The notes beneath the pieces are model-generated. The model saw only the letters and a program-made list of their open reading frames with translations. It ran no database searches and was not told where the DNA came from. The position numbers and the translations under genes were made by a program. A DNA stretch of 64,000 bases from Streptomyces sp. NBC_01439 (lineage in GTDB: Bacteria; Actinomycetota; Actinomycetes; Streptomycetales; Streptomycetaceae), in the NCBI RefSeq assembly GCF_036227605.1, contig NZ_CP109487.1, positions 3,484,001 through 3,548,000 on the forward strand. The letters are read 5' to 3'. Positions 1-64,000 of the stretch are shown one piece after another (position 1 is the first letter of the stretch; the number at the start of each line of letters is the position of its first letter).

Positions 1-123
1 CTGCTGATGAGCCAGGACGAGGAGATGGCCGAGGCCCTCGACCGCGAGCGGTTCGCGGCCGAGGAGTCGGCGCGGGTGGCGGAGGTCGAGGCCGCCATCG
101 CCGACGGATCGGCCGCCCCCTGA
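1..123 (+). CDS. C-terminal end of an unidentified protein (5' partial)
   Basis: An open frame runs from the first base of the window to a TGA ending at 123, giving the last 40 residues. They are acidic and alanine-rich (many E, A and R) and look helical, as in a charged C-terminal tail. No domain can be named from this piece. It is convergent with the penicillin-binding protein gene, with 48 bases between the two stops. The coding call rests on the high G/C at third positions and the uninterrupted frame; the function is unknown. Confidence 0.5.
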   Translation: MLMSQDEEMAEALDRERFAAEESARVAEVEAAIADGSAAP

Positions 124-171
124 GTCGGGCCGCCGTGCCGCCCCCGACGCGCACGCGCGGCGGGCCGGGCG

Positions 172-1632
172 TCAGCCGGCGGCCAGCGCCGCCTCCATCA
201 CCGCCCGCGCGATCGGCGCCGCCGCGCCGTTGCCGCTGATGTCACCCCGGTCCGCCGACGCGTCCTCGACCACCACCGCGACCGCCACCCGGGGCAGCGC
301 CGCACCTTCGGCCCTGGCCCAGGAGATGAACCAGGCGTACGGGGTGCCCTTGTTGCCGACCCCGTGCTGTGCGGTGCCCGTCTTGCCGCCGACCACCGCG
401 CCCGGGATCGCGGCGTTGCGGCCCGTCCCGTTCTCCACCACCTTGACCATCAGCTCCTGCAGCCGGACGGCGGTGGCCGGGGTCATCGCCCGGCCCAGGC
501 TGCGCTGGTCGCCGCGCCGGACCTGGGATCCGTCGTCCCGGGTCGTCCGTTCCACCAGGTACGGATAGGTGAGCTCGCCGCCGTTCGCGACGGCCGCCGC
601 CACCATCGCCATCTGCAGCGGTGTCGCCGTGGTGTTGAACTGTCCGATCGAGGACAGGGCCAGCTGGTCCTGGCTCATGTCGGTGTCGAAGTTCGACCGG
701 GACACCCACGAGGGCACGCGCAGCCCCTCGGTGTTGAAGCCGAAGCGGCGTGCCGCCTCCACCATCCCGCGCAGTCCGACCTGCACCCCGATCTTGGCCA
801 TCACCGTGTTGCAGGACCACTGCACCGCGTCCGCCATCGAGGCGTCCTCGCAGCCGGCGCCCGCGTTCGGCAGCAGGGTGCTGGTCCCGGGCAGCGGGTA
901 GGGGTCGGGGGTCCGGGTCGGCGCGTCCACGTCGGTGACCACGCCCGCATCGAGGGCGGCCGCGGCCGTCACGATCTTGAAGGTGGAGCCGGGCGGGTAC
1001 GTCTCGCGCAGGGCCCGGTTGAGCATCGGCCGAGCGGGATCCGCGTTCAGGGCGGACCAGGCCTCCTTGACCTTCGTACCGGTACCGGAGAGCGCGGAGG
1101 GGTCGTACGAGGGGCTGCTGACCAGCGCGAGGATCTTCCCGGTGGCCGGCTCGACGGCGGCCACCGCGCCGCGCTTGCCCGCGAGCCCGGCGTACGCGGC
1201 GCGCTGCGTGCCGGAGCGGACGGTGGTGGCGGCGTTCCCGCCGGCGGGGCGGCCGCGGGCCAGTTCGTACCAGAGCGGGAAGGCGGAGAGACCGGGGTCG
1301 GTGCCCGACAGGATCGGGTCCTCGGCGCGCTCGACGAAGCTGGTCCCGTAGGTCTGGGAGGAGAAGCCGGTGACGGGCGCGTAGAGCGGACCGTTCGCGT
1401 ACGTCCTCTCGTAGCGCAGCAGTTGGCCGCTGTCGCGGGAGCCGGTGACGGGGCGCCCGTCGACCAGGATGTCCCCCCGGGGTTCGGCGTAGCGCTCGAT
1501 GGCGGGGCGCTTGTTGGCCGGGTTCGCGCCGTAGGCGGCGGACTCCCAGACCTGCACGCGGGCGATGTTGACCAGCAGGGCGACCAGCAGGAGGGCGCAG
1601 AAGTACGCGCACCAGCGGATGTAGCGGATCAC
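172..1632 (-). CDS. Penicillin-binding protein, class B transpeptidase
   Basis: A D,D-transpeptidase that cross-links peptidoglycan on the outer face of the membrane. One N-terminal membrane anchor (about residues 8-25) precedes a short dimerisation region (EPRGDILVDG) and the transpeptidase domain. All three active-site motifs are visible: STFK (about 217), SCN (about 271) and KTG (about 415). At 486 residues it is a compact PBP2/PbpA type without PASTA repeats. The GTG start overlaps the stop of the upstream FtsW-like gene in a GTGA, so the two are translationally coupled. The pair matches the usual partnership of a SEDS glycosyltransferase and a class B PBP. Which wall process it serves (division, sporulation or maintenance) cannot be read from the sequence. 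Confidence 0.93.
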   Translation of the reverse strand: MIRYIRWCAYFCALLLVALLVNIARVQVWESAAYGANPANKRPAIERYAEPRGDILVDGRPVTGSRDSGQLLRYERTYANGPLYAPVTGFSSQTYGTSFVERAEDPILSGTDPGLSAFPLWYELARGRPAGGNAATTVRSGTQRAAYAGLAGKRGAVAAVEPATGKILALVSSPSYDPSALSGTGTKVKEAWSALNADPARPMLNRALRETYPPGSTFKIVTAAAALDAGVVTDVDAPTRTPDPYPLPGTSTLLPNAGAGCEDASMADAVQWSCNTVMAKIGVQVGLRGMVEAARRFGFNTEGLRVPSWVSRSNFDTDMSQDQLALSSIGQFNTTATPLQMAMVAAAVANGGELTYPYLVERTTRDDGSQVRRGDQRSLGRAMTPATAVRLQELMVKVVENGTGRNAAIPGAVVGGKTGTAQHGVGNKGTPYAWFISWARAEGAALPRVAVAVVVEDASADRGDISGNGAAAPIARAVMEAALAAG

Positions 1633-2999
1633 TGGTCCGGCTCCTTCGCGGGGCGGGGGCTGCGGGCGCTGTCACTGAGCCGGACCAGCAGGGCGACGAT
1701 GATCCAGTTGGTGACGACGGAGGAGCCGCCCTGCGCGAGGAAGGGCATGGCCATGCCGGTGAGCGGGATCAGGCCGGTGACGCCGCCCGCGATGACGAAC
1801 ACCTGGAGCGCGACGATCGAGGCGAGTCCGGTGGCGAGCAGCCTCCCGAAGGGGTCGCGCAGGGCGAGTCCGGCACGGAAGCCGCGGGCGACGAGCAGCC
1901 CGTAGAGGAGCAGGATCGCGGCGAGGCCGACGAGGCCGAGCTCCTCTCCGGCGGTGGCGAGGACGAAGTCCGACTTGGCGGCGAAGCCGATGAGGAAGGA
2001 CTGGCCGTGGCCGAGGCCTGCGCCGAGGAGGCCGCCGGCGCCGAAGGCGAAGAGGGACTGGGCGAGCTGACCGGGTCCCTCGCCGCGCTCGATGGAGGCG
2101 AAGGGGTTCAGCCAGTCGTCCACCCGGCCGTGCACGTGCGGTTCGAAGGTCCCGACGGCGTACGCGCCGAGGGCGGCGAGCAGGAGCCCGATCGCGATCC
2201 AGCCGATCCGCCCGGTGGCGGTGAACAGCATGATCACGAACAGTCCGAAGAACAGCAGCGAGGTGCCCAGATCCCGCTCCAGGACCAGCACGCCGACGCT
2301 GAGCAGCCAGATCGCGAGGATCGGGCCGAGGACGCGGCCGGGGAGGAGCCGGAGCTTCCAGAAGAGCCGGCGGCCGGTGAGGGCGAGCGCGGTGCGGTTC
2401 GCGGCGAGGTAGGCGGCGAAGAAGACCGCGAGCAGGATCTTGGCGAACTCCCCGGGCTGGAAGGAGAGCCCGGCGAACCGGATCCAGATGTGCGCGCCGT
2501 TGACCGCCGGGAAGAAGACGGGGACCAGCATCAGGACGAGGGCCACCGCGACGGACAGGTACGCGTAGCGCTGGAGCACCCGGTGGTCGCCGAGCAGTAC
2601 GACGACCAGCACGAAGAGCGCCACGCCCAGCCCGGACCACAGGAGCTGGTCCCCGGCGGTGAGGTGCCCGGGGGTGGTCACGTCGAGGCGCTGGATGAGG
2701 ACGAGGCCGAGGCCGTTGAGGAGGGCGGCGATGGGGAGCAGGAGGGGATCGGCGTAGGGGGCCCGCAGGCGGACGGCGAGGTGCGCGAGCAGGGCGGCGA
2801 CGCACAGACCGGTGGCGTAGCGGGCGGCGGGGCCGGGGACGTGGCCGGTGGTCGCGAGGCCGACGTAGAGGTGACCGAGGACGGAGATCAGGACTGCTCC
2901 GGCGAGGAGGGTCAGCTCGACGCCGCGCCGTTTGGGGGCGCCGGCGCCCGGGGGCGGGGGCGGGGCGGGCTCCGCCACCTTTGCCGTCAGAGCGGTCAT
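1629..2999 (-). CDS. FtsW/RodA/SpoVE-type SEDS glycosyltransferase
   Basis: A polytopic membrane protein of 456 residues that polymerises lipid II into glycan strands together with its cognate class B PBP. After a Pro-rich cytoplasmic N-terminus there are about ten to twelve hydrophobic segments. SEDS features are visible, including GAHIWIRF, FQPGEFAKI and the conserved C-terminal GLIPLTGMAMPFLAQGGS region. The ATG at 2999 (MTALTAKV) was chosen because an upstream in-frame extension is arginine-rich and unlike the family. The 3' end overlaps the PBP start. Streptomyces carry several SEDS paralogues, so the symbols ftsW and rodA are not assigned. Confidence 0.92.
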   Translation of the reverse strand: MTALTAKVAEPAPPPPPGAGAPKRRGVELTLLAGAVLISVLGHLYVGLATTGHVPGPAARYATGLCVAALLAHLAVRLRAPYADPLLLPIAALLNGLGLVLIQRLDVTTPGHLTAGDQLLWSGLGVALFVLVVVLLGDHRVLQRYAYLSVAVALVLMLVPVFFPAVNGAHIWIRFAGLSFQPGEFAKILLAVFFAAYLAANRTALALTGRRLFWKLRLLPGRVLGPILAIWLLSVGVLVLERDLGTSLLFFGLFVIMLFTATGRIGWIAIGLLLAALGAYAVGTFEPHVHGRVDDWLNPFASIERGEGPGQLAQSLFAFGAGGLLGAGLGHGQSFLIGFAAKSDFVLATAGEELGLVGLAAILLLYGLLVARGFRAGLALRDPFGRLLATGLASIVALQVFVIAGGVTGLIPLTGMAMPFLAQGGSSVVTNWIIVALLVRLSDSARSPRPAKEPDQ

Positions 3000-3108
3000 A
3001 CACCGAAACGTAGCAAGCGGGCGGATGATATGTCCGCTTATGCCATAGTGTGCCGAAGAGTCGTCACAAACGGTCGGAAGTATCCCCGCACGTGAGGAGC
3101 CGAGGCGC

Positions 3109-3516
3109 ATGGGACCCGTGGAATTCATCGTCCTCGCCTTCCCGGAGGAACAGCTGCGGGCCCCGGCGGTCGAGGCCGTGATGGGGCTGCGCAAGACCGG
3201 GGTGGTCCGGCTGATCGACGGGATCGTGGCGACGAGGACGGCGTCGGGGGAAGTCCTGGCGGCCGAGTTCGACGAGTTCGTCGAACTGCACGGCCTGCTG
3301 ACCGGCCGGGACGTGGCCCGGCTGATCGGGCCGGAGGACATCCAGGAGGCGGCGGGGCTGCTGGAACGCGGGAGCTGCGCACTGCTGCTGGTGGTCGAAC
3401 ACCTGTGGGCCGAGGACGCGGCGATCGCCGTACGGGCCGCGGGCGGCCGGATCGTCGGCTCGGTCCGCATCCCGCCGGACCGGGTACCGGCGGATCCGCG
3501 GGCGGGGGTGGCCTGA
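3109..3516 (+). CDS. DUF6325/DUF1269-like small protein
   Basis: A 135-residue soluble protein starting at an ATG behind a GAGGAGC-type ribosome site. It has two similar alpha/beta halves (MGPVEFIVLAFPEE near the start and GSCALLLVVEHLWAE later), the pattern of proteins annotated as DUF6325 or as the DUF1269 membrane-associated family. No catalytic residues are evident. The stop overlaps the start of the SHOCT-domain gene by one base (TGATG), so the two are coupled; this pairing is common in actinomycetes. It is divergent from the ftsW-like gene with about 110 bases between. The cellular role is unknown. Confidence 0.75.
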   Translation: MGPVEFIVLAFPEEQLRAPAVEAVMGLRKTGVVRLIDGIVATRTASGEVLAAEFDEFVELHGLLTGRDVARLIGPEDIQEAAGLLERGSCALLLVVEHLWAEDAAIAVRAAGGRIVGSVRIPPDRVPADPRAGVA

Positions 3517-3905
3517 TGTTCATCCGTCCGATGGGAGTGACGGTCCGTGCGGCGAACCGCCCACCGGGGCACCCGCTGCTGCGGGGCCTGCTGGCGCGGG
3601 CGTCGGGAGCGGCGGAGCCGACGGCGGGCTCGGTGGGAACACCGGGCCCGGAGACCGCCACGGACCCGGCGGGCGCGCCGGACCGGAGCGGGGCACAGGT
3701 CGAGCAGCTCCCGGCCGGGACGCCGCCCGAAGCTCCGCCCGAGCCCCCGCTGCCGACCGGACCGGAGCCGGCGGCGGCGACCGCGCCCGGACCCGCCCCG
3801 GCCGGCCTGGTGGCGGAGCTCACCCAGCTCGCCGGCCTGGCCCGCGAGGGCCTGCTGACCCCCCAGGAGTTCACGACGGCCAAGGCCCGCCTGCTGCGGG
3901 GCTGA
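3516..3905 (+). CDS. SHOCT domain-containing protein
   Basis: This 129-residue product has a basic N-terminus, a long Pro/Ala-rich disordered middle (about residues 30-95) and a C-terminal SHOCT module (VAELTQLAGLAREGLLTPQEF, about 97-127). SHOCT domains are short helical oligomerisation or localisation modules at protein C-termini. The ATG at 3516 shares a base with the TGA of the preceding gene, so both are probably made from one message. There is no signal peptide or clear membrane segment. The biochemical role is unknown; co-occurrence suggests the two proteins act together. Confidence 0.8.
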   Translation: MFIRPMGVTVRAANRPPGHPLLRGLLARASGAAEPTAGSVGTPGPETATDPAGAPDRSGAQVEQLPAGTPPEAPPEPPLPTGPEPAAATAPGPAPAGLVAELTQLAGLAREGLLTPQEFTTAKARLLRG

Positions 3906-3989
3906 CCGCGACAGCCGCGACGCAGACCCCGGCCCGGGCGACAACACCGTCCCGGCGCATTGTCAGTGGCCGGATCCAGAATCGACCGC

Positions 3990-4457
3990 ATGAGTGACTA
4001 CTACGACCTGTTCCTGACGGTGGAACTGCCGGAGGACCTGCCCGAGCCGGCCATGCGGGAGCTGAGGTGGCTCCTGGGCGAGGCGGAGGCGCCGACACCG
4101 CTCGTGTCGGCCGACTGGGAGGCCTGGGGGTACCCGTGGCAGGTCTTCGACGGCGGCACCCCGAGCCACGCCTTCGACGGCGTGGACAGCTCGTCGCTGC
4201 TGCGGACGGACAGGACGTACGCGGACGGCAGCACGCCCTGGGCCCTGACCGTCCGGACGTGCGTCCACGAGGACGTGTTCGGGATGGTGATGGAGGTCGT
4301 CGAATGGGTGCTCGAGCTCGCGACCACCCGGGGGTGGGTCGGCTTCCTGCGGCATTCGGGCTCTGACGGGGTCCAGCACCTCCTGCGCCACGAGGACGGG
4401 TTCGACGTGGTCGACGTCCGCGCGACGGGGCGGCCGGACCGCGTGGTCTTCGACTAG
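3990..4457 (+). CDS. Conserved hypothetical protein, 155 residues
   Basis: A soluble acidic protein (MSDYYDLFLTVELPEDLPE at the start) with no signal peptide and many Trp and aromatic residues. The start is the ATG at 3990, which gives the best coding composition. The N-terminal pattern resembles small Streptomyces proteins of unknown function; no catalytic or binding motif is evident. It stands alone between the SHOCT pair and a hydrolase remnant, so context gives no clue to its job. Confidence 0.7.
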   Translation: MSDYYDLFLTVELPEDLPEPAMRELRWLLGEAEAPTPLVSADWEAWGYPWQVFDGGTPSHAFDGVDSSSLLRTDRTYADGSTPWALTVRTCVHEDVFGMVMEVVEWVLELATTRGWVGFLRHSGSDGVQHLLRHEDGFDVVDVRATGRPDRVVFD

Positions 4458-4481
4458 GCCGTCTCTTTCGGATCTTGCCGG

Positions 4482-4784
4482 GCTCCCCCGGCCCACATCG
4501 ACGTCGGGTCGGTCGACACCTTCCGGGACGAAGACATGGCCTACGCCGACACGATCTGGCGCGCCGGCGGCCGGGCCGAACTCCACGTATGGCCCGGCGC
4601 CTTCCACGGCTTCGACGGCCTCGCCCCCGAGGCGGCCCTCAGCCGGGACGCCCGCGACGCCCGCACGCGCTGGCTCCGGCGCATCCTCGCGCAGTCCGAG
4701 AACCGGGAGACGCAGGTCCTGGGAGACGTAGGTCACACGCGCCCGTGTCACAGGAGGTCGGGCCATCTCGTCTCGGGGATGTAG
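4482..4784 (+). pseudogene. Alpha/beta-hydrolase (family 3 esterase) C-terminal remnant
   Basis: Translation gives the end of a hormone-sensitive-lipase-type hydrolase: the aspartate-bearing stretch VGSVDTFRDE, then AGGRAELHVWPGAFHGFD with the catalytic histidine. The first two thirds, including the nucleophile serine and the oxyanion HGG motif, are absent. The homology begins abruptly just after the preceding gene, about 25 bases past its stop. The last 20 or so residues before the stop at 4782-4784 no longer look like the family. An internal ATG at 4536 could be read, but it would give only an inactive fragment. I read it as a degraded gene. Confidence 0.7.
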
Positions 4785-4811
4785 CCAACGACGACCACCG
4801 AGGAGCACACC

Positions 4812-5285
4812 ATGGACGCGCGACTGAACCTCTTCGCCGGCCCGACCACCGGCAAGGCCCTGAAGCACCTCATGTCGGCCGGCAAGGTGATCAAGGAGTC
4901 GCCACTGCCGGCCGCAACGCAGGAGCTGGTGTCGCTGCGGGTGAGCCAGATCAACGGCTGCGCCGTCTGCATCGACATGCACACCAAGGAGGCCGCAGCC
5001 GCCGGCGAGACCCCGGTACGGCTGCACCTGGTGGCGGCGTGGCGGGAGGCCACGGTCTTCACCGAGGCCGAGCGTGCCGCGCTGCAACTGGCGGAGGAAG
5101 GCACCCGGACCGCGGACGGGGCGGGCGGGGTGGCCGACGCGGTGTGGGCACGGGTCGCCGAGCACTACGACGAGGAGGAGCTCAACGCCCTCGTGCTGCT
5201 GATCGCCCTCATGAACATGGCGAACCGGATCAACCTCATCACCCAGCAGCCGGGCGGCGACTACGTGGCCGGGCAGTTCCGCTGA
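4812..5285 (+). CDS. Carboxymuconolactone decarboxylase/AhpD-like peroxidase
   Basis: A 157-residue AhpD-fold protein. The redox pair is in NGCAVCIDMHTKEA (about residues 54-67), the CxxC...H arrangement that family members use to reduce hydroperoxides. It starts at an ATG behind GAGGAG and ends 78 bases before an ECF41 sigma factor gene on the same strand. CMD-family genes are among the standard neighbours and targets of ECF41 sigma factors, so the two probably form a regulatory unit. The substrate is not known; a role in oxidative or organic-peroxide stress is inferred. Confidence 0.9.
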   Translation: MDARLNLFAGPTTGKALKHLMSAGKVIKESPLPAATQELVSLRVSQINGCAVCIDMHTKEAAAAGETPVRLHLVAAWREATVFTEAERAALQLAEEGTRTADGAGGVADAVWARVAEHYDEEELNALVLLIALMNMANRINLITQQPGGDYVAGQFR

Positions 5286-5363
5286 AAGCCACCGGCGAGG
5301 GCTTGTCCTCCCCCACCGTCACCCTGATGATCATCCAGAACCACCCGGGGGAGGGGAGCCGAC

Positions 5364-6287
5364 ATGAGCAAGGTCGAGGAGTTCGAGGACCTGCGGCCGC
5401 TGCTGTTCTCGATCGCGTACCGGATTTTGGGCAGCGTGAGCGAGGCCGAGGACGCGGTGCAGGAGACCTGGCTGCGCTTCGACGCCTCGGCGACCCGGCC
5501 CGCATCCGTCAAGGCCTTCCTGTCGACGACGGTCACCCGGCTCTCGATCGACGTACTGCGCTCCGCGCGGGTGCGTCGCGAGGAGTACGTCGGACCGTGG
5601 TTCCCGGAGCCCTTGCTGAGCGATCCCTACCAGGACCCGGCACGGTCGGTGGAGCTGGCGGACTCGGTGTCGATGGCCTCGCTGCTGCTCCTGGAGCGGC
5701 TCAGCCCGCTGGAGCGCTCGGTGTTCGTCCTGCGGGAGGTCTTCGCCTTCGGCTTCGACGAGGTCGCCGCGGCGGTGGGCCGCTCGGAGGCGGCTTGCCG
5801 CCAACTGCTGGTCCGGGCGCGGCGGCACATGGAGGCCGGCCGGCCGAGGTTCCGGGCTGACCGTCAGGAGCGGCAGGAACTGGCGACGCGGTTCCTGGAC
5901 GCGATGAAGGACGGCGACATCACCGGACTGCAGCGACTGCTGGCCGCGGACGCCCAACTGGTCGGGGACAGCGGCGGCAAGGCCCCGCAGCTGGCGAAGA
6001 CCATCAACGGCGCGGAGAACGTGGCCCGCCTGCTCGCCGCGTTCTTCCCCTGGCTGTCCCGCATCGGCGTGACCGCCGAGCCCCACGACGTGAACGGCGA
6101 GCCGGGCGCGATCGTCCGCGACCCGGACGGCCGGGTGCTCCACGTCCTGGCCTTCGAGATGCTCGACGGCAGCATCAGCACCATCCGCTCGTTGGTCAAC
6201 CCCGACAAGCTCTCCCACCTGGGCCCGGTGGCGGACGCCTGGGCGATCACCCGCGCAATCCGCGAGGCCCGCCGCGCGGCGAGGTGA
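5364..6287 (+). CDS. ECF41-type RNA polymerase sigma factor (SigJ-like)
   Basis: A 307-residue sigma factor. Region 2 lies near the N-terminus (FSIAYRILGSVSEAEDAVQE) and region 4 at about residues 110-160 (LSPLERSVFVLREVFAFGF, then the helix-turn-helix). A C-terminal extension of about 130 residues has a SnoaL/NTF2-like fold, the hallmark of ECF41; in that group the extension replaces a separate anti-sigma factor and tunes activity. The signature WLRF and the C-terminal NPDKL segment agree with the group. The start follows GGGGAG. The preceding CMD gene is the likely target. An inverted repeat downstream (6332-6373) probably ends the transcript. Confidence 0.93.
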   Translation: MSKVEEFEDLRPLLFSIAYRILGSVSEAEDAVQETWLRFDASATRPASVKAFLSTTVTRLSIDVLRSARVRREEYVGPWFPEPLLSDPYQDPARSVELADSVSMASLLLLERLSPLERSVFVLREVFAFGFDEVAAAVGRSEAACRQLLVRARRHMEAGRPRFRADRQERQELATRFLDAMKDGDITGLQRLLAADAQLVGDSGGKAPQLAKTINGAENVARLLAAFFPWLSRIGVTAEPHDVNGEPGAIVRDPDGRVLHVLAFEMLDGSISTIRSLVNPDKLSHLGPVADAWAITRAIREARRAAR

Positions 6288-6331
6288 GGGGGCGGGGTGG
6301 GGGGGCGGGAGCCGATCGACCGGGGTCGGAT

Positions 6332-6373
6332 GGTGGGGCGGGGGCTGCGGAGAGCGGGAGCCCCCGCCCCACC
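6332..6373 (+). terminator. GC-rich hairpin downstream of the ECF41 gene
   Basis: A perfect 15-base inverted repeat (arms 6332-6346 and 6359-6373) separated by 12 bases, 44 bases after the sigma factor stop. There is no T-run, as is usual for Streptomyces terminators. Further G-rich and C-rich tracts flank it and could pair in alternative ways. Confidence 0.65.
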
Positions 6374-6486
6374 TTCCCGAAGCCCCCGCCCCGCCCCCAA
6401 CCGGGTGAGGGCCGGCGACCGGCCGGATTCGCTGGGGGATTTGTCATACCGGGCGTGGCAGCATCGGCCGCCTCGGAGGTGATCCC

Positions 6487-7683
6487 ATGCCACATCGACC
6501 GTCACGTCGGCTGTCCTACCGGCCGCTTCGCGCCGTCTGCATCGCCGCGGCGCTCGTCTTCGCCGGCCCGGTCCCGGGGGCCGGGGCCGAGCCCGGGCTT
6601 CCCGAGGGGGAGTCCGTCGGCGTGCTGCTCACCCGCCTGCAGGGCCTGTACCAGAAGGCCGAGGAGGCCAGCGAGGCCTACAACGCCACCGACGTGGCCC
6701 TCCGGGCCGGCCAGGCCGAGGAGCGGCGGCGCGCCGCCGAGCTCGGCAAGGCCCGTACCGCGCTCGACTCCGAGCGCGCCCTCGCCGGGCGGCTCGCCCG
6801 GGAGCAGTACCAGGGCGGCCAGGGGCTGTCCCCGTACGCGCGGATGCTGCTCGCCGGGAACCCGCAGGCCGCCCTGGACCAGCATCGGCTCGCCGCCCGC
6901 GAGGGCGCCCGGCGGGCGGGCGTGCTGGCCCGGCTCTCCCGGGGCGAGAAGAAGGCCGACGCGCTCGCGATTCGGGCCCGCGAGGCCCTGGACACCCGGC
7001 AGGCCCTGGCCGCGCAGCAGAAGATCCACCAGGACGAGGTCGCGGCGCAGCTCAAGGAGGTCGAGCGACTGCTCTCCGCCCTGACCCCGGACCAGCTCGA
7101 CCGGCTGGGCGCGCGGGAGGCCGACAACACTGCGGCCGCGCAGCGGGACCTGGTCGGTTCGGGCCGCCTGCCCACCCGTACGGGCACCCCCACGGCGGCC
7201 GGTGGGGCCGCCTTCAGGTACGCGGCGGCGCAGATCGGCAAGCCGTACCTCTGGGGTGCCGAGGGGCCGGGGGCCTTCGACTGCTCCGGGCTGACCTCGC
7301 AGGCTTGGGCGCACGCGGGGCGCACCATCCCGCGGACGAGTCAGGAGCAGTGGGCGCAACTGCCGAAGGTGCCGCTGGACCGGCTGCGTCCCGGGGACCT
7401 GGTGGTCTACTTCCCCAAGGCCACCCATGTGGGCCTGTACGTCGGCGACGGCAAGGTGATCCAGGCGCCGCGGCCGGGGGCGCGGGTCAAGGTCTCGCCG
7501 ATCGCGGCGAATCCGCTGCTGGGGGCGGTCCGGCCGGACCCGGACGGTGCCCCGCTCGCGGAGTTCACCCCGCCCGAGCTGCCGGAGGCGGCGACGGGCG
7601 GGGTGGGCGATGATGCCGGCTATTCAGCCGAGGAGGCCCCGGACGCCGCGGACGCCGACGACGCCGCGACCTCCGCCAGGTAG
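6487..7683 (+). CDS. Secreted NlpC/P60 peptidoglycan hydrolase
   Basis: A cell-wall endopeptidase of 398 residues. An Arg-rich N-terminus and hydrophobic stretch ending in GAGAEP form a signal peptide (about 1-35). A coiled-coil region follows (about 40-205), then the NlpC/P60 domain (about 235-355) with the catalytic cysteine in FDCSGL and the histidine in THVGLYVG. This layout is that of RipA-like hydrolases in actinomycetes. The start follows GGAGG with 7-base spacing. The last 64 bases overlap the 3' end of the convergent flavoprotein gene, so the acidic C-terminal tail is encoded opposite the other gene's alanine/serine tail. Substrate specificity is inferred to be D-Glu/mDAP-type bonds. 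Confidence 0.92.
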   Translation: MPHRPSRRLSYRPLRAVCIAAALVFAGPVPGAGAEPGLPEGESVGVLLTRLQGLYQKAEEASEAYNATDVALRAGQAEERRRAAELGKARTALDSERALAGRLAREQYQGGQGLSPYARMLLAGNPQAALDQHRLAAREGARRAGVLARLSRGEKKADALAIRAREALDTRQALAAQQKIHQDEVAAQLKEVERLLSALTPDQLDRLGAREADNTAAAQRDLVGSGRLPTRTGTPTAAGGAAFRYAAAQIGKPYLWGAEGPGAFDCSGLTSQAWAHAGRTIPRTSQEQWAQLPKVPLDRLRPGDLVVYFPKATHVGLYVGDGKVIQAPRPGARVKVSPIAANPLLGAVRPDPDGAPLAEFTPPELPEAATGGVGDDAGYSAEEAPDAADADDAATSAR

Positions 7684-8894
7684 TCGGCGGTGTCCTCGGG
7701 GTCGTAGAAGTACGCGTCGAAGTCGGCCGGGTTGTCGAAACCGTTGGCGAATCGATTCGCCACCGGCTGGAGCTGCCCGGCCGCGCCGATCAGGTTCAGT
7801 ACGTGCTCCGGCGGAACGCCCAGCATCGCGTTCGTCCACTGGGTCACCGGCTTGCCCGTGGTGAACCAGTACTTGTCGAAGGTGGCCTTCATCCAGGCCT
7901 CGTCGAACGGCTTGTCCCCGTGCATCAGGATCGACGACAGGTACGAGGCGGCGCACTTCGCGGCGGAGTTCGAGCCCTGCCCGGTGATCGGGTCGTTCGC
8001 GACGACCACGTCCGCGACGCCCAGCACCGAACCACCGCCGGGGAGGCGTCCGATCGGGTTGCGGACGACCGGCGCGTAGCGCCCGGCGAGCGTGGCGCCC
8101 GCGTCCGTCAGCTCTACCTTCGTGGCCCGGGAGTACTCCCACGGCACGAACTTCTCCATCAGCTCCAGCGTGAGCGCCAGGTGCTGCGCCGGGTCCTTGA
8201 CGCCGTTGAAGACGTCCAACGGACCGCCCGGGAGGCCCTCCCAGAACAGGATGTCCGCCCGGCCCGAAGTGGTCAGGGTGGGCATGACGAACAGTTCGCC
8301 GACGCCCGGGACCAGATTGCAGCGGACCGCTTCCGTCTCCGGGTGCTCCGGGCGCGGGCCCAGGCCGTGCACGTAGGCGACGGCGAGCGCGCGCTGCGGG
8401 GCGTCGTACGGGGAACGCGCCCCGTCCCGCCCGAACATCGAGACGAGCTCGCCCTTGCCGGCGGCGACCAGCACCAGGTCGTACGTACGGGAGAAGAAGT
8501 CGAGGTCGGCGACCGAGGCGCCGTGGATGACGAGCTGACCGCCCCGCTGCACGAAGGTGTCGAGCCAGCCGGCCATCTTCACGCGCTGGTCTACGGACTG
8601 CGCGTACCCCTTGAGCCTGCCGAGCCAGTCGATGGCGCGGCCGGCGTCGGGGGTGGCGACGGAGACGCCGAGGCCCTCTATCTTCGGGGCCTGGTGCTCC
8701 CAGAAGTTGATCTGGAGATCGCGCTCGTGCTGCAGGGCCGTGTCGAACATGCACTGCGTGGACATCACCCGCCCGGTGCGGATCTCGTCCGCCGTCCGGT
8801 TGGACATGAGGGTGACCTCGTACCCCTTCGACTGGAGTCCGAGGGCGAGCTGGAGACCGGACTGACCGGCTCCCACGACGAGTATCTTGCGCAT
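7620..8894 (-). CDS. Styrene monooxygenase StyA-like FAD-dependent oxygenase
   Basis: A 424-residue flavoprotein. The N-terminal Rossmann motif GAGQSGLQLALGL (about residues 8-20) binds FAD. The rest follows the StyA-type substrate-domain pattern, with a later flavin-contact region around DPITGQGSN (about 312-320). StyA-type enzymes need a separate flavin reductase, and none is nearby. The gene begins 27 bases after the conservon GTPase gene, so it is probably the last gene of that operon, where other conservons carry a cytochrome P450. Its substrate is unknown. The C-terminal tail (Ser/Ala-rich) overlaps the NlpC/P60 gene. Confidence 0.85.
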   Translation of the reverse strand: MRKILVVGAGQSGLQLALGLQSKGYEVTLMSNRTADEIRTGRVMSTQCMFDTALQHERDLQINFWEHQAPKIEGLGVSVATPDAGRAIDWLGRLKGYAQSVDQRVKMAGWLDTFVQRGGQLVIHGASVADLDFFSRTYDLVLVAAGKGELVSMFGRDGARSPYDAPQRALAVAYVHGLGPRPEHPETEAVRCNLVPGVGELFVMPTLTTSGRADILFWEGLPGGPLDVFNGVKDPAQHLALTLELMEKFVPWEYSRATKVELTDAGATLAGRYAPVVRNPIGRLPGGGSVLGVADVVVANDPITGQGSNSAAKCAASYLSSILMHGDKPFDEAWMKATFDKYWFTTGKPVTQWTNAMLGVPPEHVLNLIGAAGQLQPVANRFANGFDNPADFDAYFYDPEDTADYLAEVAASSASAASGASSAE

Positions 8895-8921
8895 CTCTCA
8901 CGCTCTCTGTTCGGGGGGGCT

Positions 8922-9554
8922 CTATTCGGGAGTGGTGTCGAGGGCGTGGCCCACCAGGGCGAGCAGGGATTCGACCACCGTGTCGCGGCGCCGCGCATCC
9001 ATGATCACGACGGGTACGTGGGGCGGGACGCTGAGCGCCTCGCGCACGTCGTCGGGCTCGTACGACTGCGAGCCGTCGAAGTGGTTGACGGCGACGGCGT
9101 ACGGGAGCCCGCAGGTCTCGAAGTAGTCGAGGGCCGGGAAGCAGTCGCGCAGGCGGCGGGTGTCGGCGAGGACGAGACCGCCGATGGCACCGCGCACCAG
9201 GTCGTCCCACATGAACCAGAACCGCTGCTGGCCGGGGGTCCCGTACACGTAGAGGACGAGGTCGTCGTCGAGGGTGACGCGGCCGAAGTCCATGGCGACG
9301 GTGGTGGTGTTCTTGTCGGGGGTGCCGGACAGGTCGTCGGTCGGAGCGCTCGCCTGGGTCATCACCGCCTCGGTGCGCAGCGGGGTGATCTCGGAGACGG
9401 ACGAGACGAAGGTGGTCTTCCCCACGCCGAACCCGCCCGCGACCAGCACCTTGACGGCGACGGGTGCGCGGGAGCGGTCGTACTGCCAGGGCTGGGCCGG
9501 CTCGTCGTCCGACTGCGGCAGGGACACCGGATTGTCAGAGACGGCGAAGACCAC
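8922..9554 (-). CDS. cvnD: Conservon GTP-binding protein (CvnD)
   Basis: A 210-residue Ras-like P-loop protein. The Walker A motif is GGFGVGKTTF (about residues 40-49), the switch region has YGTPGQQRF (about 104-112), and a guanine-binding-like NHFDG follows (about 157-161). This is the fourth conservon component, thought to act as a membrane-associated heterotrimer-G-like switch with the upstream kinase, roadblock and DUF742 proteins. The GTG start lies 20 bases inside the end of the DUF742 gene, implying coupling. The conservon number cannot be assigned from sequence alone. Confidence 0.93.
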   Translation of the reverse strand: MVFAVSDNPVSLPQSDDEPAQPWQYDRSRAPVAVKVLVAGGFGVGKTTFVSSVSEITPLRTEAVMTQASAPTDDLSGTPDKNTTTVAMDFGRVTLDDDLVLYVYGTPGQQRFWFMWDDLVRGAIGGLVLADTRRLRDCFPALDYFETCGLPYAVAVNHFDGSQSYEPDDVREALSVPPHVPVVIMDARRRDTVVESLLALVGHALDTTPE

Positions 9555-9924
9555 TGAGCACCCTTTCCAGCAGCGCGCGTTCGGGACGGCCGCTGCCGTG
9601 GCCCGTGGCGTAGACGCGGACCCGCCCCTGGTCGGCGAGGTCGCTGACCAGGACCCGGACCACGCCGAGCGGGAGCTTGAGCAGCGCGGCTATCTCGGCG
9701 ATCGTCCGCATGCGGCGGCAGACCTCGACGATGGCGGGCATCTCGGGCATGCGGTCGGGCTTCTGCGGCTCGGAGACCTTCGTGTCCAGGGCGGCGACGA
9801 ACGTCTCGACGTGCAGGACCTGCGTGAAGCGGGTGCGGCCGCCCGTGAGGGAGTACGGACGGACGCGGGCGGGGCGGCGGTCGGCGCCGCGTATGGGCAG
9901 CCGGTCGGAGGCCGTACTCCTCAC
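9535..9924 (-). CDS. cvnC: Conservon DUF742 protein (CvnC)
   Basis: This 129-residue protein shows the DUF742 pattern: RPYSLTGGRTRF near residues 22-33, then a winged-helix-like segment (MRTIAEIAALLKLPLGVVRVL, the wing/recognition region) and a basic end. It is the third conservon component, probably a partner of the roadblock and GTPase proteins. Its start overlaps the roadblock gene stop (ATGA type) and its end overlaps the GTPase start by 20 bases. Confidence 0.93.
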   Translation of the reverse strand: MRSTASDRLPIRGADRRPARVRPYSLTGGRTRFTQVLHVETFVAALDTKVSEPQKPDRMPEMPAIVEVCRRMRTIAEIAALLKLPLGVVRVLVSDLADQGRVRVYATGHGSGRPERALLERVLSGLRRL

Positions 9925-10406
9925 GGGGTGTTCTCCATCGACTGGCGCAGCTCGCTGCGGACTTCGGGGGTCAGGACGTGGCCGGCGCGGCCGACGAACA
10001 GGGCCATGTGGTAGGCGACGACGCTCATGTCGCAGTCGGGGGTGGCGTGCACGCCGAGCAGTGAGCCGTCGCTGATGGCCATGACGAAGACCGAGCCGTG
10101 CTCCATCGCCACCATGGTCTGCTTGACCGAGCCGGTCTCCATGAGGGCGGCGGCGCCGGTGGTGAGGCTACCGAGGCCGGAGACGATGGTGGCGAGGTCG
10201 GCGGACGCGCCGCGCGGACCCTTGGGCCCCGGCCGGTCGACCGGTTCGGCCGCGCCCGCCCCCGGGTCGGAGGACAGGAGCAGCAGCCCGTCCGAGGAGA
10301 CGACGGCGACGGAGTTGACGCCGGGCACCTCCTCGACCAGGTCGGTCAGCAGCCATTGCAGGTTGCGGGCCTGGGTGCTCAGTCCGTACGTACTGGGCGC
10401 GGTCAT
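9921..10406 (-). CDS. cvnB: Conservon roadblock/LC7 protein (CvnB)
   Basis: A 161-residue roadblock/LC7 domain protein (LLTDLVEEVPGVNSVAVVSSDGLLL, then LGVHATPDCDMSVVAYHMA). In conservons it regulates or scaffolds the GTPase, like MglB with MglA. An inserted Pro/Gly-rich loop (about residues 50-68) breaks the domain between strand and helix, as in other CvnB proteins. Its ATG overlaps the kinase stop by four bases. Confidence 0.94.
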   Translation of the reverse strand: MTAPSTYGLSTQARNLQWLLTDLVEEVPGVNSVAVVSSDGLLLLSSDPGAGAAEPVDRPGPKGPRGASADLATIVSGLGSLTTGAAALMETGSVKQTMVAMEHGSVFVMAISDGSLLGVHATPDCDMSVVAYHMALFVGRAGHVLTPEVRSELRQSMENTP

Positions 10407-13396
10407 GTGCGTGCCTCCTGTGCGGTGTCCCCCCGGTCAGTCTTGCTCTGGCCCTGCCGCTCCGTGGGCCCCTGGTCAGGGGTGTGGTCGGACCCCTGGT
10501 CCTGGGCGAGTTCGGCGGCGGCGACGCGCCGTCCGTCCTGGGCTCCCTGGTAGAAGCCTCCGAGCCGGCGCCGCAACTCCTCGGCGTCGACCCGGCGTGG
10601 CGGCTCGGACGGTCCGTCGGCACGGGCCGGACGCTTGGCGGGGACGGTGCGCGGGGTCCGCTTGGGCAGGCCCTTGTCGGTGACGGCGCCTTCGGCCTCG
10701 GCCCGGTCGGCCGGGTGGCTGCTCTGGCGGGGGAGCCAGTTGCCCTCGGCCGGGGCGTGGGTGTGCGGCTCCGCCTCCGGTTCGACTTCCTGTACGTCGG
10801 CCACGGGTGCGGTGGTGTGCGCCGTGGTCGGGATCTCCTCGGCGGGGTCCGCCACGCCGGGGGCGGCCGGCTCCGCGTCGGGTACGACCCGCGCGAGCAG
10901 CTGCTCCTCGGGGGTGGGCCCGTCTCCTGCCGGGGGCTCGGCCACGAACACCTGGTCAGCGGGGACCGGCTCGGCCGGGGCCTCGGCAACGACGGCGGGG
11001 CCCGCCAGGGCTTCGGCCAAGGTGATCGGGACCGCCGCGACGGCGGGCTCCGGGGCCGGCTCCGGTTCCGGTGCTGGTGCTGGTTCCGGCTCGACGGCGA
11101 CGGGGACGACCGGCTCCTCGGCGAGGCCCTCGGCAAGGCCCTCGGTAGCAGCCTCGGTCTCGGTCTCGGCGTCGGTCACGGCCTCGGGCTCCGCTTCCGC
11201 GGCCGCCTCCGTGGCGACCTCCGCATCCGCATCCACGTACGGGCCCGCGTCCGCGTCCGGGTCCGGAGCGGCATGCGTCCCTCGGCGCCGCACCGGCAGC
11301 GTGTTCTCGTTCGCCTCAGCTATCACTCCCGGCAGCCGCAGCGCGGGCCCTCCCGGCATGGCCAAGGCATGCACCGGGGAGACCACCGGGGTGGTGGGCA
11401 GCAGCGTCACCGGGATGACCACCAGGGCCTCGGTCCCGCCGTGCCGCGGAGTGCGCAGTTCGGCGGTGACCCCGTGCCGGGCCGCGAGCCGGCCGGCCAC
11501 GTACAGGCCCAGGCCGAGGCCGTGTTCCGCCTCGGGTTCCTCGTCGTAGGCCTCGGGCGTGGACAGCCGGGTGTTCAGCGCCTCCAGGCGGTCCTCGGTG
11601 ATGCCGATGCCTTCGTCCACGACGGACAGCACCACGTCGCCGGCGCCCTCCAGCCAGCAGGACACCTTCACCTTGACCTCCGGCGGGGAGAACGTGGTCG
11701 CGTTCTCCAACAGCTCGGCCAGTACGTGTGAGATGTCGTCGGCGGCGTGGCCCGCGACCTGGGTGTACGAAGGCAGCGCGGCGAGGTCGACGCGCTCGTA
11801 GCGCTCGATCTCGCTGACGGCGGCCCGCATCACGTCGACCAGCGGCACCGGCAGGCCCTGCCCGTGTCCGTGCTCCTGCCCGGCGAGGACCAGCAGGTTC
11901 TCGTTGTGGCGGCGCATCACGGTCGCCAGGTGGTCCAGCTTGAAGAGGGTCGCCAGCCTGTCTGGGTCCTGTTCCTTGGACTCCAGTTCCTCGATGACCG
12001 CGAGCTGGCGCTCCACGAGGCCCAGGGTCCGCAGCGACAGCGAGACGGAGGTCGTCGACATGATGCGCCGGTGCTCCTCCAGCCCCGCCCGCAGCGTCTT
12101 CAGTTCTTCTTCCAGCACGTCCCGGGCGGCGGCCAGCGCCTCGCTGCGGCCGATGATCCGGCGCCGGTCGGCGTCGAGCCCGGCGATCCGGGTGTGCAGG
12201 GAGACCGTCTGGTCGCGCACCGCGTTCAGGTGGCGCACGACCTCGGCGAACTCGTCGTTGCGGCCCGTGAACCGCACCGGTTCCACCGAGCCCTCCGGCG
12301 TGGCCAGCCGCTCCGCGCCGCGGCGCAGGACCGACAGCGGCCGGGTCAGCGACCGCGCCACGGCGGTCGAGATGCCGACGGCGAGCAGGAACAGCACGCC
12401 CATGAACGCGATCACGAGTTCGAGCCGGGTCACGTCGTCGTCGCGCAGCGCGGCCAGGGCGGAGGCCCGTTCACTCGCGAGGGTGGCCTCCACGGTGCGC
12501 ATGCGGTCGATGCGGGCGGTCAGCGCGGTGCCGACGGCGGCCCCGTCGGACTTGCGGTCGGCGGGCGTGAGGGTGGGCCGGTCGGTGAGCCGCTTGAGGA
12601 AGTCGTCGGCCGTCTTGACCTCGGGTCCGGTGACGGTGGCGGCCAGGGTCTGGCGCACGTCGGGCCGCGCGGCCCGGGCGAAGTCGTCGAGGGCGGCCTG
12701 CTCGCGCACGCGCGCCCGCTGGGCGGCGGCGGTGAGTTCGTCGACCACGGCCGAGTTGGGGGGCTGGTCGCCGCGGGGGACGGCCAGTGCGGCGAGCAGC
12801 AGTCCGCGGGTGGCCGAGGCCTGTTCCACGGCCTGTCCCAGCGGGGCCAGCGGACGGGTGGTGGTGAGCGCGGCCTCGGCGCGCGGCGGGGTCAGCTCGG
12901 CGAGCCGGTCGTTCGGGGCGAGGAGTTCCGCGATGACCCCGGCGTAGGCCTGGTGGACGGCGAGGGCGCTGCCCTTGCCGTCGACGGCCTCGGCGCGGAC
13001 GGTCCGTACGCGGGCGAGGGCCCGGGCGGTCGCCTCGTCGGCCTCGGCCTGGACCTCGGCGAGCTGCCGGTCGGTCCCGGCGATGCGTTCCTGGACGGGC
13101 CCCTTGGCCGCGCCGGGCCGGCCCTTCGCGGCGTACTCGACGACCGCGTCACGCTCGTCACCGAGGAGGTGCGTGAGGGTGAGGGTCTGCCGGGTCTGAT
13201 CCGCGAGGGTGACCAGGTGCTGGGAGTCGTTCAGTTCCCTCGAGGCGGAGACGACGGCGGGCGCGCCTGCCACGAGGACGGTGAGGCCGGCGACAGCCAC
13301 GCCGATGACCAGCCTGCGGCGCACGCGGACGCGGCGTCCTGCGGGGGCCGGGCCGTCGGCGGCGGTGCCGTTCTTCCGAGACCGCTTCTTCTGCAC
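10403..13396 (-). CDS. cvnA: Conservon sensor histidine kinase (CvnA)
   Basis: A large membrane kinase-like protein (about 997 residues) that heads the conservon. The order is a basic N-terminus, TM1 (about 28-48), an extracytoplasmic nitrate/nitrite-sensing-type helical region (about 55-320), TM2 (LVIAFMGVLFLLAVGI), HAMP, a dimerisation coil and an HATPase domain with DEGIGI and GLGLGL motifs (about 590-650). Then come roughly 300 residues rich in Ala, Glu and Pro, ending in the family tail RRRLGGFYQGAQDGRR. The conserved phospho-histidine box is not obvious, as in many CvnA proteins. A TTG at 13408 is also in frame, but AGGA lies right next to it and sits better for the GTG at 13396. Confidence 0.92.
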   Translation of the reverse strand: MQKKRSRKNGTAADGPAPAGRRVRVRRRLVIGVAVAGLTVLVAGAPAVVSASRELNDSQHLVTLADQTRQTLTLTHLLGDERDAVVEYAAKGRPGAAKGPVQERIAGTDRQLAEVQAEADEATARALARVRTVRAEAVDGKGSALAVHQAYAGVIAELLAPNDRLAELTPPRAEAALTTTRPLAPLGQAVEQASATRGLLLAALAVPRGDQPPNSAVVDELTAAAQRARVREQAALDDFARAARPDVRQTLAATVTGPEVKTADDFLKRLTDRPTLTPADRKSDGAAVGTALTARIDRMRTVEATLASERASALAALRDDDVTRLELVIAFMGVLFLLAVGISTAVARSLTRPLSVLRRGAERLATPEGSVEPVRFTGRNDEFAEVVRHLNAVRDQTVSLHTRIAGLDADRRRIIGRSEALAAARDVLEEELKTLRAGLEEHRRIMSTTSVSLSLRTLGLVERQLAVIEELESKEQDPDRLATLFKLDHLATVMRRHNENLLVLAGQEHGHGQGLPVPLVDVMRAAVSEIERYERVDLAALPSYTQVAGHAADDISHVLAELLENATTFSPPEVKVKVSCWLEGAGDVVLSVVDEGIGITEDRLEALNTRLSTPEAYDEEPEAEHGLGLGLYVAGRLAARHGVTAELRTPRHGGTEALVVIPVTLLPTTPVVSPVHALAMPGGPALRLPGVIAEANENTLPVRRRGTHAAPDPDADAGPYVDADAEVATEAAAEAEPEAVTDAETETEAATEGLAEGLAEEPVVPVAVEPEPAPAPEPEPAPEPAVAAVPITLAEALAGPAVVAEAPAEPVPADQVFVAEPPAGDGPTPEEQLLARVVPDAEPAAPGVADPAEEIPTTAHTTAPVADVQEVEPEAEPHTHAPAEGNWLPRQSSHPADRAEAEGAVTDKGLPKRTPRTVPAKRPARADGPSEPPRRVDAEELRRRLGGFYQGAQDGRRVAAAELAQDQGSDHTPDQGPTERQGQSKTDRGDTAQEART

Positions 13397-13408
13397 CGGT
13401 GCTCGCAA

Positions 13409-13793
13409 TCCTGTACGTGTGCTCTTGATCGTCTACTCGTGTGGCCGAGGTAACGGCCGGTCAACAAGTAAACGCCCCCTGCTCCCTCGTACCGCCTCAG
13501 ACCTTTGCAGCGTGCTGGGAAGAGAGCCGCACATCGCCCAACCGGCCACCCGAACGAGTGAACATCACGGATGAGTTGCCGACCAACTCGGGCACCCCGT
13601 GCCGGGGCGCCTCCATGGACAGGTGGTTGAAAGATCGATGCGGGCTTTGGCAGGATGCCCGCCCACACGACCGACCCGCCGTCCCGGCACCCGCCGCCCG
13701 CCCCGGGCGGCCGGCGGGTGGAGCCGCCCCGGCGCACCCGATTTGGTACGGACCTACCCGCACCCGCGGCCTCCCGCGCGGCAGAATGCGGAC
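13409..13793. promoter_or_regulatory. Divergent promoter region between conservon and PP2C-like gene
   Basis: This 385-base gap holds the promoters of two divergent genes. It is less GC-rich near the conservon end (ATCAAG...GTAAAC-type stretches around 13425-13475), as expected for a promoter. The frames running through it have poor coding composition. No clear -10/-35 pair or operator could be fixed by eye. Confidence 0.4.
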
Positions 13794-14570
13794 ATGCGCA
13801 TCGACCTCGCCTCGGCCCCCGGTCACCAGGAACGCCCCAATGAGGACTGGGTGTCGGCCGCGATCCCCGCTTCGGGAGGAGGCGTCCTGGTGCTCCTGGA
13901 CGGCGTCACCCCGCCGCAGGGCGACGACGGATGCGTGCACGGAGTGCCCTGGTTCGCGGCCCGCCTCGGCGGCCGATTGACCGAACTGTCCGGATCGCGG
14001 CGGGACATGCGGCTCGATCAGGTTCTGGCCGAGTCCGTCCGCGCCACGGCCGACGCCCACCGCGACACCTGTGACCTTTCTCACGCACGCACCCCGCAGG
14101 CAACGGTCGTCGTGGTCCGCTGGGACGCGCAGTACGTGGAACACCTCGTCCTCTCGGACTCCGTGCTGCTCCTGCAGGCGCCCGACGGCGAGGTGACGGC
14201 GGTGCTCGACGACCGGCTGGACCGGGTTCCACGGGAAGTACTGGGCTCGGTGGCCGCGACGGACGCCCTGCGCAACGCGGAGGGCGGCTTCTTCACGGCG
14301 GCCGCGGACCCGGCGGTGGCGGCCCGGGCGCTTGTGGGGCGCACCCCGCGCGGGCGGGTGCGGGCGGTGGCCGCGCTCACGGACGGGGCGAGCCGGTGGA
14401 CCGACACCTTCGGGCAGGGCGACTGGGCGGACTGTCTGGCGGTGCTGCGGAAAGAGGGGGCGCAGGGCCTGATCGGCCGGGTGCGCGCCATCGAGTCCGG
14501 CGCGAAGCGCCCGTCGGCGGCCCGGTCCAAGCGGCACGACGACGCGTCAGCGGTCTACGCGGAGCTCTGA
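13794..14570 (+). CDS. PP2C-like protein phosphatase domain protein
   Basis: A 258-residue protein with a degenerate PP2C fold. It has an N-terminal GHQERPNEDWV, the metal-site-like LVLLDGVTP (about residues 35-43), a late LTDGASRW (about 200) and a terminal HDDASAVYAEL. These match the D-G and D-D metal-binding positions of PP2C phosphatases in simplified form, so activity is plausible but not certain. The ATG at 13794 was preferred because the upstream frame is Pro/Arg-rich and not protein-like. It is divergent from the conservon, to which it may be functionally linked; that is inference. Confidence 0.75.
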   Translation: MRIDLASAPGHQERPNEDWVSAAIPASGGGVLVLLDGVTPPQGDDGCVHGVPWFAARLGGRLTELSGSRRDMRLDQVLAESVRATADAHRDTCDLSHARTPQATVVVVRWDAQYVEHLVLSDSVLLLQAPDGEVTAVLDDRLDRVPREVLGSVAATDALRNAEGGFFTAAADPAVAARALVGRTPRGRVRAVAALTDGASRWTDTFGQGDWADCLAVLRKEGAQGLIGRVRAIESGAKRPSAARSKRHDDASAVYAEL

Positions 14571-14595
14571 ACTGCCCCGACCCCCCGGCGGCCCC

Positions 14596-14615
14596 GCGCA
14601 CGGGCGTCCGTGCGC
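14596..14615. terminator. Hairpin between convergent genes
   Basis: A perfect 8-base inverted repeat (14596-14603 and 14608-14615) with a four-base loop lies in the 66-base gap between the convergent phosphatase and MarR genes. It could terminate transcription from both sides. Confidence 0.55.
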
Positions 14616-14636
14616 ACGGGTGGTCCCTGCGCCGCC

Positions 14637-15077
14637 CTACTCCGCGCCCGCGTTCAACTGGTTCAGCAGCCGGGCCAGTTCCGCCACCTCGCCGCGGTCC
14701 CAGTCGGCGAGCTTGCGCATGTACCGCTCGCGGCGCGCTCCGCGGACCCGCAGGAACCGCTCCCGGCCCTCCTCCGTGAGGCCGACCAGGGAGGCCCGGC
14801 CGTCTGCGGGGTCCGGCTCGCGGGCCACCAGGCCGAGCACCTCCAGGGCCCGCAGCTGCCGACTCATGGTGGCCTTGCCGACCCCGAAGTAGGCGGCGAG
14901 CTCGGTGGCCCGCTGCCGGCCGGCCGCTTCCAGGCGTACGAGGAGCCCGTACGCGGCGGGCTCCAGCTCGGGGTGGAGCTCGCGGGCCATCTCGCCCGAA
15001 GAGGCCCGGGCCCGCCGGAGGAAGACGGACAGCTCCCGCTCCAGGGCAAGGAACTCCTGGTCTTCGCTCCCGTGCAC
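14637..15077 (-). CDS. MarR family transcriptional regulator
   Basis: A 146-residue winged-helix regulator. The helix-turn-helix (TELAAYFGVGKATMSRQLRAL, about residues 56-76) is followed by the wing with DPADGRASLVGLTEEG (about 83-98) and a C-terminal dimerisation helix. The GTG at 15077 is preferred because AAGGAG lies six bases upstream. It lies between lon and the PP2C-like gene, on the same strand as lon and after a gap of 116 bases. No effector or operon partner is evident. Confidence 0.88.
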   Translation of the reverse strand: MHGSEDQEFLALERELSVFLRRARASSGEMARELHPELEPAAYGLLVRLEAAGRQRATELAAYFGVGKATMSRQLRALEVLGLVAREPDPADGRASLVGLTEEGRERFLRVRGARRERYMRKLADWDRGEVAELARLLNQLNAGAE

Positions 15078-15193
15078 GTCCCGCTCCTTCGATGCTGTGT
15101 GGCACCCACGTGGATGCGGGGCCAGTATTTCGCAGTGGGTGTGCCGACGGCCTGGTACCCCGCCGGAGCGGGACACCGGGCCGCGTGCACGGG

Positions 15194-17599
<2,406 letters not shown>

Positions 17600-17621
17600 G
17601 ATCTTCCCTCCGGCAGTGAAG

Positions 17622-17640
17622 TTGAGCTCTGCCGACTCAA
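17622..17640. promoter_or_regulatory. HAIR (HspR-binding) element upstream of lon
   Basis: TTGAG, nine bases, CTCAA. This equals the HAIR consensus CTTGAGT-N7-ACTCAAG with the ACTCAA half intact and one change in the other core half. It sits 23-41 bases upstream of the lon start codon, a position suited to repression by HspR. Confidence 0.75.
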
Positions 17641-17798
17641 TGCATCTGCGCCTCCCGATGTTCCCCAAGCCCCGTTCGCCGGGGGCGAACGCAGCCGGCC
17701 CGTCCTAAGTAGGAAGGCACCATCTGGCGCAGCACACGCACCGACGACCTCATGCGCGATGAAGTCGCGAAGAAGCGCCGGGCTCCCGAAGGAACCGA

Positions 17799-18377
17799 TT
17801 AAGAGGTGGTTGCTACGGGGAAGAGGACGTCGAGCCGAGGAGTCCCAGCCGTCACCGTGGCTTCTACGGTGACGGTCTCTTCTTCGACCTTCGCGCATGC
17901 GTCCTGGACGGCTTCCAGGGCCTCGTGGAACGCCTCCCCACAGCCGTCCTCCTGGCCTGTCAGCTCGTCGAATACCTCCTGGGCCACGTAGTCGAGCTCC
18001 TCCCATTCCGGCCACTCGTCGTCGCACCACTCCCGCGGGTGCCGTCCCACCAGGGCCCGCACCTCGGCAACGTCAGCGAGGGCGTCCGGATCAGCAAGCA
18101 CCGCTCGGTACGTTTCGCGCCCCTGGGCCACCAGCCAGAGCGCGAAGTAGTCGAAGCCGTCGTCGGAGCACAAGCCGCCCTCAATCCGGCCCACCGCCCG
18201 CCACAGTGCGCCCGTGGTGACCGCCGCGCACGCAACTTCCAGACGCGCCTGAAACTCCACGCCCTCGACGGCCGGCCGGCGACGCAACTCCCCACGCAGC
18301 CACTCCAGCCGTTCATGCCGGTCACCGGGGTGACAACTCAGCCCGTCCATGAGCGCCCAGAAGGTCTTCTCGTCCAT
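17799..18377 (-). CDS. DUF4240-like hypothetical protein
   Basis: A 192-residue soluble acidic protein beginning MDEKTFWALMDGL, the typical opening of DUF4240 proteins (often annotated as WGR-like or immunity-type proteins of unknown function). A second conserved-looking stretch is DDGFDYFALWLVAQG. The start at 18377 fits the family; two upstream ATGs are in frame. It stands alone downstream of the lon promoter region and is divergent from the repeat protein gene. Its function is unknown. Confidence 0.75.
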   Translation of the reverse strand: MDEKTFWALMDGLSCHPGDRHERLEWLRGELRRRPAVEGVEFQARLEVACAAVTTGALWRAVGRIEGGLCSDDGFDYFALWLVAQGRETYRAVLADPDALADVAEVRALVGRHPREWCDDEWPEWEELDYVAQEVFDELTGQEDGCGEAFHEALEAVQDACAKVEEETVTVEATVTAGTPRLDVLFPVATTS

Positions 18378-18599
18378 GCGGCACAGCATCACAACCACCA
18401 CTGACAAACCCCGGAGCCCTTGTCAGAGCGGACGGAAATCGAAAAGTAGACCAGCAAAAGACCTCATGCCTCGGCGCAACCCAACTCTTCGCCCCGCAGC
18501 TAGGACGTCGGAGCCGACGCAATACGAAACGGCACCCGCCATGGCCCGTCCTTTGACGTGGATCTCTTCGTGTCGGCGGGTGCATCTACGCTCCCGTTC

Positions 18600-19976
18600 A
18601 TGCACATGGATGATCTTGCCTGGCAGGCGGGCAACTTCGGCGGCATCGCCCCGAGAAGCGTGGACCTCCTGTTGGAGCACGGCCACCTGGAACTGGTGAT
18701 CCAAGCGGCGGCGGAACGCGGCGAGTGGTTCTGTGCGGAAGGCGCGGTGGAGGAGTTGTGCCGGGGAGGGGAGTTCGACCGGGCGCTGAAGGTCATGGAG
18801 CCGTTCGTCGCAACCGGGTGGCCGACCGCCTTGTGGGCGAAGGCTGACGTCTTGCTCCGGTCGGGACGGCCGCAGGAAGCACTGGACCTGGTACGCCCGG
18901 ACGCAGCCGGTGGGACCTCGAAAGCCGAGTCCCATGACTTCGCCGGTTTGCTCGCCAGGGCAGGGCGCGTCGGCGAGGCCGTCGAGCTACTCGTCCCGCA
19001 CATCGACGGATGGTGGACCCTGTCCGTCCTCGTGGAGATCACCGAAGGCCGGGACCGTGACGAGCAGGTGCTGCAGCTGATCGCCCCGCACGCCGACAGT
19101 GCGCGCCGCGCCCGGGGCGAGAGCCGGTGGAATCACCCCTTCGACAACGCGCAGGAACTCCAGGCCCAGGTGTTGGAGCGCGCGGGCCATGCCGACGAAG
19201 CGATCCGGATCCTCGGTCAGGACATAGCCGGACGCAATTACCTGACGCAGAACACCCTCACCGCCTATGCCGGGCTGCTGTCGCGTCATGGTCGGCTCGA
19301 CGAGCTGCGCGAGCTGGCCACCGGGCAGGACGCGCGCGCCGTCCTGGACCTTTACGCCGGTGCCCTTCGCGACCACGGCCGGGCCGAGGAAGCCGAGACC
19401 GTGATGCGCGAAGCCATTGCCGCCGACGACTGGGTCGGGTACCGGGCTTGGCTCTCCTCGACCTTGCTGCGGGACGGCCGACTGGACGACGCGATCTCCG
19501 TGGCCGAACCCGGCTTCGGCTGGTACGACTGCTCCAACCTCCTGGCCCCGCTCGTCCTCCCGCTTCTCCACCGCCCCGAGGAGCTGATGCACCTGGTGGA
19601 GCACCCCAGCGTCGTGCCCCACCATGACCACGAGGAGTTCCAGCTCGGGTGGCGGGCCTTGGCGCTCGCCGGACTTGGTCGCCTCGACGAGGCGATCGCC
19701 CTGGCCGAGGCCGACCCGCGCCCCTGGACCGACCCCCGCATCGTCAAGGCCCACCTCCTCAGCACGGCCGGCCGGTTCGATGCTGCCGCTGCCGAACTGC
19801 GATCCCTCGGCACGATCAAGGCACGTGAAGAACTGTGCGAGCTCTTGGTCCGGCAAGGGCGGGCCGCCGAGGCGATCGCCGTCCACCCCACCGCGGCCGA
19901 GCAGCGAGCTGCCAAACCGAAGCCCGTACCCGTCCCTCTGGACGAACACGGGTACTCCTTGGAGCCCCCCTTCTAG
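18600..19976 (+). CDS. TPR/PPR-like helical-repeat protein
   Basis: A soluble protein of 458 residues made of repeated helical hairpins with periodic A/G/L signatures such as LLARAGRVGEAVELL, LLSRHGRLDELREL and GLGRLDEAIALAEADP. This is a tetratricopeptide-like scaffold that would bind protein partners. No enzymatic domain or signal peptide is visible. The ATG at 18600 (MHMDDLAW) is chosen; a second ATG lies two codons later. Neither has a clear Shine-Dalgarno sequence, so the start is uncertain. It is a single-gene unit. Confidence 0.75.
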   Translation: MHMDDLAWQAGNFGGIAPRSVDLLLEHGHLELVIQAAAERGEWFCAEGAVEELCRGGEFDRALKVMEPFVATGWPTALWAKADVLLRSGRPQEALDLVRPDAAGGTSKAESHDFAGLLARAGRVGEAVELLVPHIDGWWTLSVLVEITEGRDRDEQVLQLIAPHADSARRARGESRWNHPFDNAQELQAQVLERAGHADEAIRILGQDIAGRNYLTQNTLTAYAGLLSRHGRLDELRELATGQDARAVLDLYAGALRDHGRAEEAETVMREAIAADDWVGYRAWLSSTLLRDGRLDDAISVAEPGFGWYDCSNLLAPLVLPLLHRPEELMHLVEHPSVVPHHDHEEFQLGWRALALAGLGRLDEAIALAEADPRPWTDPRIVKAHLLSTAGRFDAAAAELRSLGTIKAREELCELLVRQGRAAEAIAVHPTAAEQRAAKPKPVPVPLDEHGYSLEPPF

Positions 19977-20059
19977 GAGTGGCAGGCCGCCACCAGGTCT
20001 GCGGGCGGGGCTGGCTCACCTCACGCGCCCTACCGGGGGGGCTCACATCGGATCGGACA

Positions 20060-20827
20060 TCAGACCGCGGAGATGCGGATGTTGCCCGACGTGGTCTCCA
20101 CCGAGATGCGGGAGGAGGCCGAGGCGTCGTCGGGGAGGGTGACGTCGCGGTCGCCGGAGTCGGTGGAGACCTTGATCCGGTACGGGTCCTGCGGGGCCTT
20201 CAGGGTGACGTCGCCCGAGCTGGTTTCCGCGAGCACCGATGACGGGGCCTTCGTGAAGTCCAGGCGTGCGTCGCCCGAGGACGAGCGGATCTCGGCGCTG
20301 GGGCCGGTCAGGCCGGTGGCGGTGATCCCGCCCGAGGAGGTGCGGACCTTCAGCGGGCCGCCGATCCGGTCGGCCGTGACGTTCCCGGAATCGGCCTCCA
20401 CCTCGGCCCCCGCTACCCCCGTCACCGTGATGGCGCCGCTGGAGCTCTCCAGCTCGACCGTGGCCGCGGCCGGTACCTCCAGTCGGTAGTCGACGTAGCA
20501 GTTCCCGGAGCAGTTGTTGCTGAAGGTCAGTACGCCTCCGGTGACCTTCTGGCCGGTCTTCGGAACGGTGTCCCCGCGGTAGTGGACGGTGCGGTGGACC
20601 GTGACTCCGGGGCCGGTCCCGGGGGTGACGTCGATCGAGCCGGACCGGGCCCCCGTCACCTTCACCGCCTTGACCGCCTCGGTGACCGTGGCATCGGCGC
20701 TCGCCGTCTTGTAGGCGTCGTCCGCGAGGGCGCCGCCGGAGAAGGAGCAGCCGGCCAGGAGGAGGCCGGCGCCGAGGGCGGCGATCGCGGTGCGGGACGT
20801 GCGGGCGGACGTGGTGGAGGAGGTCAT
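20060..20827 (-). CDS. DUF4097 beta-strand repeat lipoprotein
   Basis: A 255-residue exported protein. The signal peptide ends in a lipobox (LLAGC, about residues 20-24), so it is probably lipid-anchored outside the cell. The mature part is a beta-helix of DUF4097 type, with repeated SSSGAITVTG, DSGNVTAD, TSSGGITATG and ETTSGNIRIS rungs. A CSGNCY pair may form a disulfide. Many DUF4097 proteins sit near sensors or anti-sigma factors, but here the gene is alone. The ATG at 20827 begins the signal peptide. Function unknown. Confidence 0.85.
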   Translation of the reverse strand: MTSSTTSARTSRTAIAALGAGLLLAGCSFSGGALADDAYKTASADATVTEAVKAVKVTGARSGSIDVTPGTGPGVTVHRTVHYRGDTVPKTGQKVTGGVLTFSNNCSGNCYVDYRLEVPAAATVELESSSGAITVTGVAGAEVEADSGNVTADRIGGPLKVRTSSGGITATGLTGPSAEIRSSSGDARLDFTKAPSSVLAETSSGDVTLKAPQDPYRIKVSTDSGDRDVTLPDDASASSRISVETTSGNIRISAV

Positions 20828-20888
20828 GGACCGATTCTGGGTCGGCAGCCCGTCCCGGGCCGATGGGGCACGTACCCGAACCCCCGGT

Positions 20889-20900
20889 GGGGTTAACCCC
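20889..20900. other. 12-base perfect palindrome between two minus-strand genes
   Basis: GGGGTTAACCCC lies 62 bases upstream of the DUF4097 start and 25 bases after the rhodanese stop. It could be part of a terminator or a regulator-binding site. The sequence alone does not decide. Confidence 0.35.
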
Positions 20901-20924
20901 CGTTCCCCGTCCACTCCCCGTCCG

Positions 20925-21896
20925 CTACGGGCCGGTGGTCACGGGGAATTCCGAGGGCGTGCCGGGCGCACCGGGCAGTCCCCACTCGCTCCAGGAACCG
21001 TCGTACACCGCGATCTCCTCGTACCCGGCGAGGTCGGCGCCGAGGGCCAGCACGCAGGCGGTCACCCCGGACCCGCAGCTGAAGTAGAGCCGGTCCCGGT
21101 CCCCCGTCAGCGCCCTGAAGGCCGCGCGCAGTTCCCCGGCCGGTCGCATCAGACCGCTCGGGTCCTGGAGTTCGGCGAACGGCAGGTTGACCGCACCCGG
21201 CATGTGGCCGCTGCGCAGGCCCGGGCGGGGTTCGGGGGCGGTACCGGCGAAGCGTTCCCGCGTGCGGGCGTCGAGGACGGCCGCGGCCGGGTCGGCCAGG
21301 GCCCGCGCGATGGTGGCGCCGTCGACGAGCAGCCCGGCCCGGGGCCGGGCGGTGAAGGAGCCGCGCGGACCCCTGTACGCGGGGCCGGTGGCCGAGGTCG
21401 GCAGGCCGGCGGCGGTCCAGGCGGGCAGTCCCCCGTCGAGGACGGCGGCCCGGTCGAAGCCCATGGCGCGCAGCATCCACCAGGCGCGGGCGCTGGAGTA
21501 GATGCCGGCCCCGTCGTAGACGACGACGGTGTCCGCGTCCTCGACACCGAGGACGCGCATCGCCTCGGTGAACTCCGGGGCCCCGGGCACGGTGTGCGGG
21601 GTGGGGGCGGTGTGGTCGGACAGGGGCCCGTCGAGGTCGAACGGGCGGGCGCCCGGGATCCGGTGGGACGCGGCGCGGTGGGCGCCGACCGAGGCGTCGA
21701 AGAGGACCAGGCCGGGCGCACCCAGTCGCTCGGCGAGCCAGTCGACCCCGACGAGCGGTCCGGGAAGGGGCCCGATCAGCACTTCGGGCCGTGCCACGGG
21801 CAGGGTTTCGGGCCGTGCCACGGGCAGAGCTTCGGGCCGTGCTTCGGGCCGTGCTTCGGGCCGTGCTTCGGACGCGGCGTCCTGGGGCTGGGTCAT
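20925..21896 (-). CDS. Thiosulfate/3-mercaptopyruvate sulfurtransferase (two rhodanese domains)
   Basis: A sulfur-transferring enzyme of 323 residues with tandem rhodanese domains. The second carries the active-site loop CGSGVTA (about residues 275-281), typical of mercaptopyruvate sulfurtransferases; the first has no cysteine at the equivalent place and is structural. The N-terminus carries about 30 extra residues of ARPEA/LPVARPE repeats encoded by a 12/24-base tandem repeat (21783-21866), unusual for the family. The start is the ATG at 21896. It probably takes part in sulfur metabolism or cyanide/thiol detoxification, as known for the family. Confidence 0.9.
   Translation of the reverse strand: MTQPQDAASEARPEARPEARPEALPVARPETLPVARPEVLIGPLPGPLVGVDWLAERLGAPGLVLFDASVGAHRAASHRIPGARPFDLDGPLSDHTAPTPHTVPGAPEFTEAMRVLGVEDADTVVVYDGAGIYSSARAWWMLRAMGFDRAAVLDGGLPAWTAAGLPTSATGPAYRGPRGSFTARPRAGLLVDGATIARALADPAAAVLDARTRERFAGTAPEPRPGLRSGHMPGAVNLPFAELQDPSGLMRPAGELRAAFRALTGDRDRLYFSCGSGVTACVLALGADLAGYEEIAVYDGSWSEWGLPGAPGTPSEFPVTTGP
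21783..21866. repeat. In-frame tandem repeat in the sulfurtransferase N-terminus
   Basis: Two 24-base units followed by three 12-base units, all beginning TTCGGGCCGTGC. They encode the ARPEA-type repeats before the first rhodanese domain. Because the units are multiples of three, copy number can change without breaking the frame. Confidence 0.85.
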
Positions 21897-21969
21897 GCGG
21901 CACCTCCGGCTGTACGACACGGGTCGCCCCATCCTCCGCCGTGGCCCGCACCGGCTTCCCGTCCGGGGG

Positions 21970-23364
21970 TCAACCGCAGCCGCCCGGCCGGGCGTAGACC
22001 GCCACCCGGGCGCCGCGCACCCCGGTCATCGAGCACAGGTCGAAGCGGGCGGCCAGTTCCTCCCGCTTGACCGCCTCCCGCGGGTACGGGTCCAGCGGCT
22101 GACCGGCCGGGTCCGACAGCACGATCACCCGGGGCGAGGCCAGCAGTGCCGCGCGGATCCGGTCCGGGGGCAGCTCGGTGCCCTGGAGGCTGTGCGAGGC
22201 CGCCGGGGTGCGGTCCAGGGCCACGTCGCGCAGTTCTCCGTAGAGCTCGGGCGAGGACAGCAGCCACTCGCGCCTGCGCGAGGGCGTGAACAGCACCGCG
22301 TCCCCCGGCCGGGCCCGCTCCCGGACCGCGGCGGCCACCGCGAGCACGTCGTCCTTGCGGCTCTCGGGCGTGCGCAGCCACACCGACCAGAGGCCGAACG
22401 GCACCAGGAGCGCGCCCGCCAGCACCCACGGCCACCACCCGCGGGCCCGCGCGAGCCGGACCCCCGCCAGCAGGGCGAGCCCGGCCAGCGCGTAGATCAC
22501 GTACCGGTCGACGTACCAGGGGTTGAACAGGGAGATCACCATCAGTACCCCGGGCGGCAACAGGACGAGCGGGAGCGCCACCCGTACGAGGTCGGGCGGA
22601 GCGCCCCGCGCGAGCAGCAGGGCCGCGGCGGCCACCACCCCGTACGCCACCCAGTCCTGCCAGCTGGGCCGCCCGAGCCAGCCGAGTTGCTGCTCGGCCT
22701 GCCGGGCGCTCACCACGGCCAGCGGCAGCAGCAGGACCAGCAGGACGGCGGCGCTCCGGCGCCAGCCGCGCGAGCGCCACGCGGTGAAGGCGTGGGCGAG
22801 CAGGGCGAGCGCGGCGAACTCGTGCAACCAGCAACCGATCAGCAGCACCACCGTGTACGCCAGCCACCGCTCGCGCAGCATCAGGTACGTCGCCCACGCC
22901 ACGGCGGCCGCGACCATGGCGTACGAGCGCCCCTCCTGGGCGTACATCTGCACGGGGGGCAGTACGGCGTACGCGCAGCCCGAGAGCAGTGCGGCCCGCT
23001 CCCCCGCGAGCCGGTGGGCGACGGCGGCGACCCCGGCGGCCGCGAGGGCGGTGGCGACGACGGAGGGCAGCCGCAGCGCCCACAGGCCGCCCTCCCACGC
23101 CTGGAACACCCCGTGCACGAGCACGTAGTGCAGGCCGTGGACGGCGTCGACCCGGCCGAGCAGCTCGACGATCCCGCCGAGCGGCCGGTGGGCCACCTGC
23201 CAGGTGACGGACTCGTCGCGCCACATGCTGCCGCCCCGTTCCAGGCCCCACAGGCCGAGGAGCACGGCCAGCAGCGGCGGGAGCAGGCGCCAGGGGGCGA
23301 TCCGGCTGATGTCGGCCTCCGCGTGCGGTCGGGACGGGTGTCGCAACGGGTGTGCGGACTCCAT
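21970..23364 (-). CDS. GT-C fold membrane glycosyltransferase (GT39/mannosyltransferase-like)
   Basis: A polytopic membrane protein of 464 residues. The first extracytoplasmic loop carries WRDESVTW, the acidic D-E signature of polyprenyl-phosphate-sugar-dependent GT-C enzymes. About ten further hydrophobic segments follow, and a soluble C-terminal domain (about 345-464) contains RPGDAVLF and VIVLSDP stretches. By family, it transfers a sugar from a lipid-linked donor to a protein or glycan outside the membrane; the acceptor is unknown. The ATG at 23364 (MESAHPL) is chosen; a GTG at 23406 would overlap the divergent lipoprotein start. Confidence 0.8.
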   Translation of the reverse strand: MESAHPLRHPSRPHAEADISRIAPWRLLPPLLAVLLGLWGLERGGSMWRDESVTWQVAHRPLGGIVELLGRVDAVHGLHYVLVHGVFQAWEGGLWALRLPSVVATALAAAGVAAVAHRLAGERAALLSGCAYAVLPPVQMYAQEGRSYAMVAAAVAWATYLMLRERWLAYTVVLLIGCWLHEFAALALLAHAFTAWRSRGWRRSAAVLLVLLLPLAVVSARQAEQQLGWLGRPSWQDWVAYGVVAAAALLLARGAPPDLVRVALPLVLLPPGVLMVISLFNPWYVDRYVIYALAGLALLAGVRLARARGWWPWVLAGALLVPFGLWSVWLRTPESRKDDVLAVAAAVRERARPGDAVLFTPSRRREWLLSSPELYGELRDVALDRTPAASHSLQGTELPPDRIRAALLASPRVIVLSDPAGQPLDPYPREAVKREELAARFDLCSMTGVRGARVAVYARPGGCG

Positions 23365-23400
23365 ACTCGGTGGTGGACCCGAGTCCCCGCGGAGGTGGGT

Positions 23401-24012
23401 GTGCACGCGTTGAGAACGGTTGCGGTGGCAGTACTGGGCGCAGCGGTCCTAGCGGGCTGCGGGCCTTCGGGCACCGCGGGCGGCGACGACCCGGCCCCGA
23501 AGCCCTCCACGGAGCCGGGCACGAGCGCGAGCGCGTCCGTGGACCCGAGCGCGGGCACCCGTACGAGCCCGGGTACGAGCCCGGGCGCGAGCACGGGCGC
23601 GAGCACGGGCGCGACGGCCGACCCGACCACGAGCCCCACGGCCGGCCGGGTCCCCGCCCCCGGCGAGACCTTGGTCCGGGTGACCCGTACCGGCGGCTTC
23701 GCCGGGCAGACCCACACCCTCATCGTCAAGGGCGACGGCTCCTTCACCCGGCTGGACGCCGGGGCGAAGCCGACGGGCACCGGCAAGCTGACCGGAGCGG
23801 AGCTCGCGCGCCTGCGCACCGCACTCCGGGAGGCCGACTTCGCCCGGCTGCCGCGGGTCGCGACCGGCGGCCCCACCATCTACGACGGGTACTACTACGC
23901 CTTCGTCCACGACGGCCACGAGGTGACGAGCGACCAGGGGTCCCTGCCGGAGGTCCTGGCGAAGGTGCTGGACGCGCTGCCCGCGTTCACCGGCGGCACC
24001 GACGCTCCCTAG
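23401..24012 (+). CDS. Putative lipoprotein with Thr/Ser/Pro-rich linker
   Basis: A 203-residue exported protein starting at a GTG behind GGAGG. The signal peptide ends in a lipobox (VLAGC, about residues 16-20). A low-complexity linker (about 25-95) built from short repeats like GTSPGAS leads into a compact C-terminal domain (about 97-203) with TRTGGFAGQTHTLIV and IYDGYYYAFVHDGHE. The latter resembles the beta-rich domain seen in protealysin-inhibitor/emfourin-type proteins. It overlaps the convergent TetR gene by four bases. The function is not known. Confidence 0.8.
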   Translation: MHALRTVAVAVLGAAVLAGCGPSGTAGGDDPAPKPSTEPGTSASASVDPSAGTRTSPGTSPGASTGASTGATADPTTSPTAGRVPAPGETLVRVTRTGGFAGQTHTLIVKGDGSFTRLDAGAKPTGTGKLTGAELARLRTALREADFARLPRVATGGPTIYDGYYYAFVHDGHEVTSDQGSLPEVLAKVLDALPAFTGGTDAP

Positions 24013-24743
24013 CCCGGGTCGACCCGGGGCGCAGCCGAGACGTCCCGCAGCAGCCGGTCCAGGAATCCGCGCAGCCCGGCCGGCATGTCCACGCTGCCGG
24101 GCGCCAGCACCCACTGGATCTGCAGGCCGCCCATGACGGCGAGGACCTCACGGCCGACGGCCTCGCAGTCGGTGTCCGGGCGCAGTTCGCCGCGTGCGAC
24201 GCCGGCCTCCAGCAGTTCGACGGTGTAGCCGAGCACCCGGGCGTAGCGCTGGGTGAAGTACGCGTGTGCGGGGTGCTCCGGGTTGCCGGATTCGCCGACC
24301 AGGGTGTTGAACATCCGGACGATGCCGGGCCGCCGCTCGTTGTCGGCGGCGAGCTCCACGACGGTGGCGAAGTGGGCGGCGACCGACTCGGCGGGCGCGC
24401 TGAACAGACGCTCGACGTCGTGCTGCTCGCTCTGGGCCAGGACCGAGAGCAGCAGGTCCTCCTTGCCGCGGAAATGGTGCAGCAGTCCGCCCTGGGTGAT
24501 CCCGCAGTCGGCGGCGATGCGGGCCAGCGAGGAGGCGTTGAAGCCCCACTGCGCGAAGTGCTCGACGGCGGTGTCGAGGATCTTCTGCCGCCGGGCGTCG
24601 CCCACCGCGTAGGTCCCCCGGGCCGAGCCCTTCGTCGCCTTTACGGCCCTTGCGGCCCCTGCCGTCCCTGCGACCCGTGCCGCCCCTGCGGCCCCTGCGG
24701 CCCCTGCGGCCGGCCGCTCCGTCCGCCCCGTGTCCTGTGCCAT
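24009..24743 (-). CDS. TetR family transcriptional regulator
   Basis: A 244-residue repressor-type protein. After an Ala/Gly-rich N-terminal extension (about 1-45, from a GCC/CCT-rich simple repeat) comes the TetR DNA-binding domain: KILDTAVEHFAQWGFNASSL, then IAADCGITQGGLLHHFRGKE (about 52-95). The rest is the ligand/dimerisation domain. It is divergent from the family 3 glycoside hydrolase gene, and the gap carries a near-perfect 24-base palindrome, so it very likely controls that gene and itself, with a sugar-derived or other small effector (inference). Confidence 0.9.
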   Translation of the reverse strand: MAQDTGRTERPAAGAAGAAGAARVAGTAGAARAVKATKGSARGTYAVGDARRQKILDTAVEHFAQWGFNASSLARIAADCGITQGGLLHHFRGKEDLLLSVLAQSEQHDVERLFSAPAESVAAHFATVVELAADNERRPGIVRMFNTLVGESGNPEHPAHAYFTQRYARVLGYTVELLEAGVARGELRPDTDCEAVGREVLAVMGGLQIQWVLAPGSVDMPAGLRGFLDRLLRDVSAAPRVDPG

Positions 24744-24806
24744 GCGGACAGCCTAGGTCTCAGCCCTTTCCGACCGTCCGGCCCGTGTGACCCGGCTCAC
24801 TTTTTA

Positions 24807-24830
24807 AAAACCTAGCAGGTGCATGGTTTT
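24807..24830. promoter_or_regulatory. Candidate TetR operator
   Basis: A 24-base near-palindrome: arms AAAACCnnGC (24807-24816) and GCnnGGTTTT (24821-24830) around a four-base centre. It lies between the divergent TetR and glycoside hydrolase genes, 54 bases before the hydrolase start, in a locally AT-rich stretch. It is the best operator candidate for the adjacent regulator. Confidence 0.6.
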
Positions 24831-24883
24831 CGACTCTACCGTGGCCGTGCCGATCCGCCGGTCACGTGCTCCAGGAGCCCGCC

Positions 24884-26642
24884 ATGAACGCGACGCCCGA
24901 TTACCGAGACGCTGCGCTGCCCGTGGGCCGCCGCGTGGCGGACCTGCTCTCCCGGATGACCCTGGAGGAGAAGGCAGGCCAGCTCTTCCACTCGATGCTG
25001 ATGATGAACGCGGACGGCACCCCGGTCACCGAGACCGACGGCTCGATGCTCCCCTTCACCACGCCCGAGCTGGTCGAGGACCGCTTCCTCACCCACTTCA
25101 ACCTGCTCGGCACCTACGGGGCCCGCGAGATGGCCCGGTGGCAGAACGCCGTCCAGGAGATGGCCGCGGCCACCCGCCTCGGCATCCCGGTCACCCTCTC
25201 CACCGACCCGCGCCACACCTTCACCGACAACATCGGCGCGTCCTTCAACTCCGGCGCCTTCTCCGCCTGGCCGGAGGCGCTGGGTCTGGCCGCCATCGGC
25301 GACCCCGAGCTCGTCCACCGGTTCGCCGACACCGTCCGCCGCGAGTACCTCGCCGTCGGCTTCCGCGTCGCCCTGCACCCGCAGATCGACCTGGCCAGCG
25401 AACCCCGCTGGGCCCGCCAGTCCGGCACCTTCGGCTCGGACGCCCGGCTGACGGGCGAGCTCGTGGCGGCGTACGTGCGCGGCCTGCAGGGCCCAAGCCT
25501 CGGACCCGGTTCGGTCTCCGCGATGGTCAAGCACTTCCCCGGCGGCGGCCCCCAGAAGGACGGCGAGGACCCGCACTTCGCGCACGGCAAGGAGCAGGTC
25601 TATCCGGGCGGCATGCGCGAGCACCACCTGGAGCCGTTCCGGGCGGCGATCGCCGCCGGGTGCGCGCAGATGATGCCGTACTACGGCCAGCCGATGGGCA
25701 CGGACTGGGAGGAGGTCGGCTTCGACTTCAACAAGGGCCTGGTCACCGGCCTGCTCCGCGAGGAGCTCGGCTTCGAGGGGATCGTCTGCGCCGACTGGGG
25801 GCTGCTCAACGACGCGACGATCTTCGGGCAGGTGCACCCGGCGCGCGCCTGGGGCCTGGAGCACCTGGGCGTGGCCGAGCGGGCGGCCCGGCGGCCTGGA
25901 GGCCGGCTGCGACCAGTTCGGCGGCGAGCAGTGCCCCGAGGTGATCGTGGAACTGGTCCGCTCGGGCCGCGTCGCGGAGTCCCGGATCGACGACTCGGTG
26001 CGCCGCCTGCTGCGGGAGAAGTTCACGCTCGGCCTGTTCGAGAACCCGTACGTGGACCCGGACGCGGCGGCCGAGATCGTCGGCCGGTCCGACTTCACGG
26101 CCCTGGGGGCCGCGGCCCAGCGCCGCTCCCTCACCGTCCTGACCAACCCGGACGGCCTGCTCCCGCTCACCACGGGGCCGAAGCTGTACGTGCGGAACGT
26201 GGACACGGCCGTCGCCGCCGAATACGGCGAGGTCGTCGGCGACCCGGCCGACGCGGATCTCGCCGTACTGCGACTGCGGACCCCGTACGAGCCCCGCGAG
26301 AACGTCTTCGAGTCCTACTTCCACTCGGGTTCGCTGGCCTTCCCCGAGCCCGAGCTGACCCGGATCCTGGCCCTGCTGGACCGGGTACCGACCCTGGTCT
26401 GCATCAACCTGGAGCGGGCCGCCGTCATCCCGGAAATCGCCGAGCGCGCGGCGGCCCTGATCGCCGACTACGGGGCCGGCGACGCGGCACTGCTGGACGT
26501 GGCCTTCGGCCGCGCCGCCCCCGGGGGCCGCCTCCCCTTCGAGCTCCCCCGCTCGATGAAGGCCGTCGAAGCCTCCCGTCCCGATGTGCCGAACGACACG
26601 CTCGACCCGGTCTTCCCGCACGGCCACGGGCTGACCCTCTAG
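24884..26642 (+). pseudogene. Glycoside hydrolase family 3 beta-glycosidase, frameshifted
   Basis: Two frames together give a family 3 hydrolase. The first (from the ATG at 24884 behind AGGAG) carries the TIM-barrel domain with MVKHFPGGG and the nucleophile aspartate in IVCADWG. The second takes up the protein at about 25900 (LEAGCDQFGGEQ, then VELVRSGRVAESRIDDSV) and runs to the stop at 26642, with the C-terminal alpha/beta domain ending in a FAGRP-like segment. The frames join in the GC-repetitive stretch 25880-25898, where one extra base or two missing bases explain the shift. Reading straight through the first frame gives Arg/Pro-rich nonsense. It may be a true mutation or a sequencing error. 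Confidence 0.85.
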
Positions 26643-26745
26643 CGGCCCGGGGCGCCCGTGGACACCCTCCGAGCACCCTCCGAACACCCGCCCGGGTACC
26701 CCTAGGGGGCCAAGAACGGCGAGGCACCTGACCGGTCTCGCCCGC

Positions 26746-26778
26746 CGGGTGCCGGCCCCCTGGGGGAACCGGCACCCG
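26746..26778. terminator. Hairpin downstream of the glycoside hydrolase
   Basis: A 10-base perfect inverted repeat (26746-26755 and 26769-26778) with a 13-base loop lies about 100 bases after the hydrolase stop and 120 bases before the response regulator. It fits a terminator for the hydrolase transcript. Confidence 0.5.
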
Positions 26779-26897
26779 GTATCGCGCATTCCGCTTATCG
26801 CGGTCCCGTACATATGCCATGTCCGAACCCCACGTAGCCGCAGGCCGACGCCTCCTCTACGCTGCACCCCATTCACGCGGGATCTTCAGGGGCGGAC

Positions 26898-27634
26898 ATG
26901 GAACAGACACACACCACCCATCAGAGCGCCGCGGCGACACCAGGCGCCCAACGGCGTGTGCTGGTCGTCGAGGACGACCACACCATCGCCGAGGCCATCG
27001 CGGCCCGCCTGCGCGCGGAGGGCTTCCAGGTGCAGACCGCCGGCGACGGCCCCTCGGCCGTGGCGGCAGCCGAGAGCTGGCTGCCCGAGCTACTGGTCCT
27101 CGACATCATGCTGCCCGGCTTCGACGGCCTGGAGGTCTGCCGCCGGGTCCAGGCCCAGCGGCCCGTGCCGGTCCTCATGCTCACCGCGCGCGACGACGAG
27201 ACCGACCTGCTGGTCGGGCTCGGGGTCGGGGCGGACGACTACATGACCAAGCCGTTCTCGATGCGCGAGCTGGCCGCCCGGGTCCACGTCCTGCTGCGGC
27301 GCGTGGAGCGGGCCACCATGGCCGCGCACACCCCGCGCGGGGCCACCCTGCGCCTGGGCGATCTGGAGATCGACCACGCGCAGCGCCGGGTCCGGGTGCA
27401 CACCGAGGACGTGCACCTGACCCCCACCGAGTTCGACCTGCTGGTGTGCCTGGCCGGGACCCCGCGGGCGGTGCTCTCCCGGGAGCAGTTGCTGGCCGAG
27501 GTGTGGGACTGGGCCGACGCCTCCGGGACCCGTACCGTCGACAGTCACATCAAGGCCCTGCGCCGCAAGATCGGCGCGGAGCGGATCCGCACGGTCCACG
27601 GCGTCGGGTACGCCCTGGAGACCCCGGCCCAGGC

Positions 27635-27638
<4 letters not shown>
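26898..27638 (+). CDS. OmpR/PhoB-type response regulator
   Basis: A 246-residue DNA-binding response regulator. The receiver domain (about 20-135) has the acidic pair in VVEDD, the phospho-acceptor aspartate in LVLDIMLPG and the lysine in MTKPFS. The winged-helix domain (about 150-240) shows HLTPTEFDLLVCLAG and RTVDSHIKALRRKIG. Its stop overlaps the sensor kinase start by four bases (ATGA), so the pair is translated together. The target genes are unknown; the next downstream gene, kgd, is separated by about 270 bases. Confidence 0.95.
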
Positions 27639-28703
<1,065 letters not shown>

Positions 28704-28726
<23 letters not shown>

Positions 28727-28964
28727 GCGCCGTGTTGACGTAGGGTTCGAGTGGGAAGGACATGATCTCGGCCACATGTAGCCGGGGTCCGTCAGGGGTG
28801 CGAAGCCAGGGGGCCGCAACCTCGGTGCCCCCTACCCGAACCAGGCTGGTTTCCCGCCATTCCACGTGATGAAACCCGCCGTTCGATGTGACCTGCGCGA
28901 CGTAAGTCCCGCCCGGCCTGCATGCAGCGCCCAAGGAGGCGTAGCCTTTATTCCCGCTGTCCAT
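28704..28964 (-). CDS. Possible small protein, 86 residues
   Basis: An open frame on the minus strand fills the gap between the kinase and kgd and reads like protein: [21 protein letters not shown], later [12 protein letters not shown]. It is balanced in composition and not Arg/Pro-rich like most shadow frames here. It starts at an ATG at 28964 with only a weak AAGG just upstream, and its end overlaps the kinase end by 23 bases. No family is recognised. It may be a real small gene or the tail of a decayed one. Confidence 0.35.
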
Positions 28965-28996
28965 ACCTTGTGAAGCGGAAGAGGGCGGTTGCCGCC

Positions 28997-31900
28997 GTGT
29001 CGCCACAGTCCCCCAGTAACTCGAGCACCACGACCGAAGCAGCAGAGGGCGGGAAGAACCCTGCCTCAGGCTTCGGCGCCAATGAGTGGCTCGTCGACGA
29101 GATCTACCAGCAGTACCTCCAGGACCCGAATTCGGTCGACCGGGCCTGGTGGGACTTCTTCGCCGACTACAAGCCGGGGGGCGCCGTCGCTCCGGTGAAG
29201 TCGGACGGTCCCGAGAAGCCCGCGACGACGGACGGCGCCTCCGCACAGGCCGCCACCACCGTCACCGCGGCGCCGCAGGTCACCGACGCCGCCGCCACGG
29301 GGGCGGCGCGCGCCGCAGCCCCTGCCCCGACTCCTGGTGCGGGCACCGGCTCCACCGGAGCGGCTGCCGCCGCGCCGGCTTCTGCGCCCGTGTCAGCTCC
29401 TGCCCCTGCTCCTGCCACCCCCTCTGGTGCCCCTGCTGTGACTGTCACCTCCCAGGCCCCGGCCGCCGCACCGGCCGCGCCCGCCACCTCCTCCGTAGCC
29501 CCCCAAAAGGCCGCGCCCGCCACCGAGGCCCCCGCGGGCCCCGAGCTGGTGACGCTCCGCGGCCCGGCGGCTGCCGTTGCCAAGAACATGAACGCCTCCC
29601 TCGACGTGCCGACGGCCACCTCCGTCCGCGCCGTCCCGGTGAAGCTGCTGTTCGACAACCGCATCGTCATCAACAACCACCTCAAGCGCGCCCGGGGCGG
29701 GAAGATCTCCTTCACGCACCTGATCGGCTACGCGATGGTGCAGGCGATCAAGGCCATGCCGGCCATGAACTACTCCTTCGCGGAGAAGGACGGCAAGCCG
29801 ACCCTGGTCAAGCCGGAGCACATCAACTTCGGTCTCGCGATCGACCTGGTGAAGCCCAACGGCGACCGTCAGCTCGTCGTCGCCGGCATCAAGAAGGCCG
29901 AGACCCTCAACTTCTTCGAGTTCTGGCAGGCCTACGAGGACATCGTCCGCCGCGCCCGTGTCGGCAAGCTGACGATGGACGACTTCACCGGCGTCACCGT
30001 CTCGCTGACCAACCCCGGCGGCCTGGGCACCGTGCACTCCGTGCCCCGCCTGATGCCCGGACAGTCGGTCATCATGGGCGTCGGCTCCATGGACTACCCC
30101 GCCGAGTTCCAGGGCACCTCGCAGGACACCCTGAACAAGCTGGGCATCTCCAAGGTCATGACCCTGACCTCGACCTACGACCACCGGGTGATCCAGGGCG
30201 CGGCCTCCGGCGAGTTCCTGCGCATCGTCGCGAACCTGCTGCTCGGCGAGGACGGCTTCTACGACGCCGTCTTCGAGTCGCTGCGCATCCCGTACGAGCC
30301 CGTCCGCTGGAACCGCGACATCGACGCCTCGCACGACGACGACGTCACGAAGGCCGCCCGCGTCTTCGAGCTGATCCACTCCTACCGGGTCCGCGGCCAC
30401 GTCATGGCCGACACCGACCCGCTGGAGTACAAGCAGCGCAAGCACCCCGACCTCGACATCACCGAGCACGGCCTCACCCTGTGGGACCTGGAGCGCGAGT
30501 TCGCGGTCGGCGGCTTCTCCGGCAAGTCGATGATGAAGCTGCGCGACATCCTCGGCGTGCTGCGCGACTCGTACTGCCGCACCACCGGCGTCGAGTTCAT
30601 GCACATCCAGGACCCCAAGCAGCGCCGCTGGATCCAGGACCGCATCGAGCGCCCGCACACCAAGCCGGAGCGCGAGGAGCAGCTGCGCATCCTGCGCCGC
30701 CTGAACGCGGCGGAGGCCTTCGAGACCTTCCTGCAGACGAAGTACGTCGGCCAGAAGCGCTTCTCCCTGGAGGGCGGCGAGTCCGTCATCCCGCTGCTCG
30801 ACGCCGTCATCGACTCGGCCGCCGAGGCCCGCCTCGAAGAGGTCGTCATCGGCATGGCCCACCGCGGCCGCCTGAACGTGCTCGCGAACATCGTCGGCAA
30901 GTCGTACGCGCAGATCTTCCGCGAGTTCGAGGGCAACCTCGACCCGAAGTCCATGCACGGCTCCGGCGACGTCAAGTACCACCTGGGCGCCGAGGGCACC
31001 TTCACCGGCCTGGACGGCGAGCAGATCAAGGTCTCGCTCGTCGCGAACCCCTCGCACCTGGAGGCGGTCGACCCGGTCCTGGAGGGTGTCGCCCGCGCCA
31101 AGCAGGACGTCATCAACAAGGGCGGCACGGACTTCACGGTCCTGCCCCTCGCGCTCCACGGCGACGCGGCCTTCGCCGGCCAGGGTGTGGTCGCCGAGAC
31201 GCTGAACATGTCGCAGCTGCGCGGCTACCGCACCGGCGGCACCGTGCACGTGGTCATCAACAACCAGGTCGGCTTCACCGCCGCCCCGGAGTCCTCGCGT
31301 TCCTCGATGTACGCGACCGACGTGGCCCGCATGATCGAGGCGCCGATCTTCCACGTGAACGGCGACGACCCGGAGGCCGTCGTCCGCGTCGCGCGGCTCG
31401 CCTTCGAGTTCCGCCAGGCGTTCAACAAGGACGTGGTCATCGACCTCATCTGCTACCGCCGCCGCGGTCACAACGAGTCCGACAACCCGGCCTTCACGCA
31501 GCCGCTGATGTACGACCTGATCGACAAGAAGCGCTCGGTGCGCAAGCTCTACACCGAGTCCCTCATCGGTCGCGGCGACATCACGCTGGAAGAGGCCGAG
31601 CAGGCGCTCCAGGACTTCCAGGGCCAGCTGGAGAAGGTCTTCGCGGAGGTCCGCGAGGCCGCCACGCAGCCCGCGATCGCCGCGCCGGCCGCCCCGGCCC
31701 CGGCCGCCGACTTCCCGGTCGCGGTGAACACCGCGATCTCCCAGGACGTCGTCAAGCGGATCGCCGAGTCCCAGGTCACCATCCCCGAGGGCGTCACCGT
31801 CCACCCGCGCCTGCTGCCGCAGCTGCAGCGCCGCGCGGCGATGATCGACGAGGGCACCATCGACTGGGGCATGGGCGAGACCCTCGCCTTCGGCTCGCTG

Positions 31901-32908
31901 CTGATGGAGGGCACCCCGGTCCGGCTGTCCGGCCAGGACTCCCGCCGCGGCACCTTCGGTCAGCGCCATGCGGTCCTCATCGACCGGGAGACGGGCGAGG
32001 ACTACACCCCGCTCCTCTACCTGTCGGAGGACCAGGCCCGCTACAACGTCTACGACTCGCTGCTCTCCGAGTACGCGGCCATGGGCTTCGAGTACGGCTA
32101 CTCGCTGGCCCGTCCGGACGCGCTGGTCCTGTGGGAGGCCCAGTTCGGTGACTTCGTCAACGGCGCGCAGACCGTCGTCGACGAGTTCATCTCCTCGGCC
32201 GAGCAGAAGTGGGGCCAGACCTCCGGCGTCACGCTGCTCCTCCCGCACGGCTACGAGGGCCAGGGCCCGGACCACTCGTCCGCGCGTCCCGAGCGCTTCC
32301 TCCAGATGTGCGCCCAGGACAACATGACGGTGGCCATGCCCACCCTGCCGTCGAACTACTTCCACCTGCTGCGCTGGCAGGTCCACAACCCGCACCACAA
32401 GCCGCTCATCGTCTTCACCCCGAAGTCGATGCTGCGCCTGAAGGCGGCGGCGTCGAAGGCGGAGGAGTTCACGAACGGTTCGTTCCGTCCGGTCATCGGT
32501 GACAGCACCGTGGACCCGAACGCGGTCCGCAAGGTCGTCTTCTGCGCCGGCAAGGTCTACTACGACCTGGAGGCCGAGCGCGAGAAGCGCGGCATCACGG
32601 ACACCGCGATCATCCGCATCGAGCGGCTGTACCCGCTCGCCGGTGCGGAGCTCCAGGCGGAGATCGCGAAGTTCCCGAACGCGGCCAAGTACATCTGGGC
32701 GCAGGAGGAGCCGGCGAACCAGGGTGCGTGGCCGTTCATCGCGCTGAACCTGATCGACCACCTCGACCTGGCGGTCGGCGCGGACGTCCCGGCGGGCGAG
32801 CGCCTGCGGCGCATCTCGCGCCCGCACGGCTCGTCCCCGGCGGTGGGCTCCGCGAAGCGCCACCAGGCGGAGCAGCAGCTCCTGCTGAACGAGGTCTTCG
32901 AGGCGTAA
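28997..32908 (+). CDS. kgd: Multifunctional 2-oxoglutarate decarboxylase/dehydrogenase E1-E2 protein
   Basis: A 1,303-residue TCA-cycle enzyme. A short N-terminal E1 segment ([17 protein letters not shown], about 25-45) is followed by an Ala/Pro-rich linker (about 60-175), an E2-type succinyltransferase domain (about 178-430) with the DHRVIQGA motif, and then the E1o thiamine-diphosphate domains (about 450-1300) with [11 protein letters not shown] and the metal-binding GDD/N region. This fusion replaces separate SucA and SucB in actinomycetes. The GTG at 28997 ([10 protein letters not shown]) matches the family start; an upstream ATG would add a basic, non-conserved extension. Two hairpins follow the stop. 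The 3' end is the source of a 29-base duplicate 4.5 kb away. Confidence 0.96.
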
Positions 32909-32912
32909 CCGC
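32884..32912 (+). repeat. 29-base direct repeat, copy 1 (kgd 3' end)
   Basis: The last 24 coding bases, the TAA stop and the next four bases of kgd recur at 37406-37434 with one mismatch (28 of 29). Repeats of a gene's 3' end are typical of site-specific insertion, but no integrase is visible between the copies. Confidence 0.75.
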
Positions 32913-32917
32913 GCCCC

Positions 32918-32993
32918 GAGCCGGGCCGCACGAAGGCCCGGCTCCCCCACCTCACGAAGGCGGTACCACCGGATGTTCCGGTGGTACCGCCTT
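32918..32993 (+). terminator. Tandem hairpins after kgd
   Basis: Two inverted repeats follow the kgd stop. The first has 10-base arms (32918-32927 and 32935-32944). The second has 16-base perfect arms (32957-32972 and 32978-32993) with a five-base loop and TTTCG after it. Together they make a strong terminator isolating kgd from the ABC transporter genes. Confidence 0.85.
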
Positions 32994-33095
32994 TCGTCGT
33001 TCCCCGGCACCCGCCGACCGGGAGGTGCGGAAGTCAACTCCCCGCGCTTCGTGCACTCGTCGTGTCGCGTCGTCTTCGACTGGAAGTAATCTCAG

Positions 33096-33827
33096 ATGAT
33101 GATCGTCCTTTCCTGTCACGAAGTGACCAAGAGCTTCCGGAAGCACTCCGTGCTGGAAGGGGTCCACCTCAGCCTGGAGGCCGGCGAGATCGTCGGCCTC
33201 CTCGGGCTCAACGGCGCGGGCAAGACCACCCTGATGCGGGTGATCACCGGGCTGTCCACCCCCGATTCCGGTGAGGTGCGGCTGTTCGGGGACCCCCTGC
33301 CCATGCGGCCGCGGCAGCTCGACCGGCTCGGGGCCGCGCTCGACGCGCCCGCGTTCCACCGGTGGTCCACCGGGCGCGCCATGCTGCGCACCCTGCTCGA
33401 CACGGCTGGGCTTCCCGACGGCGGACGGATCGCCCGTACGCTCAACCGCGTCGGGCTGACCGGCGCCGCCGACCGCCGCCTCGGGACGTACTCGCAGGGC
33501 ATGCGGCAGCGGCTGGCCATCGCCGCGGCGCTGCTCAAGCAGCCCGACCTGCTGATCCTCGACGAACCCACCAACGGGCTCGACCCCGAGGGACTGCGCA
33601 TGGTGCGGCGGATCGTGGCCGAGGAGGCCGAGCGCGGGGCCGCCGTCCTCGTCTCCAGCCACCAGCTCGACGAGATCCAGCGCATCTGCCATCGCGTGAT
33701 CATGCTCGCCCAGGGCCGCGTCGTCGCCGCCGGCACGCTCGACGCGCTCGGCTACGAACCGGAAAGCGGTCCGGCCGCCTTCGAGGACTGGTTCTTCGGG
33801 CTCGTCGGGAACGGGGCGCGCTCGTGA
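33096..33827 (+). CDS. ABC transporter ATP-binding protein
   Basis: A 243-residue nucleotide-binding subunit. Walker A is LNGAGKTT (about residue 40), the signature YSQGMRQRL (about 133), Walker B LLILDEPTNGLDPEG (about 153) and the switch histidine in VSSHQLDE. It is of the export/antibiotic-resistance type (BcrA/NatA-like). It starts at an ATG (a second ATG is adjacent) and its stop overlaps the first permease start (GTGA). The three genes form one operon. The substrate is unknown. Confidence 0.93.
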   Translation: MMIVLSCHEVTKSFRKHSVLEGVHLSLEAGEIVGLLGLNGAGKTTLMRVITGLSTPDSGEVRLFGDPLPMRPRQLDRLGAALDAPAFHRWSTGRAMLRTLLDTAGLPDGGRIARTLNRVGLTGAADRRLGTYSQGMRQRLAIAAALLKQPDLLILDEPTNGLDPEGLRMVRRIVAEEAERGAAVLVSSHQLDEIQRICHRVIMLAQGRVVAAGTLDALGYEPESGPAAFEDWFFGLVGNGARS

Positions 33828-34777
33828 ACCGCCTCGTCCGCGCCGAGACCCGGCGGCTGCTGGGGCACCCGCTCGCCCTCACGCTCACCGTGCTGTTCGT
33901 CTTCGGCTCCCTGTACTGCGCCTGGGTGAGCCAGAGCATGGCCTCGTACAACCTCAAGCAGGTGCAGGCCAATCTCGACTTCCTCCCGAAGTCGTGCGAA
34001 TCCCCGATGAACGGCCCGGAGCAGAAGGCCAAGTGCCTCGCCGATGTGCCCCTGCAGGCCGTCGCGCTGGAGCGGATCCAGGACCGGTTCACCGCCGAGG
34101 CGGTCCGTGCGGCGCACGGCCAGCACCCGGTGGGCTCGCTGCTGTGGACCGTCGGCCTGCTGACGTCCGTGCCCGGGCTCGCGCTCCTCGTCATGGTGGC
34201 GGCCTTCTCCGTCGCCGGCGAGTGGAGCCGGGGCAGCATCGTGCCGCTCCTCCTCTACGAGTCCCGCCTCGGTCGGCTCCTCGCCGCCAAGGCCGTCGCG
34301 GTCTGGGTGTGGAGCCTGACGCTGCTGTACGTGTCCGCCGCCGTGACGGCCGCGTTCGGCCTGTTCTTCGGCCGTGACGCCTATCTGTTGCCTTCGCCCG
34401 GGGCGCTCGGGTCCGTCCTGGCCGACACCGCTCTCGGTGTACTGGCCGGTGCTGCGGTACTCGCCGGGGCGGCGGCCGTCGCGGTCGCCCTGGCCGCACT
34501 GCTGCGCCAGCCGCTGCGCACCTTCCTCGCAGGAATGCTGCTGCTCGTCCTCGTGGTCCGCACCTCCGCCGTTCCGGGGCTGGGCGCCTGGCTTCCCGGC
34601 GGCGCTCTGGCCGACCTCGTCGGCTTCGGTGCGGTGGACGGGGTATGGGACCACTTCTGGATCTCCACCGATCCCTCCACCGTCCCCGTCCTGCTCCGCG
34701 TCCTGCCGACCCTGGCCCTCATCGGACTGCTGTGGCTCGGGCTCAACCGCCTGAACCGCACCCGGGACCGCGCCTGA
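33824..34777 (+). CDS. ABC transporter permease (first)
   Basis: A 317-residue integral membrane protein with six hydrophobic segments, the first at about 17-34 and the rest clustered from about 105 onward. A large soluble loop (about 45-100) with two cysteines lies after the first segment, as in ABC-2 type exporters. The GTG start overlaps the ATPase stop, and its own stop overlaps the next permease start by one base. It forms the membrane pore with the second permease. Confidence 0.88.
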   Translation: MNRLVRAETRRLLGHPLALTLTVLFVFGSLYCAWVSQSMASYNLKQVQANLDFLPKSCESPMNGPEQKAKCLADVPLQAVALERIQDRFTAEAVRAAHGQHPVGSLLWTVGLLTSVPGLALLVMVAAFSVAGEWSRGSIVPLLLYESRLGRLLAAKAVAVWVWSLTLLYVSAAVTAAFGLFFGRDAYLLPSPGALGSVLADTALGVLAGAAVLAGAAAVAVALAALLRQPLRTFLAGMLLLVLVVRTSAVPGLGAWLPGGALADLVGFGAVDGVWDHFWISTDPSTVPVLLRVLPTLALIGLLWLGLNRLNRTRDRA

Positions 34778-35676
34778 TGGCCGGTACCCGGCGCCGGCCG
34801 GCGCGCGCAGCAGGGGCCGCCTGGGCCGGTGAACTGCGAGCACTGTGGACCGCCCCGGTCTGGGGAGCCACCGCGGTGGCGACGGCGGTGGCGTCGGGGC
34901 TCGTCGTCCGGCTCTGGACGGCGGGCGCCTCGTACGGGGTGCTCGACCCCTCGGTGTCGGCGCTCACCTCGCTCCCGTCCGCCTTGCGGGCGGCGGCCTG
35001 GCAGTCCGGGACCCTGCTGGGGCTCCTCCTCACGGCAGTGGTCGTCGCGACCGGACTCGGCCAGACCTTGGAGGGCGGTACCTGGAGCGCCCTGCGCCTG
35101 TTCGAGAACCGCGTCGGGGTGCTGTGGGCGCGCAAGGCCGGCGCCGCGCTCGCCCTGTCCCTCGCCGTGCAGATCGTCACCGGCGTGTTGCTGTGGCTGG
35201 CCACTTCGGCGCTCGCCCGGCTGTGGCCGGTGCGGCCCCGCACGATCCCCCCGGGGTTCGGTGGCGGCACGGCCGCCCCTGTGCCTCCCCTGCCCGTCGA
35301 GTCCGCCGCCTGGGGCCAGGCCGCGGGCGCGATCGCCAGCGCCGTCCTCATCCAGTTCCTCTTCGTCTGCCTGGCCGGACTCGGGGCGGCCCTGCTGCGC
35401 AGCGTGATCGGGACCCTCGCGCTCGGAGTCGGCCCCCTGTTGGTGACCGCGCCGCTCGTGCTGCTTCCGGCGGCTCCGTTCCTGCCGCACCGTTGGATCG
35501 CCGACCTGCTGAACCTGCCCTCCGAGGCCCAGTACCAGCTCTACTTCTGGAATCAGGCCCCGACCGATCCGTCGCCCCTGACCGGCGGTCTCGCCCTCGC
35601 CGGGGTCGCGGCCCTGGCCGCCGTGGCCGCCTGGGCGGCACTGCGTTCCGAGCGGGCACTGCGTCCCGTCGACTGA
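34777..35676 (+). CDS. ABC transporter permease (second)
   Basis: A 299-residue membrane protein with about six hydrophobic segments and the same general layout as the preceding permease: first segment at about 25-45, then a loop, then a helix cluster with LLGLLLTAVVVATGLGQ. The sequence has diverged, so the two probably pair as a heterodimer. The ATG shares a base with the upstream TGA (TGATG). A strong hairpin about 85 bases downstream ends the operon. Confidence 0.87.
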   Translation: MAGTRRRPARAAGAAWAGELRALWTAPVWGATAVATAVASGLVVRLWTAGASYGVLDPSVSALTSLPSALRAAAWQSGTLLGLLLTAVVVATGLGQTLEGGTWSALRLFENRVGVLWARKAGAALALSLAVQIVTGVLLWLATSALARLWPVRPRTIPPGFGGGTAAPVPPLPVESAAWGQAAGAIASAVLIQFLFVCLAGLGAALLRSVIGTLALGVGPLLVTAPLVLLPAAPFLPHRWIADLLNLPSEAQYQLYFWNQAPTDPSPLTGGLALAGVAALAAVAAWAALRSERALRPVD

Positions 35677-35760
35677 CACCGCGGCCGGGCGCGACGCGAA
35701 CGCCGGCGGGGCTGAATCAGGGCTGCGCTTCGAAGTCCTCGTACGGGCGGATGCGTTGTT

Positions 35761-35797
35761 CGGAAGGCCCGGCCCCTCACAGGGGCCGGGCCTTCCG
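35761..35797 (+). terminator. Strong hairpin after the ABC operon
   Basis: Perfect 17-base arms (35761-35777 and 35781-35797) with a three-base loop, 84 bases after the second permease stop. No other feature is seen in the gap between 35677 and 35979 apart from an AT-richer promoter-like stretch just before the next gene. Confidence 0.85.
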
Positions 35798-35979
35798 GCT
35801 GTCGTGCCCCCTGGCGGCCGATGATCTTACCGATTCATGACGCCCCCTCACGGGACGCCCACAAGTCCCCTGCTGCATCTAGCGTGTTCGTACATCACCG
35901 AGTCCGACCGGACGGCGCGCGCCGCACCCGATACCGGCCCGTCTCCGACGAATCCGAAATCTCATGAGAAAGCAGGACG

Positions 35980-36621
35980 ATGACGGTCGAGACGCTTCCC
36001 CTCTGCGCCTACCCGGAGTGCACCAACCACCCCGAGGCGCCGACGCCCGGCAACCCCGAGCCCGCGTACTGCGCCCACCCGGATCACAACGCGCTGGGGG
36101 CGTTCCGCAGGTTCCGGGCCAAGCGCCAGCAGCGCAAGGACGAGAAGCGCCGGGCCACCGAGGCCAAGAAGGCGGGCAAGGACGGATCCGGCGCCCGCGC
36201 CGACCTCGTGGCGCTCATCTCCCAGCTGTCCACGGACCTGCCGGGCTACATCGAGGAGCTCGCGATCATCACGGACTCGACCGCGGCGGAGGAGCGCATC
36301 AAGGCCGTGACCGAGGCTGCGGCCCAGCGGGCCCGGGACGCCGAACGGCGCACCGCACTGGCGGAGCAGGCCGCGGACATGGCCATCGCCCAACTGGACG
36401 TGGCCAGGCACCGGTTCGAGGTGGAGACGGACGAGATCCGCCAGGAGTCCGCACAGCAAGTGACCGACGTGCAGTTCGTGCGGGTCGAACTGGAGCGCTA
36501 CCGCGAGCGGGTCGCCCAGCTGGAGGAGCGGCTCGACACGATGCGCGAGGAGGCGGACGCGGCCCGCCGGGAGCGCGGCGAGTTCGCACGGCAGGCCGAA
36601 CAGCACCGGTGCAAGGCCTGA
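35980..36621 (+). CDS. Coiled-coil protein with N-terminal Cys/His cluster
   Basis: A 213-residue cytoplasmic protein. The first 35 residues hold [11 protein letters not shown] and YCAHPDH, which could bind zinc. A basic patch ([15 protein letters not shown]) follows, then a long heptad-like helix from about residue 85 to the end with many E, R and A. Proteins of this shape occur in Streptomyces next to plasmid-type or filament-associated genes (KfrA-like), but no family can be fixed. The start ATG follows AGGA. It opens the accessory stretch after the ABC operon. Confidence 0.75.
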
Positions 36622-36967
36622 CGACCGGCCATGAACCACCAAGATCAAGACAACGACAACGGCGCGCCCCAACCTGACTCTGAGTAGCACCGCGCGTGCC
36701 GACCCCGTTTCGAGGTCCGACAACTCCGGGCCGGGACGGACCGAGCACCGGAAAGTTGAATACGTACCTCCGCCATTACAACGGGCATATCGGCGCGATC
36801 GCGGATCGGGAATCGCGTAAGGCGATGTCCGAAATCGAACGCATCCACCCGGGGAATTGTCAGATCGATGCAACGATTCGCCGCAGACATACCCGGTATG
36901 CCCGTCACCCGCGCACGGGCAATCCATTCATCTATTGCAGCATAGAATTCCTACGCCTGGAGGCAAC
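36622..36967. other. 346-base non-coding stretch with lowered GC
   Basis: No convincing gene. The second half (36750-36960) is clearly AT-richer than the surroundings, as in Streptomyces promoter or acquired DNA. A TAGAAT hexamer at 36943-36948 could be the -10 box of the secreted-protein gene, though its leader would then be very short and no good -35 is visible. Confidence 0.4.
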
Positions 36968-37342
36968 ATGTCTCGAACCATCAAGCGGACCACCAAAATG
37001 GCCACGGTCGCCGGAATGGCGATGGCCATCAGTGCGGGAATGTTCGTGACCGCACCTGCGAGCCAGGCAGCACCGGTCGCGGCCTTCCGCCTGAGCAACT
37101 TCTCGGCGACCATCGCGAACATCTGCGTCCACACGGACATCGCAACGCAATGCTCCGGAAACATGGCGGCAGGAAAGAGCGAGGTTTGGAGGGTGGCGTA
37201 CAAGGGGCCGCGCAAGTGGTACTGCACCGCGACCGCGAAGGGCCTGACCGGCACCGCCAGCACCCCTTACTTCAGCCGTGAAAACGTCAAGGAATGCGCG
37301 GAGGTCGGAAACATTTTCGGCGCCAACATCATTCTCAAGTAG
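36968..37342 (+). CDS. Small secreted four-cysteine protein
   Basis: A 124-residue exported protein behind a GGAGG ribosome site. A basic start (MSRTIKRTTK), a hydrophobic core and a cleavage site ASQAAP (about residues 30-35) form a signal peptide. The mature part, about 90 residues, has four cysteines (in NICVHT, TQCSG, WYCTA and KECAE), fitting two disulfides in a small beta-rich domain. The codons are less GC-rich than in neighbouring genes. No family is recognised; a role as an extracellular structural, inhibitor or toxin-like protein is only a guess. Confidence 0.75.
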   Translation: MSRTIKRTTKMATVAGMAMAISAGMFVTAPASQAAPVAAFRLSNFSATIANICVHTDIATQCSGNMAAGKSEVWRVAYKGPRKWYCTATAKGLTGTASTPYFSRENVKECAEVGNIFGANIILK

Positions 37343-37405
37343 CAAATAGCCGGGGTTGCCGGACGCGACGCGGGCGGTAACGAGTGGGGTGACGACCTGG
37401 CTCAC

Positions 37406-37434
37406 GCTGAACGAGGTCTTCGAGGCGCAACCGC
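37406..37434 (+). repeat. 29-base direct repeat, copy 2
   Basis: A copy of the kgd 3' terminus (32884-32912) with a single change that turns the TAA stop into CAA. It sits in the 111-base gap between the secreted protein gene and the AbiEii-type gene and is not part of any visible reading frame of its own. Confidence 0.75.
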
Positions 37435-37453
37435 CTTCCGGCGTACCTAGATG

Positions 37454-38119
37454 TCAGCCCTCGTCGTCGTGATCGTGCAGGCGCTGGTCGAGGTCGCTCG
37501 CCCAGCGCTGGGCCCAGGCACGCAGTTCAGCCGTCTCGTCCTCGGTGAGGCCGTACGCGGCGAACTCGTCGTCGTCGGCCCAGTCCGCACCGGTCAAGCG
37601 GTCACGGAGGTCGTGGAGCCGGAATTCGTCGCGGCCGTGGCGCCTGCCGAGGCGTTCGAGCTCGTTGATCGTGCGGTGGTGAGAAGCCGCGTGGACGTCG
37701 ATCAGATCGCGGACAGCACCGCGGTCGGCCAGGGCACGGACCTTGGTGCCGATGACGGAGTCGAACGCCAGAACCGGTCCGTACTCGGTCTGGGCGGGCG
37801 GCGTCCAGAAGTGTTCTTTAAGGACGTCCACCTCGCACTCCTCCCCGGTGTCCGGATCGGCAGCCATGAGCCGGGCCGAGAGCGCATCCACTTCCATCAC
37901 ACGGACCTGCCAGCGCCGTGCTGCCAGGCCCTGCTCCAGGCTCGCGACGATCTCTGCCATCGGAGCCGGGTTCTCCGTGGCAACGTCGAGGTCCTGACTG
38001 AGCCGTTCGACGAGACCGTGGGCCTGGACCGCGTATCCGCCAGTGATCACGAGGGGATACGGGGTACCGATGTCGATAACTGCGGCCAGGAGCCGGCGGT
38101 GCAGGTCGCTCAGCCTCAC
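37454..38119 (-). CDS. AbiEii/AbiGii-type nucleotidyltransferase
   Basis: A 221-residue protein of the DNA polymerase beta-like nucleotidyltransferase superfamily. The motif GGYAVQAHGLVERLSQDLD (about residues 23-41) gives the G-G...R.S.D.D active-site pattern, and a later acidic stretch CEVDVLKEHF may supply the third acid. Such proteins are the toxin half of type IV toxin-antitoxin or abortive infection systems, or tRNA-modifying nucleotidyltransferases. The GTG start overlaps the stop of the small upstream gene in a GTGA, so the two are expressed together. The toxin role is inferred. Confidence 0.8.
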   Translation of the reverse strand: MRLSDLHRRLLAAVIDIGTPYPLVITGGYAVQAHGLVERLSQDLDVATENPAPMAEIVASLEQGLAARRWQVRVMEVDALSARLMAADPDTGEECEVDVLKEHFWTPPAQTEYGPVLAFDSVIGTKVRALADRGAVRDLIDVHAASHHRTINELERLGRRHGRDEFRLHDLRDRLTGADWADDDEFAAYGLTEDETAELRAWAQRWASDLDQRLHDHDDEG

Positions 38120-38475
38120 GCGGCGGCAGACCCTTCGAGCTCGGGGAAGGCTTCCTCCCAGACCTGTCGCACGTGTCTGCTGACCAGGGTGCGCAGAACC
38201 GGCCACTGGGCCACGAGGAGGTCGCGGTTCAGCAGGGCCACGAGGTCTTCGTGCTGTCCCTCGGCCAGGACGGTGCGGTACAGGCCCATGCGCAGGCGGG
38301 GCCGGTCCAGGTCGTAGGCGCGCAGCCCGGACCAGGCAACGTGCAGGGGCAGCTCGACCACTCCGTGCTGCGGACCTGCGAGCTTCTCCAGCGAAGCGGG
38401 AAGCCGGCTCGCGTACCGGCCGTGAAGCACCTCGGCTGCCGACGGCACCGCGCTACTGGAGGAGGACATGACCAT
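38116..38475 (-). CDS. Small partner of the nucleotidyltransferase
   Basis: A 119-residue protein (MVMSSSSSAVPSAAEVLHG), helical in pattern, with YASRLPASLEKLAGP and LRTLVSRHVRQVWEEAFPE. It does not show the winged-helix N-terminus of a classical AbiEi antitoxin. Its stop overlaps the nucleotidyltransferase start, the usual geometry of an antitoxin before a toxin. ATGs at 38475 and 38469 are both possible starts. An antitoxin role rests on gene order only. Confidence 0.6.
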   Translation of the reverse strand: MVMSSSSSAVPSAAEVLHGRYASRLPASLEKLAGPQHGVVELPLHVAWSGLRAYDLDRPRLRMGLYRTVLAEGQHEDLVALLNRDLLVAQWPVLRTLVSRHVRQVWEEAFPELEGSAAA

Positions 38476-38818
38476 GAACCTGATTATCCCGCGTCCCCCT
38501 CGTCCCCGGTACCGCAGACGCGGCACGCCGCCCCGTTGGATGCGCCGGACATCCCTGCGCCCGCCTCACCGGCGAAGAGCGTGTGCCCGACCGACTCCCG
38601 GAGGGCCACAAGCTCTGATCAGCTGGTGGCAGGTGTACTCGTAGCCCAGCACGGCACGGACACGCATCGGGACACACAGCAAACGGAAGTACAACGGGCG
38701 GACATTCCGCATCCCTGGAGGACGTCCAGGCTGAACCGTAACCAGCCGACGGACCCTCTGGAAGGACACCGACATGGAGGCCATGAGGCCATGCCGAAGC
38801 GCCCCATCGACTCTCGAC
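38476..38818. other. 343-base region without a clear gene
   Basis: Lies between the small partner gene and the first copy of the 305-base repeat. Frames are open but of poor coding quality, and no RNA gene or strong hairpin was seen. It may hold the promoter of the toxin-like pair and debris of the sequence displaced by the duplication. Confidence 0.4.
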
Positions 38819-39123
38819 GCCCGGGCCCAGTCAGGAACTCCTCGACCGCGCTCGGGTCGGCTGGGAGCGTTTCGTCGCCTCCCTCCCGGAGCCGTCCGAT
38901 GACTGAACGGTACGAATACCTCCCCCACCACCTGCTGCGCCACCGCGTACGCGATGGCGCGTCCGGCACCGAAGGAGTACTGATGGCCGCGATCAACGAG
39001 AACGTGTCGGACTCCGACCACCCGCACTGGACGGAACTCGCCTACATCCGAGCCGCCTCAGACCGCGAGTTCACCACCGAGGCCAGCAACATCGAACCAG
39101 CCGAATGACCACCCCCTCCGGAC
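38819..39123 (+). repeat. 305-base direct repeat, left copy
   Basis: Identical to 41324-41628 except for one base (39091), offset 2,505 bases. It contains the last 27 codons of the gene found complete at 41151-41411 plus the whole 69-codon gene that follows it. The pair of repeats brackets the acetyltransferase and the HTH regulator. Confidence 0.95.
38899..39108 (+). CDS. Hypothetical 69-residue protein, left copy
   Basis: Begins MTERYEYLPHHLLRH and ends NIEPAE. It is identical to the product of 41404-41613 except for Ile versus Val near the end. In this copy the upstream overlapping partner gene is truncated, so its own ribosome site lies in the partner's remaining tail (CGGAGCCGTCCG just before the ATG). 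No domain is recognised. Confidence 0.6.
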   Translation: MTERYEYLPHHLLRHRVRDGASGTEGVLMAAINENVSDSDHPHWTELAYIRAASDREFTTEASNIEPAE

Positions 39124-39148
39124 GCCGACGAACACCCGGCCCGTTCCT

Positions 39149-39703
39149 TCAGCGGAGGTCCAGCAACATCACGTCGTGCAGGTCCGCGCCGCTCCACGGA
39201 CGCGCTTCACCGACCTTCCGGTAGCCCCATGCCCGATAGGCAGCGACGGCCGCCGTGCTTTCCGGGTGAACGTTGAGCAGGACCCGCTCGGCCTCGACTC
39301 CGTCGAGCAGGATGCCGTGTAGGCGTCCTGCGATGCCTTGCCCGCGCCACGCTGCGCGCACGGCGAGTTCCATCAGACCGAAGGTCCGCTGACCGTCCTC
39401 TCTCCGCATCTCCTCGGGCACGGGCTCGGTCAACTGATCCCACCAGCCCGTCTGCGGCCCGAGCGGGTGGCCGTACGCGATGCCTGTGGGTTGACCGTCC
39501 GAGCTGCGTGCCAAGGCGCTCCGAAAGCCGGGCTTACGGGTCTGCGACCGAAATCGGCGAAACGCGGCCGCAACGTCGCTCTCCCCCTCGTGGTACGGCG
39601 CCTCGGCGAACGCCTCGGCGTAGACGAGCCGGAAGGCACTCTCGGCCTCCGCGGCAGCCGACCCACCGAGCTGCTCGACCGACGCTCCCCCAGCCTGAGT
39701 CAT
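39149..39703 (-). CDS. GNAT family N-acetyltransferase
   Basis: A 184-residue acetyl-CoA-dependent transferase. The acetyl-CoA-binding motif is AWRGQGIAGRLH (about residues 126-137), and the C-terminal GNAT signature VHPESTAAVAAYRAWGYRKVGE follows. The substrate is unknown. The ATG at 39703 is preferred because GAGAGG is placed seven bases before it; an upstream ATG at 39718 overlaps the regulator stop. The gene follows the HTH regulator directly, so the two are cotranscribed. Confidence 0.85.
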   Translation of the reverse strand: MTQAGGASVEQLGGSAAAEAESAFRLVYAEAFAEAPYHEGESDVAAAFRRFRSQTRKPGFRSALARSSDGQPTGIAYGHPLGPQTGWWDQLTEPVPEEMRREDGQRTFGLMELAVRAAWRGQGIAGRLHGILLDGVEAERVLLNVHPESTAAVAAYRAWGYRKVGEARPWSGADLHDVMLLDLR

Positions 39704-39714
39704 GGGACGTCCTC

Positions 39715-40977
39715 TCATACGGTCTCGTGAATGCGCGCCACGCACGCGCGGGCAGTTGGGCTGTCGACTACCCCGGCCGCCCGCTTGAAGTCACGCACCT
39801 TGCCCGTCAGACGGGGTGAAGCGATGCCACCCAAGGTGTCGAGCACTCCGTTCACTTCGGCGCACGCCTCGTCGACCTCCCCAGTGGCCAGAAGCACATC
39901 AGCGAGCCTGACGCGGTACGAGGCACTGTTCCTGGCCAATCCACCACCCATGCTGCTCAGAGCCGCGCGCAGGAACGGAACTGCGCGCTTGGGTTGCGCA
40001 GCACGCACGTACATGTCCGCCGTCGCGTAGTCGACCTCGAAGGGCCCCACGAACCGGGCCCAGTTCGGTACTTCCGGATCGGAGGTCGCGCGCCCCTGGT
40101 AGGTGACCGCCCGGGTCAGGGCGCGACGCGCGCCCGACAGATCCCCGGCATGCGTGGCGACGTTGGCATCTCGAAGGGCAATCACAAGGTGAACCGTCGG
40201 GCCGGCACCCGCTCGGCTCGCGAGACGGTAGGCGTTCTCGACTGCGCTCGCCGCTTCCCACGACCGGTTCGCCTTGACCGCGAGGAGTACCAGAGTCTCC
40301 AGCACCGATACTTGTAGCAATGGGCTGTCGACGAACTGGGCCGCGGCAAGGGCTTCCATGCAGGCGGAACGGCCTTCAGCGAAGCGTCCCCCGTCGTAGC
40401 CGTACCAGGCACGATGCCCGTACAGCTCTGCGAGCATCGTCTGTAGCTCCCGACCGACACGCGACGTGTACGAGGCGCTCCCGAGGGCGCGTGTGATCTC
40501 TTGCTCGATGCCTCCGGCCTCGGCCCCCGCAGGAACGCTTCCCGCGGTGTGGTCCGTCTGATAAAGACCGTCCAGCCGTTCTCTCAGCCGGCCGAGATCG
40601 GCCGTACCGATGCGGGGCCCTGCTGCCGGCGGGAGCAGGGCCGCAGCGGCGAGAGCTCCCGCGTCTGCGACGAAGGTTCTCCGTTTCACTCCTTCAGCGT
40701 CGCTGATCGGCACGGCGACCGACACTCGATGTGCAGGGGTGTCGAACCCCATCTCGGTGAGCGGCACGCCGAAGAGTGCCTCGAGCACGGCCTGCTGCCC
40801 TGGATGAGGGAGCGGCGGGGGTGTCTCGCGCTCCCATCGCCGCAGTTGCCGGACGCTCACCGCTGCGGCAACGCCGAGGCGGACGGCTTCCTGCCGGAAC
40901 GCCTCGACGAATGACTCCTGTGTGTAGCCAGCGGCCTGCCGTAACCGTGCCAGCCCGCCCGTCACCTGCCCAGCCAT
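39715..40977 (-). CDS. XRE-type HTH regulator with TPR-like domain (TTA codon)
   Basis: A 420-residue regulator. The N-terminal helix-turn-helix (GLARLRQAAGYTQESFVEAF then VSVRQLRRWERE, about residues 8-52) resembles XRE domains; the rest (about 150-410) is a helical repeat domain, as in Streptomyces regulators that bind small molecules or peptides. Codon 12 is TTA (40942-40944), the bldA-dependent leucine codon, so full translation probably needs the developmental tRNA. The ATG at 40977 is the start. It is divergent from a two-gene unit (41151-41613) and precedes the acetyltransferase gene. Confidence 0.85.
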   Translation of the reverse strand: MAGQVTGGLARLRQAAGYTQESFVEAFRQEAVRLGVAAAVSVRQLRRWERETPPPLPHPGQQAVLEALFGVPLTEMGFDTPAHRVSVAVPISDAEGVKRRTFVADAGALAAAALLPPAAGPRIGTADLGRLRERLDGLYQTDHTAGSVPAGAEAGGIEQEITRALGSASYTSRVGRELQTMLAELYGHRAWYGYDGGRFAEGRSACMEALAAAQFVDSPLLQVSVLETLVLLAVKANRSWEAASAVENAYRLASRAGAGPTVHLVIALRDANVATHAGDLSGARRALTRAVTYQGRATSDPEVPNWARFVGPFEVDYATADMYVRAAQPKRAVPFLRAALSSMGGGLARNSASYRVRLADVLLATGEVDEACAEVNGVLDTLGGIASPRLTGKVRDFKRAAGVVDSPTARACVARIHETV

Positions 40978-41150
40978 GCGCTTCGCCCCTTCGGCCCCGG
41001 ACTCATGCCTTCACCGTAGTGACCTGGCTCCAGATACGGGCCGGAAAACGTCCGCCGAAACGTCCGGTGCCCGGCAGCCCGTGGCGCCCCCTCAGACGAT
41101 GCACTGGTGACATGCCGAATTCGCAACGCCCTTGAGCTGCAGGAGTACGT

Positions 41151-41411
41151 ATGTCCATGACCATTCGCGTGTATGACGTCAACACCCAGACGGGACGGAT
41201 CGTCCGCGAACGCGCCCATGTGGTCGTAGCCCCCACAGTGCGCGACAGCCCGCCCGTGCACCCCCTCGTATTCCCGAGTTGCGAGTGCGCCCTGTGCCCT
41301 GCCGGCCCGCGGCCGAGCCAGCGGCCCGGGCCCAGTCAGGAACTCCTCGACCGCGCTCGGGTCGGCTGGGAGCGTTTCGTCGCCTCCCTCCCGGAGCCGT
41401 CCGATGACTGA
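41151..41411 (+). CDS. Hypothetical protein, 86 residues, CECALC motif
   Basis: A small protein behind a good AGGAG site (five-base spacing). The N-terminal half is beta-like (MTIRVYDVNTQTGRIV), the middle holds CECALC, which could bind a metal, and the end is helical (LLDRARVGWERFVASLPE). The stop overlaps the next gene start by eight bases. The last 27 codons are duplicated at 38823-38906. It is divergent from the TTA-containing regulator, the arrangement seen for small regulatory partners of XRE proteins in Streptomyces; that link is inferred. Confidence 0.65.
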   Translation: MSMTIRVYDVNTQTGRIVRERAHVVVAPTVRDSPPVHPLVFPSCECALCPAGPRPSQRPGPSQELLDRARVGWERFVASLPEPSDD

Positions 41412-41628
41412 ACGGTACGAATACCTCCCCCACCACCTGCTGCGCCACCGCGTACGCGATGGCGCGTCCGGCACCGAAGGAGTACTGATGGCCGCGATCA
41501 ACGAGAACGTGTCGGACTCCGACCACCCGCACTGGACGGAACTCGCCTACATCCGAGCCGCCTCAGACCGCGAGTTCACCACCGAGGCCAGCAACGTCGA
41601 ACCAGCCGAATGACCACCCCCTCCGGAC
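41324..41628 (+). repeat. 305-base direct repeat, right copy
   Basis: Right-hand copy of the repeat at 38819-39123, 304 of 305 bases identical. Here the upstream gene is complete, so this is probably the parental copy. Confidence 0.95.
41404..41613 (+). CDS. Hypothetical 69-residue protein, right copy
   Basis: Same product as 38899-39108 with Val for Ile near the C-terminus. The ATG lies inside the end of the preceding gene, so the two are translationally coupled. Charged and aromatic N-terminus, acidic end; no family recognised. Confidence 0.65.
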   Translation: MTERYEYLPHHLLRHRVRDGASGTEGVLMAAINENVSDSDHPHWTELAYIRAASDREFTTEASNVEPAE

Positions 41629-42123
41629 ACCGTCAACGAGAAGCCCGCACAGATCTCGGGCGGCCCCTGCCCGGCCCGAGACGGGCGGGAGACGCCCATA
41701 GGTGAGGAGCGCGTAGCGATCTGAGGCGCTCCCGCGACACGGAAGGCCGGTCCTGTGGGCCCCGCCTCGGAAACGGGCGCCTACGCCCGACCGGGTCGGG
41801 CATCCCCGACCGGCCCGTCCTGGCCTCTCATCCCCCGGCCCGTTCCTTCGGGGGCTTCCCGGCAGTCTTCGACGTTCCGGGGCGGGACGGTCGGTCAAGG
41901 GTGGCCGGAGGCCATCGCGGAGCGACGCGAGGAACGAGCGCCCTTGAGGGACCGGCACGAACCGGAGAGACGATGAGACTGACGGGAAACCCCGTACGCA
42001 TCCCTGATGCCGATCAAGTGGCTCCCGCTCACCGAAGCCGGCCCTTCCAGTCGGCCCCGACTCTGGACATCCGCCACCGTCCGAGCCAGCCCGAGCCCGC
42101 CCGGCATGGCCCGCCCCCCGGCC
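41629..42123. other. 495-base intergenic region
   Basis: No convincing gene. An 8-base inverted repeat (41654-41661 and 41674-41681) and a GGTCGGG/CCCGACC hairpin near 41800 may terminate the plus-strand genes from the left and the fxsT operon from the right. No tRNA or other known RNA was seen. Confidence 0.45.
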
Positions 42124-45100
42124 CTACGGCTGTGGCTCGAAGTCCCAGTACGGCCTGGTCTGTTGTTTCGCCGAGATCGTGTGGACGTGTTGCGGGCCCA
42201 GGGTGCGGGTGAGGCCCTTGATGCCGGCGTCCTCGTATTTCGCCGCCTCCTCGTACTCCCGTACCGACCGGAGGTCCGCCGCCAGGGCGATCTGGGCGCT
42301 CAGCACCATCGGGTGGTCCGGGCCCAGGACCCGCTCGGCCGTGCGCAGCGTGTCGCGGCTCAGGTCCAGCGCGTCCTCCAGCCGCCCGGTGATGTTGCGG
42401 TGCCCGGTGGCGTTCAGGGCGCAGCCCAAGGTCCAGGGGTGCCGGTCGCCGAGGGCTCCCCGCATGCCCACCAGTGCCTGTTCGGCGAGGGAGAGGGCCG
42501 CCGTGCGTTCGCCCTGGGCCCGCAGGACGAGGCCGAGGTTGCCGACCGTGCCGATGCTGTACGGGTGGGCGAGGCCGAGCTGGGACTGGTAGCCGCGGAC
42601 CACGTCCTCGGAGATCCGGCGGGCCTCTCCGATGTCCCCGTACTCCCTGAGGTAGGTGGCGTAGTCGGAGGCGACCATCAGGGTCCACGGGTAGTCGACG
42701 CCGAAGACCCGGGTGGCCCGCTCCCACACGGTCCGCAGGCGCAGGCCCGCGCCGGGGATGTCCCCGGAGCGGCGCAGGCACATCCCGAGGTTGTGCTCGG
42801 CGCGCAGGGTCTGCGGGTGTTCCAGGCCCAGCACCTGGGTGTTGATCTTCACGCCCTGTTCCTGCCGGGTCTGTGCCTCGTGGTAGCGGCCCATCAGCCG
42901 CAGTCCCATGGCGCAGGCGATCCCGGAGGACAGGGTGGAGATGTGGTGGGTCCTCAGGACCCGTTCGCGGCGGCGCAGGGTGTCCAGGTCGAGGTCGTAG
43001 GCGTCCTGGTAGCGGCCGAGCAGGCGGTAGGTGGCGGCGAGGTTGTTCTGGGCGGCGAGGGTGGTGGAGTCGTCCTCGCCGAGCAGTTCGCGGTAGGTGG
43101 CCAGGCAGTGCTCGAAGATCTCCCGGGCCGGTTCGAAGCGGGCGATGCACAGCAGGACCCCGCCGTACGAGCTGGTGGCGCGCAGGGTTTCCAGGTCGCG
43201 GTCGCCACGTTCCTCGGTGAGTTGGGCGGCGCGGGCACGGGTGAGGGTCTCGGCGCGCCGGAACAGGCCGAGGTTGCGCAGCGCTCCGCCGTAGTGGTAG
43301 CTGAGTTCGCGGACCTTGGGGTGGTCCTCGCCGAGCAGGGCCCGCCAGATCAGGTCGGTCTCCTCGGAGAGCCGCAGGCACGTGCGGTACTCCCCGGCGA
43401 GGATCAGGTAGCGCAGGCAGTGCAGCAGGAAGTTCTGGATGCGCGGGTTGCTGCTGGTGAGCACGCCCGAGGTGGCCAGGTGCGGGATGAGTTCGGCGTA
43501 CCGGGGCCACAGGCGCGAGTCGGAGGGTCGGCCCGGGTCGGCCGCGGCGAGGACCTGACGGACGGCGCGGGCCAGGGGCTCGGCCTCCTCCTCGGAGAGG
43601 TCCTCGCGGACGATGCCGTGGACCATGCGGTGCAGTTGTACGGTCTCCAGCCCGCCGCCGCCCTCCTCCACGGCCAGGTCGGAGTACTCCAGCCGGACGA
43701 CGGAGAACTGGACGAGTTTGTTGAGGGCGGCGTTCCACCGGATCTGGTCGTTGATCAGCCCGGCCAGCTGTTCGGGCACGTCGTCGGCGGGGAATTCGCG
43801 CAGCAGGCGCAGCGGCACCGGGCCGGGGGCGAAGAAGACGAACAGCCGGAGCAGGGCGAGGGCGTCGGGGAAGTTCTCCCGGACGTTGTTGAGCAGTATG
43901 GCGAGGGCGGTCGGGAAGGGCAGGGGGTAGTCCTCGGAGACCGTGACGGCGTCGCGGGAGTCCATCCGGTGCTGGAGCAGGACGAGGTAGTCGCCGACCG
44001 GCAGCGGGGAGTCGGCGAGCCAGCCGGCGGTCTGATCGAGGGCGAGCGGGTAGTCCTCCAGGGCCTCGGCGAGCTGGTCGGCCTCGTCGGCGGTCAGGCG
44101 CAGGGCCCGGCGGCGGATGAAGGTGATCGACTCGGGGCGGGCGTAGAGGGGGACCTCGACCAGGCTGGTGTGCCGGGCGGCCCACTCGCGGTTGCGCGAG
44201 GTGATGATCACATCGCCCGCGCCGGAGGGCAGCAGGTCGATCAGGTCGTCGGGGTTGTCGCAGCCGTCGAAGACCATGAGCCAACGGCCGTACGGGTTCC
44301 CGCGCCGCAGCGCTTCGAGGACGGCCCGGATCTGCTCGCCGTAGCTGCCCGCGCCGCGCGGCAGCCCGAGCGCGGGAGCCAGGTCGGCCAGGCGTTCGCG
44401 CAGGGTGGGCCGGTCCTCGGCGGGGACCCACCACACCACGTCGTACTCGGAGGCGAAGCGGTAGGCGTACTCGGTGGCGACCTGGGTCTTGCCGACGCCC
44501 GAGAGCCCGAGGAGGGTGACGGTGGACGCTCCGGGCGGGGCTTCGGTCAGCGCCTCGCGCAAGGTGCCGATGACGTCGTTGCGGCCGGTGAAGCGCGGGT
44601 TGCGACGCGGGACGCGGCCCCAGATCTCCGGCGGGTCGTTGGGGAAGCGGGGGCCGCGGCGGCCGGTCTCGGTGCCGATCCGGTCGGTGGGCAGCTCCAG
44701 GCGGCGCAGCACGCGGTACTCGGCCTCGTACGCGTCCAGGCCCCACAGGTCGGTCTTCTCCAGTACGGCGACGGCGCTGGGCAGCGGCGCATCGGTGAGG
44801 CAGACCGCCGCGAACCGGTCGGGATGGCGGTCGGTGACGGCGCGCAGGGCGGTGTTCCACTGCTCGTCGGTGTGGGTGCCGGCGGAGAAGTAGCGCTCGC
44901 TGAGGACGAGGAGGACCCGGCTGCCGGAGCGGGCCAGGTCGTCGAGGGCCTGGTCGATGCCGGGGCTGCTCTGCGGGTCCCAGCGCTGGAGGGCGACGCG
45001 GTGGCCGTGCTCCTCCAGGCGGTGCGCGATCCACACCGCCCAGGGGCGGTTGAACCCCGCGAAGCTGATGACGAATCGCTGCGGTTGGGGCGGCTGGGGC

Positions 45101-45147
45101 GGCTGCTGCGCCGCCGGTTCACGGTCCTGGCGACTACCGGTGGTCAT
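42124..45147 (-). CDS. fxsT: FxsT: TIR-like/NB-ARC NTPase/TPR protein of the FxSxx system
   Basis: A 1,007-residue NLR-like protein. The N-terminus (about 20-150, RFVISFAGFNRPWAVWIAHRLEEHG) has a TIR-like fold. A STAND/NB-ARC NTPase follows, with Walker A LLGLSGVGKTQ (about 222-232) and Walker B-like WLMVFDGCDNPDD. The C-terminal half (about 520-980) is tetratricopeptide repeats with recurring LGxxHPxTL units. Proteins of this build (named FxsT) accompany FxSxx peptides. By analogy with other STAND proteins it would sense a ligand through the repeats and oligomerise. It is the last gene of the fxs operon, 63 bases after the HExxH gene. Confidence 0.9.
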   Translation of the reverse strand: MTTGSRQDREPAAQQPPQPPQPQRFVISFAGFNRPWAVWIAHRLEEHGHRVALQRWDPQSSPGIDQALDDLARSGSRVLLVLSERYFSAGTHTDEQWNTALRAVTDRHPDRFAAVCLTDAPLPSAVAVLEKTDLWGLDAYEAEYRVLRRLELPTDRIGTETGRRGPRFPNDPPEIWGRVPRRNPRFTGRNDVIGTLREALTEAPPGASTVTLLGLSGVGKTQVATEYAYRFASEYDVVWWVPAEDRPTLRERLADLAPALGLPRGAGSYGEQIRAVLEALRRGNPYGRWLMVFDGCDNPDDLIDLLPSGAGDVIITSRNREWAARHTSLVEVPLYARPESITFIRRRALRLTADEADQLAEALEDYPLALDQTAGWLADSPLPVGDYLVLLQHRMDSRDAVTVSEDYPLPFPTALAILLNNVRENFPDALALLRLFVFFAPGPVPLRLLREFPADDVPEQLAGLINDQIRWNAALNKLVQFSVVRLEYSDLAVEEGGGGLETVQLHRMVHGIVREDLSEEEAEPLARAVRQVLAAADPGRPSDSRLWPRYAELIPHLATSGVLTSSNPRIQNFLLHCLRYLILAGEYRTCLRLSEETDLIWRALLGEDHPKVRELSYHYGGALRNLGLFRRAETLTRARAAQLTEERGDRDLETLRATSSYGGVLLCIARFEPAREIFEHCLATYRELLGEDDSTTLAAQNNLAATYRLLGRYQDAYDLDLDTLRRRERVLRTHHISTLSSGIACAMGLRLMGRYHEAQTRQEQGVKINTQVLGLEHPQTLRAEHNLGMCLRRSGDIPGAGLRLRTVWERATRVFGVDYPWTLMVASDYATYLREYGDIGEARRISEDVVRGYQSQLGLAHPYSIGTVGNLGLVLRAQGERTAALSLAEQALVGMRGALGDRHPWTLGCALNATGHRNITGRLEDALDLSRDTLRTAERVLGPDHPMVLSAQIALAADLRSVREYEEAAKYEDAGIKGLTRTLGPQHVHTISAKQQTRPYWDFEPQP

Positions 45148-45210
45148 CGGGCCGTCTCCCTGGAATCCGGGCGGTGGACGGGCTTGAAAGGTACCGCAGC
45201 GGACGGTCCG

Positions 45211-46467
45211 TCAGCCGTCTGCGAACGGCGCGAGTTCGGGGTGCGCCTCGCACCAGGCGCGGCGTTCGCGGTCGACGGCCCGGCGGGCCGCGGTGTGCTG
45301 GTCGCCGGGCGGCGGCAGGTCGTCCATGGCGCGTTCGGCGACCCCCATCGCATCGGTGAACTCCCGTCCCGCGGTGGTCAGTCGCTCGTGCGCCCGCAGG
45401 GCCGGCAGAACGGCGGCCACCTGCGCGCGGATCCGGGCGTGCTGGGCCCAGGCGCCGCGGGCCCCGTAGAGGGCGGCGCGCTGCCAGTACCCGGCGAGGG
45501 CAAGGTGGGCGTAGGCGCCGTGCAGCAGGCCCTCCAGGGGGCGGGGGTCGCTGCGCCAGGGGGCCCAGTGGCGGGGCGTGTGGTCGGCGGTGTGCAGGAT
45601 CAGGACGTCGGTGAGGGCGGTCAGTTTGCCGTGCTGGACCTCGTGGACGAGGGTCGCGGCGAGCGCGGGCGGGGCCTGGGCGCGGGCGAGTACGGAGCCG
45701 GCGGCCGCGGGGAGGGTGGCACCGCTGGAGCGGGAGCCGCCGGCCAGCGGTACGACGGAGCGCAGCAGTTGGACGGTTTCCTCGGCGCGGATCGTGTCGT
45801 AGCGCTGGAGCAGCGCGAGCGCGCCGGACCACTGGGTGTCCCACCGCTTGTGGCCCTTGGGGGTGAGCCGGCGGGCGGGGCGGACCGGGGCCGGCTGCGC
45901 GGGGCCGGGCGCCCGGTAGGGGTCGAGGTCGTCGAGGGCGGTCCGGCCGCCGGGCAGGGCGTGCAGGGGCACGGTGGCCGGATCGTCGGGGTCCCAGGAG
46001 CGTTCGGTGAGGGCGAGCGGGCCGGGGCGGTCCGGGCGCAGCAGCCCGAGGGTGGGCAGCACGAGCCGGCCGTGCAGGGGCCGCAGGGTGTGGCTGAAGG
46101 GGATCCCGGCGCGCAGGGCGGCGGCGACGGCGAGGGCCCCGAGGTGTCCGAGGTCGGGCGGCGGGCCGCACGGGGCGTGCAGCCGGCGCAGGGTCTCCTC
46201 GGCCCACACCCCGGTGGCCGGGTAGTGCAGTACGTCGCGCACGGCGCCCGCGTCACGGCGCTCGGCCTCTTCCAGGAGGGCCCAGTGGTCGGCGGTCTCC
46301 CCGGACCGGCCGCCGGGGGCGGCGTCGAGGACCGCCCGCAGCAGGAGCAGGCGTTTGGAGCGGCGTACGTCGCGGACCAGGCGGGTGCCCTCCATGGAGG
46401 GTTCGGTGGAGGCGAGGGCGCGCAGGGTGGGCGAGGAGACGGTGAAGGCGGTGAGGGCGTCGGTCAT
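45211..46467 (-). CDS. HExxH-motif peptide modification protein
   Basis: A 418-residue enzyme of the FxSxx-associated HExxH family. The metal motif HEVQH (about residue 270) sits in LVHEVQHGKLTALTDV. Members of this family have been described as iron/2-oxoglutarate-dependent peptide beta-hydroxylases, despite the protease-like motif; here that activity is inferred. The ATG overlaps the fxsB stop by four bases (ATGA), so the two modifying enzymes are made together. The likely substrate is the precursor peptide encoded at 48203-48397. Confidence 0.9.
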   Translation of the reverse strand: MTDALTAFTVSSPTLRALASTEPSMEGTRLVRDVRRSKRLLLLRAVLDAAPGGRSGETADHWALLEEAERRDAGAVRDVLHYPATGVWAEETLRRLHAPCGPPPDLGHLGALAVAAALRAGIPFSHTLRPLHGRLVLPTLGLLRPDRPGPLALTERSWDPDDPATVPLHALPGGRTALDDLDPYRAPGPAQPAPVRPARRLTPKGHKRWDTQWSGALALLQRYDTIRAEETVQLLRSVVPLAGGSRSSGATLPAAAGSVLARAQAPPALAATLVHEVQHGKLTALTDVLILHTADHTPRHWAPWRSDPRPLEGLLHGAYAHLALAGYWQRAALYGARGAWAQHARIRAQVAAVLPALRAHERLTTAGREFTDAMGVAERAMDDLPPPGDQHTAARRAVDRERRAWCEAHPELAPFADG

Positions 46468-48062
46468 GGGGCGACCGCCGGGGGATGGACGGCGGGGGAT
46501 GGGGTCGCGGGGGGATCGGCGGCGGTCCGGGCGCTCTGCGGGGCCCGGACGGCCTGCGGGGCCCCGGCGCTCTGCGCGGCACGGGCGTTCTGCGCGGCCC
46601 GTTGGACGGCGGCGGCGATGTGCCGGATCAGCGGCTGGAGGTCGGTGCAGTACACGGACGGCTGGCGGAAGCCCTCGCCGGCACGGTAACGGTGCGGGTA
46701 GTGCCCTCCGCCGCACACGTCGACCAGCTCGCAGGCGCGGCACCGGGCGGCCAGCGCGTCCAGGCCGAGCTGGCGGGCGGCGAGTCCGGGGTGGTCGAGG
46801 AGCTGGTCGAAGCTGTGGGTGTCGAGGGTCATCCCGGTCGCGGCGGCCCCCTCGTACGCGGATTTCAGTGAGTCGGCCTGTTCGATGGAGCCGTCGGTCT
46901 CGATCACGGCGGTGGCGGCGGGCGTGAGCCCGAGGGTCTCGGTGGTGGTGGGCAGGCCGAGCAACAGGGCGATGATCTCCTCGAAGAGCCGGATCCGGGT
47001 GCGCCGTACGCCGTCGTGCCACCAGCGCTCGAAGACGGCGAGGAGCCAGTCCGCGTACGGGGTCCGGTCCGGGTGGTGGCCGGGCGGCGGGGCGCTCCAG
47101 TTCGCGAGCGGCAGGAGCAGCCCGATGCTGGGCGGGGCGAAGGCGAGCAAGGACTCGTAGGTCTCCACCGGGTCGTGGTCGAGATCGACGACGCAGAGCA
47201 CCCCGGCGTAGCTCTGCGGATGGCGGGCCAGCAGCCGCAGGCCGCGGGCGGCGGACGCGAAGCCGGGCCGTCCTGCGCGGTCCACCCGGCGGGTGTTGTG
47301 CACGGGCAGGCCGCCGTCGAGGCTGACGCCGACGCGGATCCCGGCGGCGGCCAGGGCGGCGAGGCGGCCGCGGGTGAGCAGGGTGCCGTTGGTCTGGACG
47401 GTGGCGGTGACCCGGGTGCGCGGGGCGGCCCCGGCCACGGCGGCCCGGACGGCGTCGACGGGCTCGGCCAGCCGGGCGGGGGTGGTGAGCAGCGGTTCGC
47501 CGCCGTGCAGGACGAGGTCGATCCGGGGCAGGTCGTGGGCGGCGGCGTGCTCGGCGATCCGCTGTGCGGCGCGGGCGGTGGTGGCGGGGGTCATGGCGGA
47601 CGGCTGGTCGCGCCAGCCCTGGTCGGCCATCTCGTAGACGTAGCAGTAGGTGCAGGCGAGGTTGCAGCGGCTGCGGGTCTTGAGGACGAACTGGCGTATC
47701 GGGTGGGGCCGGTGGCCGGCGGCCCGCGCGGCGGCCACGTCGAGCCGGGTGTAGGGCCAGGGCGCGTACCGGGCGTGCCGCAGCCACTGGGCGACCACCG
47801 CGGCGTCGCCGTGCGCGGCGGGCACCGCGTCGCCGCGCGGGGCGGGAGGCGCGTCGGCGTGCACAGCAGGCCGCGCTTCGATGCGCGGAGCGGAACACGC
47901 TTCTGCGTACGGGGTGGGAGGCGCGTCGGCGTGCGGGGCGGGAGGCGGAGCCTGGTCAGGGAGCACGGTGAGGTCGGTGTGCGGTGCTGGGGCAGAAGAC
48001 ACCGTCGGGTCGGGGGCGCCGGGTGGGGGCAGCGGGGTTCCGCTCGTGACCGCTCGCCGCAT
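46464..48062 (-). CDS. fxsB: Radical SAM/SPASM peptide cyclophane synthase FxsB
   Basis: A 532-residue radical SAM enzyme. A disordered, His/Pro/Ala-rich N-terminus (about 1-110) precedes the core with the cluster motif CNLACTYCYVYE (about 137-148), HGGEPLL and the SPASM-type cysteines in CRACELVDVCGGG (about 445-457) for auxiliary clusters. FxsB-type enzymes form a three-residue cyclophane between Phe and Ser in the F-x-S motif of the precursor. The start at 48062 is chosen for the GGAGG eight bases upstream. The C-terminal 40 residues are Ala/Pro-rich low complexity. It lies directly downstream of the precursor peptide gene. Confidence 0.93.
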   Translation of the reverse strand: MRRAVTSGTPLPPPGAPDPTVSSAPAPHTDLTVLPDQAPPPAPHADAPPTPYAEACSAPRIEARPAVHADAPPAPRGDAVPAAHGDAAVVAQWLRHARYAPWPYTRLDVAAARAAGHRPHPIRQFVLKTRSRCNLACTYCYVYEMADQGWRDQPSAMTPATTARAAQRIAEHAAAHDLPRIDLVLHGGEPLLTTPARLAEPVDAVRAAVAGAAPRTRVTATVQTNGTLLTRGRLAALAAAGIRVGVSLDGGLPVHNTRRVDRAGRPGFASAARGLRLLARHPQSYAGVLCVVDLDHDPVETYESLLAFAPPSIGLLLPLANWSAPPPGHHPDRTPYADWLLAVFERWWHDGVRRTRIRLFEEIIALLLGLPTTTETLGLTPAATAVIETDGSIEQADSLKSAYEGAAATGMTLDTHSFDQLLDHPGLAARQLGLDALAARCRACELVDVCGGGHYPHRYRAGEGFRQPSVYCTDLQPLIRHIAAAVQRAAQNARAAQSAGAPQAVRAPQSARTAADPPATPSPAVHPPAVAP

Positions 48063-48202
48063 CGCCGCACCTCCCTCCCCCGACAAAGAACCGCCCGGGG
48101 ACACCCCGGCGGACGGTCCATCCCTGCCCTGGGGACGGTCCCGGCTAACGGCGGAAAGTGGTCAACTCGGTTTCAAGGTAGGACGGATCAGGCATGGTGC
48201 GT

Positions 48203-48397
48203 TCAGGCCACGCTGGAGTCGAAGGCGTTGAGGATCTCCGCGGGATGGGTCACCCGCTCGACCATGCCCTCGATCACCCCGGCCAGCACGGGATGGTCGA
48301 TCCCGCGCAGCGCCGCCAGATCCAGCCCGGAGAGATCCGGCAGCCGCCCCGGGCATTCCGGGGTCGCCGCCGCCACTTCCTGCTGCTTCGTCACCAT
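48203..48397 (-). CDS. fxsA: FxSxx-type RiPP precursor peptide FxsA
   Basis: A 64-residue peptide. The leader is amphipathic (LPDLSGLDLAALRGIDHPVL is the family-like core region, about residues 19-38), and the C-terminus is NAFDSSVA. The F-D-S triplet is the expected cyclophane site for FxsB. The usual family ending is F-x-S plus two residues; here three residues (SVA) follow the serine. The ATG at 48397 has only a weak G-rich ribosome site 12 bases upstream. It lies immediately before fxsB, on the same strand, after a 128-base gap from the vWA/TPR gene. Confidence 0.85.
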   Translation of the reverse strand: MVTKQQEVAAATPECPGRLPDLSGLDLAALRGIDHPVLAGVIEGMVERVTHPAEILNAFDSSVA

Positions 48398-48525
48398 GTG
48401 CCGCCGGGCCCCCTGTCGCGTCGCACACCGGATGGTCCACTTCCTTTTCCCATCGGCTTCCTTTTCCCGTCGGCCGGGCCGTGGAAACAGCGGCCCTGGT
48501 CCGGACCGCGCCCCCGGTGCGGGCG

Positions 48526-51500
48526 TCAGAACCCGGCCTCCAGGGCCAGGATCCGCACGCGGACCGCCTCCGAGCGCCCCGCGGCACCCTCGCGGGTCCG
48601 CGTCCAGAGCTCCAGTGCCGAGCGGTACGCGTCCAGGGCCGCGCGGGGCCGGGCCATGCGTTCCAGCACGTCCCCGCGCAACTGCTGTACGCGGGCGGCC
48701 AGCTGGACGGCGGTGTCCGCGCGGTCCTCCACGTCGGCCTCGAGGGCGGCCCGCCAGGCCCGCCGGTAGGAGTCCGCCGCCCGGTCGAGGCGCTCCAGCG
48801 CCCGGGTGTGGCCGTGGATCTCCTGCTGGACGTCGCCGTGGTCCCGCCAGATACGGGCCTGTTCCAGCGGGTTGCGGCTGTGCCGGACGGCCAGCTCCAG
48901 TAGGTACTCGGCCTCCCGCAGGTCCACCGGGTCGCCCTCGTACGTGTGCCGCAGCCGGAGCCCGGTGGCCAGCCGCAGCAGCCGGTGGGCCGCGCCGGGG
49001 TCGGACTGCGGGACCGCGGACCGGCTCTCGCGCAGGACGCGTACGGCGGCCCCGGTGAACCGCCGCCCGTCGGTGGCCCGGGCCCGGTCCAGGAGTACGT
49101 CGCCCCATTCGGGCAGCAGTTCCCCGAAGGCCTCCGCGTCGCGGGGGATCAGCCGCCGGGCCCGGCCGTACGCTTCGGCCGCGTCCTCCAGCGCCGTCGG
49201 GTCGGCGTCCCGCGCGTACCGCTCCCGGTGCACGCGCGCCAGGCAGACCAGGGCGGCCACCCGCAGTTCCGGGTCCCCGCCGGACTCCGCCAGGGCTGCG
49301 TCCAGCTGCCCCGCGGCTTCCTCCAGCCGGCCGGGGAGGTGGCGCAGCGCCTCGGCGAGCTCCACCCGTACCTGTGCGGTGCCCGGGCCGGTGCGGCCGA
49401 TGTGGCCCGTGTGACCCGTGCGGCCGGTGTGACCAGTGCGGCCGGGGGCGGCGGCGGGCAGGGCGGGCAGGGCCGTGGCCAGGCGGGCGGCGGCCTGTTC
49501 GGCCAGGGCCGTGCGCTCGGCCGGGTCCGGGGTGCGGGGCAGCAGGGCCAGCAGGACGCGGCCCAGGGCCAGGTGCAGCTCGGGGTACGGGGCCGGGCCG
49601 CCCTCCCGCCCGCCGCCGCCCTCCCCGCCGCCGCCCTCCGCGCCGGTGCCCTCCCCGCCGCCGTCCGTACCGGCGGCCGGGTCCGCGCCCGGCGCCCGGC
49701 CCGCCAGGGGTTCGAGGGACGCCCGGGCCTCGCGGAGCGCGCCCGCCTCGTCCCGCAGCCCGCTCAGCCGGATCAGGGTCTCCGCCCGCCGCACCGCGCA
49801 GTCCCGCTGTAGTTCCGGGTCGGCCGCGGCGCCGGCCGCCGCGAATTCCATGTCCGCCGCCGCCAGCAGCTCCGCGTCCGGTCCGGCGGCCAGCGCCCGC
49901 TCGTACAGCACCCGACCGAGCACCGCCCCCGCCCGCGCCGTGCGCAGCCCGGTCACGGCCCGTTCCGCCTCGGCCAGCAGCTCCGGGTCCCGCTGGGCCG
50001 CCCACAGCCGCAGCAGCGCCCCCGCCAGCTCGGTCTCCGCCTCCTCCGGCGGATCGCCGGGCCCCGGCGGGGCCGTCACCGCCCGCCGGAGCACCGCCAC
50101 GGCCTCGTACAGCGCCCGCGCGCCGCCCTCCGCATCGGCGTCGGCGTCCGCGAGCCGGTCCCGGGCGGCGCGCACCGCCCCGGCCCGGGTGGGTACCGGG
50201 GCCGCGGGGGGCCGGCGTACCGGGGGGCCCTCCTGCGGCATCCCGGGCAGGTAGCGCCGTACGACTTTGGCCGAAACCTGCGCGAAGGCCTGCGGGAGCC
50301 GCCCTTCCGGCGCCCGCTCGTCCTCCTCGGGTCCGGGGTCGGCGACCGCCGGCGGGGTCCCGGTCAGCTGGGAGACCGCGAGCGCGGGAAAGTTCCGTAC
50401 GCCCCGGCCGAAGTGCGCCAGCACGTACTCCGAGCAGTGCTTGAGCACCAGCGCGGCTTCGTCCCGCCCCAGCGGCCCCAGCAGTACGTCCTGCACCCCG
50501 GGGACGAACTCGTACCAGTGCCCCGGCCCCGGACCGCTGCGCCGCAGCAACCCGCTCAGCAGCACCTCCGCCAGGTCGGACGGCTCGGAGTCCGGCAGCA
50601 TCGTGCGTTGCACCAGCCGCATCACGGGCAGCGTCAGCGGCGCCGCCGACAGGTACACCGCGAGTTGTACGGCCTGGGGTGCGGCCGAGGACCGGAACCG
50701 TGCCACGAGCTCGCGCGGCGGGCGCACCGCGCGGGGCGGCGGCAGCGGCGCGGCCGGGTGGTCGGCCAGTACCCGGCCCACCTCGGCCGGTACGGGCCCG
50801 GCCGTGAGCCCGGCCAGCAGCCGGGCCCACGCACCGAGGGCGGTCGCGCTCGGCGGCAGCACGGGCACCGTCAGCCCGCCCGTGGGCCGCCCGGGCAGCG
50901 GCGGTCGGTCGGGCCGGAAGGCGAGCTGCTGCCCGCCGCCCTCCGGCCGGGTGAGCGTGCCCCGCTCCGTGGGCAGCCAACTGCGCCCCCACAACCGCTG
51001 CGGCAGCGGCTGGACGACCATGCACGGGGTGCACTCGGCCCACCGGTGCAGCAGCCGCTGCGCGGTGCCCTCGCGCCACAGCCGCCCGGCGCAGTCGGAG
51101 ACCAGCATGGTCAGGGCCCGGCCGGTCGGGTCCCGCAACTGGTCGCCGGAGCGCAGGCCGGAGGCGCGTACGCAGCCGGGTGCGGGGCTGCGGCCGAGCG
51201 CGGCCGTGCCGTCGGCCAGGCGGTGCAGGTAGTGCACCTGAACGTCCCGGAAGGCACCCAGCCGCTCGCACACGGAGCGCAGTTCCTCGAACATGTCCTG
51301 CCAGACGGCCATCGACGGGGACGCGTCCATCACCAGCCGTACGGTCGCCTCGCGCCGGCTCTCCGGCCGGAGCACCGGGATGACCAGTCCGAGGGCGCGG
51401 GCGCTGGCCTCGGCAGTGGCCGCCTCGTCGATCACCAGCCGGGTGGGCGGGCCGGGCGGGCGGTGTCGCTGGAGGGCCCGCAGGGCCCGCTGGACGTCCA

Positions 51501-51867
51501 GGATGCGGGGCAGCGCGGCGGCTCCGGGCACCCGTACGGGCACTCCGTACTCTTCGGGCGACTCCTCCGGCCGTTGCCCGTCGGCGCCGTCGGCCCGGGC
51601 CGCCCCGGGCGCGTAGAGCCCGACCGGAGCATCAACCTCCACTTCTGTGCGTACGGGTCCGGCGGGCTCCCCGCCCGGATCCTCGGGCGCGGTCTCCGGG
51701 GCGCCCGGCCCCGGACCGCCCGGGGCGGACCGCCCGGGCCCGCCGATGTGCCCGGCCAGCCACAGGGCGTCGGCGAGTTCCCCGGCGGACGGGTCGAGCC
51801 CGGCCGCGAGCAACAGCGCGGCCAGTTCCCGGACGCCGGGTGCGCCGGCGGATGCCACGGCCCTCAC
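48526..51867 (-). CDS. SAV_2336-family vWA-like/TPR protein
   Basis: A 1,113-residue protein. After an N-terminal region seen in SAV_2336-related proteins (about 1-160) comes a von Willebrand A-like domain with the metal site VMDASPSM (about 178-185, D-x-S-x-S). A helical region follows, then a long TPR-like C-terminal half (about 560-1100) broken by Gly/Glu-rich and GRTGHT-type low-complexity inserts. With the MoxR ATPase immediately upstream (GTGA overlap) and the trypsin-VMAP-like protein before that, it is the vWA component of a MoxR-vWA-VMAP ternary system. No signal peptide; cytoplasmic. Confidence 0.85.
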   Translation of the reverse strand: MRAVASAGAPGVRELAALLLAAGLDPSAGELADALWLAGHIGGPGRSAPGGPGPGAPETAPEDPGGEPAGPVRTEVEVDAPVGLYAPGAARADGADGQRPEESPEEYGVPVRVPGAAALPRILDVQRALRALQRHRPPGPPTRLVIDEAATAEASARALGLVIPVLRPESRREATVRLVMDASPSMAVWQDMFEELRSVCERLGAFRDVQVHYLHRLADGTAALGRSPAPGCVRASGLRSGDQLRDPTGRALTMLVSDCAGRLWREGTAQRLLHRWAECTPCMVVQPLPQRLWGRSWLPTERGTLTRPEGGGQQLAFRPDRPPLPGRPTGGLTVPVLPPSATALGAWARLLAGLTAGPVPAEVGRVLADHPAAPLPPPRAVRPPRELVARFRSSAAPQAVQLAVYLSAAPLTLPVMRLVQRTMLPDSEPSDLAEVLLSGLLRRSGPGPGHWYEFVPGVQDVLLGPLGRDEAALVLKHCSEYVLAHFGRGVRNFPALAVSQLTGTPPAVADPGPEEDERAPEGRLPQAFAQVSAKVVRRYLPGMPQEGPPVRRPPAAPVPTRAGAVRAARDRLADADADAEGGARALYEAVAVLRRAVTAPPGPGDPPEEAETELAGALLRLWAAQRDPELLAEAERAVTGLRTARAGAVLGRVLYERALAAGPDAELLAAADMEFAAAGAAADPELQRDCAVRRAETLIRLSGLRDEAGALREARASLEPLAGRAPGADPAAGTDGGGEGTGAEGGGGEGGGGREGGPAPYPELHLALGRVLLALLPRTPDPAERTALAEQAAARLATALPALPAAAPGRTGHTGRTGHTGHIGRTGPGTAQVRVELAEALRHLPGRLEEAAGQLDAALAESGGDPELRVAALVCLARVHRERYARDADPTALEDAAEAYGRARRLIPRDAEAFGELLPEWGDVLLDRARATDGRRFTGAAVRVLRESRSAVPQSDPGAAHRLLRLATGLRLRHTYEGDPVDLREAEYLLELAVRHSRNPLEQARIWRDHGDVQQEIHGHTRALERLDRAADSYRRAWRAALEADVEDRADTAVQLAARVQQLRGDVLERMARPRAALDAYRSALELWTRTREGAAGRSEAVRVRILALEAGF

Positions 51868-52913
51868 CTCGGGCGGTCGAGGCGCTGGATGAGCAGGTCC
51901 GCGAGGTCCTCCCGGGTGGGCGGGGCGGCGTAGTGGGTCAGGTACAAGGCGTTGAGCAGCTGGTCAGCGGCGACCAGCTCGGTCTGGGAGCGGCTGAGGA
52001 ACTCCCTGATCAGGTCGGCTCCGAGGCGGGCCGCCTCGTCGCCGAGGTGGGCGCGGACCATGGTGGCGAGCCGTTTCTCGCCGGGCTGACCGAGCTTCAG
52101 CTGGATGCAGCGGCGCAACAGGGCGGCCGGGAAGTCCCGTTCCCCGTTGCTGGTCAGGATGATGAACGGGAAGGCCCGGCAGCGGACGCGGCCGCCGCGG
52201 ACGGTGACCTTGGTCCCGTCGTCGGTGAGCACCTGGACCTCGGGCTCGCTGTCGGCGACCCGTTCCAGCTCGGGGAGGGCGAACTCCCCTTCCTCCAGCA
52301 CGTTCAGCAGGTCGTTGGGGAGGTCTATGTCGCTCTTGTCGAGCTCGTCGATGAGCAGGACGCGGGGCCGGGCCGTCGGCAGCAGGGCGGTGCCGAGCGG
52401 CCCGAGCCGGATGTACTTCCCGATGCCGGGCACCCCGGAAGCCGCGGCGGCGGGGACTGAGGCCGCGGCGTCGGCGGGGGAGCCCCCGCCGCTCGCGGCG
52501 ATCTGGACGTCCTGCAGCCGGGCCAGGGCGTCGTACCGGTAGAGGCCGTCCTGGAGCACGGTCCGGGACACCACCGGCCACCGGAGCACCCGCCCCAGCT
52601 TCAGCTCGTGGGCGACGGCGTGCGCGAGGGTGGACTTCCCGGTGCCGGGGAAGCCGGTCACGAGCAGCGGCCGCCGTAAGTAGAGGGCCGCGTTGATGGC
52701 CTCCAGTTCCTCCGGTTCCGGCCGGTGCAGTTCGGCGACCTGCCGGTGCGCCCCGAGCCGCCGGGCCACGTTGCCGTCGGCGACCTGGGCCGGACCGCCC
52801 GGTTCCGCCACGGGGCCGCCGTCGAAGTCCCGCCAGGGCGGCGGGTCGGGCAGTGCGTCGATCCCGTCGTGGGGCTCGCCCACCCCGCGGTAAATGAGCC
52901 ACTCGTCGTTCAT
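51864..52913 (-). CDS. MoxR family AAA+ ATPase (TTA codon)
   Basis: A 349-residue ATPase. Walker A is GFPGTGKST (about 86-94) and Walker B VLLIDELDKSDIDLPND (about 185-201); sensor 1 lies in ILTSNGERDFP and the arginine finger region in LLRRC. An insert after about residue 130 is Ala/Gly-rich. MoxR proteins remodel partner complexes through vWA adaptors, and the next gene encodes such an adaptor with overlapping start. Codon 79 is TTA (52677-52679), so translation probably requires the bldA tRNA, tying the operon to development or late growth. Confidence 0.92.
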   Translation of the reverse strand: MNDEWLIYRGVGEPHDGIDALPDPPPWRDFDGGPVAEPGGPAQVADGNVARRLGAHRQVAELHRPEPEELEAINAALYLRRPLLVTGFPGTGKSTLAHAVAHELKLGRVLRWPVVSRTVLQDGLYRYDALARLQDVQIAASGGGSPADAAASVPAAAASGVPGIGKYIRLGPLGTALLPTARPRVLLIDELDKSDIDLPNDLLNVLEEGEFALPELERVADSEPEVQVLTDDGTKVTVRGGRVRCRAFPFIILTSNGERDFPAALLRRCIQLKLGQPGEKRLATMVRAHLGDEAARLGADLIREFLSRSQTELVAADQLLNALYLTHYAAPPTREDLADLLIQRLDRPR

Positions 52914-52949
52914 GGTGCTCCTGCTCCCTCCCTCGCGTCGTCCGCGGCG

Positions 52950-52988
52950 CCCCCGTCACAGGCCCCCGTCACAGGCCCCCGTCACAGG
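52950..52988. repeat. Three perfect 13-base tandem repeats at a gene end
   Basis: Units CCCCCGTCACAGG at 52950-52962, 52963-52975 and 52976-52988. The third covers the stop codon of the protease gene (TCA at 52982-52984 on the plus strand); the others fill the short gap to moxR. Loss or gain of a unit would change spacing between the two genes. Confidence 0.9.
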
Positions 52989-55141
52989 TCGCCCTGGAGC
53001 GGCTCCTCGTCCGGCAGCGGCCGCGCCGGGTCCTCCCACACCAGCCCCGTCCCGGTCGCCCAGTAGGCGTCGGGATCCGCCCCGTACGCCCGCCCCCGCA
53101 GGTTCTGCAGGCGTACCGGGAGCGCCTCCGCCCGCCCGGCGTCGGCCAGCTCCTCCCGCAGCCCGCGGTGGAAGGGCGCGCAGGAGGCTCCCGGGTCCGG
53201 CGGCGGCCGCCGGGTCACCACCACCCCGTACCCGGCGTCGCGTACCGCGTGCAGCGAGCCGAGGGTGGGCTCCTGGTCGGCCGCGCGGCAGTGCACCGGC
53301 ACGGTGTTGTCGGGGAGTCCCGTCAGCCACTCGGTGGCGGGGCTGCGCGGGCGTCCCCGTATGCAGTCGGCGCGTTCGTCCTGCAGGGGTCCCGCCTGGA
53401 CCCGCGCCCAGCGGGCGGACGCGTCGGTCCCCTCGCGGTCGGCGGGGTGCTCCCTGGCCCCGCCCGGGGGCACACCGCCCGGGTGCGGACCTGTGGGGTG
53501 CGCACCGCCCGGGTGCGCACCGCCCGGGTGCGCACCGGCGGGGTGGCGCAGGACCACCGGCCGCTGCACGCCGAGCGGTACGCCGCCCACCACCACCCAT
53601 TCGTCCACCGCGAGCCCGAACAGCTCGGGTGCCACGGCCACTTCGAGCAGGGCCGCGGCCTCGTGGGTGTCGCAGCGCCGGAAGCCCTCGGCGAGCGGGG
53701 CCCGCAGGGCCTCCGGCAGGCCCGCCAGGGTGGCCCGTACGCCCGAGTCCACGGGCGTCACCCGCCCGGCGTGTGCGGGACCGGCCAGCACGGAGACCCG
53801 CCAGTCGTAGAGGTCCTCCCAGCCGTGCGCCCACACCTCCAGCAGCACCGAGGCACCGGGCGGCAGCCCGCCGGACCGCCGCGCCGGACCGAGCGCCGCC
53901 CGCCCGGCCGAAGCGCGGCGACGCCGCTCGCGCTCGGCGAGGCCCCGCTCGTGGCGCTCGCCGAGCTCGCGCCGCAGCGGCCGCCACAGCCGCTCGGCCG
54001 TGGCCCGTACCCAGTCCCACAGTTCCTCGTCCGCGCCCGGCGTGACCGGCTCCCGGTACTCGGCCACGCTCACGTCGGTCGCGTACCGGAGCATCGCCGC
54101 GGCCTCCCCGGTCCCGCCCGGCGGGTCGTGCAGCAGCCCCAGCCCGTCGCGCCAGCTCAGCGGGGCAGGCGGCAGCGGGTCCGGCTCCTCGCCGCGCGCC
54201 GCCTCGACCAGGGCGCGTACGACCTCGGAGGAGCCCGGCGGGGGCAGCCCGGCCAGCAGCCCGAACAGGGTGGTGCGCTCGCCGGGGGTGAGCCGGCCCC
54301 GGCCGGCGTACGGGTCGCCCGCCTCCGGCGGGAGCTCGCCGTGCACGTCCGTCCAGGTCCGCCGGTTGTCGAGATCGCTGAGGTGCTGGTCGTAGTGGTA
54401 CAGGTCGTGGGCCTGCATGATCCGGCGGTAGAGCCCGACCTGGCCCCGCGCGGCCATCGGCAGGGTGCGCAGCTGCACGACGGAGACGGCGAGCCCGCCG
54501 CCCCCCGCCTGCCGCCGGGCCTTGAGCACGCCGACGACCTCACCGCGGACGAGGTCCACCACGGGCCCGCCGGACATGCCGGGCTCGATCTCGTCGTCGT
54601 CGCCGAGCCGGATGGCCGCGCCGTTCCCGGCGGTTCCGCGCAGCCGGGTGGTGCGGCCGGTGATCTCGGGGGTGCCGAGGTCCTCGGTGCAGCCGAAGTA
54701 GGCGACCTCGTCGAAGCGCGGTCTGGAGCGGTCGGTCAGCCATGCGCAGGCGTGCGAGACGGGAGCCAGCACTCTGACCAGCGCCAGGTCGGGCAGGTCC
54801 CACAGCGCGTGCCGGCCGGGCCGCCGTTCCTCCAGCCGCTCGGGCAGTACGCACTCCACGCGCCCGGTGACCGTGCCGGTGATGGTGCCGGCGGAAAAGG
54901 TGATGCCGACCTCGCGTCCCGTCAGACGCACCGCAGCACCCCCTTCGCCGACCACGTGCGCGCACGTCAGGACCCATCCGGGGGCGATGAAGAAGCCGCT
55001 CCCCCACGTGGGACCGGTCCGATGGCTGCGAGGGTTGTCATACCCGCCCGGCGGGGCGTGAACGCGTACGGTCGCCGCCTGGACGAGGGGCTCCAGAAGC
55101 TCGAAGGCGCGCGCGGACCCTGTCGTGCGCCCGTCCGTCAT
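52982..55141 (-). CDS. Trypsin-like serine protease with VMAP-like C-terminal domain
   Basis: A 719-residue cytoplasmic protein. The N-terminal domain (about 15-215) is a chymotrypsin-fold protease with the triad in LTCAHVV (His), DLPDLALVRV (Asp) and EPGMSGGPVVD (Ser). There is no signal peptide. A helical middle follows, then a C-terminal VMAP-C-like region (about 455-719) with ELFGLAVDEWVVVGGVPLG and a final LVWEDPARPLPDEEPL. A Gly/His/Pro repeat encoded by 15-base units lies at about residues 535-560. In MoxR-vWA-VMAP systems such proteases are the effectors, held inactive until triggered. The ATG at 55141 is preferred to one at 55165. Confidence 0.85.
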   Translation of the reverse strand: MTDGRTTGSARAFELLEPLVQAATVRVHAPPGGYDNPRSHRTGPTWGSGFFIAPGWVLTCAHVVGEGGAAVRLTGREVGITFSAGTITGTVTGRVECVLPERLEERRPGRHALWDLPDLALVRVLAPVSHACAWLTDRSRPRFDEVAYFGCTEDLGTPEITGRTTRLRGTAGNGAAIRLGDDDEIEPGMSGGPVVDLVRGEVVGVLKARRQAGGGGLAVSVVQLRTLPMAARGQVGLYRRIMQAHDLYHYDQHLSDLDNRRTWTDVHGELPPEAGDPYAGRGRLTPGERTTLFGLLAGLPPPGSSEVVRALVEAARGEEPDPLPPAPLSWRDGLGLLHDPPGGTGEAAAMLRYATDVSVAEYREPVTPGADEELWDWVRATAERLWRPLRRELGERHERGLAERERRRRASAGRAALGPARRSGGLPPGASVLLEVWAHGWEDLYDWRVSVLAGPAHAGRVTPVDSGVRATLAGLPEALRAPLAEGFRRCDTHEAAALLEVAVAPELFGLAVDEWVVVGGVPLGVQRPVVLRHPAGAHPGGAHPGGAHPTGPHPGGVPPGGAREHPADREGTDASARWARVQAGPLQDERADCIRGRPRSPATEWLTGLPDNTVPVHCRAADQEPTLGSLHAVRDAGYGVVVTRRPPPDPGASCAPFHRGLREELADAGRAEALPVRLQNLRGRAYGADPDAYWATGTGLVWEDPARPLPDEEPLQGDL

Positions 55142-55270
55142 CCGCACCCCCCGCTCGTTGGGCATCCAGGCTAGACCCGGGGACGACGCGTGCGGGAGGT
55201 GTCGCCGATAGGCGGATTATCCTGGCGGGAAACACCCCCTGCACACCCCCATCACGGCACGGAGCCCGAC

Positions 55271-55456
55271 TTGTACTTCACCGATCGCGGCATCGAGGAG
55301 CTGGAGAAGCGGCGCGGCGAGGAGGAGGTCACCTTCGAGTGGCTCGCCGAGCAGCTGCGCACCTTCGTCGACCTGAACCCGGACTTCGAGGTCCCGGTGG
55401 AACGCCTGGCCACCTGGCTGGCCCGGCTGGACGACGAGGACGAGGACGAGGAGTGA
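55271..55456 (+). CDS. DUF6104-like small acidic protein, TTG start
   Basis: A 61-residue protein, YFTDRGIEELEKRRGEEE after the initiator, with a very acidic end (DDEDEDEE). It matches the small conserved Streptomyces DUF6104 family, whose members begin at this point. The start must be TTG at 55271, with GGAG 8-11 bases upstream; there is no ATG or GTG at the family start. An upstream extension in frame is not protein-like. Divergent from the protease gene. Function unknown. Confidence 0.8.
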   Translation: MYFTDRGIEELEKRRGEEEVTFEWLAEQLRTFVDLNPDFEVPVERLATWLARLDDEDEDEE

Positions 55457-55642
55457 TCCTCCGGGTCCGGGCGACGGCCTGACGGCCCTGCCCGGACCCG
55501 CCCCGTACTGGCCGGTTCCGTCCGCCGCCGCAGCGGCCCGGACCGGTGCACGAGCAATTCCATCGGCTCGGGCGCCGCTACCCGGCACCATGGGTCCGGT
55601 GAAGGAGCTACCTCCCGGCCTGCCGCCGGCGGACTCCCGCAC

Positions 55643-56284
55643 ATGGCACAGCCGCCGATGGCGGGATCCGTTGGGATACCTGCGCGTGCGCTCCTTGGCG
55701 AACCCCCACTGGTCCGGGACGTGCCGTGGCTGATCGCACGGTTGCGACGCGAGCGCTCGGCCACCCTCCCCGCGGATCGCGACCTCTACGACGAAGCGAT
55801 CGCCGCGGCGCAGGGCTACGCGCGCACGCGCCGGCAGACGCCGGAGGCCGAACGCGCATGGGACCAGCTCCCCAGCGCACAAAAGGAGCCGCCCACCTAC
55901 CGGAGGTACTCGGCGGGCGGGCGGCCGTTCAAGGTGCGCTCGGCGCAGGCGGCGCCAGGGCCGCCGAGACAGGATCAGACCGGGTGCCCCGGCCGGGACG
56001 GGCCCGACCGGAGCTACTGCTCAGGAGCCGACGAGCTGTCGGGGGTCGTCCAGCCATGCGTACTGGCCGGACCCGTCGACCGTGACGCCGAAGCGGGTGA
56101 TGTGCGGCCGTCCTCGCACCTCGTACCACGTGTACGCCGCAGTCACCTCCGCCCAGAGATCGCGCGGTCCCCACGAGCGGACGGCGTCCTCCTCCCACCA
56201 GTCGCCGTAGCGGACGATCGTTGCCGAGGTGCCAGCCTCGTCCACGAACTGGACCTGCCGGTCGTCGCCCTCCCCGCGGTGTGA
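55643..56284 (+). CDS. Doubtful reading frame; only the first ~100 codons look coding
   Basis: The first part (EPPLVRDVPWLIARLRRE, DLYDEAIAAAQGYARTRR, QKEPPTYRRY) reads like a real helical protein with high third-position GC. After about 55930 the frame becomes Arg/Pro-rich and runs 264 bases antisense into the methyltransferase gene, which is the better gene there. It is probably a fragment whose stop was lost, or a chance frame. No family recognised. Nothing else was found between 55457 and 55642. Confidence 0.25.
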   Translation: MAQPPMAGSVGIPARALLGEPPLVRDVPWLIARLRRERSATLPADRDLYDEAIAAAQGYARTRRQTPEAERAWDQLPSAQKEPPTYRRYSAGGRPFKVRSAQAAPGPPRQDQTGCPGRDGPDRSYCSGADELSGVVQPCVLAGPVDRDAEAGDVRPSSHLVPRVRRSHLRPEIARSPRADGVLLPPVAVADDRCRGASLVHELDLPVVALPAV

Positions 56285-57154
56285 GTAGGAGACGTCCGGG
56301 ACCTGGAGGCCGATGGCGAAATCCTGGAGGTAGCCGGCCCCCAGAACCTGAGCGGGATCGATCGGCGACTTCCGGCTGGTCGAATCGTCCGGAACCTGGA
56401 GGTCGACAGTCGGCCGCTCGGAGCGGATCCACATGTACGAGGACTCGCCGATGAAGGCTCCCTGCGCCTTCGTTCCCAAGGTGTCGACGCGGAGCCGCAG
56501 GAGCCCCGAGTTGCTGTAGGCCGTCCCGAACGGGGTGAGGATCACCCCGCTCCGCCTGGACTGCTCGATCCAGGCGTACGGAACGCGCCGCAGGGACGCC
56601 GTGTTGATGATCCGGCTGAACGGCTCCCCGCCGGGGACGCCTTCGAGCCCGTCCCCGACGATGAGCTCCGGGTCGTAGCCGGCCGCCTTGAGGTTCGCGG
56701 CGCCCGCACGTGCAAGCTCGTCATCCACCTCGATGGCGACCACCCGATCCGAGCCGACGCGCTCACACAGCAGGGCCGTGTGGTAGCCGGATGCGTAGCC
56801 GATCTCCAGGACGCGGGACCGTGGTGTGAGGTCCAAGTGCTGGAGCTTCCGCATGACGATGTCCAGGGCTGACACGGAGGACGTGAAGTCACCCGCGCTG
56901 GGGCCGGGTGTCACGTCGCCGTCGTCTAGCTGGGTGACGACCGACTGGTGAGGGTTCCAGACGGCGTGGCGCCAGACGTCCGGCTCCTCGTCGCGGTCCA
57001 CGAAGGTCCAGAGGCCTTCGGCGTCCCGGACCGGGAGCCAGACGGCTCCCGGGACGAACGCTTCGCGGTCGACCTTGTCGAAGGCCTCGGCCAGCCATGG
57101 CTCGCGCAGTAACCCTGCTGTCACCAGGGCCTCGCGGCAGATGTCCCGGTTCAC
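56021..57154 (-). CDS. Protein-L-isoaspartate-type methyltransferase (TTA codon)
   Basis: A 377-residue SAM-dependent methyltransferase of the PCMT type. The N-terminal segment has VDREAFVPGAVWL and a TSSVSALDIVM region, the SAM site is VLEIGYASGYHTALL (about residues 116-130), followed by VVAIEVDDELA. The C-terminal 150 residues are an extension not found in housekeeping PCMT, as in the methyltransferases that accompany ATP-grasp peptide maturases; no ATP-grasp gene is nearby. The GTG start overlaps the stop of a 42-codon Pro-rich peptide gene (GTGA). Codon 15 is TTA (57110-57112), implying bldA dependence. Confidence 0.88.
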   Translation of the reverse strand: MNRDICREALVTAGLLREPWLAEAFDKVDREAFVPGAVWLPVRDAEGLWTFVDRDEEPDVWRHAVWNPHQSVVTQLDDGDVTPGPSAGDFTSSVSALDIVMRKLQHLDLTPRSRVLEIGYASGYHTALLCERVGSDRVVAIEVDDELARAGAANLKAAGYDPELIVGDGLEGVPGGEPFSRIINTASLRRVPYAWIEQSRRSGVILTPFGTAYSNSGLLRLRVDTLGTKAQGAFIGESSYMWIRSERPTVDLQVPDDSTSRKSPIDPAQVLGAGYLQDFAIGLQVPDVSYSHRGEGDDRQVQFVDEAGTSATIVRYGDWWEEDAVRSWGPRDLWAEVTAAYTWYEVRGRPHITRFGVTVDGSGQYAWLDDPRQLVGS

Positions 57155-57279
57155 TTCTTACCCGGCGGCGGCGGGGGCGGGGTGGAAGGCTGGGGTGTCG
57201 GCCGGCTCCCGTCCGGGCTCGACGGCTGGGACGGCGGCGTCCACGGCTTGTCTTGCGGTGGTCCGGCGTGCTTGCCCAT
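57151..57279 (-). CDS. Pro-rich 42-residue peptide, possible modification substrate
   Basis: MGKHAGPPQDKPW followed by Ser/Pro/Gln-rich sequence ending PPPPPPGKK. It has a well-placed GGAG five bases before the ATG, and its TGA overlaps the methyltransferase start, so it is translated and coupled. It has Asp residues that an isoaspartyl-type methyltransferase could act on. Whether it is a peptide precursor or only a translational leader cannot be told from sequence. Confidence 0.6.
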   Translation of the reverse strand: MGKHAGPPQDKPWTPPSQPSSPDGSRPTPQPSTPPPPPPGKK

Positions 57280-57335
57280 CAGGGTCTCCAATCGGTTCGG
57301 TGTGCAGGATGCCCGCTCCCCGGTGGGGCGGGAGG

Positions 57336-57635
57336 TCAGAGGGTGTCGACGATCTCGTCGAGCACGGCGCGAGCAGCGACGAGGAGTGGCGCCACCTCGC
57401 TGATCCGGGCGATCAGGCCCTCCTCCGTGCGGGTGTGCTGCCAGCAGCTCACCGGGTCGTGGTGGACGCCCCACCCGTAGCGGCAGAGGCTGCAGTCGGC
57501 CATGAGACCGCCGTACTTGATCGCGATCGGAGCCGGCAGGCCGCACCCGGTGCAGCGCGCCTGCGCCCGCGTGCACTCCCCGTCGGGGTGCGCGTCGGAC
57601 ACCTCGGCCGACGGGCGATCCGGGCAGCCCGTCAC
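57336..57635 (-). CDS. Small CxxC protein, 99 residues
   Basis: Contains paired cysteine motifs CTGCG and CSLCR plus CWQH, fitting a zinc ribbon, then a helical tail (LIARISEVAPLLVAARAVLDEI). The GTG start overlaps the stop of the upstream gene (GTGA). It lies 56 bases before the Pro-rich peptide gene. No family is recognised; DNA or protein binding is plausible. Confidence 0.65.
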   Translation of the reverse strand: MTGCPDRPSAEVSDAHPDGECTRAQARCTGCGLPAPIAIKYGGLMADCSLCRYGWGVHHDPVSCWQHTRTEEGLIARISEVAPLLVAARAVLDEIVDTL

Positions 57636-58111
57636 CTCGCCGCCCCCTCGGCAAGCCGTGCCCCGCCCACCCGGACGAGCAGCTGAACGGCGGCGACCCG
57701 GCAGAAGTACGCCCCCGGGCCCGGGAGCGAGGCCCAGTAGAGGGGCCGGCCGGGAACGGGCCGGTCCCGGCCTAGTTCGGGCACCCCGAGGTGGGTGCCG
57801 TGGCCGAGGCACTCGACTGCGCTCCGGGTCCTCCAGCACTCCGCCGTACCCGGCTCAACGAGCGCGTAGCGGTTCCTGCCGCGCGAGTCGTGGATCAAGG
57901 GCCCTTCCAGGGCCAGGGTCAGCGCGAGGTCCACGACACGCTCGTCACTGCTCTCCGCGGCCGCGCGGGCCAGCGGGTCCGGGATCCGTACGGCCTCGAA
58001 ACGGGCCCCGAGCGGCAGTACGGCGACACCGTGCTCCCACCACGCGGCATGCGCCGCCGCGGGATCGGCGAGGCTGCTGGCGTACCAGTCGGCCGTCTTC
58101 TTCCAGGACAC
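57632..58111 (-). CDS. Hypothetical protein, primase-polymerase N-terminal-like
   Basis: A 159-residue protein starting MSWKKTADWYASSLADPAAAHAAWWEHGVAVLPLG. The AAxxAxxxGxxVLPLG pattern resembles the start of bifunctional primase-polymerase (Prim-Pol) domains, but the catalytic acidic motifs of that fold are not evident, so it may be a reduced relative. It is the first gene of a four-gene overlapped minus-strand run and is divergent from an HTH regulator with 116 bases between. Confidence 0.65.
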   Translation of the reverse strand: MSWKKTADWYASSLADPAAAHAAWWEHGVAVLPLGARFEAVRIPDPLARAAAESSDERVVDLALTLALEGPLIHDSRGRNRYALVEPGTAECWRTRSAVECLGHGTHLGVPELGRDRPVPGRPLYWASLPGPGAYFCRVAAVQLLVRVGGARLAEGAAR

Positions 58112-58227
58112 GGAGGCTCCCTACGGTCGTCAGCGGGTGATGACACGAGCGTAGGAATCAGAGCTCGCCCCACGAAGTGACCCCCAGTACGGGTACTTTG
58201 GTGACATTTCGCAGGCGGGAGAGTGTC

Positions 58228-59334
58228 GTGGGCGCACCGGTGGATCCCACCCCGACCCCCGGTCAGGGAACCCGGCAACGGGGTCGCGGCGGCGTGGTGT
58301 CCGGCTACGTTTTTCGGTTGGTCCGGGAGCATCTGGGTCACACGCAGGATTCTCTGTCCGAAGCCTTCGGGGTCTCCGTGGACACGGTGGCGGGTTGGGA
58401 GTCGGGGAGGCGGCCGCTGACCTCGTTGGCGGTGGGGCAGATGCTGGCGCATCGCCACCGGCTCATGCGCATGGGTGCGAGTACGGCGTTGCTCCTCGCC
58501 CTGGAGAAGGCACTGGAGGCGGATCTCCTCCTGGCGAACGTACTCACCGACGACGTGCCCATAGGTCACAGCCCCCTGGGTACCTGGGTCCTGCAACGCG
58601 ACCTCGTCGAGGTACTGGTCTGGCCCTTGAACGGGGTGGCCCCCGAGCCGATGCGCGCCCACGTGGCCCTCGGCAGGCCACGCCGCGGCCCCAGCCCCGA
58701 CGGACCCGCGCTATCGGCGGACGACCGGCGACGGTTCTTCCGGCGCATCCGCCGAACTGCGGAAGAAGCCCGCTCGGGCGAGTTCCTGCTCCGCCGTCAG
58801 GCTCTCTACCTGGCCGGTTACGACGATGCACCGGACACCGCTGCCTGGCTCGCGCAGCAGCAGCGAGCGGAGCGTCCGCAGGACTGGCTCACCCGCTGGC
58901 TGGCGGCGCGCTCCGTGGCCGCCGTCGCCGCCCGCCAGGGCGACCGAGACCCCATGCGGCACTTCATCTCCACCACGCTGGACGACGAGGCGGGCGAGGC
59001 GGCCAATCTGAACTACTGGGCCTACTGGCTCGGCGAGAGCCCTCACCTCCAGCTCTCCGACGACTTCATAGCCGCACCCGGACGCGGGACCTGGCACGGC
59101 CACAGAGTGTTCCAGCACCTCGTGAAAGGCCTCGCGCCCGAGCAGGGCTTCCTCGATCTGAACATTCACACCCTGTGGGCCCTACTCGCCGCGCGCCCCA
59201 CCCTCCTGAGCTCCGCCGCCGGGCGGACCCTCCGGGACCGGCTGCCCATGTTGTTGGATGGCACCGGGCCCTCGCCGCACGCGCGTCGGGAGCTGGAAGG
59301 CATTCGGTACGCGATCCGCCTCGCCGAGGCATGA
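58228..59334 (+). CDS. HTH-type (XRE-like) transcriptional regulator
   Basis: A 368-residue regulator. The XRE helix-turn-helix lies at about residues 35-65 ([21 protein letters not shown] then [10 protein letters not shown]), and a long helical sensory domain follows, with [18 protein letters not shown]. The GTG at 58228 follows GGGAGAG. It is divergent from the four-gene peptide/methyltransferase run and precedes the HD gene by 12 bases on the same strand, so it probably controls both units through the shared intergenic region. Confidence 0.85.
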
Positions 59335-59346
59335 AGGAGAGACACA

Positions 59347-59925
59347 GTGGCTGACGACCTGTCCGCGGTGGCCGGTTTCCTCTACGAGGCGGGAACGCTC
59401 AAGCACACGCGCCGCACGGGCTGGTGGATGGCCGGCGTCAACGACCCGGAGAGCGTCGCCGAGCACTCCTGGCGCACGTCGCTCATCGCGTCCATCATCG
59501 CGAAGCTGGAAGGCGCCGACCCCGCGCGGGCGGCCTTCCTCGCCGTGTGGCACGACACCCAGGAGACCCGTACCGGGGACGTGAACCACCTCGGGAAGAA
59601 GTACGCGACCAACGCCGACCCGGGCACGGTGACTGCCGATCAGACCCTCGGCATGCCGGAGCGGCTCGCCTCGACGATTCAAGAGCTTGTCGCCGAGTAC
59701 GAGGCCAAGGACTCGCCGGAGGCCGTCTGCGCCCGCGACGCGGACAAGTTGGAGTGCATGCTCCAGGGCATCGAGTACAAGGCCCAGGGACACGCCCACG
59801 CCCAGCGGTGGATCGACAACAGCAGGGCCCGCCTGACGACGGAGACCGGGCAGCGGCTGGCCGACGAGCTGCTGGGCCAGGACCCCCTCGACTGGCTGCG
59901 GACCGTCCTCGGTGAGACGCCCTGA
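59347..59925 (+). CDS. HD domain phosphohydrolase (YfbR-like)
   Basis: A 192-residue HD-domain protein. The metal ligands appear in ESVAEHSWRT (about 36-45), VWHDTQETRTGDVNH (about 67-81) and RDADKLEC (about 128-135), the pattern of YfbR-type 5'-deoxynucleotidases and related nucleotidases. The GTG start has AAGGAG eight bases upstream. It follows the HTH regulator closely and ends before a strong hairpin. The substrate is not known; a nucleotide monophosphate is likely by family. Confidence 0.88.
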   Translation: MADDLSAVAGFLYEAGTLKHTRRTGWWMAGVNDPESVAEHSWRTSLIASIIAKLEGADPARAAFLAVWHDTQETRTGDVNHLGKKYATNADPGTVTADQTLGMPERLASTIQELVAEYEAKDSPEAVCARDADKLECMLQGIEYKAQGHAHAQRWIDNSRARLTTETGQRLADELLGQDPLDWLRTVLGETP

Positions 59926-59946
59926 GGGCGTCCCGCAGAGGGTGCG

Positions 59947-59992
59947 CACGACACCGGCCCGGCCGCTTCGGGGCGGTCGGGCCGGTGTCGTG
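59947..59992. terminator. Long hairpin between convergent HD and sodN genes
   Basis: Perfect 15-base arms (59947-59961 and 59978-59992), extended by five more pairs inside to a stem of about 20. It lies between the convergent HD-domain gene and sodN and can serve both. Confidence 0.85.
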
Positions 59993-60037
59993 TGCGCTCT
60001 GAACAGCAGCGCGGGGAGATCCTTCGGGCGCCCCGGC

Positions 60038-60433
60038 TCAGGCGGCCTTGGTCTCCCAGAAGATGCGGTCGATCTCGGCGATGAGCTCAAGAGCCTTCGC
60101 GCCGGTCGCCGGGTCGTTCGACGCCTTGGCGGCCGAGAGGGCCTTCAGGGTGTCGTTGACCAGGGTGTGCAGCTGCGGGTACTTCTCGAAGTGCGGGGGC
60201 TTGAAGTAGTCGCTCCACAGCACCGAAACGTGGTGCTTGGCGAGCTCGGCGCGCTGCTCCTTGATGGTGATGGCGCGCGCACGGAAGTCGGCGTCTTCGT
60301 TGGCCTGGTACTTCTCCTGCACGGCCTTGACGGACTCGGCCTCGATGCGGGCCTGGGCAGGGTCGTACACGCCGCACGGAAGATCGCAGTGGGCGGAGAC
60401 CTTCGCCTTGGGGGCGAAGAGGCGGGAAAGCAT
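60038..60433 (-). CDS. sodN: Nickel superoxide dismutase
   Basis: A 131-residue precursor. The mature enzyme begins after the 14-residue leader MLSRLFAPKAKVSA, at HCDLPCGVYDP, the nickel hook in which the N-terminal His, Cys2 and Cys6 bind nickel. The rest is the four-helix bundle. It converts superoxide to oxygen and peroxide in the cytoplasm. The leader is removed by the SodX protease encoded divergently next door. The length and sequence are typical of Streptomyces. Confidence 0.98.
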   Translation of the reverse strand: MLSRLFAPKAKVSAHCDLPCGVYDPAQARIEAESVKAVQEKYQANEDADFRARAITIKEQRAELAKHHVSVLWSDYFKPPHFEKYPQLHTLVNDTLKALSAAKASNDPATGAKALELIAEIDRIFWETKAA

Positions 60434-60604
60434 GGAGTTTGTCCTCCTCGTGATCGTCTTCTCAAGGTGGAGATTACTCGCTGAAGAACCGGATTTCGCG
60501 GGCGCCCCCATGGGCTTAGGACAAAAGTCCAGGCGCGCGGCCGGACCGGTGAGCGAACGTACGGGCCCGTGCGGCAGCATGCGGGGGTGACGAGGAGGAC
60601 ACGC

Positions 60605-61027
60605 ATGGTGGAGTTCGGGCGCCCGCGCAAGCGGTTCGGGGTGGCGGAGGTGACGGGGCCGTCGATGGTGCCCACGCTGCTGAACGGGGACCAGCTGGTG
60701 GTCCGGTACGGGGCTGCCGTCCGGCCGGGCAACGTGGTCGTGCTGCGCCATCCGCTCCAGCAGGACCTGCTGGTGATCAAGCGCGCGGTGGAGCGGCGGC
60801 CGGGCGGCAGCTGGTGGGTGCTCGGCGACAACCCGTACAACGAGACCGGCGACAGCACCGTCTTCGGGCCGGTGCCGGCCGAGCTGGTGCTGGCCACCGC
60901 GGTGCTGCGCTTCAGGCCGCGCGAGGAGGATCAGCGTTCACTGAGGGCCCGGCTGTCCTGGGCGGTCTCGGCGCTGCGCCCGCTACGGGCGGACTCCTCG
61001 GCCTCCAGCCGCTTGCGGGCCCGGTAG
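60605..61027 (+). CDS. sodX: NiSOD maturation protease SodX
   Basis: A 140-residue S26 (signal-peptidase-like) serine protease. The catalytic serine is in TGPSMVPTLLNGD (about residues 17-29) and the lysine in LLVIKRAVE (about 58), with GDNPYNETGDS as the third conserved block. It cleaves the SodN leader so that nickel can bind. It lacks the membrane anchor of signal peptidases. The ATG follows GAGGAGG. The last 97 bases overlap the 3' end of the convergent CGNR gene. Confidence 0.95.
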   Translation: MVEFGRPRKRFGVAEVTGPSMVPTLLNGDQLVVRYGAAVRPGNVVVLRHPLQQDLLVIKRAVERRPGGSWWVLGDNPYNETGDSTVFGPVPAELVLATAVLRFRPREEDQRSLRARLSWAVSALRPLRADSSASSRLRAR

Positions 61028-61560
61028 GCGGCCACGTTCGCCCGGGTGGCGCAGCGGTCGGAGCAGTAGCGCCGGGAGCGGTTGGTGGAGGTGTCCAGGT
61101 AGGCGTTGCGGCAGGGCGCGGCCTGGCACAGGCCGAGGCGGTCGGGGCCGTGTTCGGTGAGGGCGAAGGCCAGTCCCATGGCGGCCATCGCGGCGTAGCC
61201 GGCGGAGGCGTTCGAGGGGTGCTCGGCGAGGTGGATGTGCCAGTCGGGGCGGCCGTCGTCGGCGAGGGTCTCGTGGCCGGACACCTGGGGGCTGACGGGG
61301 AACTCCATGAGCAGCGAGTTCAGCAGGTCGACCGCGAGGACCTCGTCGCCGCCGTCGGCGGCCTCGAAGACGGAGCGCAACCGGCCGCGGACGTTGCGGA
61401 AGCGGGTGACGTCACCGTCGGTGACGCGGCGCGCCATCTGCTGACTTGCGCCGAACAGGGCGCGGACGGCGTCCACCGAGGTGAGCGCGTCCTTGTTGCG
61501 GGCCGGCTCCTCGGTGTTGACCAGGCGCACGGCGAAGTCCGAGTAATGGGCCAGTTCCAC
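60931..61560 (-). CDS. CGNR zinc-finger/ABATE domain regulator
   Basis: A 209-residue protein with an N-terminal ABATE domain (DFAVRLVNTEEPARNKDALTS) and a C-terminal CGNR-type zinc finger (LGLCQAAPCRNAYLD, then RRYCSDRCATRANVAAYRAR, about residues 146-185). Such proteins are putative DNA-binding stress-response regulators. The GTG start has AAGGA six bases upstream. The C-terminal end overlaps sodX by 97 bases; the Ser/Arg-rich tail there is not conserved-looking. Confidence 0.9.
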   Translation of the reverse strand: MELAHYSDFAVRLVNTEEPARNKDALTSVDAVRALFGASQQMARRVTDGDVTRFRNVRGRLRSVFEAADGGDEVLAVDLLNSLLMEFPVSPQVSGHETLADDGRPDWHIHLAEHPSNASAGYAAMAAMGLAFALTEHGPDRLGLCQAAPCRNAYLDTSTNRSRRYCSDRCATRANVAAYRARKRLEAEESARSGRSAETAQDSRALSER

Positions 61561-61642
61561 TTGTAGTCCTTACGGCTGCGGATTAATGTCTCCGGTAACA
61601 GCTGAGACGTCTTCGAGGGTATTACGTATGGAGGGGTTCGGG

Positions 61643-62047
61643 ATGACGGATACGGCGGATACGGCGCATACGACCGAAGCGACGGGCGCGACCGACTGGC
61701 AGTCCTGGCAGGACAGCTGGGACCGGCAGCAGGAGTGGTACATGCCCGACCGCGAGGAGCGGTTCCGGGTGATGCTGGACATGGTCGAGGCACTGGTGGG
61801 ACCCGCCCCCCGGGTGCTGGATCTCGCATGCGGTACGGGAAGTATTACGGACCGCGTCCTCAAGCGGTTCCCGGAAGCCACCAGTACGGGCGTCGATCTC
61901 GACCCCGCCCTGTTGACCATCGCCGAAGGGCACTTCGCGGGCGACGCACGCGTCACCTTCGTGACCGCCGACCTCAAGGACCCGAACTGGCGCGCCGCCC
62001 TCCCCCACGACGGCTACGACGCGATCCTGACCAGGAAATCCCTCTAA
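61643..62047 (+). pseudogene. SAM-dependent methyltransferase, truncated 3' end
   Basis: The first 125 or so residues are a class I methyltransferase: VLDLACGTGSITDRVL (SAM motif I) and VDLDPALLTIAEGHF, then VTADLKDPNW and YDAILT. It ends at residue 134 with RKSL and a TAA, just where the family's central strand and catalytic half should continue (usual length is about 250-280). The sequence after about 62030 has a different character and lower GC. The ATG at 61643 follows GGAGGGG. The gene was probably cut by an insertion or deletion at this point. Confidence 0.8.
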
Positions 62048-62167
62048 ACACACACCCTACTGCGCCGTTGTTGATCTAGTAAGACGAACGCCCGAACAGA
62101 CGTCTGCCCCGCCTGTCTGCCTCGGAGGAAGCTGACGGGCGGGGCCGAATCAGGGTCTGGGGCGCGT

Positions 62168-62710
62168 CTAGCGAAGCGACGCGAGGACCCGCGCCCGCAA
62201 CGTCTCATCCGTGATCGTTTCCACGCTGCGCCACGCGTACCCGCTCACCTCTTCCTCCTGGAGCGTCACGGCCTGATCCCCCTCCAGCCGGAAGAGGTAC
62301 CGGAAGTCGAAGTGCTGGTGCGCAGGCTCCCCCTTGCTCTCGTTCGCGGGAATCGAGTGCACGTCGATGTGGACCGGGACCGCGTGGACCGGGGAGACAC
62401 TCAGGGTGATGCCGGTCTCTTCGATCAGCTCACGGAGTGCGGCACCCAACAGATCCGCATCCTCGGGCTCAAGATGGCCCCCCGGAGTCAGCCACTTACC
62501 AAGCGCCACGTGCCGAATGAACAGTGCCTGACCCGCGCTGTTGATGACCACGGCCCCAGCTGTGGCGTGGCCCCGGAATTCCTTCCGGCTTGTCACGTCG
62601 GCCCCCTGGTCGATCAGCTCGTGAACGACCGCCAGGGCGGACTTCTCCTCGGGGTGCGCGTCGGTGTACTCGGCGAGGGTCGTACGGATGTGGTCTGTAG
62701 TGATGGGCAT
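62168..62710 (-). CDS. NUDIX hydrolase
   Basis: A 180-residue pyrophosphohydrolase. The Nudix box is GGHLEPEDADLLGAALREL followed by IEETGI (about residues 77-101), with a one-residue-longer loop common in Streptomyces members. An N-terminal helical segment (about 1-45) precedes the fold. It hydrolyses nucleoside-diphosphate-linked substrates; which one is unknown. It follows the adenosylhomocysteinase-like gene by four bases on the same strand. Confidence 0.9.
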   Translation of the reverse strand: MPITTDHIRTTLAEYTDAHPEEKSALAVVHELIDQGADVTSRKEFRGHATAGAVVINSAGQALFIRHVALGKWLTPGGHLEPEDADLLGAALRELIEETGITLSVSPVHAVPVHIDVHSIPANESKGEPAHQHFDFRYLFRLEGDQAVTLQEEEVSGYAWRSVETITDETLRARVLASLR

Positions 62711-62714
62711 TCGA

Positions 62715-63836
62715 TCACCTGTTGTAGTAGTGGAGCCAAGTAGCCGCGATGGCTTCCCGGTCAGCGGTGGGCACCTCGTACACGGCGGCATCCAGCCCGC
62801 CGCGAGCCAGCATGGCCGCGCCCGCGAGGATTTCGGCCTGAACGAGGAAGATGAACGGTCCAACGCTCGCGCCGTGGATGAAGTTGACCGCCTCGCCCCC
62901 GTTCAGCAGATAGAAGTAGTGGCCGGTCGTGCTGTAGCGGCTCACGTGCTCGCCGGCGCTGTCGCGGGTGTAGCCCGAGGGCAAGCCGCTCAACTCCAGC
63001 TCGTCTTCCGAGCTGGTCACCGTCGCCACGTAGGCCCCGTTCTTAAGCTGCGGGAAGTCCTCGCCGCGCAGAGACAGCGCCCCCGTTGCGCAGAGAACGA
63101 GTCCGGCCGTGGCTATGGCTTGGTCTCGGTCCCGGGCCACTTCGAACCCCTGCGACATGGCCTGTGCGCGCCGTACGGGGTCGATGTCGTAGACGATCAC
63201 CCGTACGCCCTTGACGTGCAGCAGTCGGGCGATGCTGGATCCGAGCTTGCCGAACCCGAGGACCAGGGCCGGGCGCCCGTGCAGGATGTCCCCGCGCTGC
63301 CGCAACAGCGCTTCGGCGGAAAACACCACGCTCTGCCCGACGAGGAAGTCTTCCGGGTCCTTGAGCGGCGAGCGAGCCACGGACACGACCGGGCACGGCA
63401 GCTTGTCCCGTTCGGCGTAGCGCTTGTGTCCGTTCTCGGTGTCCTCGACCACCCCGAGGACGGTTCCCGAGAACCGTTCACACAGTGCGTCCAGCGATGG
63501 CGCGAAGTACCCACCCACGTCGAGCAGAACAACGCGCTCGCCGGCTGCTCTGGTCTCCAGGTACGTCACGGCGGTGTCCGGGTCGCTGAACATGGCACGG
63601 GACAGTGCATCGCACGCCACCGTTCGCTCGATCTCTCGGCGAGCGCTCGCGTGGATGGACTTGGGTTTGGGCAGAACGGCCCGCAGGTGCGACACCTTGC
63701 CCACGGCCCCGACGAACGCGGGTCGCTCGGGCAACAGGTGAGTGATCAAGAGCGAGGACGGACGCTCGGGCGGCGTGAACGCTTCGGCGACCTTGCCGAA
63801 GTACGTGTCGAGCCGTGCACGATCGGCTGTTTCCAT
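62715..63836 (-). CDS. Adenosylhomocysteinase-like NAD-binding protein
   Basis: A 373-residue protein. The central Rossmann domain has VLGFGKLGSSIARLLHVKG and RVIVYDIDP (about residues 190-220), like the NAD domain of S-adenosylhomocysteine hydrolase, and the C-terminal HGASVGPFIFLVQAEI resembles the end of that family. It is shorter (true enzymes have about 430-480 residues) and the N-terminal substrate domain is diverged, so a related dehydrogenase role is likely. The ATG at 63836 has AAAGG just upstream. It is part of an operon with the NUDIX gene and the partial gene upstream. Confidence 0.75.
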   Translation of the reverse strand: METADRARLDTYFGKVAEAFTPPERPSSLLITHLLPERPAFVGAVGKVSHLRAVLPKPKSIHASARREIERTVACDALSRAMFSDPDTAVTYLETRAAGERVVLLDVGGYFAPSLDALCERFSGTVLGVVEDTENGHKRYAERDKLPCPVVSVARSPLKDPEDFLVGQSVVFSAEALLRQRGDILHGRPALVLGFGKLGSSIARLLHVKGVRVIVYDIDPVRRAQAMSQGFEVARDRDQAIATAGLVLCATGALSLRGEDFPQLKNGAYVATVTSSEDELELSGLPSGYTRDSAGEHVSRYSTTGHYFYLLNGGEAVNFIHGASVGPFIFLVQAEILAGAAMLARGGLDAAVYEVPTADREAIAATWLHYYNR

Positions 63837-63861
63837 GGACACCCTTTCTTGTTGTCGTCGG

Positions 63862-64000
63862 TCACTGGACGCGCTCCACCACGGCGACTTCCGAGAACTC
63901 CCGCACGAACGTCAAATGCCCCGTGCGACCCGTGTGCGCGATGCACATGTCGCTGCACTCGTCCGCGTTCCCTGTCGGCACGGAATGCCAGTCGCAGCCG
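63862..64000 (-). CDS. Unidentified protein, C-terminal 45 residues (5' partial)
   Basis: An open minus-strand frame enters from the right edge and stops at 63862-63864. It reads GCDWHSVPTGNADECSDMC, then FVREFSEVAVVERVQ at the end. Three cysteines and the CDWHS start suggest a small metal-binding or disulfide protein. It ends 25 bases before the adenosylhomocysteinase-like gene and is probably in the same operon. The function cannot be told. Confidence 0.55.
   Translation of the reverse strand, partial: GCDWHSVPTGNADECSDMCIAHTGRTGHLTFVREFSEVAVVERVQ

What the first reader, a model, noticed from the sequence alone, without database searches (positions are those of the whole stretch)
42124..55141. 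MoxR-vWA-VMAP protease module joined to an FxSxx cyclophane peptide pathway
Seven consecutive minus-strand genes: trypsin-VMAP-like protease, MoxR ATPase, vWA/TPR protein, FxsA peptide, FxsB radical SAM, HExxH enzyme and TIR-like/NTPase/TPR FxsT. The overlaps at moxR/vWA and fxsB/HExxH are read directly. Ternary MoxR-vWA-VMAP conflict systems and FxSxx peptide systems are each known types; their union in one run suggests the modified peptide is a signal, guard or effector ligand for the protease and NLR-like arms. That link is inference.
Basis: partly seen in the sequence, partly recalled or inferred. Interest (0 to 1): 0.78.

Follow-up and report, generated by a model that had tools for sequence, protein, structure and literature searches.

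The report
Streptomyces VMAP–FxSxx peptide immunity locus
This is a seven-gene Streptomyces locus that joins a protease–chaperone module to a small, probably chemically modified peptide and a TIR/NLR-like protein; the combination was published in 2020 as a predicted conflict system, and here it proves to be a largely intact, co-inherited unit that sits almost always at one chromosomal site.

Summary
In detail: seven consecutive minus-strand genes, 42124-55165, encode trypsin-VMAP, MoxR, SAV_2336-type vWA/TPR, FxsA, FxsB, an HExxH protein and TIR-NTPase-TPR FxsT. The union is not new: Kaur et al. 2020 (PMC7159879, section 24) describe this FxSxx-type VMAP-ternary system and propose a peptide toxin or signal. 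I add: (1) in 121 Streptomycetaceae genomes 41 of 127 VMAP loci carry FxsB; none of 22 FxsB loci in 17 genomes outside the family lies near VMAP. (2) 39 of the 41 lie beside DUF6104, single-copy in 120 of 121 genomes; the other flank of the site is the 2-oxoglutarate dehydrogenase gene kgd. (3) The two halves share 25 of 32/34 supported tree splits with each other, 11-12 with kgd. (4) The HExxH protein matches the hydroxylase ChlH. (5) Many loci leave no room for an exporter. (6) Variants lacking FxsB, FxsH or the VMAP half keep FxsT, with exceptions. Best reading: an intracellular modified peptide sets the state of FxsT. Defence is untested.

The parts
52982..55165 (-). trypsin-VMAP protein, 727 aa (719 aa from the ATG at 55141); trypsin H/D/S triad present
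   Evidence: triad residues kept in 41 of 43 aligned loci, gap in 2
51864..52913 (-). MoxR-type AAA+ ATPase, 349 aa, Walker A/B key residues intact
48526..51867 (-). SAV_2336-type vWA co-chaperone with C-terminal TPR-like region, 1113 aa; MIDAS-like DxSxS; 4-nt overlap with moxR
   Evidence: fold of residues 171-354 resembles vWA domains
48203..48397 (-). FxsA precursor peptide, 64 aa, core tail NAFDSSVA
   Evidence: TIGR04268 43.6 bits
46464..48062 (-). FxsB radical SAM/SPASM cyclophane maturase, 532 aa (alternative GTG start at 48104)
   Evidence: ChlB 9gm3, 258 bits; CxxxCxxC and three checked C-terminal Cys in 43 of 43 loci
45211..46467 (-). FxsH, aKG-HExxH-type peptide beta-hydroxylase homologue, 418 aa; 4-nt overlap with fxsB
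   Evidence: 22nu, 8s5f ChlH; HExxH in 43 of 43 (these 43 were chosen for having FxsH)
42124..45147 (-). FxsT: TIR (about residues 22-153) - AP-ATPase/NB-ARC-like NTPase - TPR, 1007 aa; residue 96 is Gln where most aligned homologues have Glu
55190..55456 (+). flank: DUF6104 gene, single-copy gene that marks one border of the site
28922..32908 (+). flank: kgd/sucA multifunctional 2-oxoglutarate dehydrogenase, other border of the site; here separated from fxsT by a 9 kb insert

Best explanation
A member of the FxSxx-type VMAP-ternary conflict system. Proposed working: FxsA is made and kept in the cytoplasm; FxsB cross-links the aromatic side chain in the tail (Phe of F-D-S) into a three-residue cyclophane; FxsH then beta-hydroxylates it; the modified peptide is read by FxsT, a TIR-STAND-TPR protein, and sets whether it fires. 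The trypsin-VMAP/MoxR/vWA complex is the sensing and threshold arm that controls the same switch, perhaps by cleaving FxsA or FxsT. Shown: the genes, intact active-site residues, the fixed locus, agreement of the halves' trees, no room for an exporter in many loci. Inferred: cyclophane and hydroxylation (from ChlB/ChlH homology), cytoplasmic retention, binding to FxsT, control by VMAP, a cell-death or defence output.
For: Standard order in 61 of 62 loci with all six large genes. 41 of 127 VMAP loci linked to FxsB, 39 at one site. Halves share 25 of 32/34 supported splits with each other, 11-12 with kgd; partial correlations given kgd for five of the nine cross-half pairs, 28 loci: 0.26-0.69, Mantel p at most 0.002. 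FxsB aligns to ChlB at 258 bits, FxsH to ChlH and 22nu. 37 of 51 loci are tight on both sides; in 34 of 49 no stretch between DUF6104 and kgd above 1.1 kb is free of module matches. FxsT is kept where other parts are lost: no VMAP half in L040, L027, L046; no FxsB in L127, L128; no room for FxsH in L076 and in ten of the 11 linked loci without a listed HExxH hit. FxsT lies within 20 kb of FxsB in 38 of 41 VMAP-linked, 62 of 65 high-scoring (mostly fused) and 21 of 38 other loci (FxsT list cut, so lower bounds).
Against: No experiment on any VMAP-Fxs locus was found. Within the non-window lineage the module proteins correlate with kgd at 0.84-0.89, so much of the agreement between halves is plain vertical descent; 6 supported splits conflict between the halves. 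L040, L027 and L046 keep Fxs without VMAP. L052 and L024 have FxsB with at least 3.5 kb downstream and no FxsT match, and 17 of 38 unlinked loci show no listed FxsT within 20 kb. PADLOC gives only weak generic domain matches. The window's TIR has Gln at a nearly invariant Glu, possibly a silent TIR. FxsH is missing in part of the loci. In 15 of 49 loci larger uncovered stretches remain that I did not inspect one by one.
Confidence: 0.47

Rival explanations
1. The halves are independent systems parked at one permissive chromosomal site beside kgd; linkage reflects the site, shared descent or shared regulation, not a joint mechanism.
For: Nearly all linked cases are one orthologous site (39 of 41); Fxs half alone in L040, L027, L046; stand-alone Fxs systems elsewhere, one in this genome (L085); 0 of 22 FxsB loci in 17 genomes outside the family linked; within-lineage correlation of the module proteins with kgd 0.84-0.89.
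Against: The halves' trees agree with each other more than with kgd. Of 20 sites picked for lacking an FxsB-linked VMAP, 19 have kgd beside DUF6104, 15 of them within 583 bp, and the 20th (L100) holds an FxsB-less module, so the site does not collect other large systems in that sample. Two further unions at other places (L125, L126).
Confidence: 0.28
2. FxsA is an exported RiPP (bacteriocin or signal) and FxsT/VMAP are its immunity or sensing parts.
For: FxsB and FxsH belong to RiPP tailoring families; Kaur et al. allow 'peptide toxin or signal'; an ABC transporter ATPase gene lies at 33096-33827 in the window.
Against: 37 of 51 loci are tight between DUF6104 and kgd and 34 of 49 have no uncovered stretch above 1.1 kb; the window's transporter lies in the fxsT-kgd gap, which exceeds 0.4 kb only in window-clade loci (9 of 51). 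An exporter elsewhere in the genome is not excluded.
Confidence: 0.12
3. The HExxH protein is a zincin protease that cuts FxsA to release the C-terminal peptide, as Kaur et al. proposed.
For: HExxH motif; published proposal; a related HEXXH enzyme, PflC, is reported to show proteolytic activity without the leader peptide (PMC12636437, passages).
Against: TIGR04267 aKG-HExxH family at 137 bits; sequence match to ChlH (8s5f) and 22nu that covers the PWRxDxRP stretch, whose W, R, D, R and second P are invariant in 43 of 43 aligned loci; FxsH is absent from a part of otherwise complete modules.
Confidence: 0.08

Closest known systems
VMAP-ternary system with FxSxx-type peptide-processing system (Kaur, Burroughs, Iyer, Aravind 2020, PMC7159879)
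   Same: MoxR, vWA with C-terminal TPRs, VMAP with a peptidase domain, FxSxx peptide, HExxH protein, radical SAM/SPASM, and downstream TIR-AP-ATPase-TPR gene
   Different: HExxH protein read here as a hydroxylase; fixed kgd/DUF6104 site; window allele has a Trp-less NAFDSSVA tail and Gln at TIR position 96
Stand-alone FxsA-FxsBH-FxsC-FxsT system (NCBIfam TIGR04268, TIGR04269, NF040587, NF040588, NF040586), e.g. L085 in this genome
   Same: FxsA/FxsB families and an AP-ATPase-TPR FxsT
   Different: no VMAP within 20 kb of any of 65 FxsB loci scoring 500 bits or more; FxsB fused to a hydroxylase-like extension; separate TIR-like FxsC; FxsT of L085 has an N-terminal KGGVGR/MinD-like domain
ChlB/ChlH triceptide maturases (structures 9gm3, 8s5f)
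   Same: homologous radical SAM/SPASM enzyme and aKG-HExxH hydroxylase
   Different: described as fused domains of one protein (PMC12636437, passages); here two genes, with an FxsA-type precursor and a conflict module

Membership tests
FxSxx-type VMAP-ternary system (PMC7159879) | VMAP-C protein with N-terminal peptidase next to MoxR and vWA genes | tested here: met
   vWA by fold only, middling Z
FxSxx-type VMAP-ternary system (PMC7159879) | TIR-AP-ATPase-TPR encoded as a separate gene downstream | tested here: met
FxSxx-type VMAP-ternary system (PMC7159879) | vWA protein carries only TPRs as C-terminal domains | tested here: inconclusive
   only a sub-threshold TPR-S match, 20.7 bits against 27.6; no other C-terminal domain found
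FxSxx-type VMAP-ternary system (PMC7159879) | small precursor with FxSxx-type C-terminus | tested here: met
   TIGR04268 43.6 bits, cut-off 28; tail one residue longer, FDSSVA
FxSxx-type VMAP-ternary system (PMC7159879) | radical SAM/SPASM gene plus HExxH gene | tested here: met
aKG-HExxH peptide beta-hydroxylase (TIGR04267, ChlH) | profile match above cut-off and HExxH motif | tested here: met
aKG-HExxH peptide beta-hydroxylase (TIGR04267, ChlH) | alpha-ketoglutarate-dependent hydroxylation of a cyclophane peptide | not testable with these tools
   needs biochemistry
Catalytic TIR NADase | TIR fold | tested here: met
   [not shown]
Catalytic TIR NADase | catalytic Glu at the start of helix alphaC (recalled) | tested here: inconclusive
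   Glu in 44 of 48, Gln in the window; that this column is the catalytic one is inferred from its place in helix 94-107, not from a residue-level superposition
Anti-phage defence system | demonstrated protection against phage | not testable with these tools
   PADLOC: only weak generic domain matches
Single co-transcribed operon | one transcript across 42-55 kb | not testable with these tools
   promoter scan found none (sigma-70 consensus only); gaps of 128 and 140 nt flank fxsA, so two transcripts are possible

The most novel reading that the evidence does not exclude
The locus is an ancestral, site-fixed cell-death checkpoint of Streptomycetaceae beside the 2-oxoglutarate dehydrogenase gene, in which the oxidation state of one intracellular cyclophane peptide, set by an alpha-ketoglutarate- and oxygen-dependent hydroxylase, licenses or restrains a TIR-STAND protein, so that hyphae couple TCA-cycle or oxygen state to an immune-like switch.
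Probability: 0.06. Interest if true: 0.85.

Novelty: new member of a known kind. Interest (0 to 1): 0.45.

Why it matters
It turns a published prediction into a tractable single-locus question: one site, natural full, partial and empty alleles in the same family, and a small peptide whose modification can be read by mass spectrometry. It offers a simpler partial account (one inherited locus) of the preferred 33% chromosomal position that Kaur et al. linked to recombination, and it moves the HExxH gene from a peptide-releasing protease to a probable peptide-modifying hydroxylase.

Tried and rejected
Attenuator between fxsA and fxsB: the window has a terminator-like hairpin at 48109-48095, but with a stricter rule 0 of 23 window-clade and 1 of 55 other loci have one after fxsA (shuffles 0.3 and 1.2; the window itself was not scored there), so dropped.

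Mobile-island reading: rejected as the main account, since 39 of 41 linked loci are at one site and 19 of 20 sites picked as lacking the module have kgd beside DUF6104. The gap there is at most 583 bp in 15 of 19; four have 0.9-5.7 kb of unexamined DNA. The 20th site (L100, G044) proved to hold a module without FxsB (L128).

Chromosome position: one search left out G118 by oversight. With it, ten filled genomes whose contig holds 95% or more of the assembly have the site at 0.28-0.41 from an end; G115, whose contig holds 93%, gives 0.22. Of 15 genomes picked as empty, three lie at 0.12-0.18.

Rows dropped: three FxsB loci counted as within 20 kb of a VMAP (44 in all) were left out of the 41 because the VMAP lies 14.8-17.4 kb on the downstream side. 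Of the 41, 40 have VMAP upstream on the same strand, one (G118, L125) is inverted. Three VMAP rows were merged as split matches (130 to 127). Of 301 pattern matches, 269 encode relatives and only the best 80 were kept, so L001-L080 lean to close relatives. The FxsT and HExxH listings were cut. The 43 loci were chosen for having all parts. PDB sequence search with the TIR piece gave nothing useful. The fold search with the 500-residue vWA piece had no Foldseek hit below 0.001. kgd is less informative than the module proteins (22 against 32 and 34 supported splits), which inflates its disagreement. L125's VMAP was not hit by the window's VMAP; it rests. In 17 genomes outside the family, contig ends could hide a link.

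Not in print: the searches listed no paper that I recognised as an experiment on this locus, and none of the ten papers listed holds DUF6104; apart from three papers I saw only listings, and most subscription papers are not held.

Full report

ALREADY PUBLISHED. Kaur et al. 2020 (PMC7159879; section 24 read whole, other passages) state that about 20% of actinobacterial VMAP-ternary systems carry a peptide-processing system; that the FxSxx type adds a radical SAM/SPASM gene; that in this type the vWA protein has only TPRs and a TIR-AP-ATPase gene lies downstream; and that the peptide is likely a toxin or signal amplifying the core system.

HOW COMMON. A scan of GTDB species genomes with the window's FxsB kept the best 80 of 269 loci. 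All six large genes were found in 62 of the 80, and in 61 of the 62 they have the window's order and strand; the exception is L072. FxsA is found in 80 of 81 loci counting the window (L007 is cut by its contig; L052 and L076 match weakly). In a less biased sample of 121 Streptomycetaceae genomes, own genome included, 101 have FxsB (144 loci) and 86 have VMAP-C (127 loci). FxsB and VMAP lie within 20 kb in 44 FxsB loci; leaving out three with VMAP far off on the downstream side, 41 remain. None of the 65 FxsB loci scoring 500 bits or more (mostly fused to a hydroxylase-like extension, judged by open-frame length) is linked. In 148 genomes of the class, 25 have FxsB at the same threshold; in the 17 of these outside the family, none of 22 FxsB loci has VMAP nearby (distances read from the two listings; contig ends could hide some).

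FIXED SITE. The small divergent neighbour at 55190-55456 is DUF6104, matched once in 120 of 121 genomes. 39 of the 41 linked VMAP loci are within 6 kb of it, against 3 of 86 other VMAP loci (Fisher p 1e-26, which ignores relatedness). The three others are a module apparently split by a contig end (G075, inferred from the listings), a module without FxsB (G092, L127) and a VMAP half in G017 (L123). At 20 sites picked for lacking an FxsB-linked VMAP, 19 have kgd, the multifunctional 2-oxoglutarate dehydrogenase gene, on the other side of DUF6104; the 20th (L100, G044) holds an FxsB-less module (L128). In 51 loci spanning the whole site, FxsT ends within 313 bp of kgd in 42; the nine with larger gaps, the window among them (9.2 kb), are all of the window clade, and 37 of 51 are tight on both sides. 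In 34 of 49 loci no stretch above 1.1 kb between DUF6104 and kgd is free of module matches, so an exporter does not fit there; in the other 15 larger uncovered stretches (the insert, or parts of diverged genes) were not inspected one by one. Ten of ten filled genomes with a near-complete contig have the site at 0.28-0.41 of its length from an end; one with a 93% contig gives 0.22. Kaur et al. report a preferred VMAP position near 33% and link it to recombination; one inherited locus is a simpler partial account, which I did not test on their data.

CO-INHERITANCE. In 43 loci with all parts and kgd, pairwise distances of the six module proteins correlate at 0.84-0.97 with each other and 0.60-0.79 with kgd. 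Within the 28 loci of the non-window lineage they correlate with kgd at 0.84-0.89, so descent there is mostly vertical; partial correlations given kgd for the five cross-half pairs tested (of nine) are 0.26-0.69 (Mantel p at most 0.002). Concatenated trees of the halves share 25 of 32 and 34 supported splits; each shares only 11 or 12 with kgd. Against this, 6 supported splits conflict between the halves, and kgd carries fewer supported splits. The split between window lineage and the rest has full support in all three trees, but its branch is 0.80 and 0.68 in the halves (8.6% and 9.9% of tree length) against 0.04 in kgd (3.2%). That is expected if a divergent module version replaced the older one as one piece, or if both halves evolved fast together in that lineage.

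PEPTIDE. The lineages differ in the core: 24 of 25 window-type loci (window included; one cut by its contig) end NAFDSxxx, while 54 of 56 others carry a Trp-containing core, mostly LWGF-like (my reading). The window type thus has one aromatic residue in its tail where the others have two or more, so I expect one cyclophane (inference).

ENZYMES. FxsB aligns to ChlB (9gm3, 258 bits) and FxsH to ChlH (8s5f) and 22nu. [quoted passage not shown] the original 2024 paper was seen only as a citation there. FxsH is therefore more likely a hydroxylase than the peptide-releasing protease of Kaur et al. It is optional: 11 of 41 linked loci have no listed HExxH hit within 6 kb, and in ten of them (nine by the coordinates, and L126) FxsT follows FxsB with no room for it. 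Trypsin triad (41 of 43, gap in 2), MoxR Walker residues, FxsB cysteines, HExxH and FxsT P-loop (43 of 43) are intact in aligned loci; the first MIDAS Asp is Asp in 41 and Glu in 2.

NATURAL VARIANTS. L040, L027 and L046 keep A-B-H-T without VMAP-MoxR-vWA (L027 and L046 judged by the right-flank genes lying directly before fxsA); L051 keeps vWA but not VMAP or MoxR; L127 and L128 lack FxsB, and L127 has a precursor without the FxS tail; L076 lacks FxsH; L072 has FxsA-B-H inverted within the site. FxsT remains in each of these eight. It is not universal: L052 and L024 have FxsB with at least 3.5 kb downstream and no FxsT match, and 17 of 38 unlinked, lower-scoring FxsB loci have no listed FxsT within 20 kb (cut list). 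Two linked loci lie away from the site (L125, L126). In this genome a stand-alone system (L085) has FxsA, fused FxsBH, TIR-like FxsC and a MinD-type FxsT.

MECHANISM. FxsT is the commonest companion of FxsA/FxsB, with or without VMAP (38 of 41, 62 of 65, 21 of 38), so the modified peptide most likely acts on FxsT; the VMAP module is then a sensing and threshold arm plugged into the same switch. This is inference from presence, absence and co-inheritance. In the window the TIR residue at the start of helix alphaC is Gln, Glu in 44 of 48 aligned; if it is the catalytic Glu, the window's FxsT may be a silent or purely scaffolding allele.

VERDICT. A confirmed member of a published system type, with a new account of its genomic placement, inheritance and probable enzymology; defence function unproven.

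Noticed in passing
44860-44862 minus (FxsT residue 96): Gln in the window and L001 at a position that is Glu in 44 of 48 aligned TIR domains; possibly the catalytic Glu lost.
   Followed up: partly
32909-42123: About 9 kb between kgd and fxsT, a gap over 0.4 kb being seen only in window-clade loci (9 of 51); here with an ABC transporter ATPase gene (33096-33827), a GNAT gene (39149-39745) and an NsdA-family regulator gene (39715-40977).
   Followed up: no
56021-57154 minus: Methyltransferase resembling those of ATP-grasp peptide maturase systems (TIGR04188 266 bits, below its cut-off of 380), perhaps a second RiPP-type gene close by.
   Followed up: no
[not shown]
   Followed up: no
L086 (own genome, second VMAP-C locus): VMAP-C with a weak caspase-like N-terminal match (NF047832 36 bits, below its cut-off of 140), away from both FxsB loci of the genome.
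   Followed up: no
L127:7390-7593: FxsA-like precursor without an FxS tail in a module that has FxsH and FxsT but no FxsB.
   Followed up: partly
L052 and L076: Precursors ending YYEDSP and HYEDAP, resembling a YxD-tail type (family name NF041709 seen; not tested on these two).
   Followed up: no
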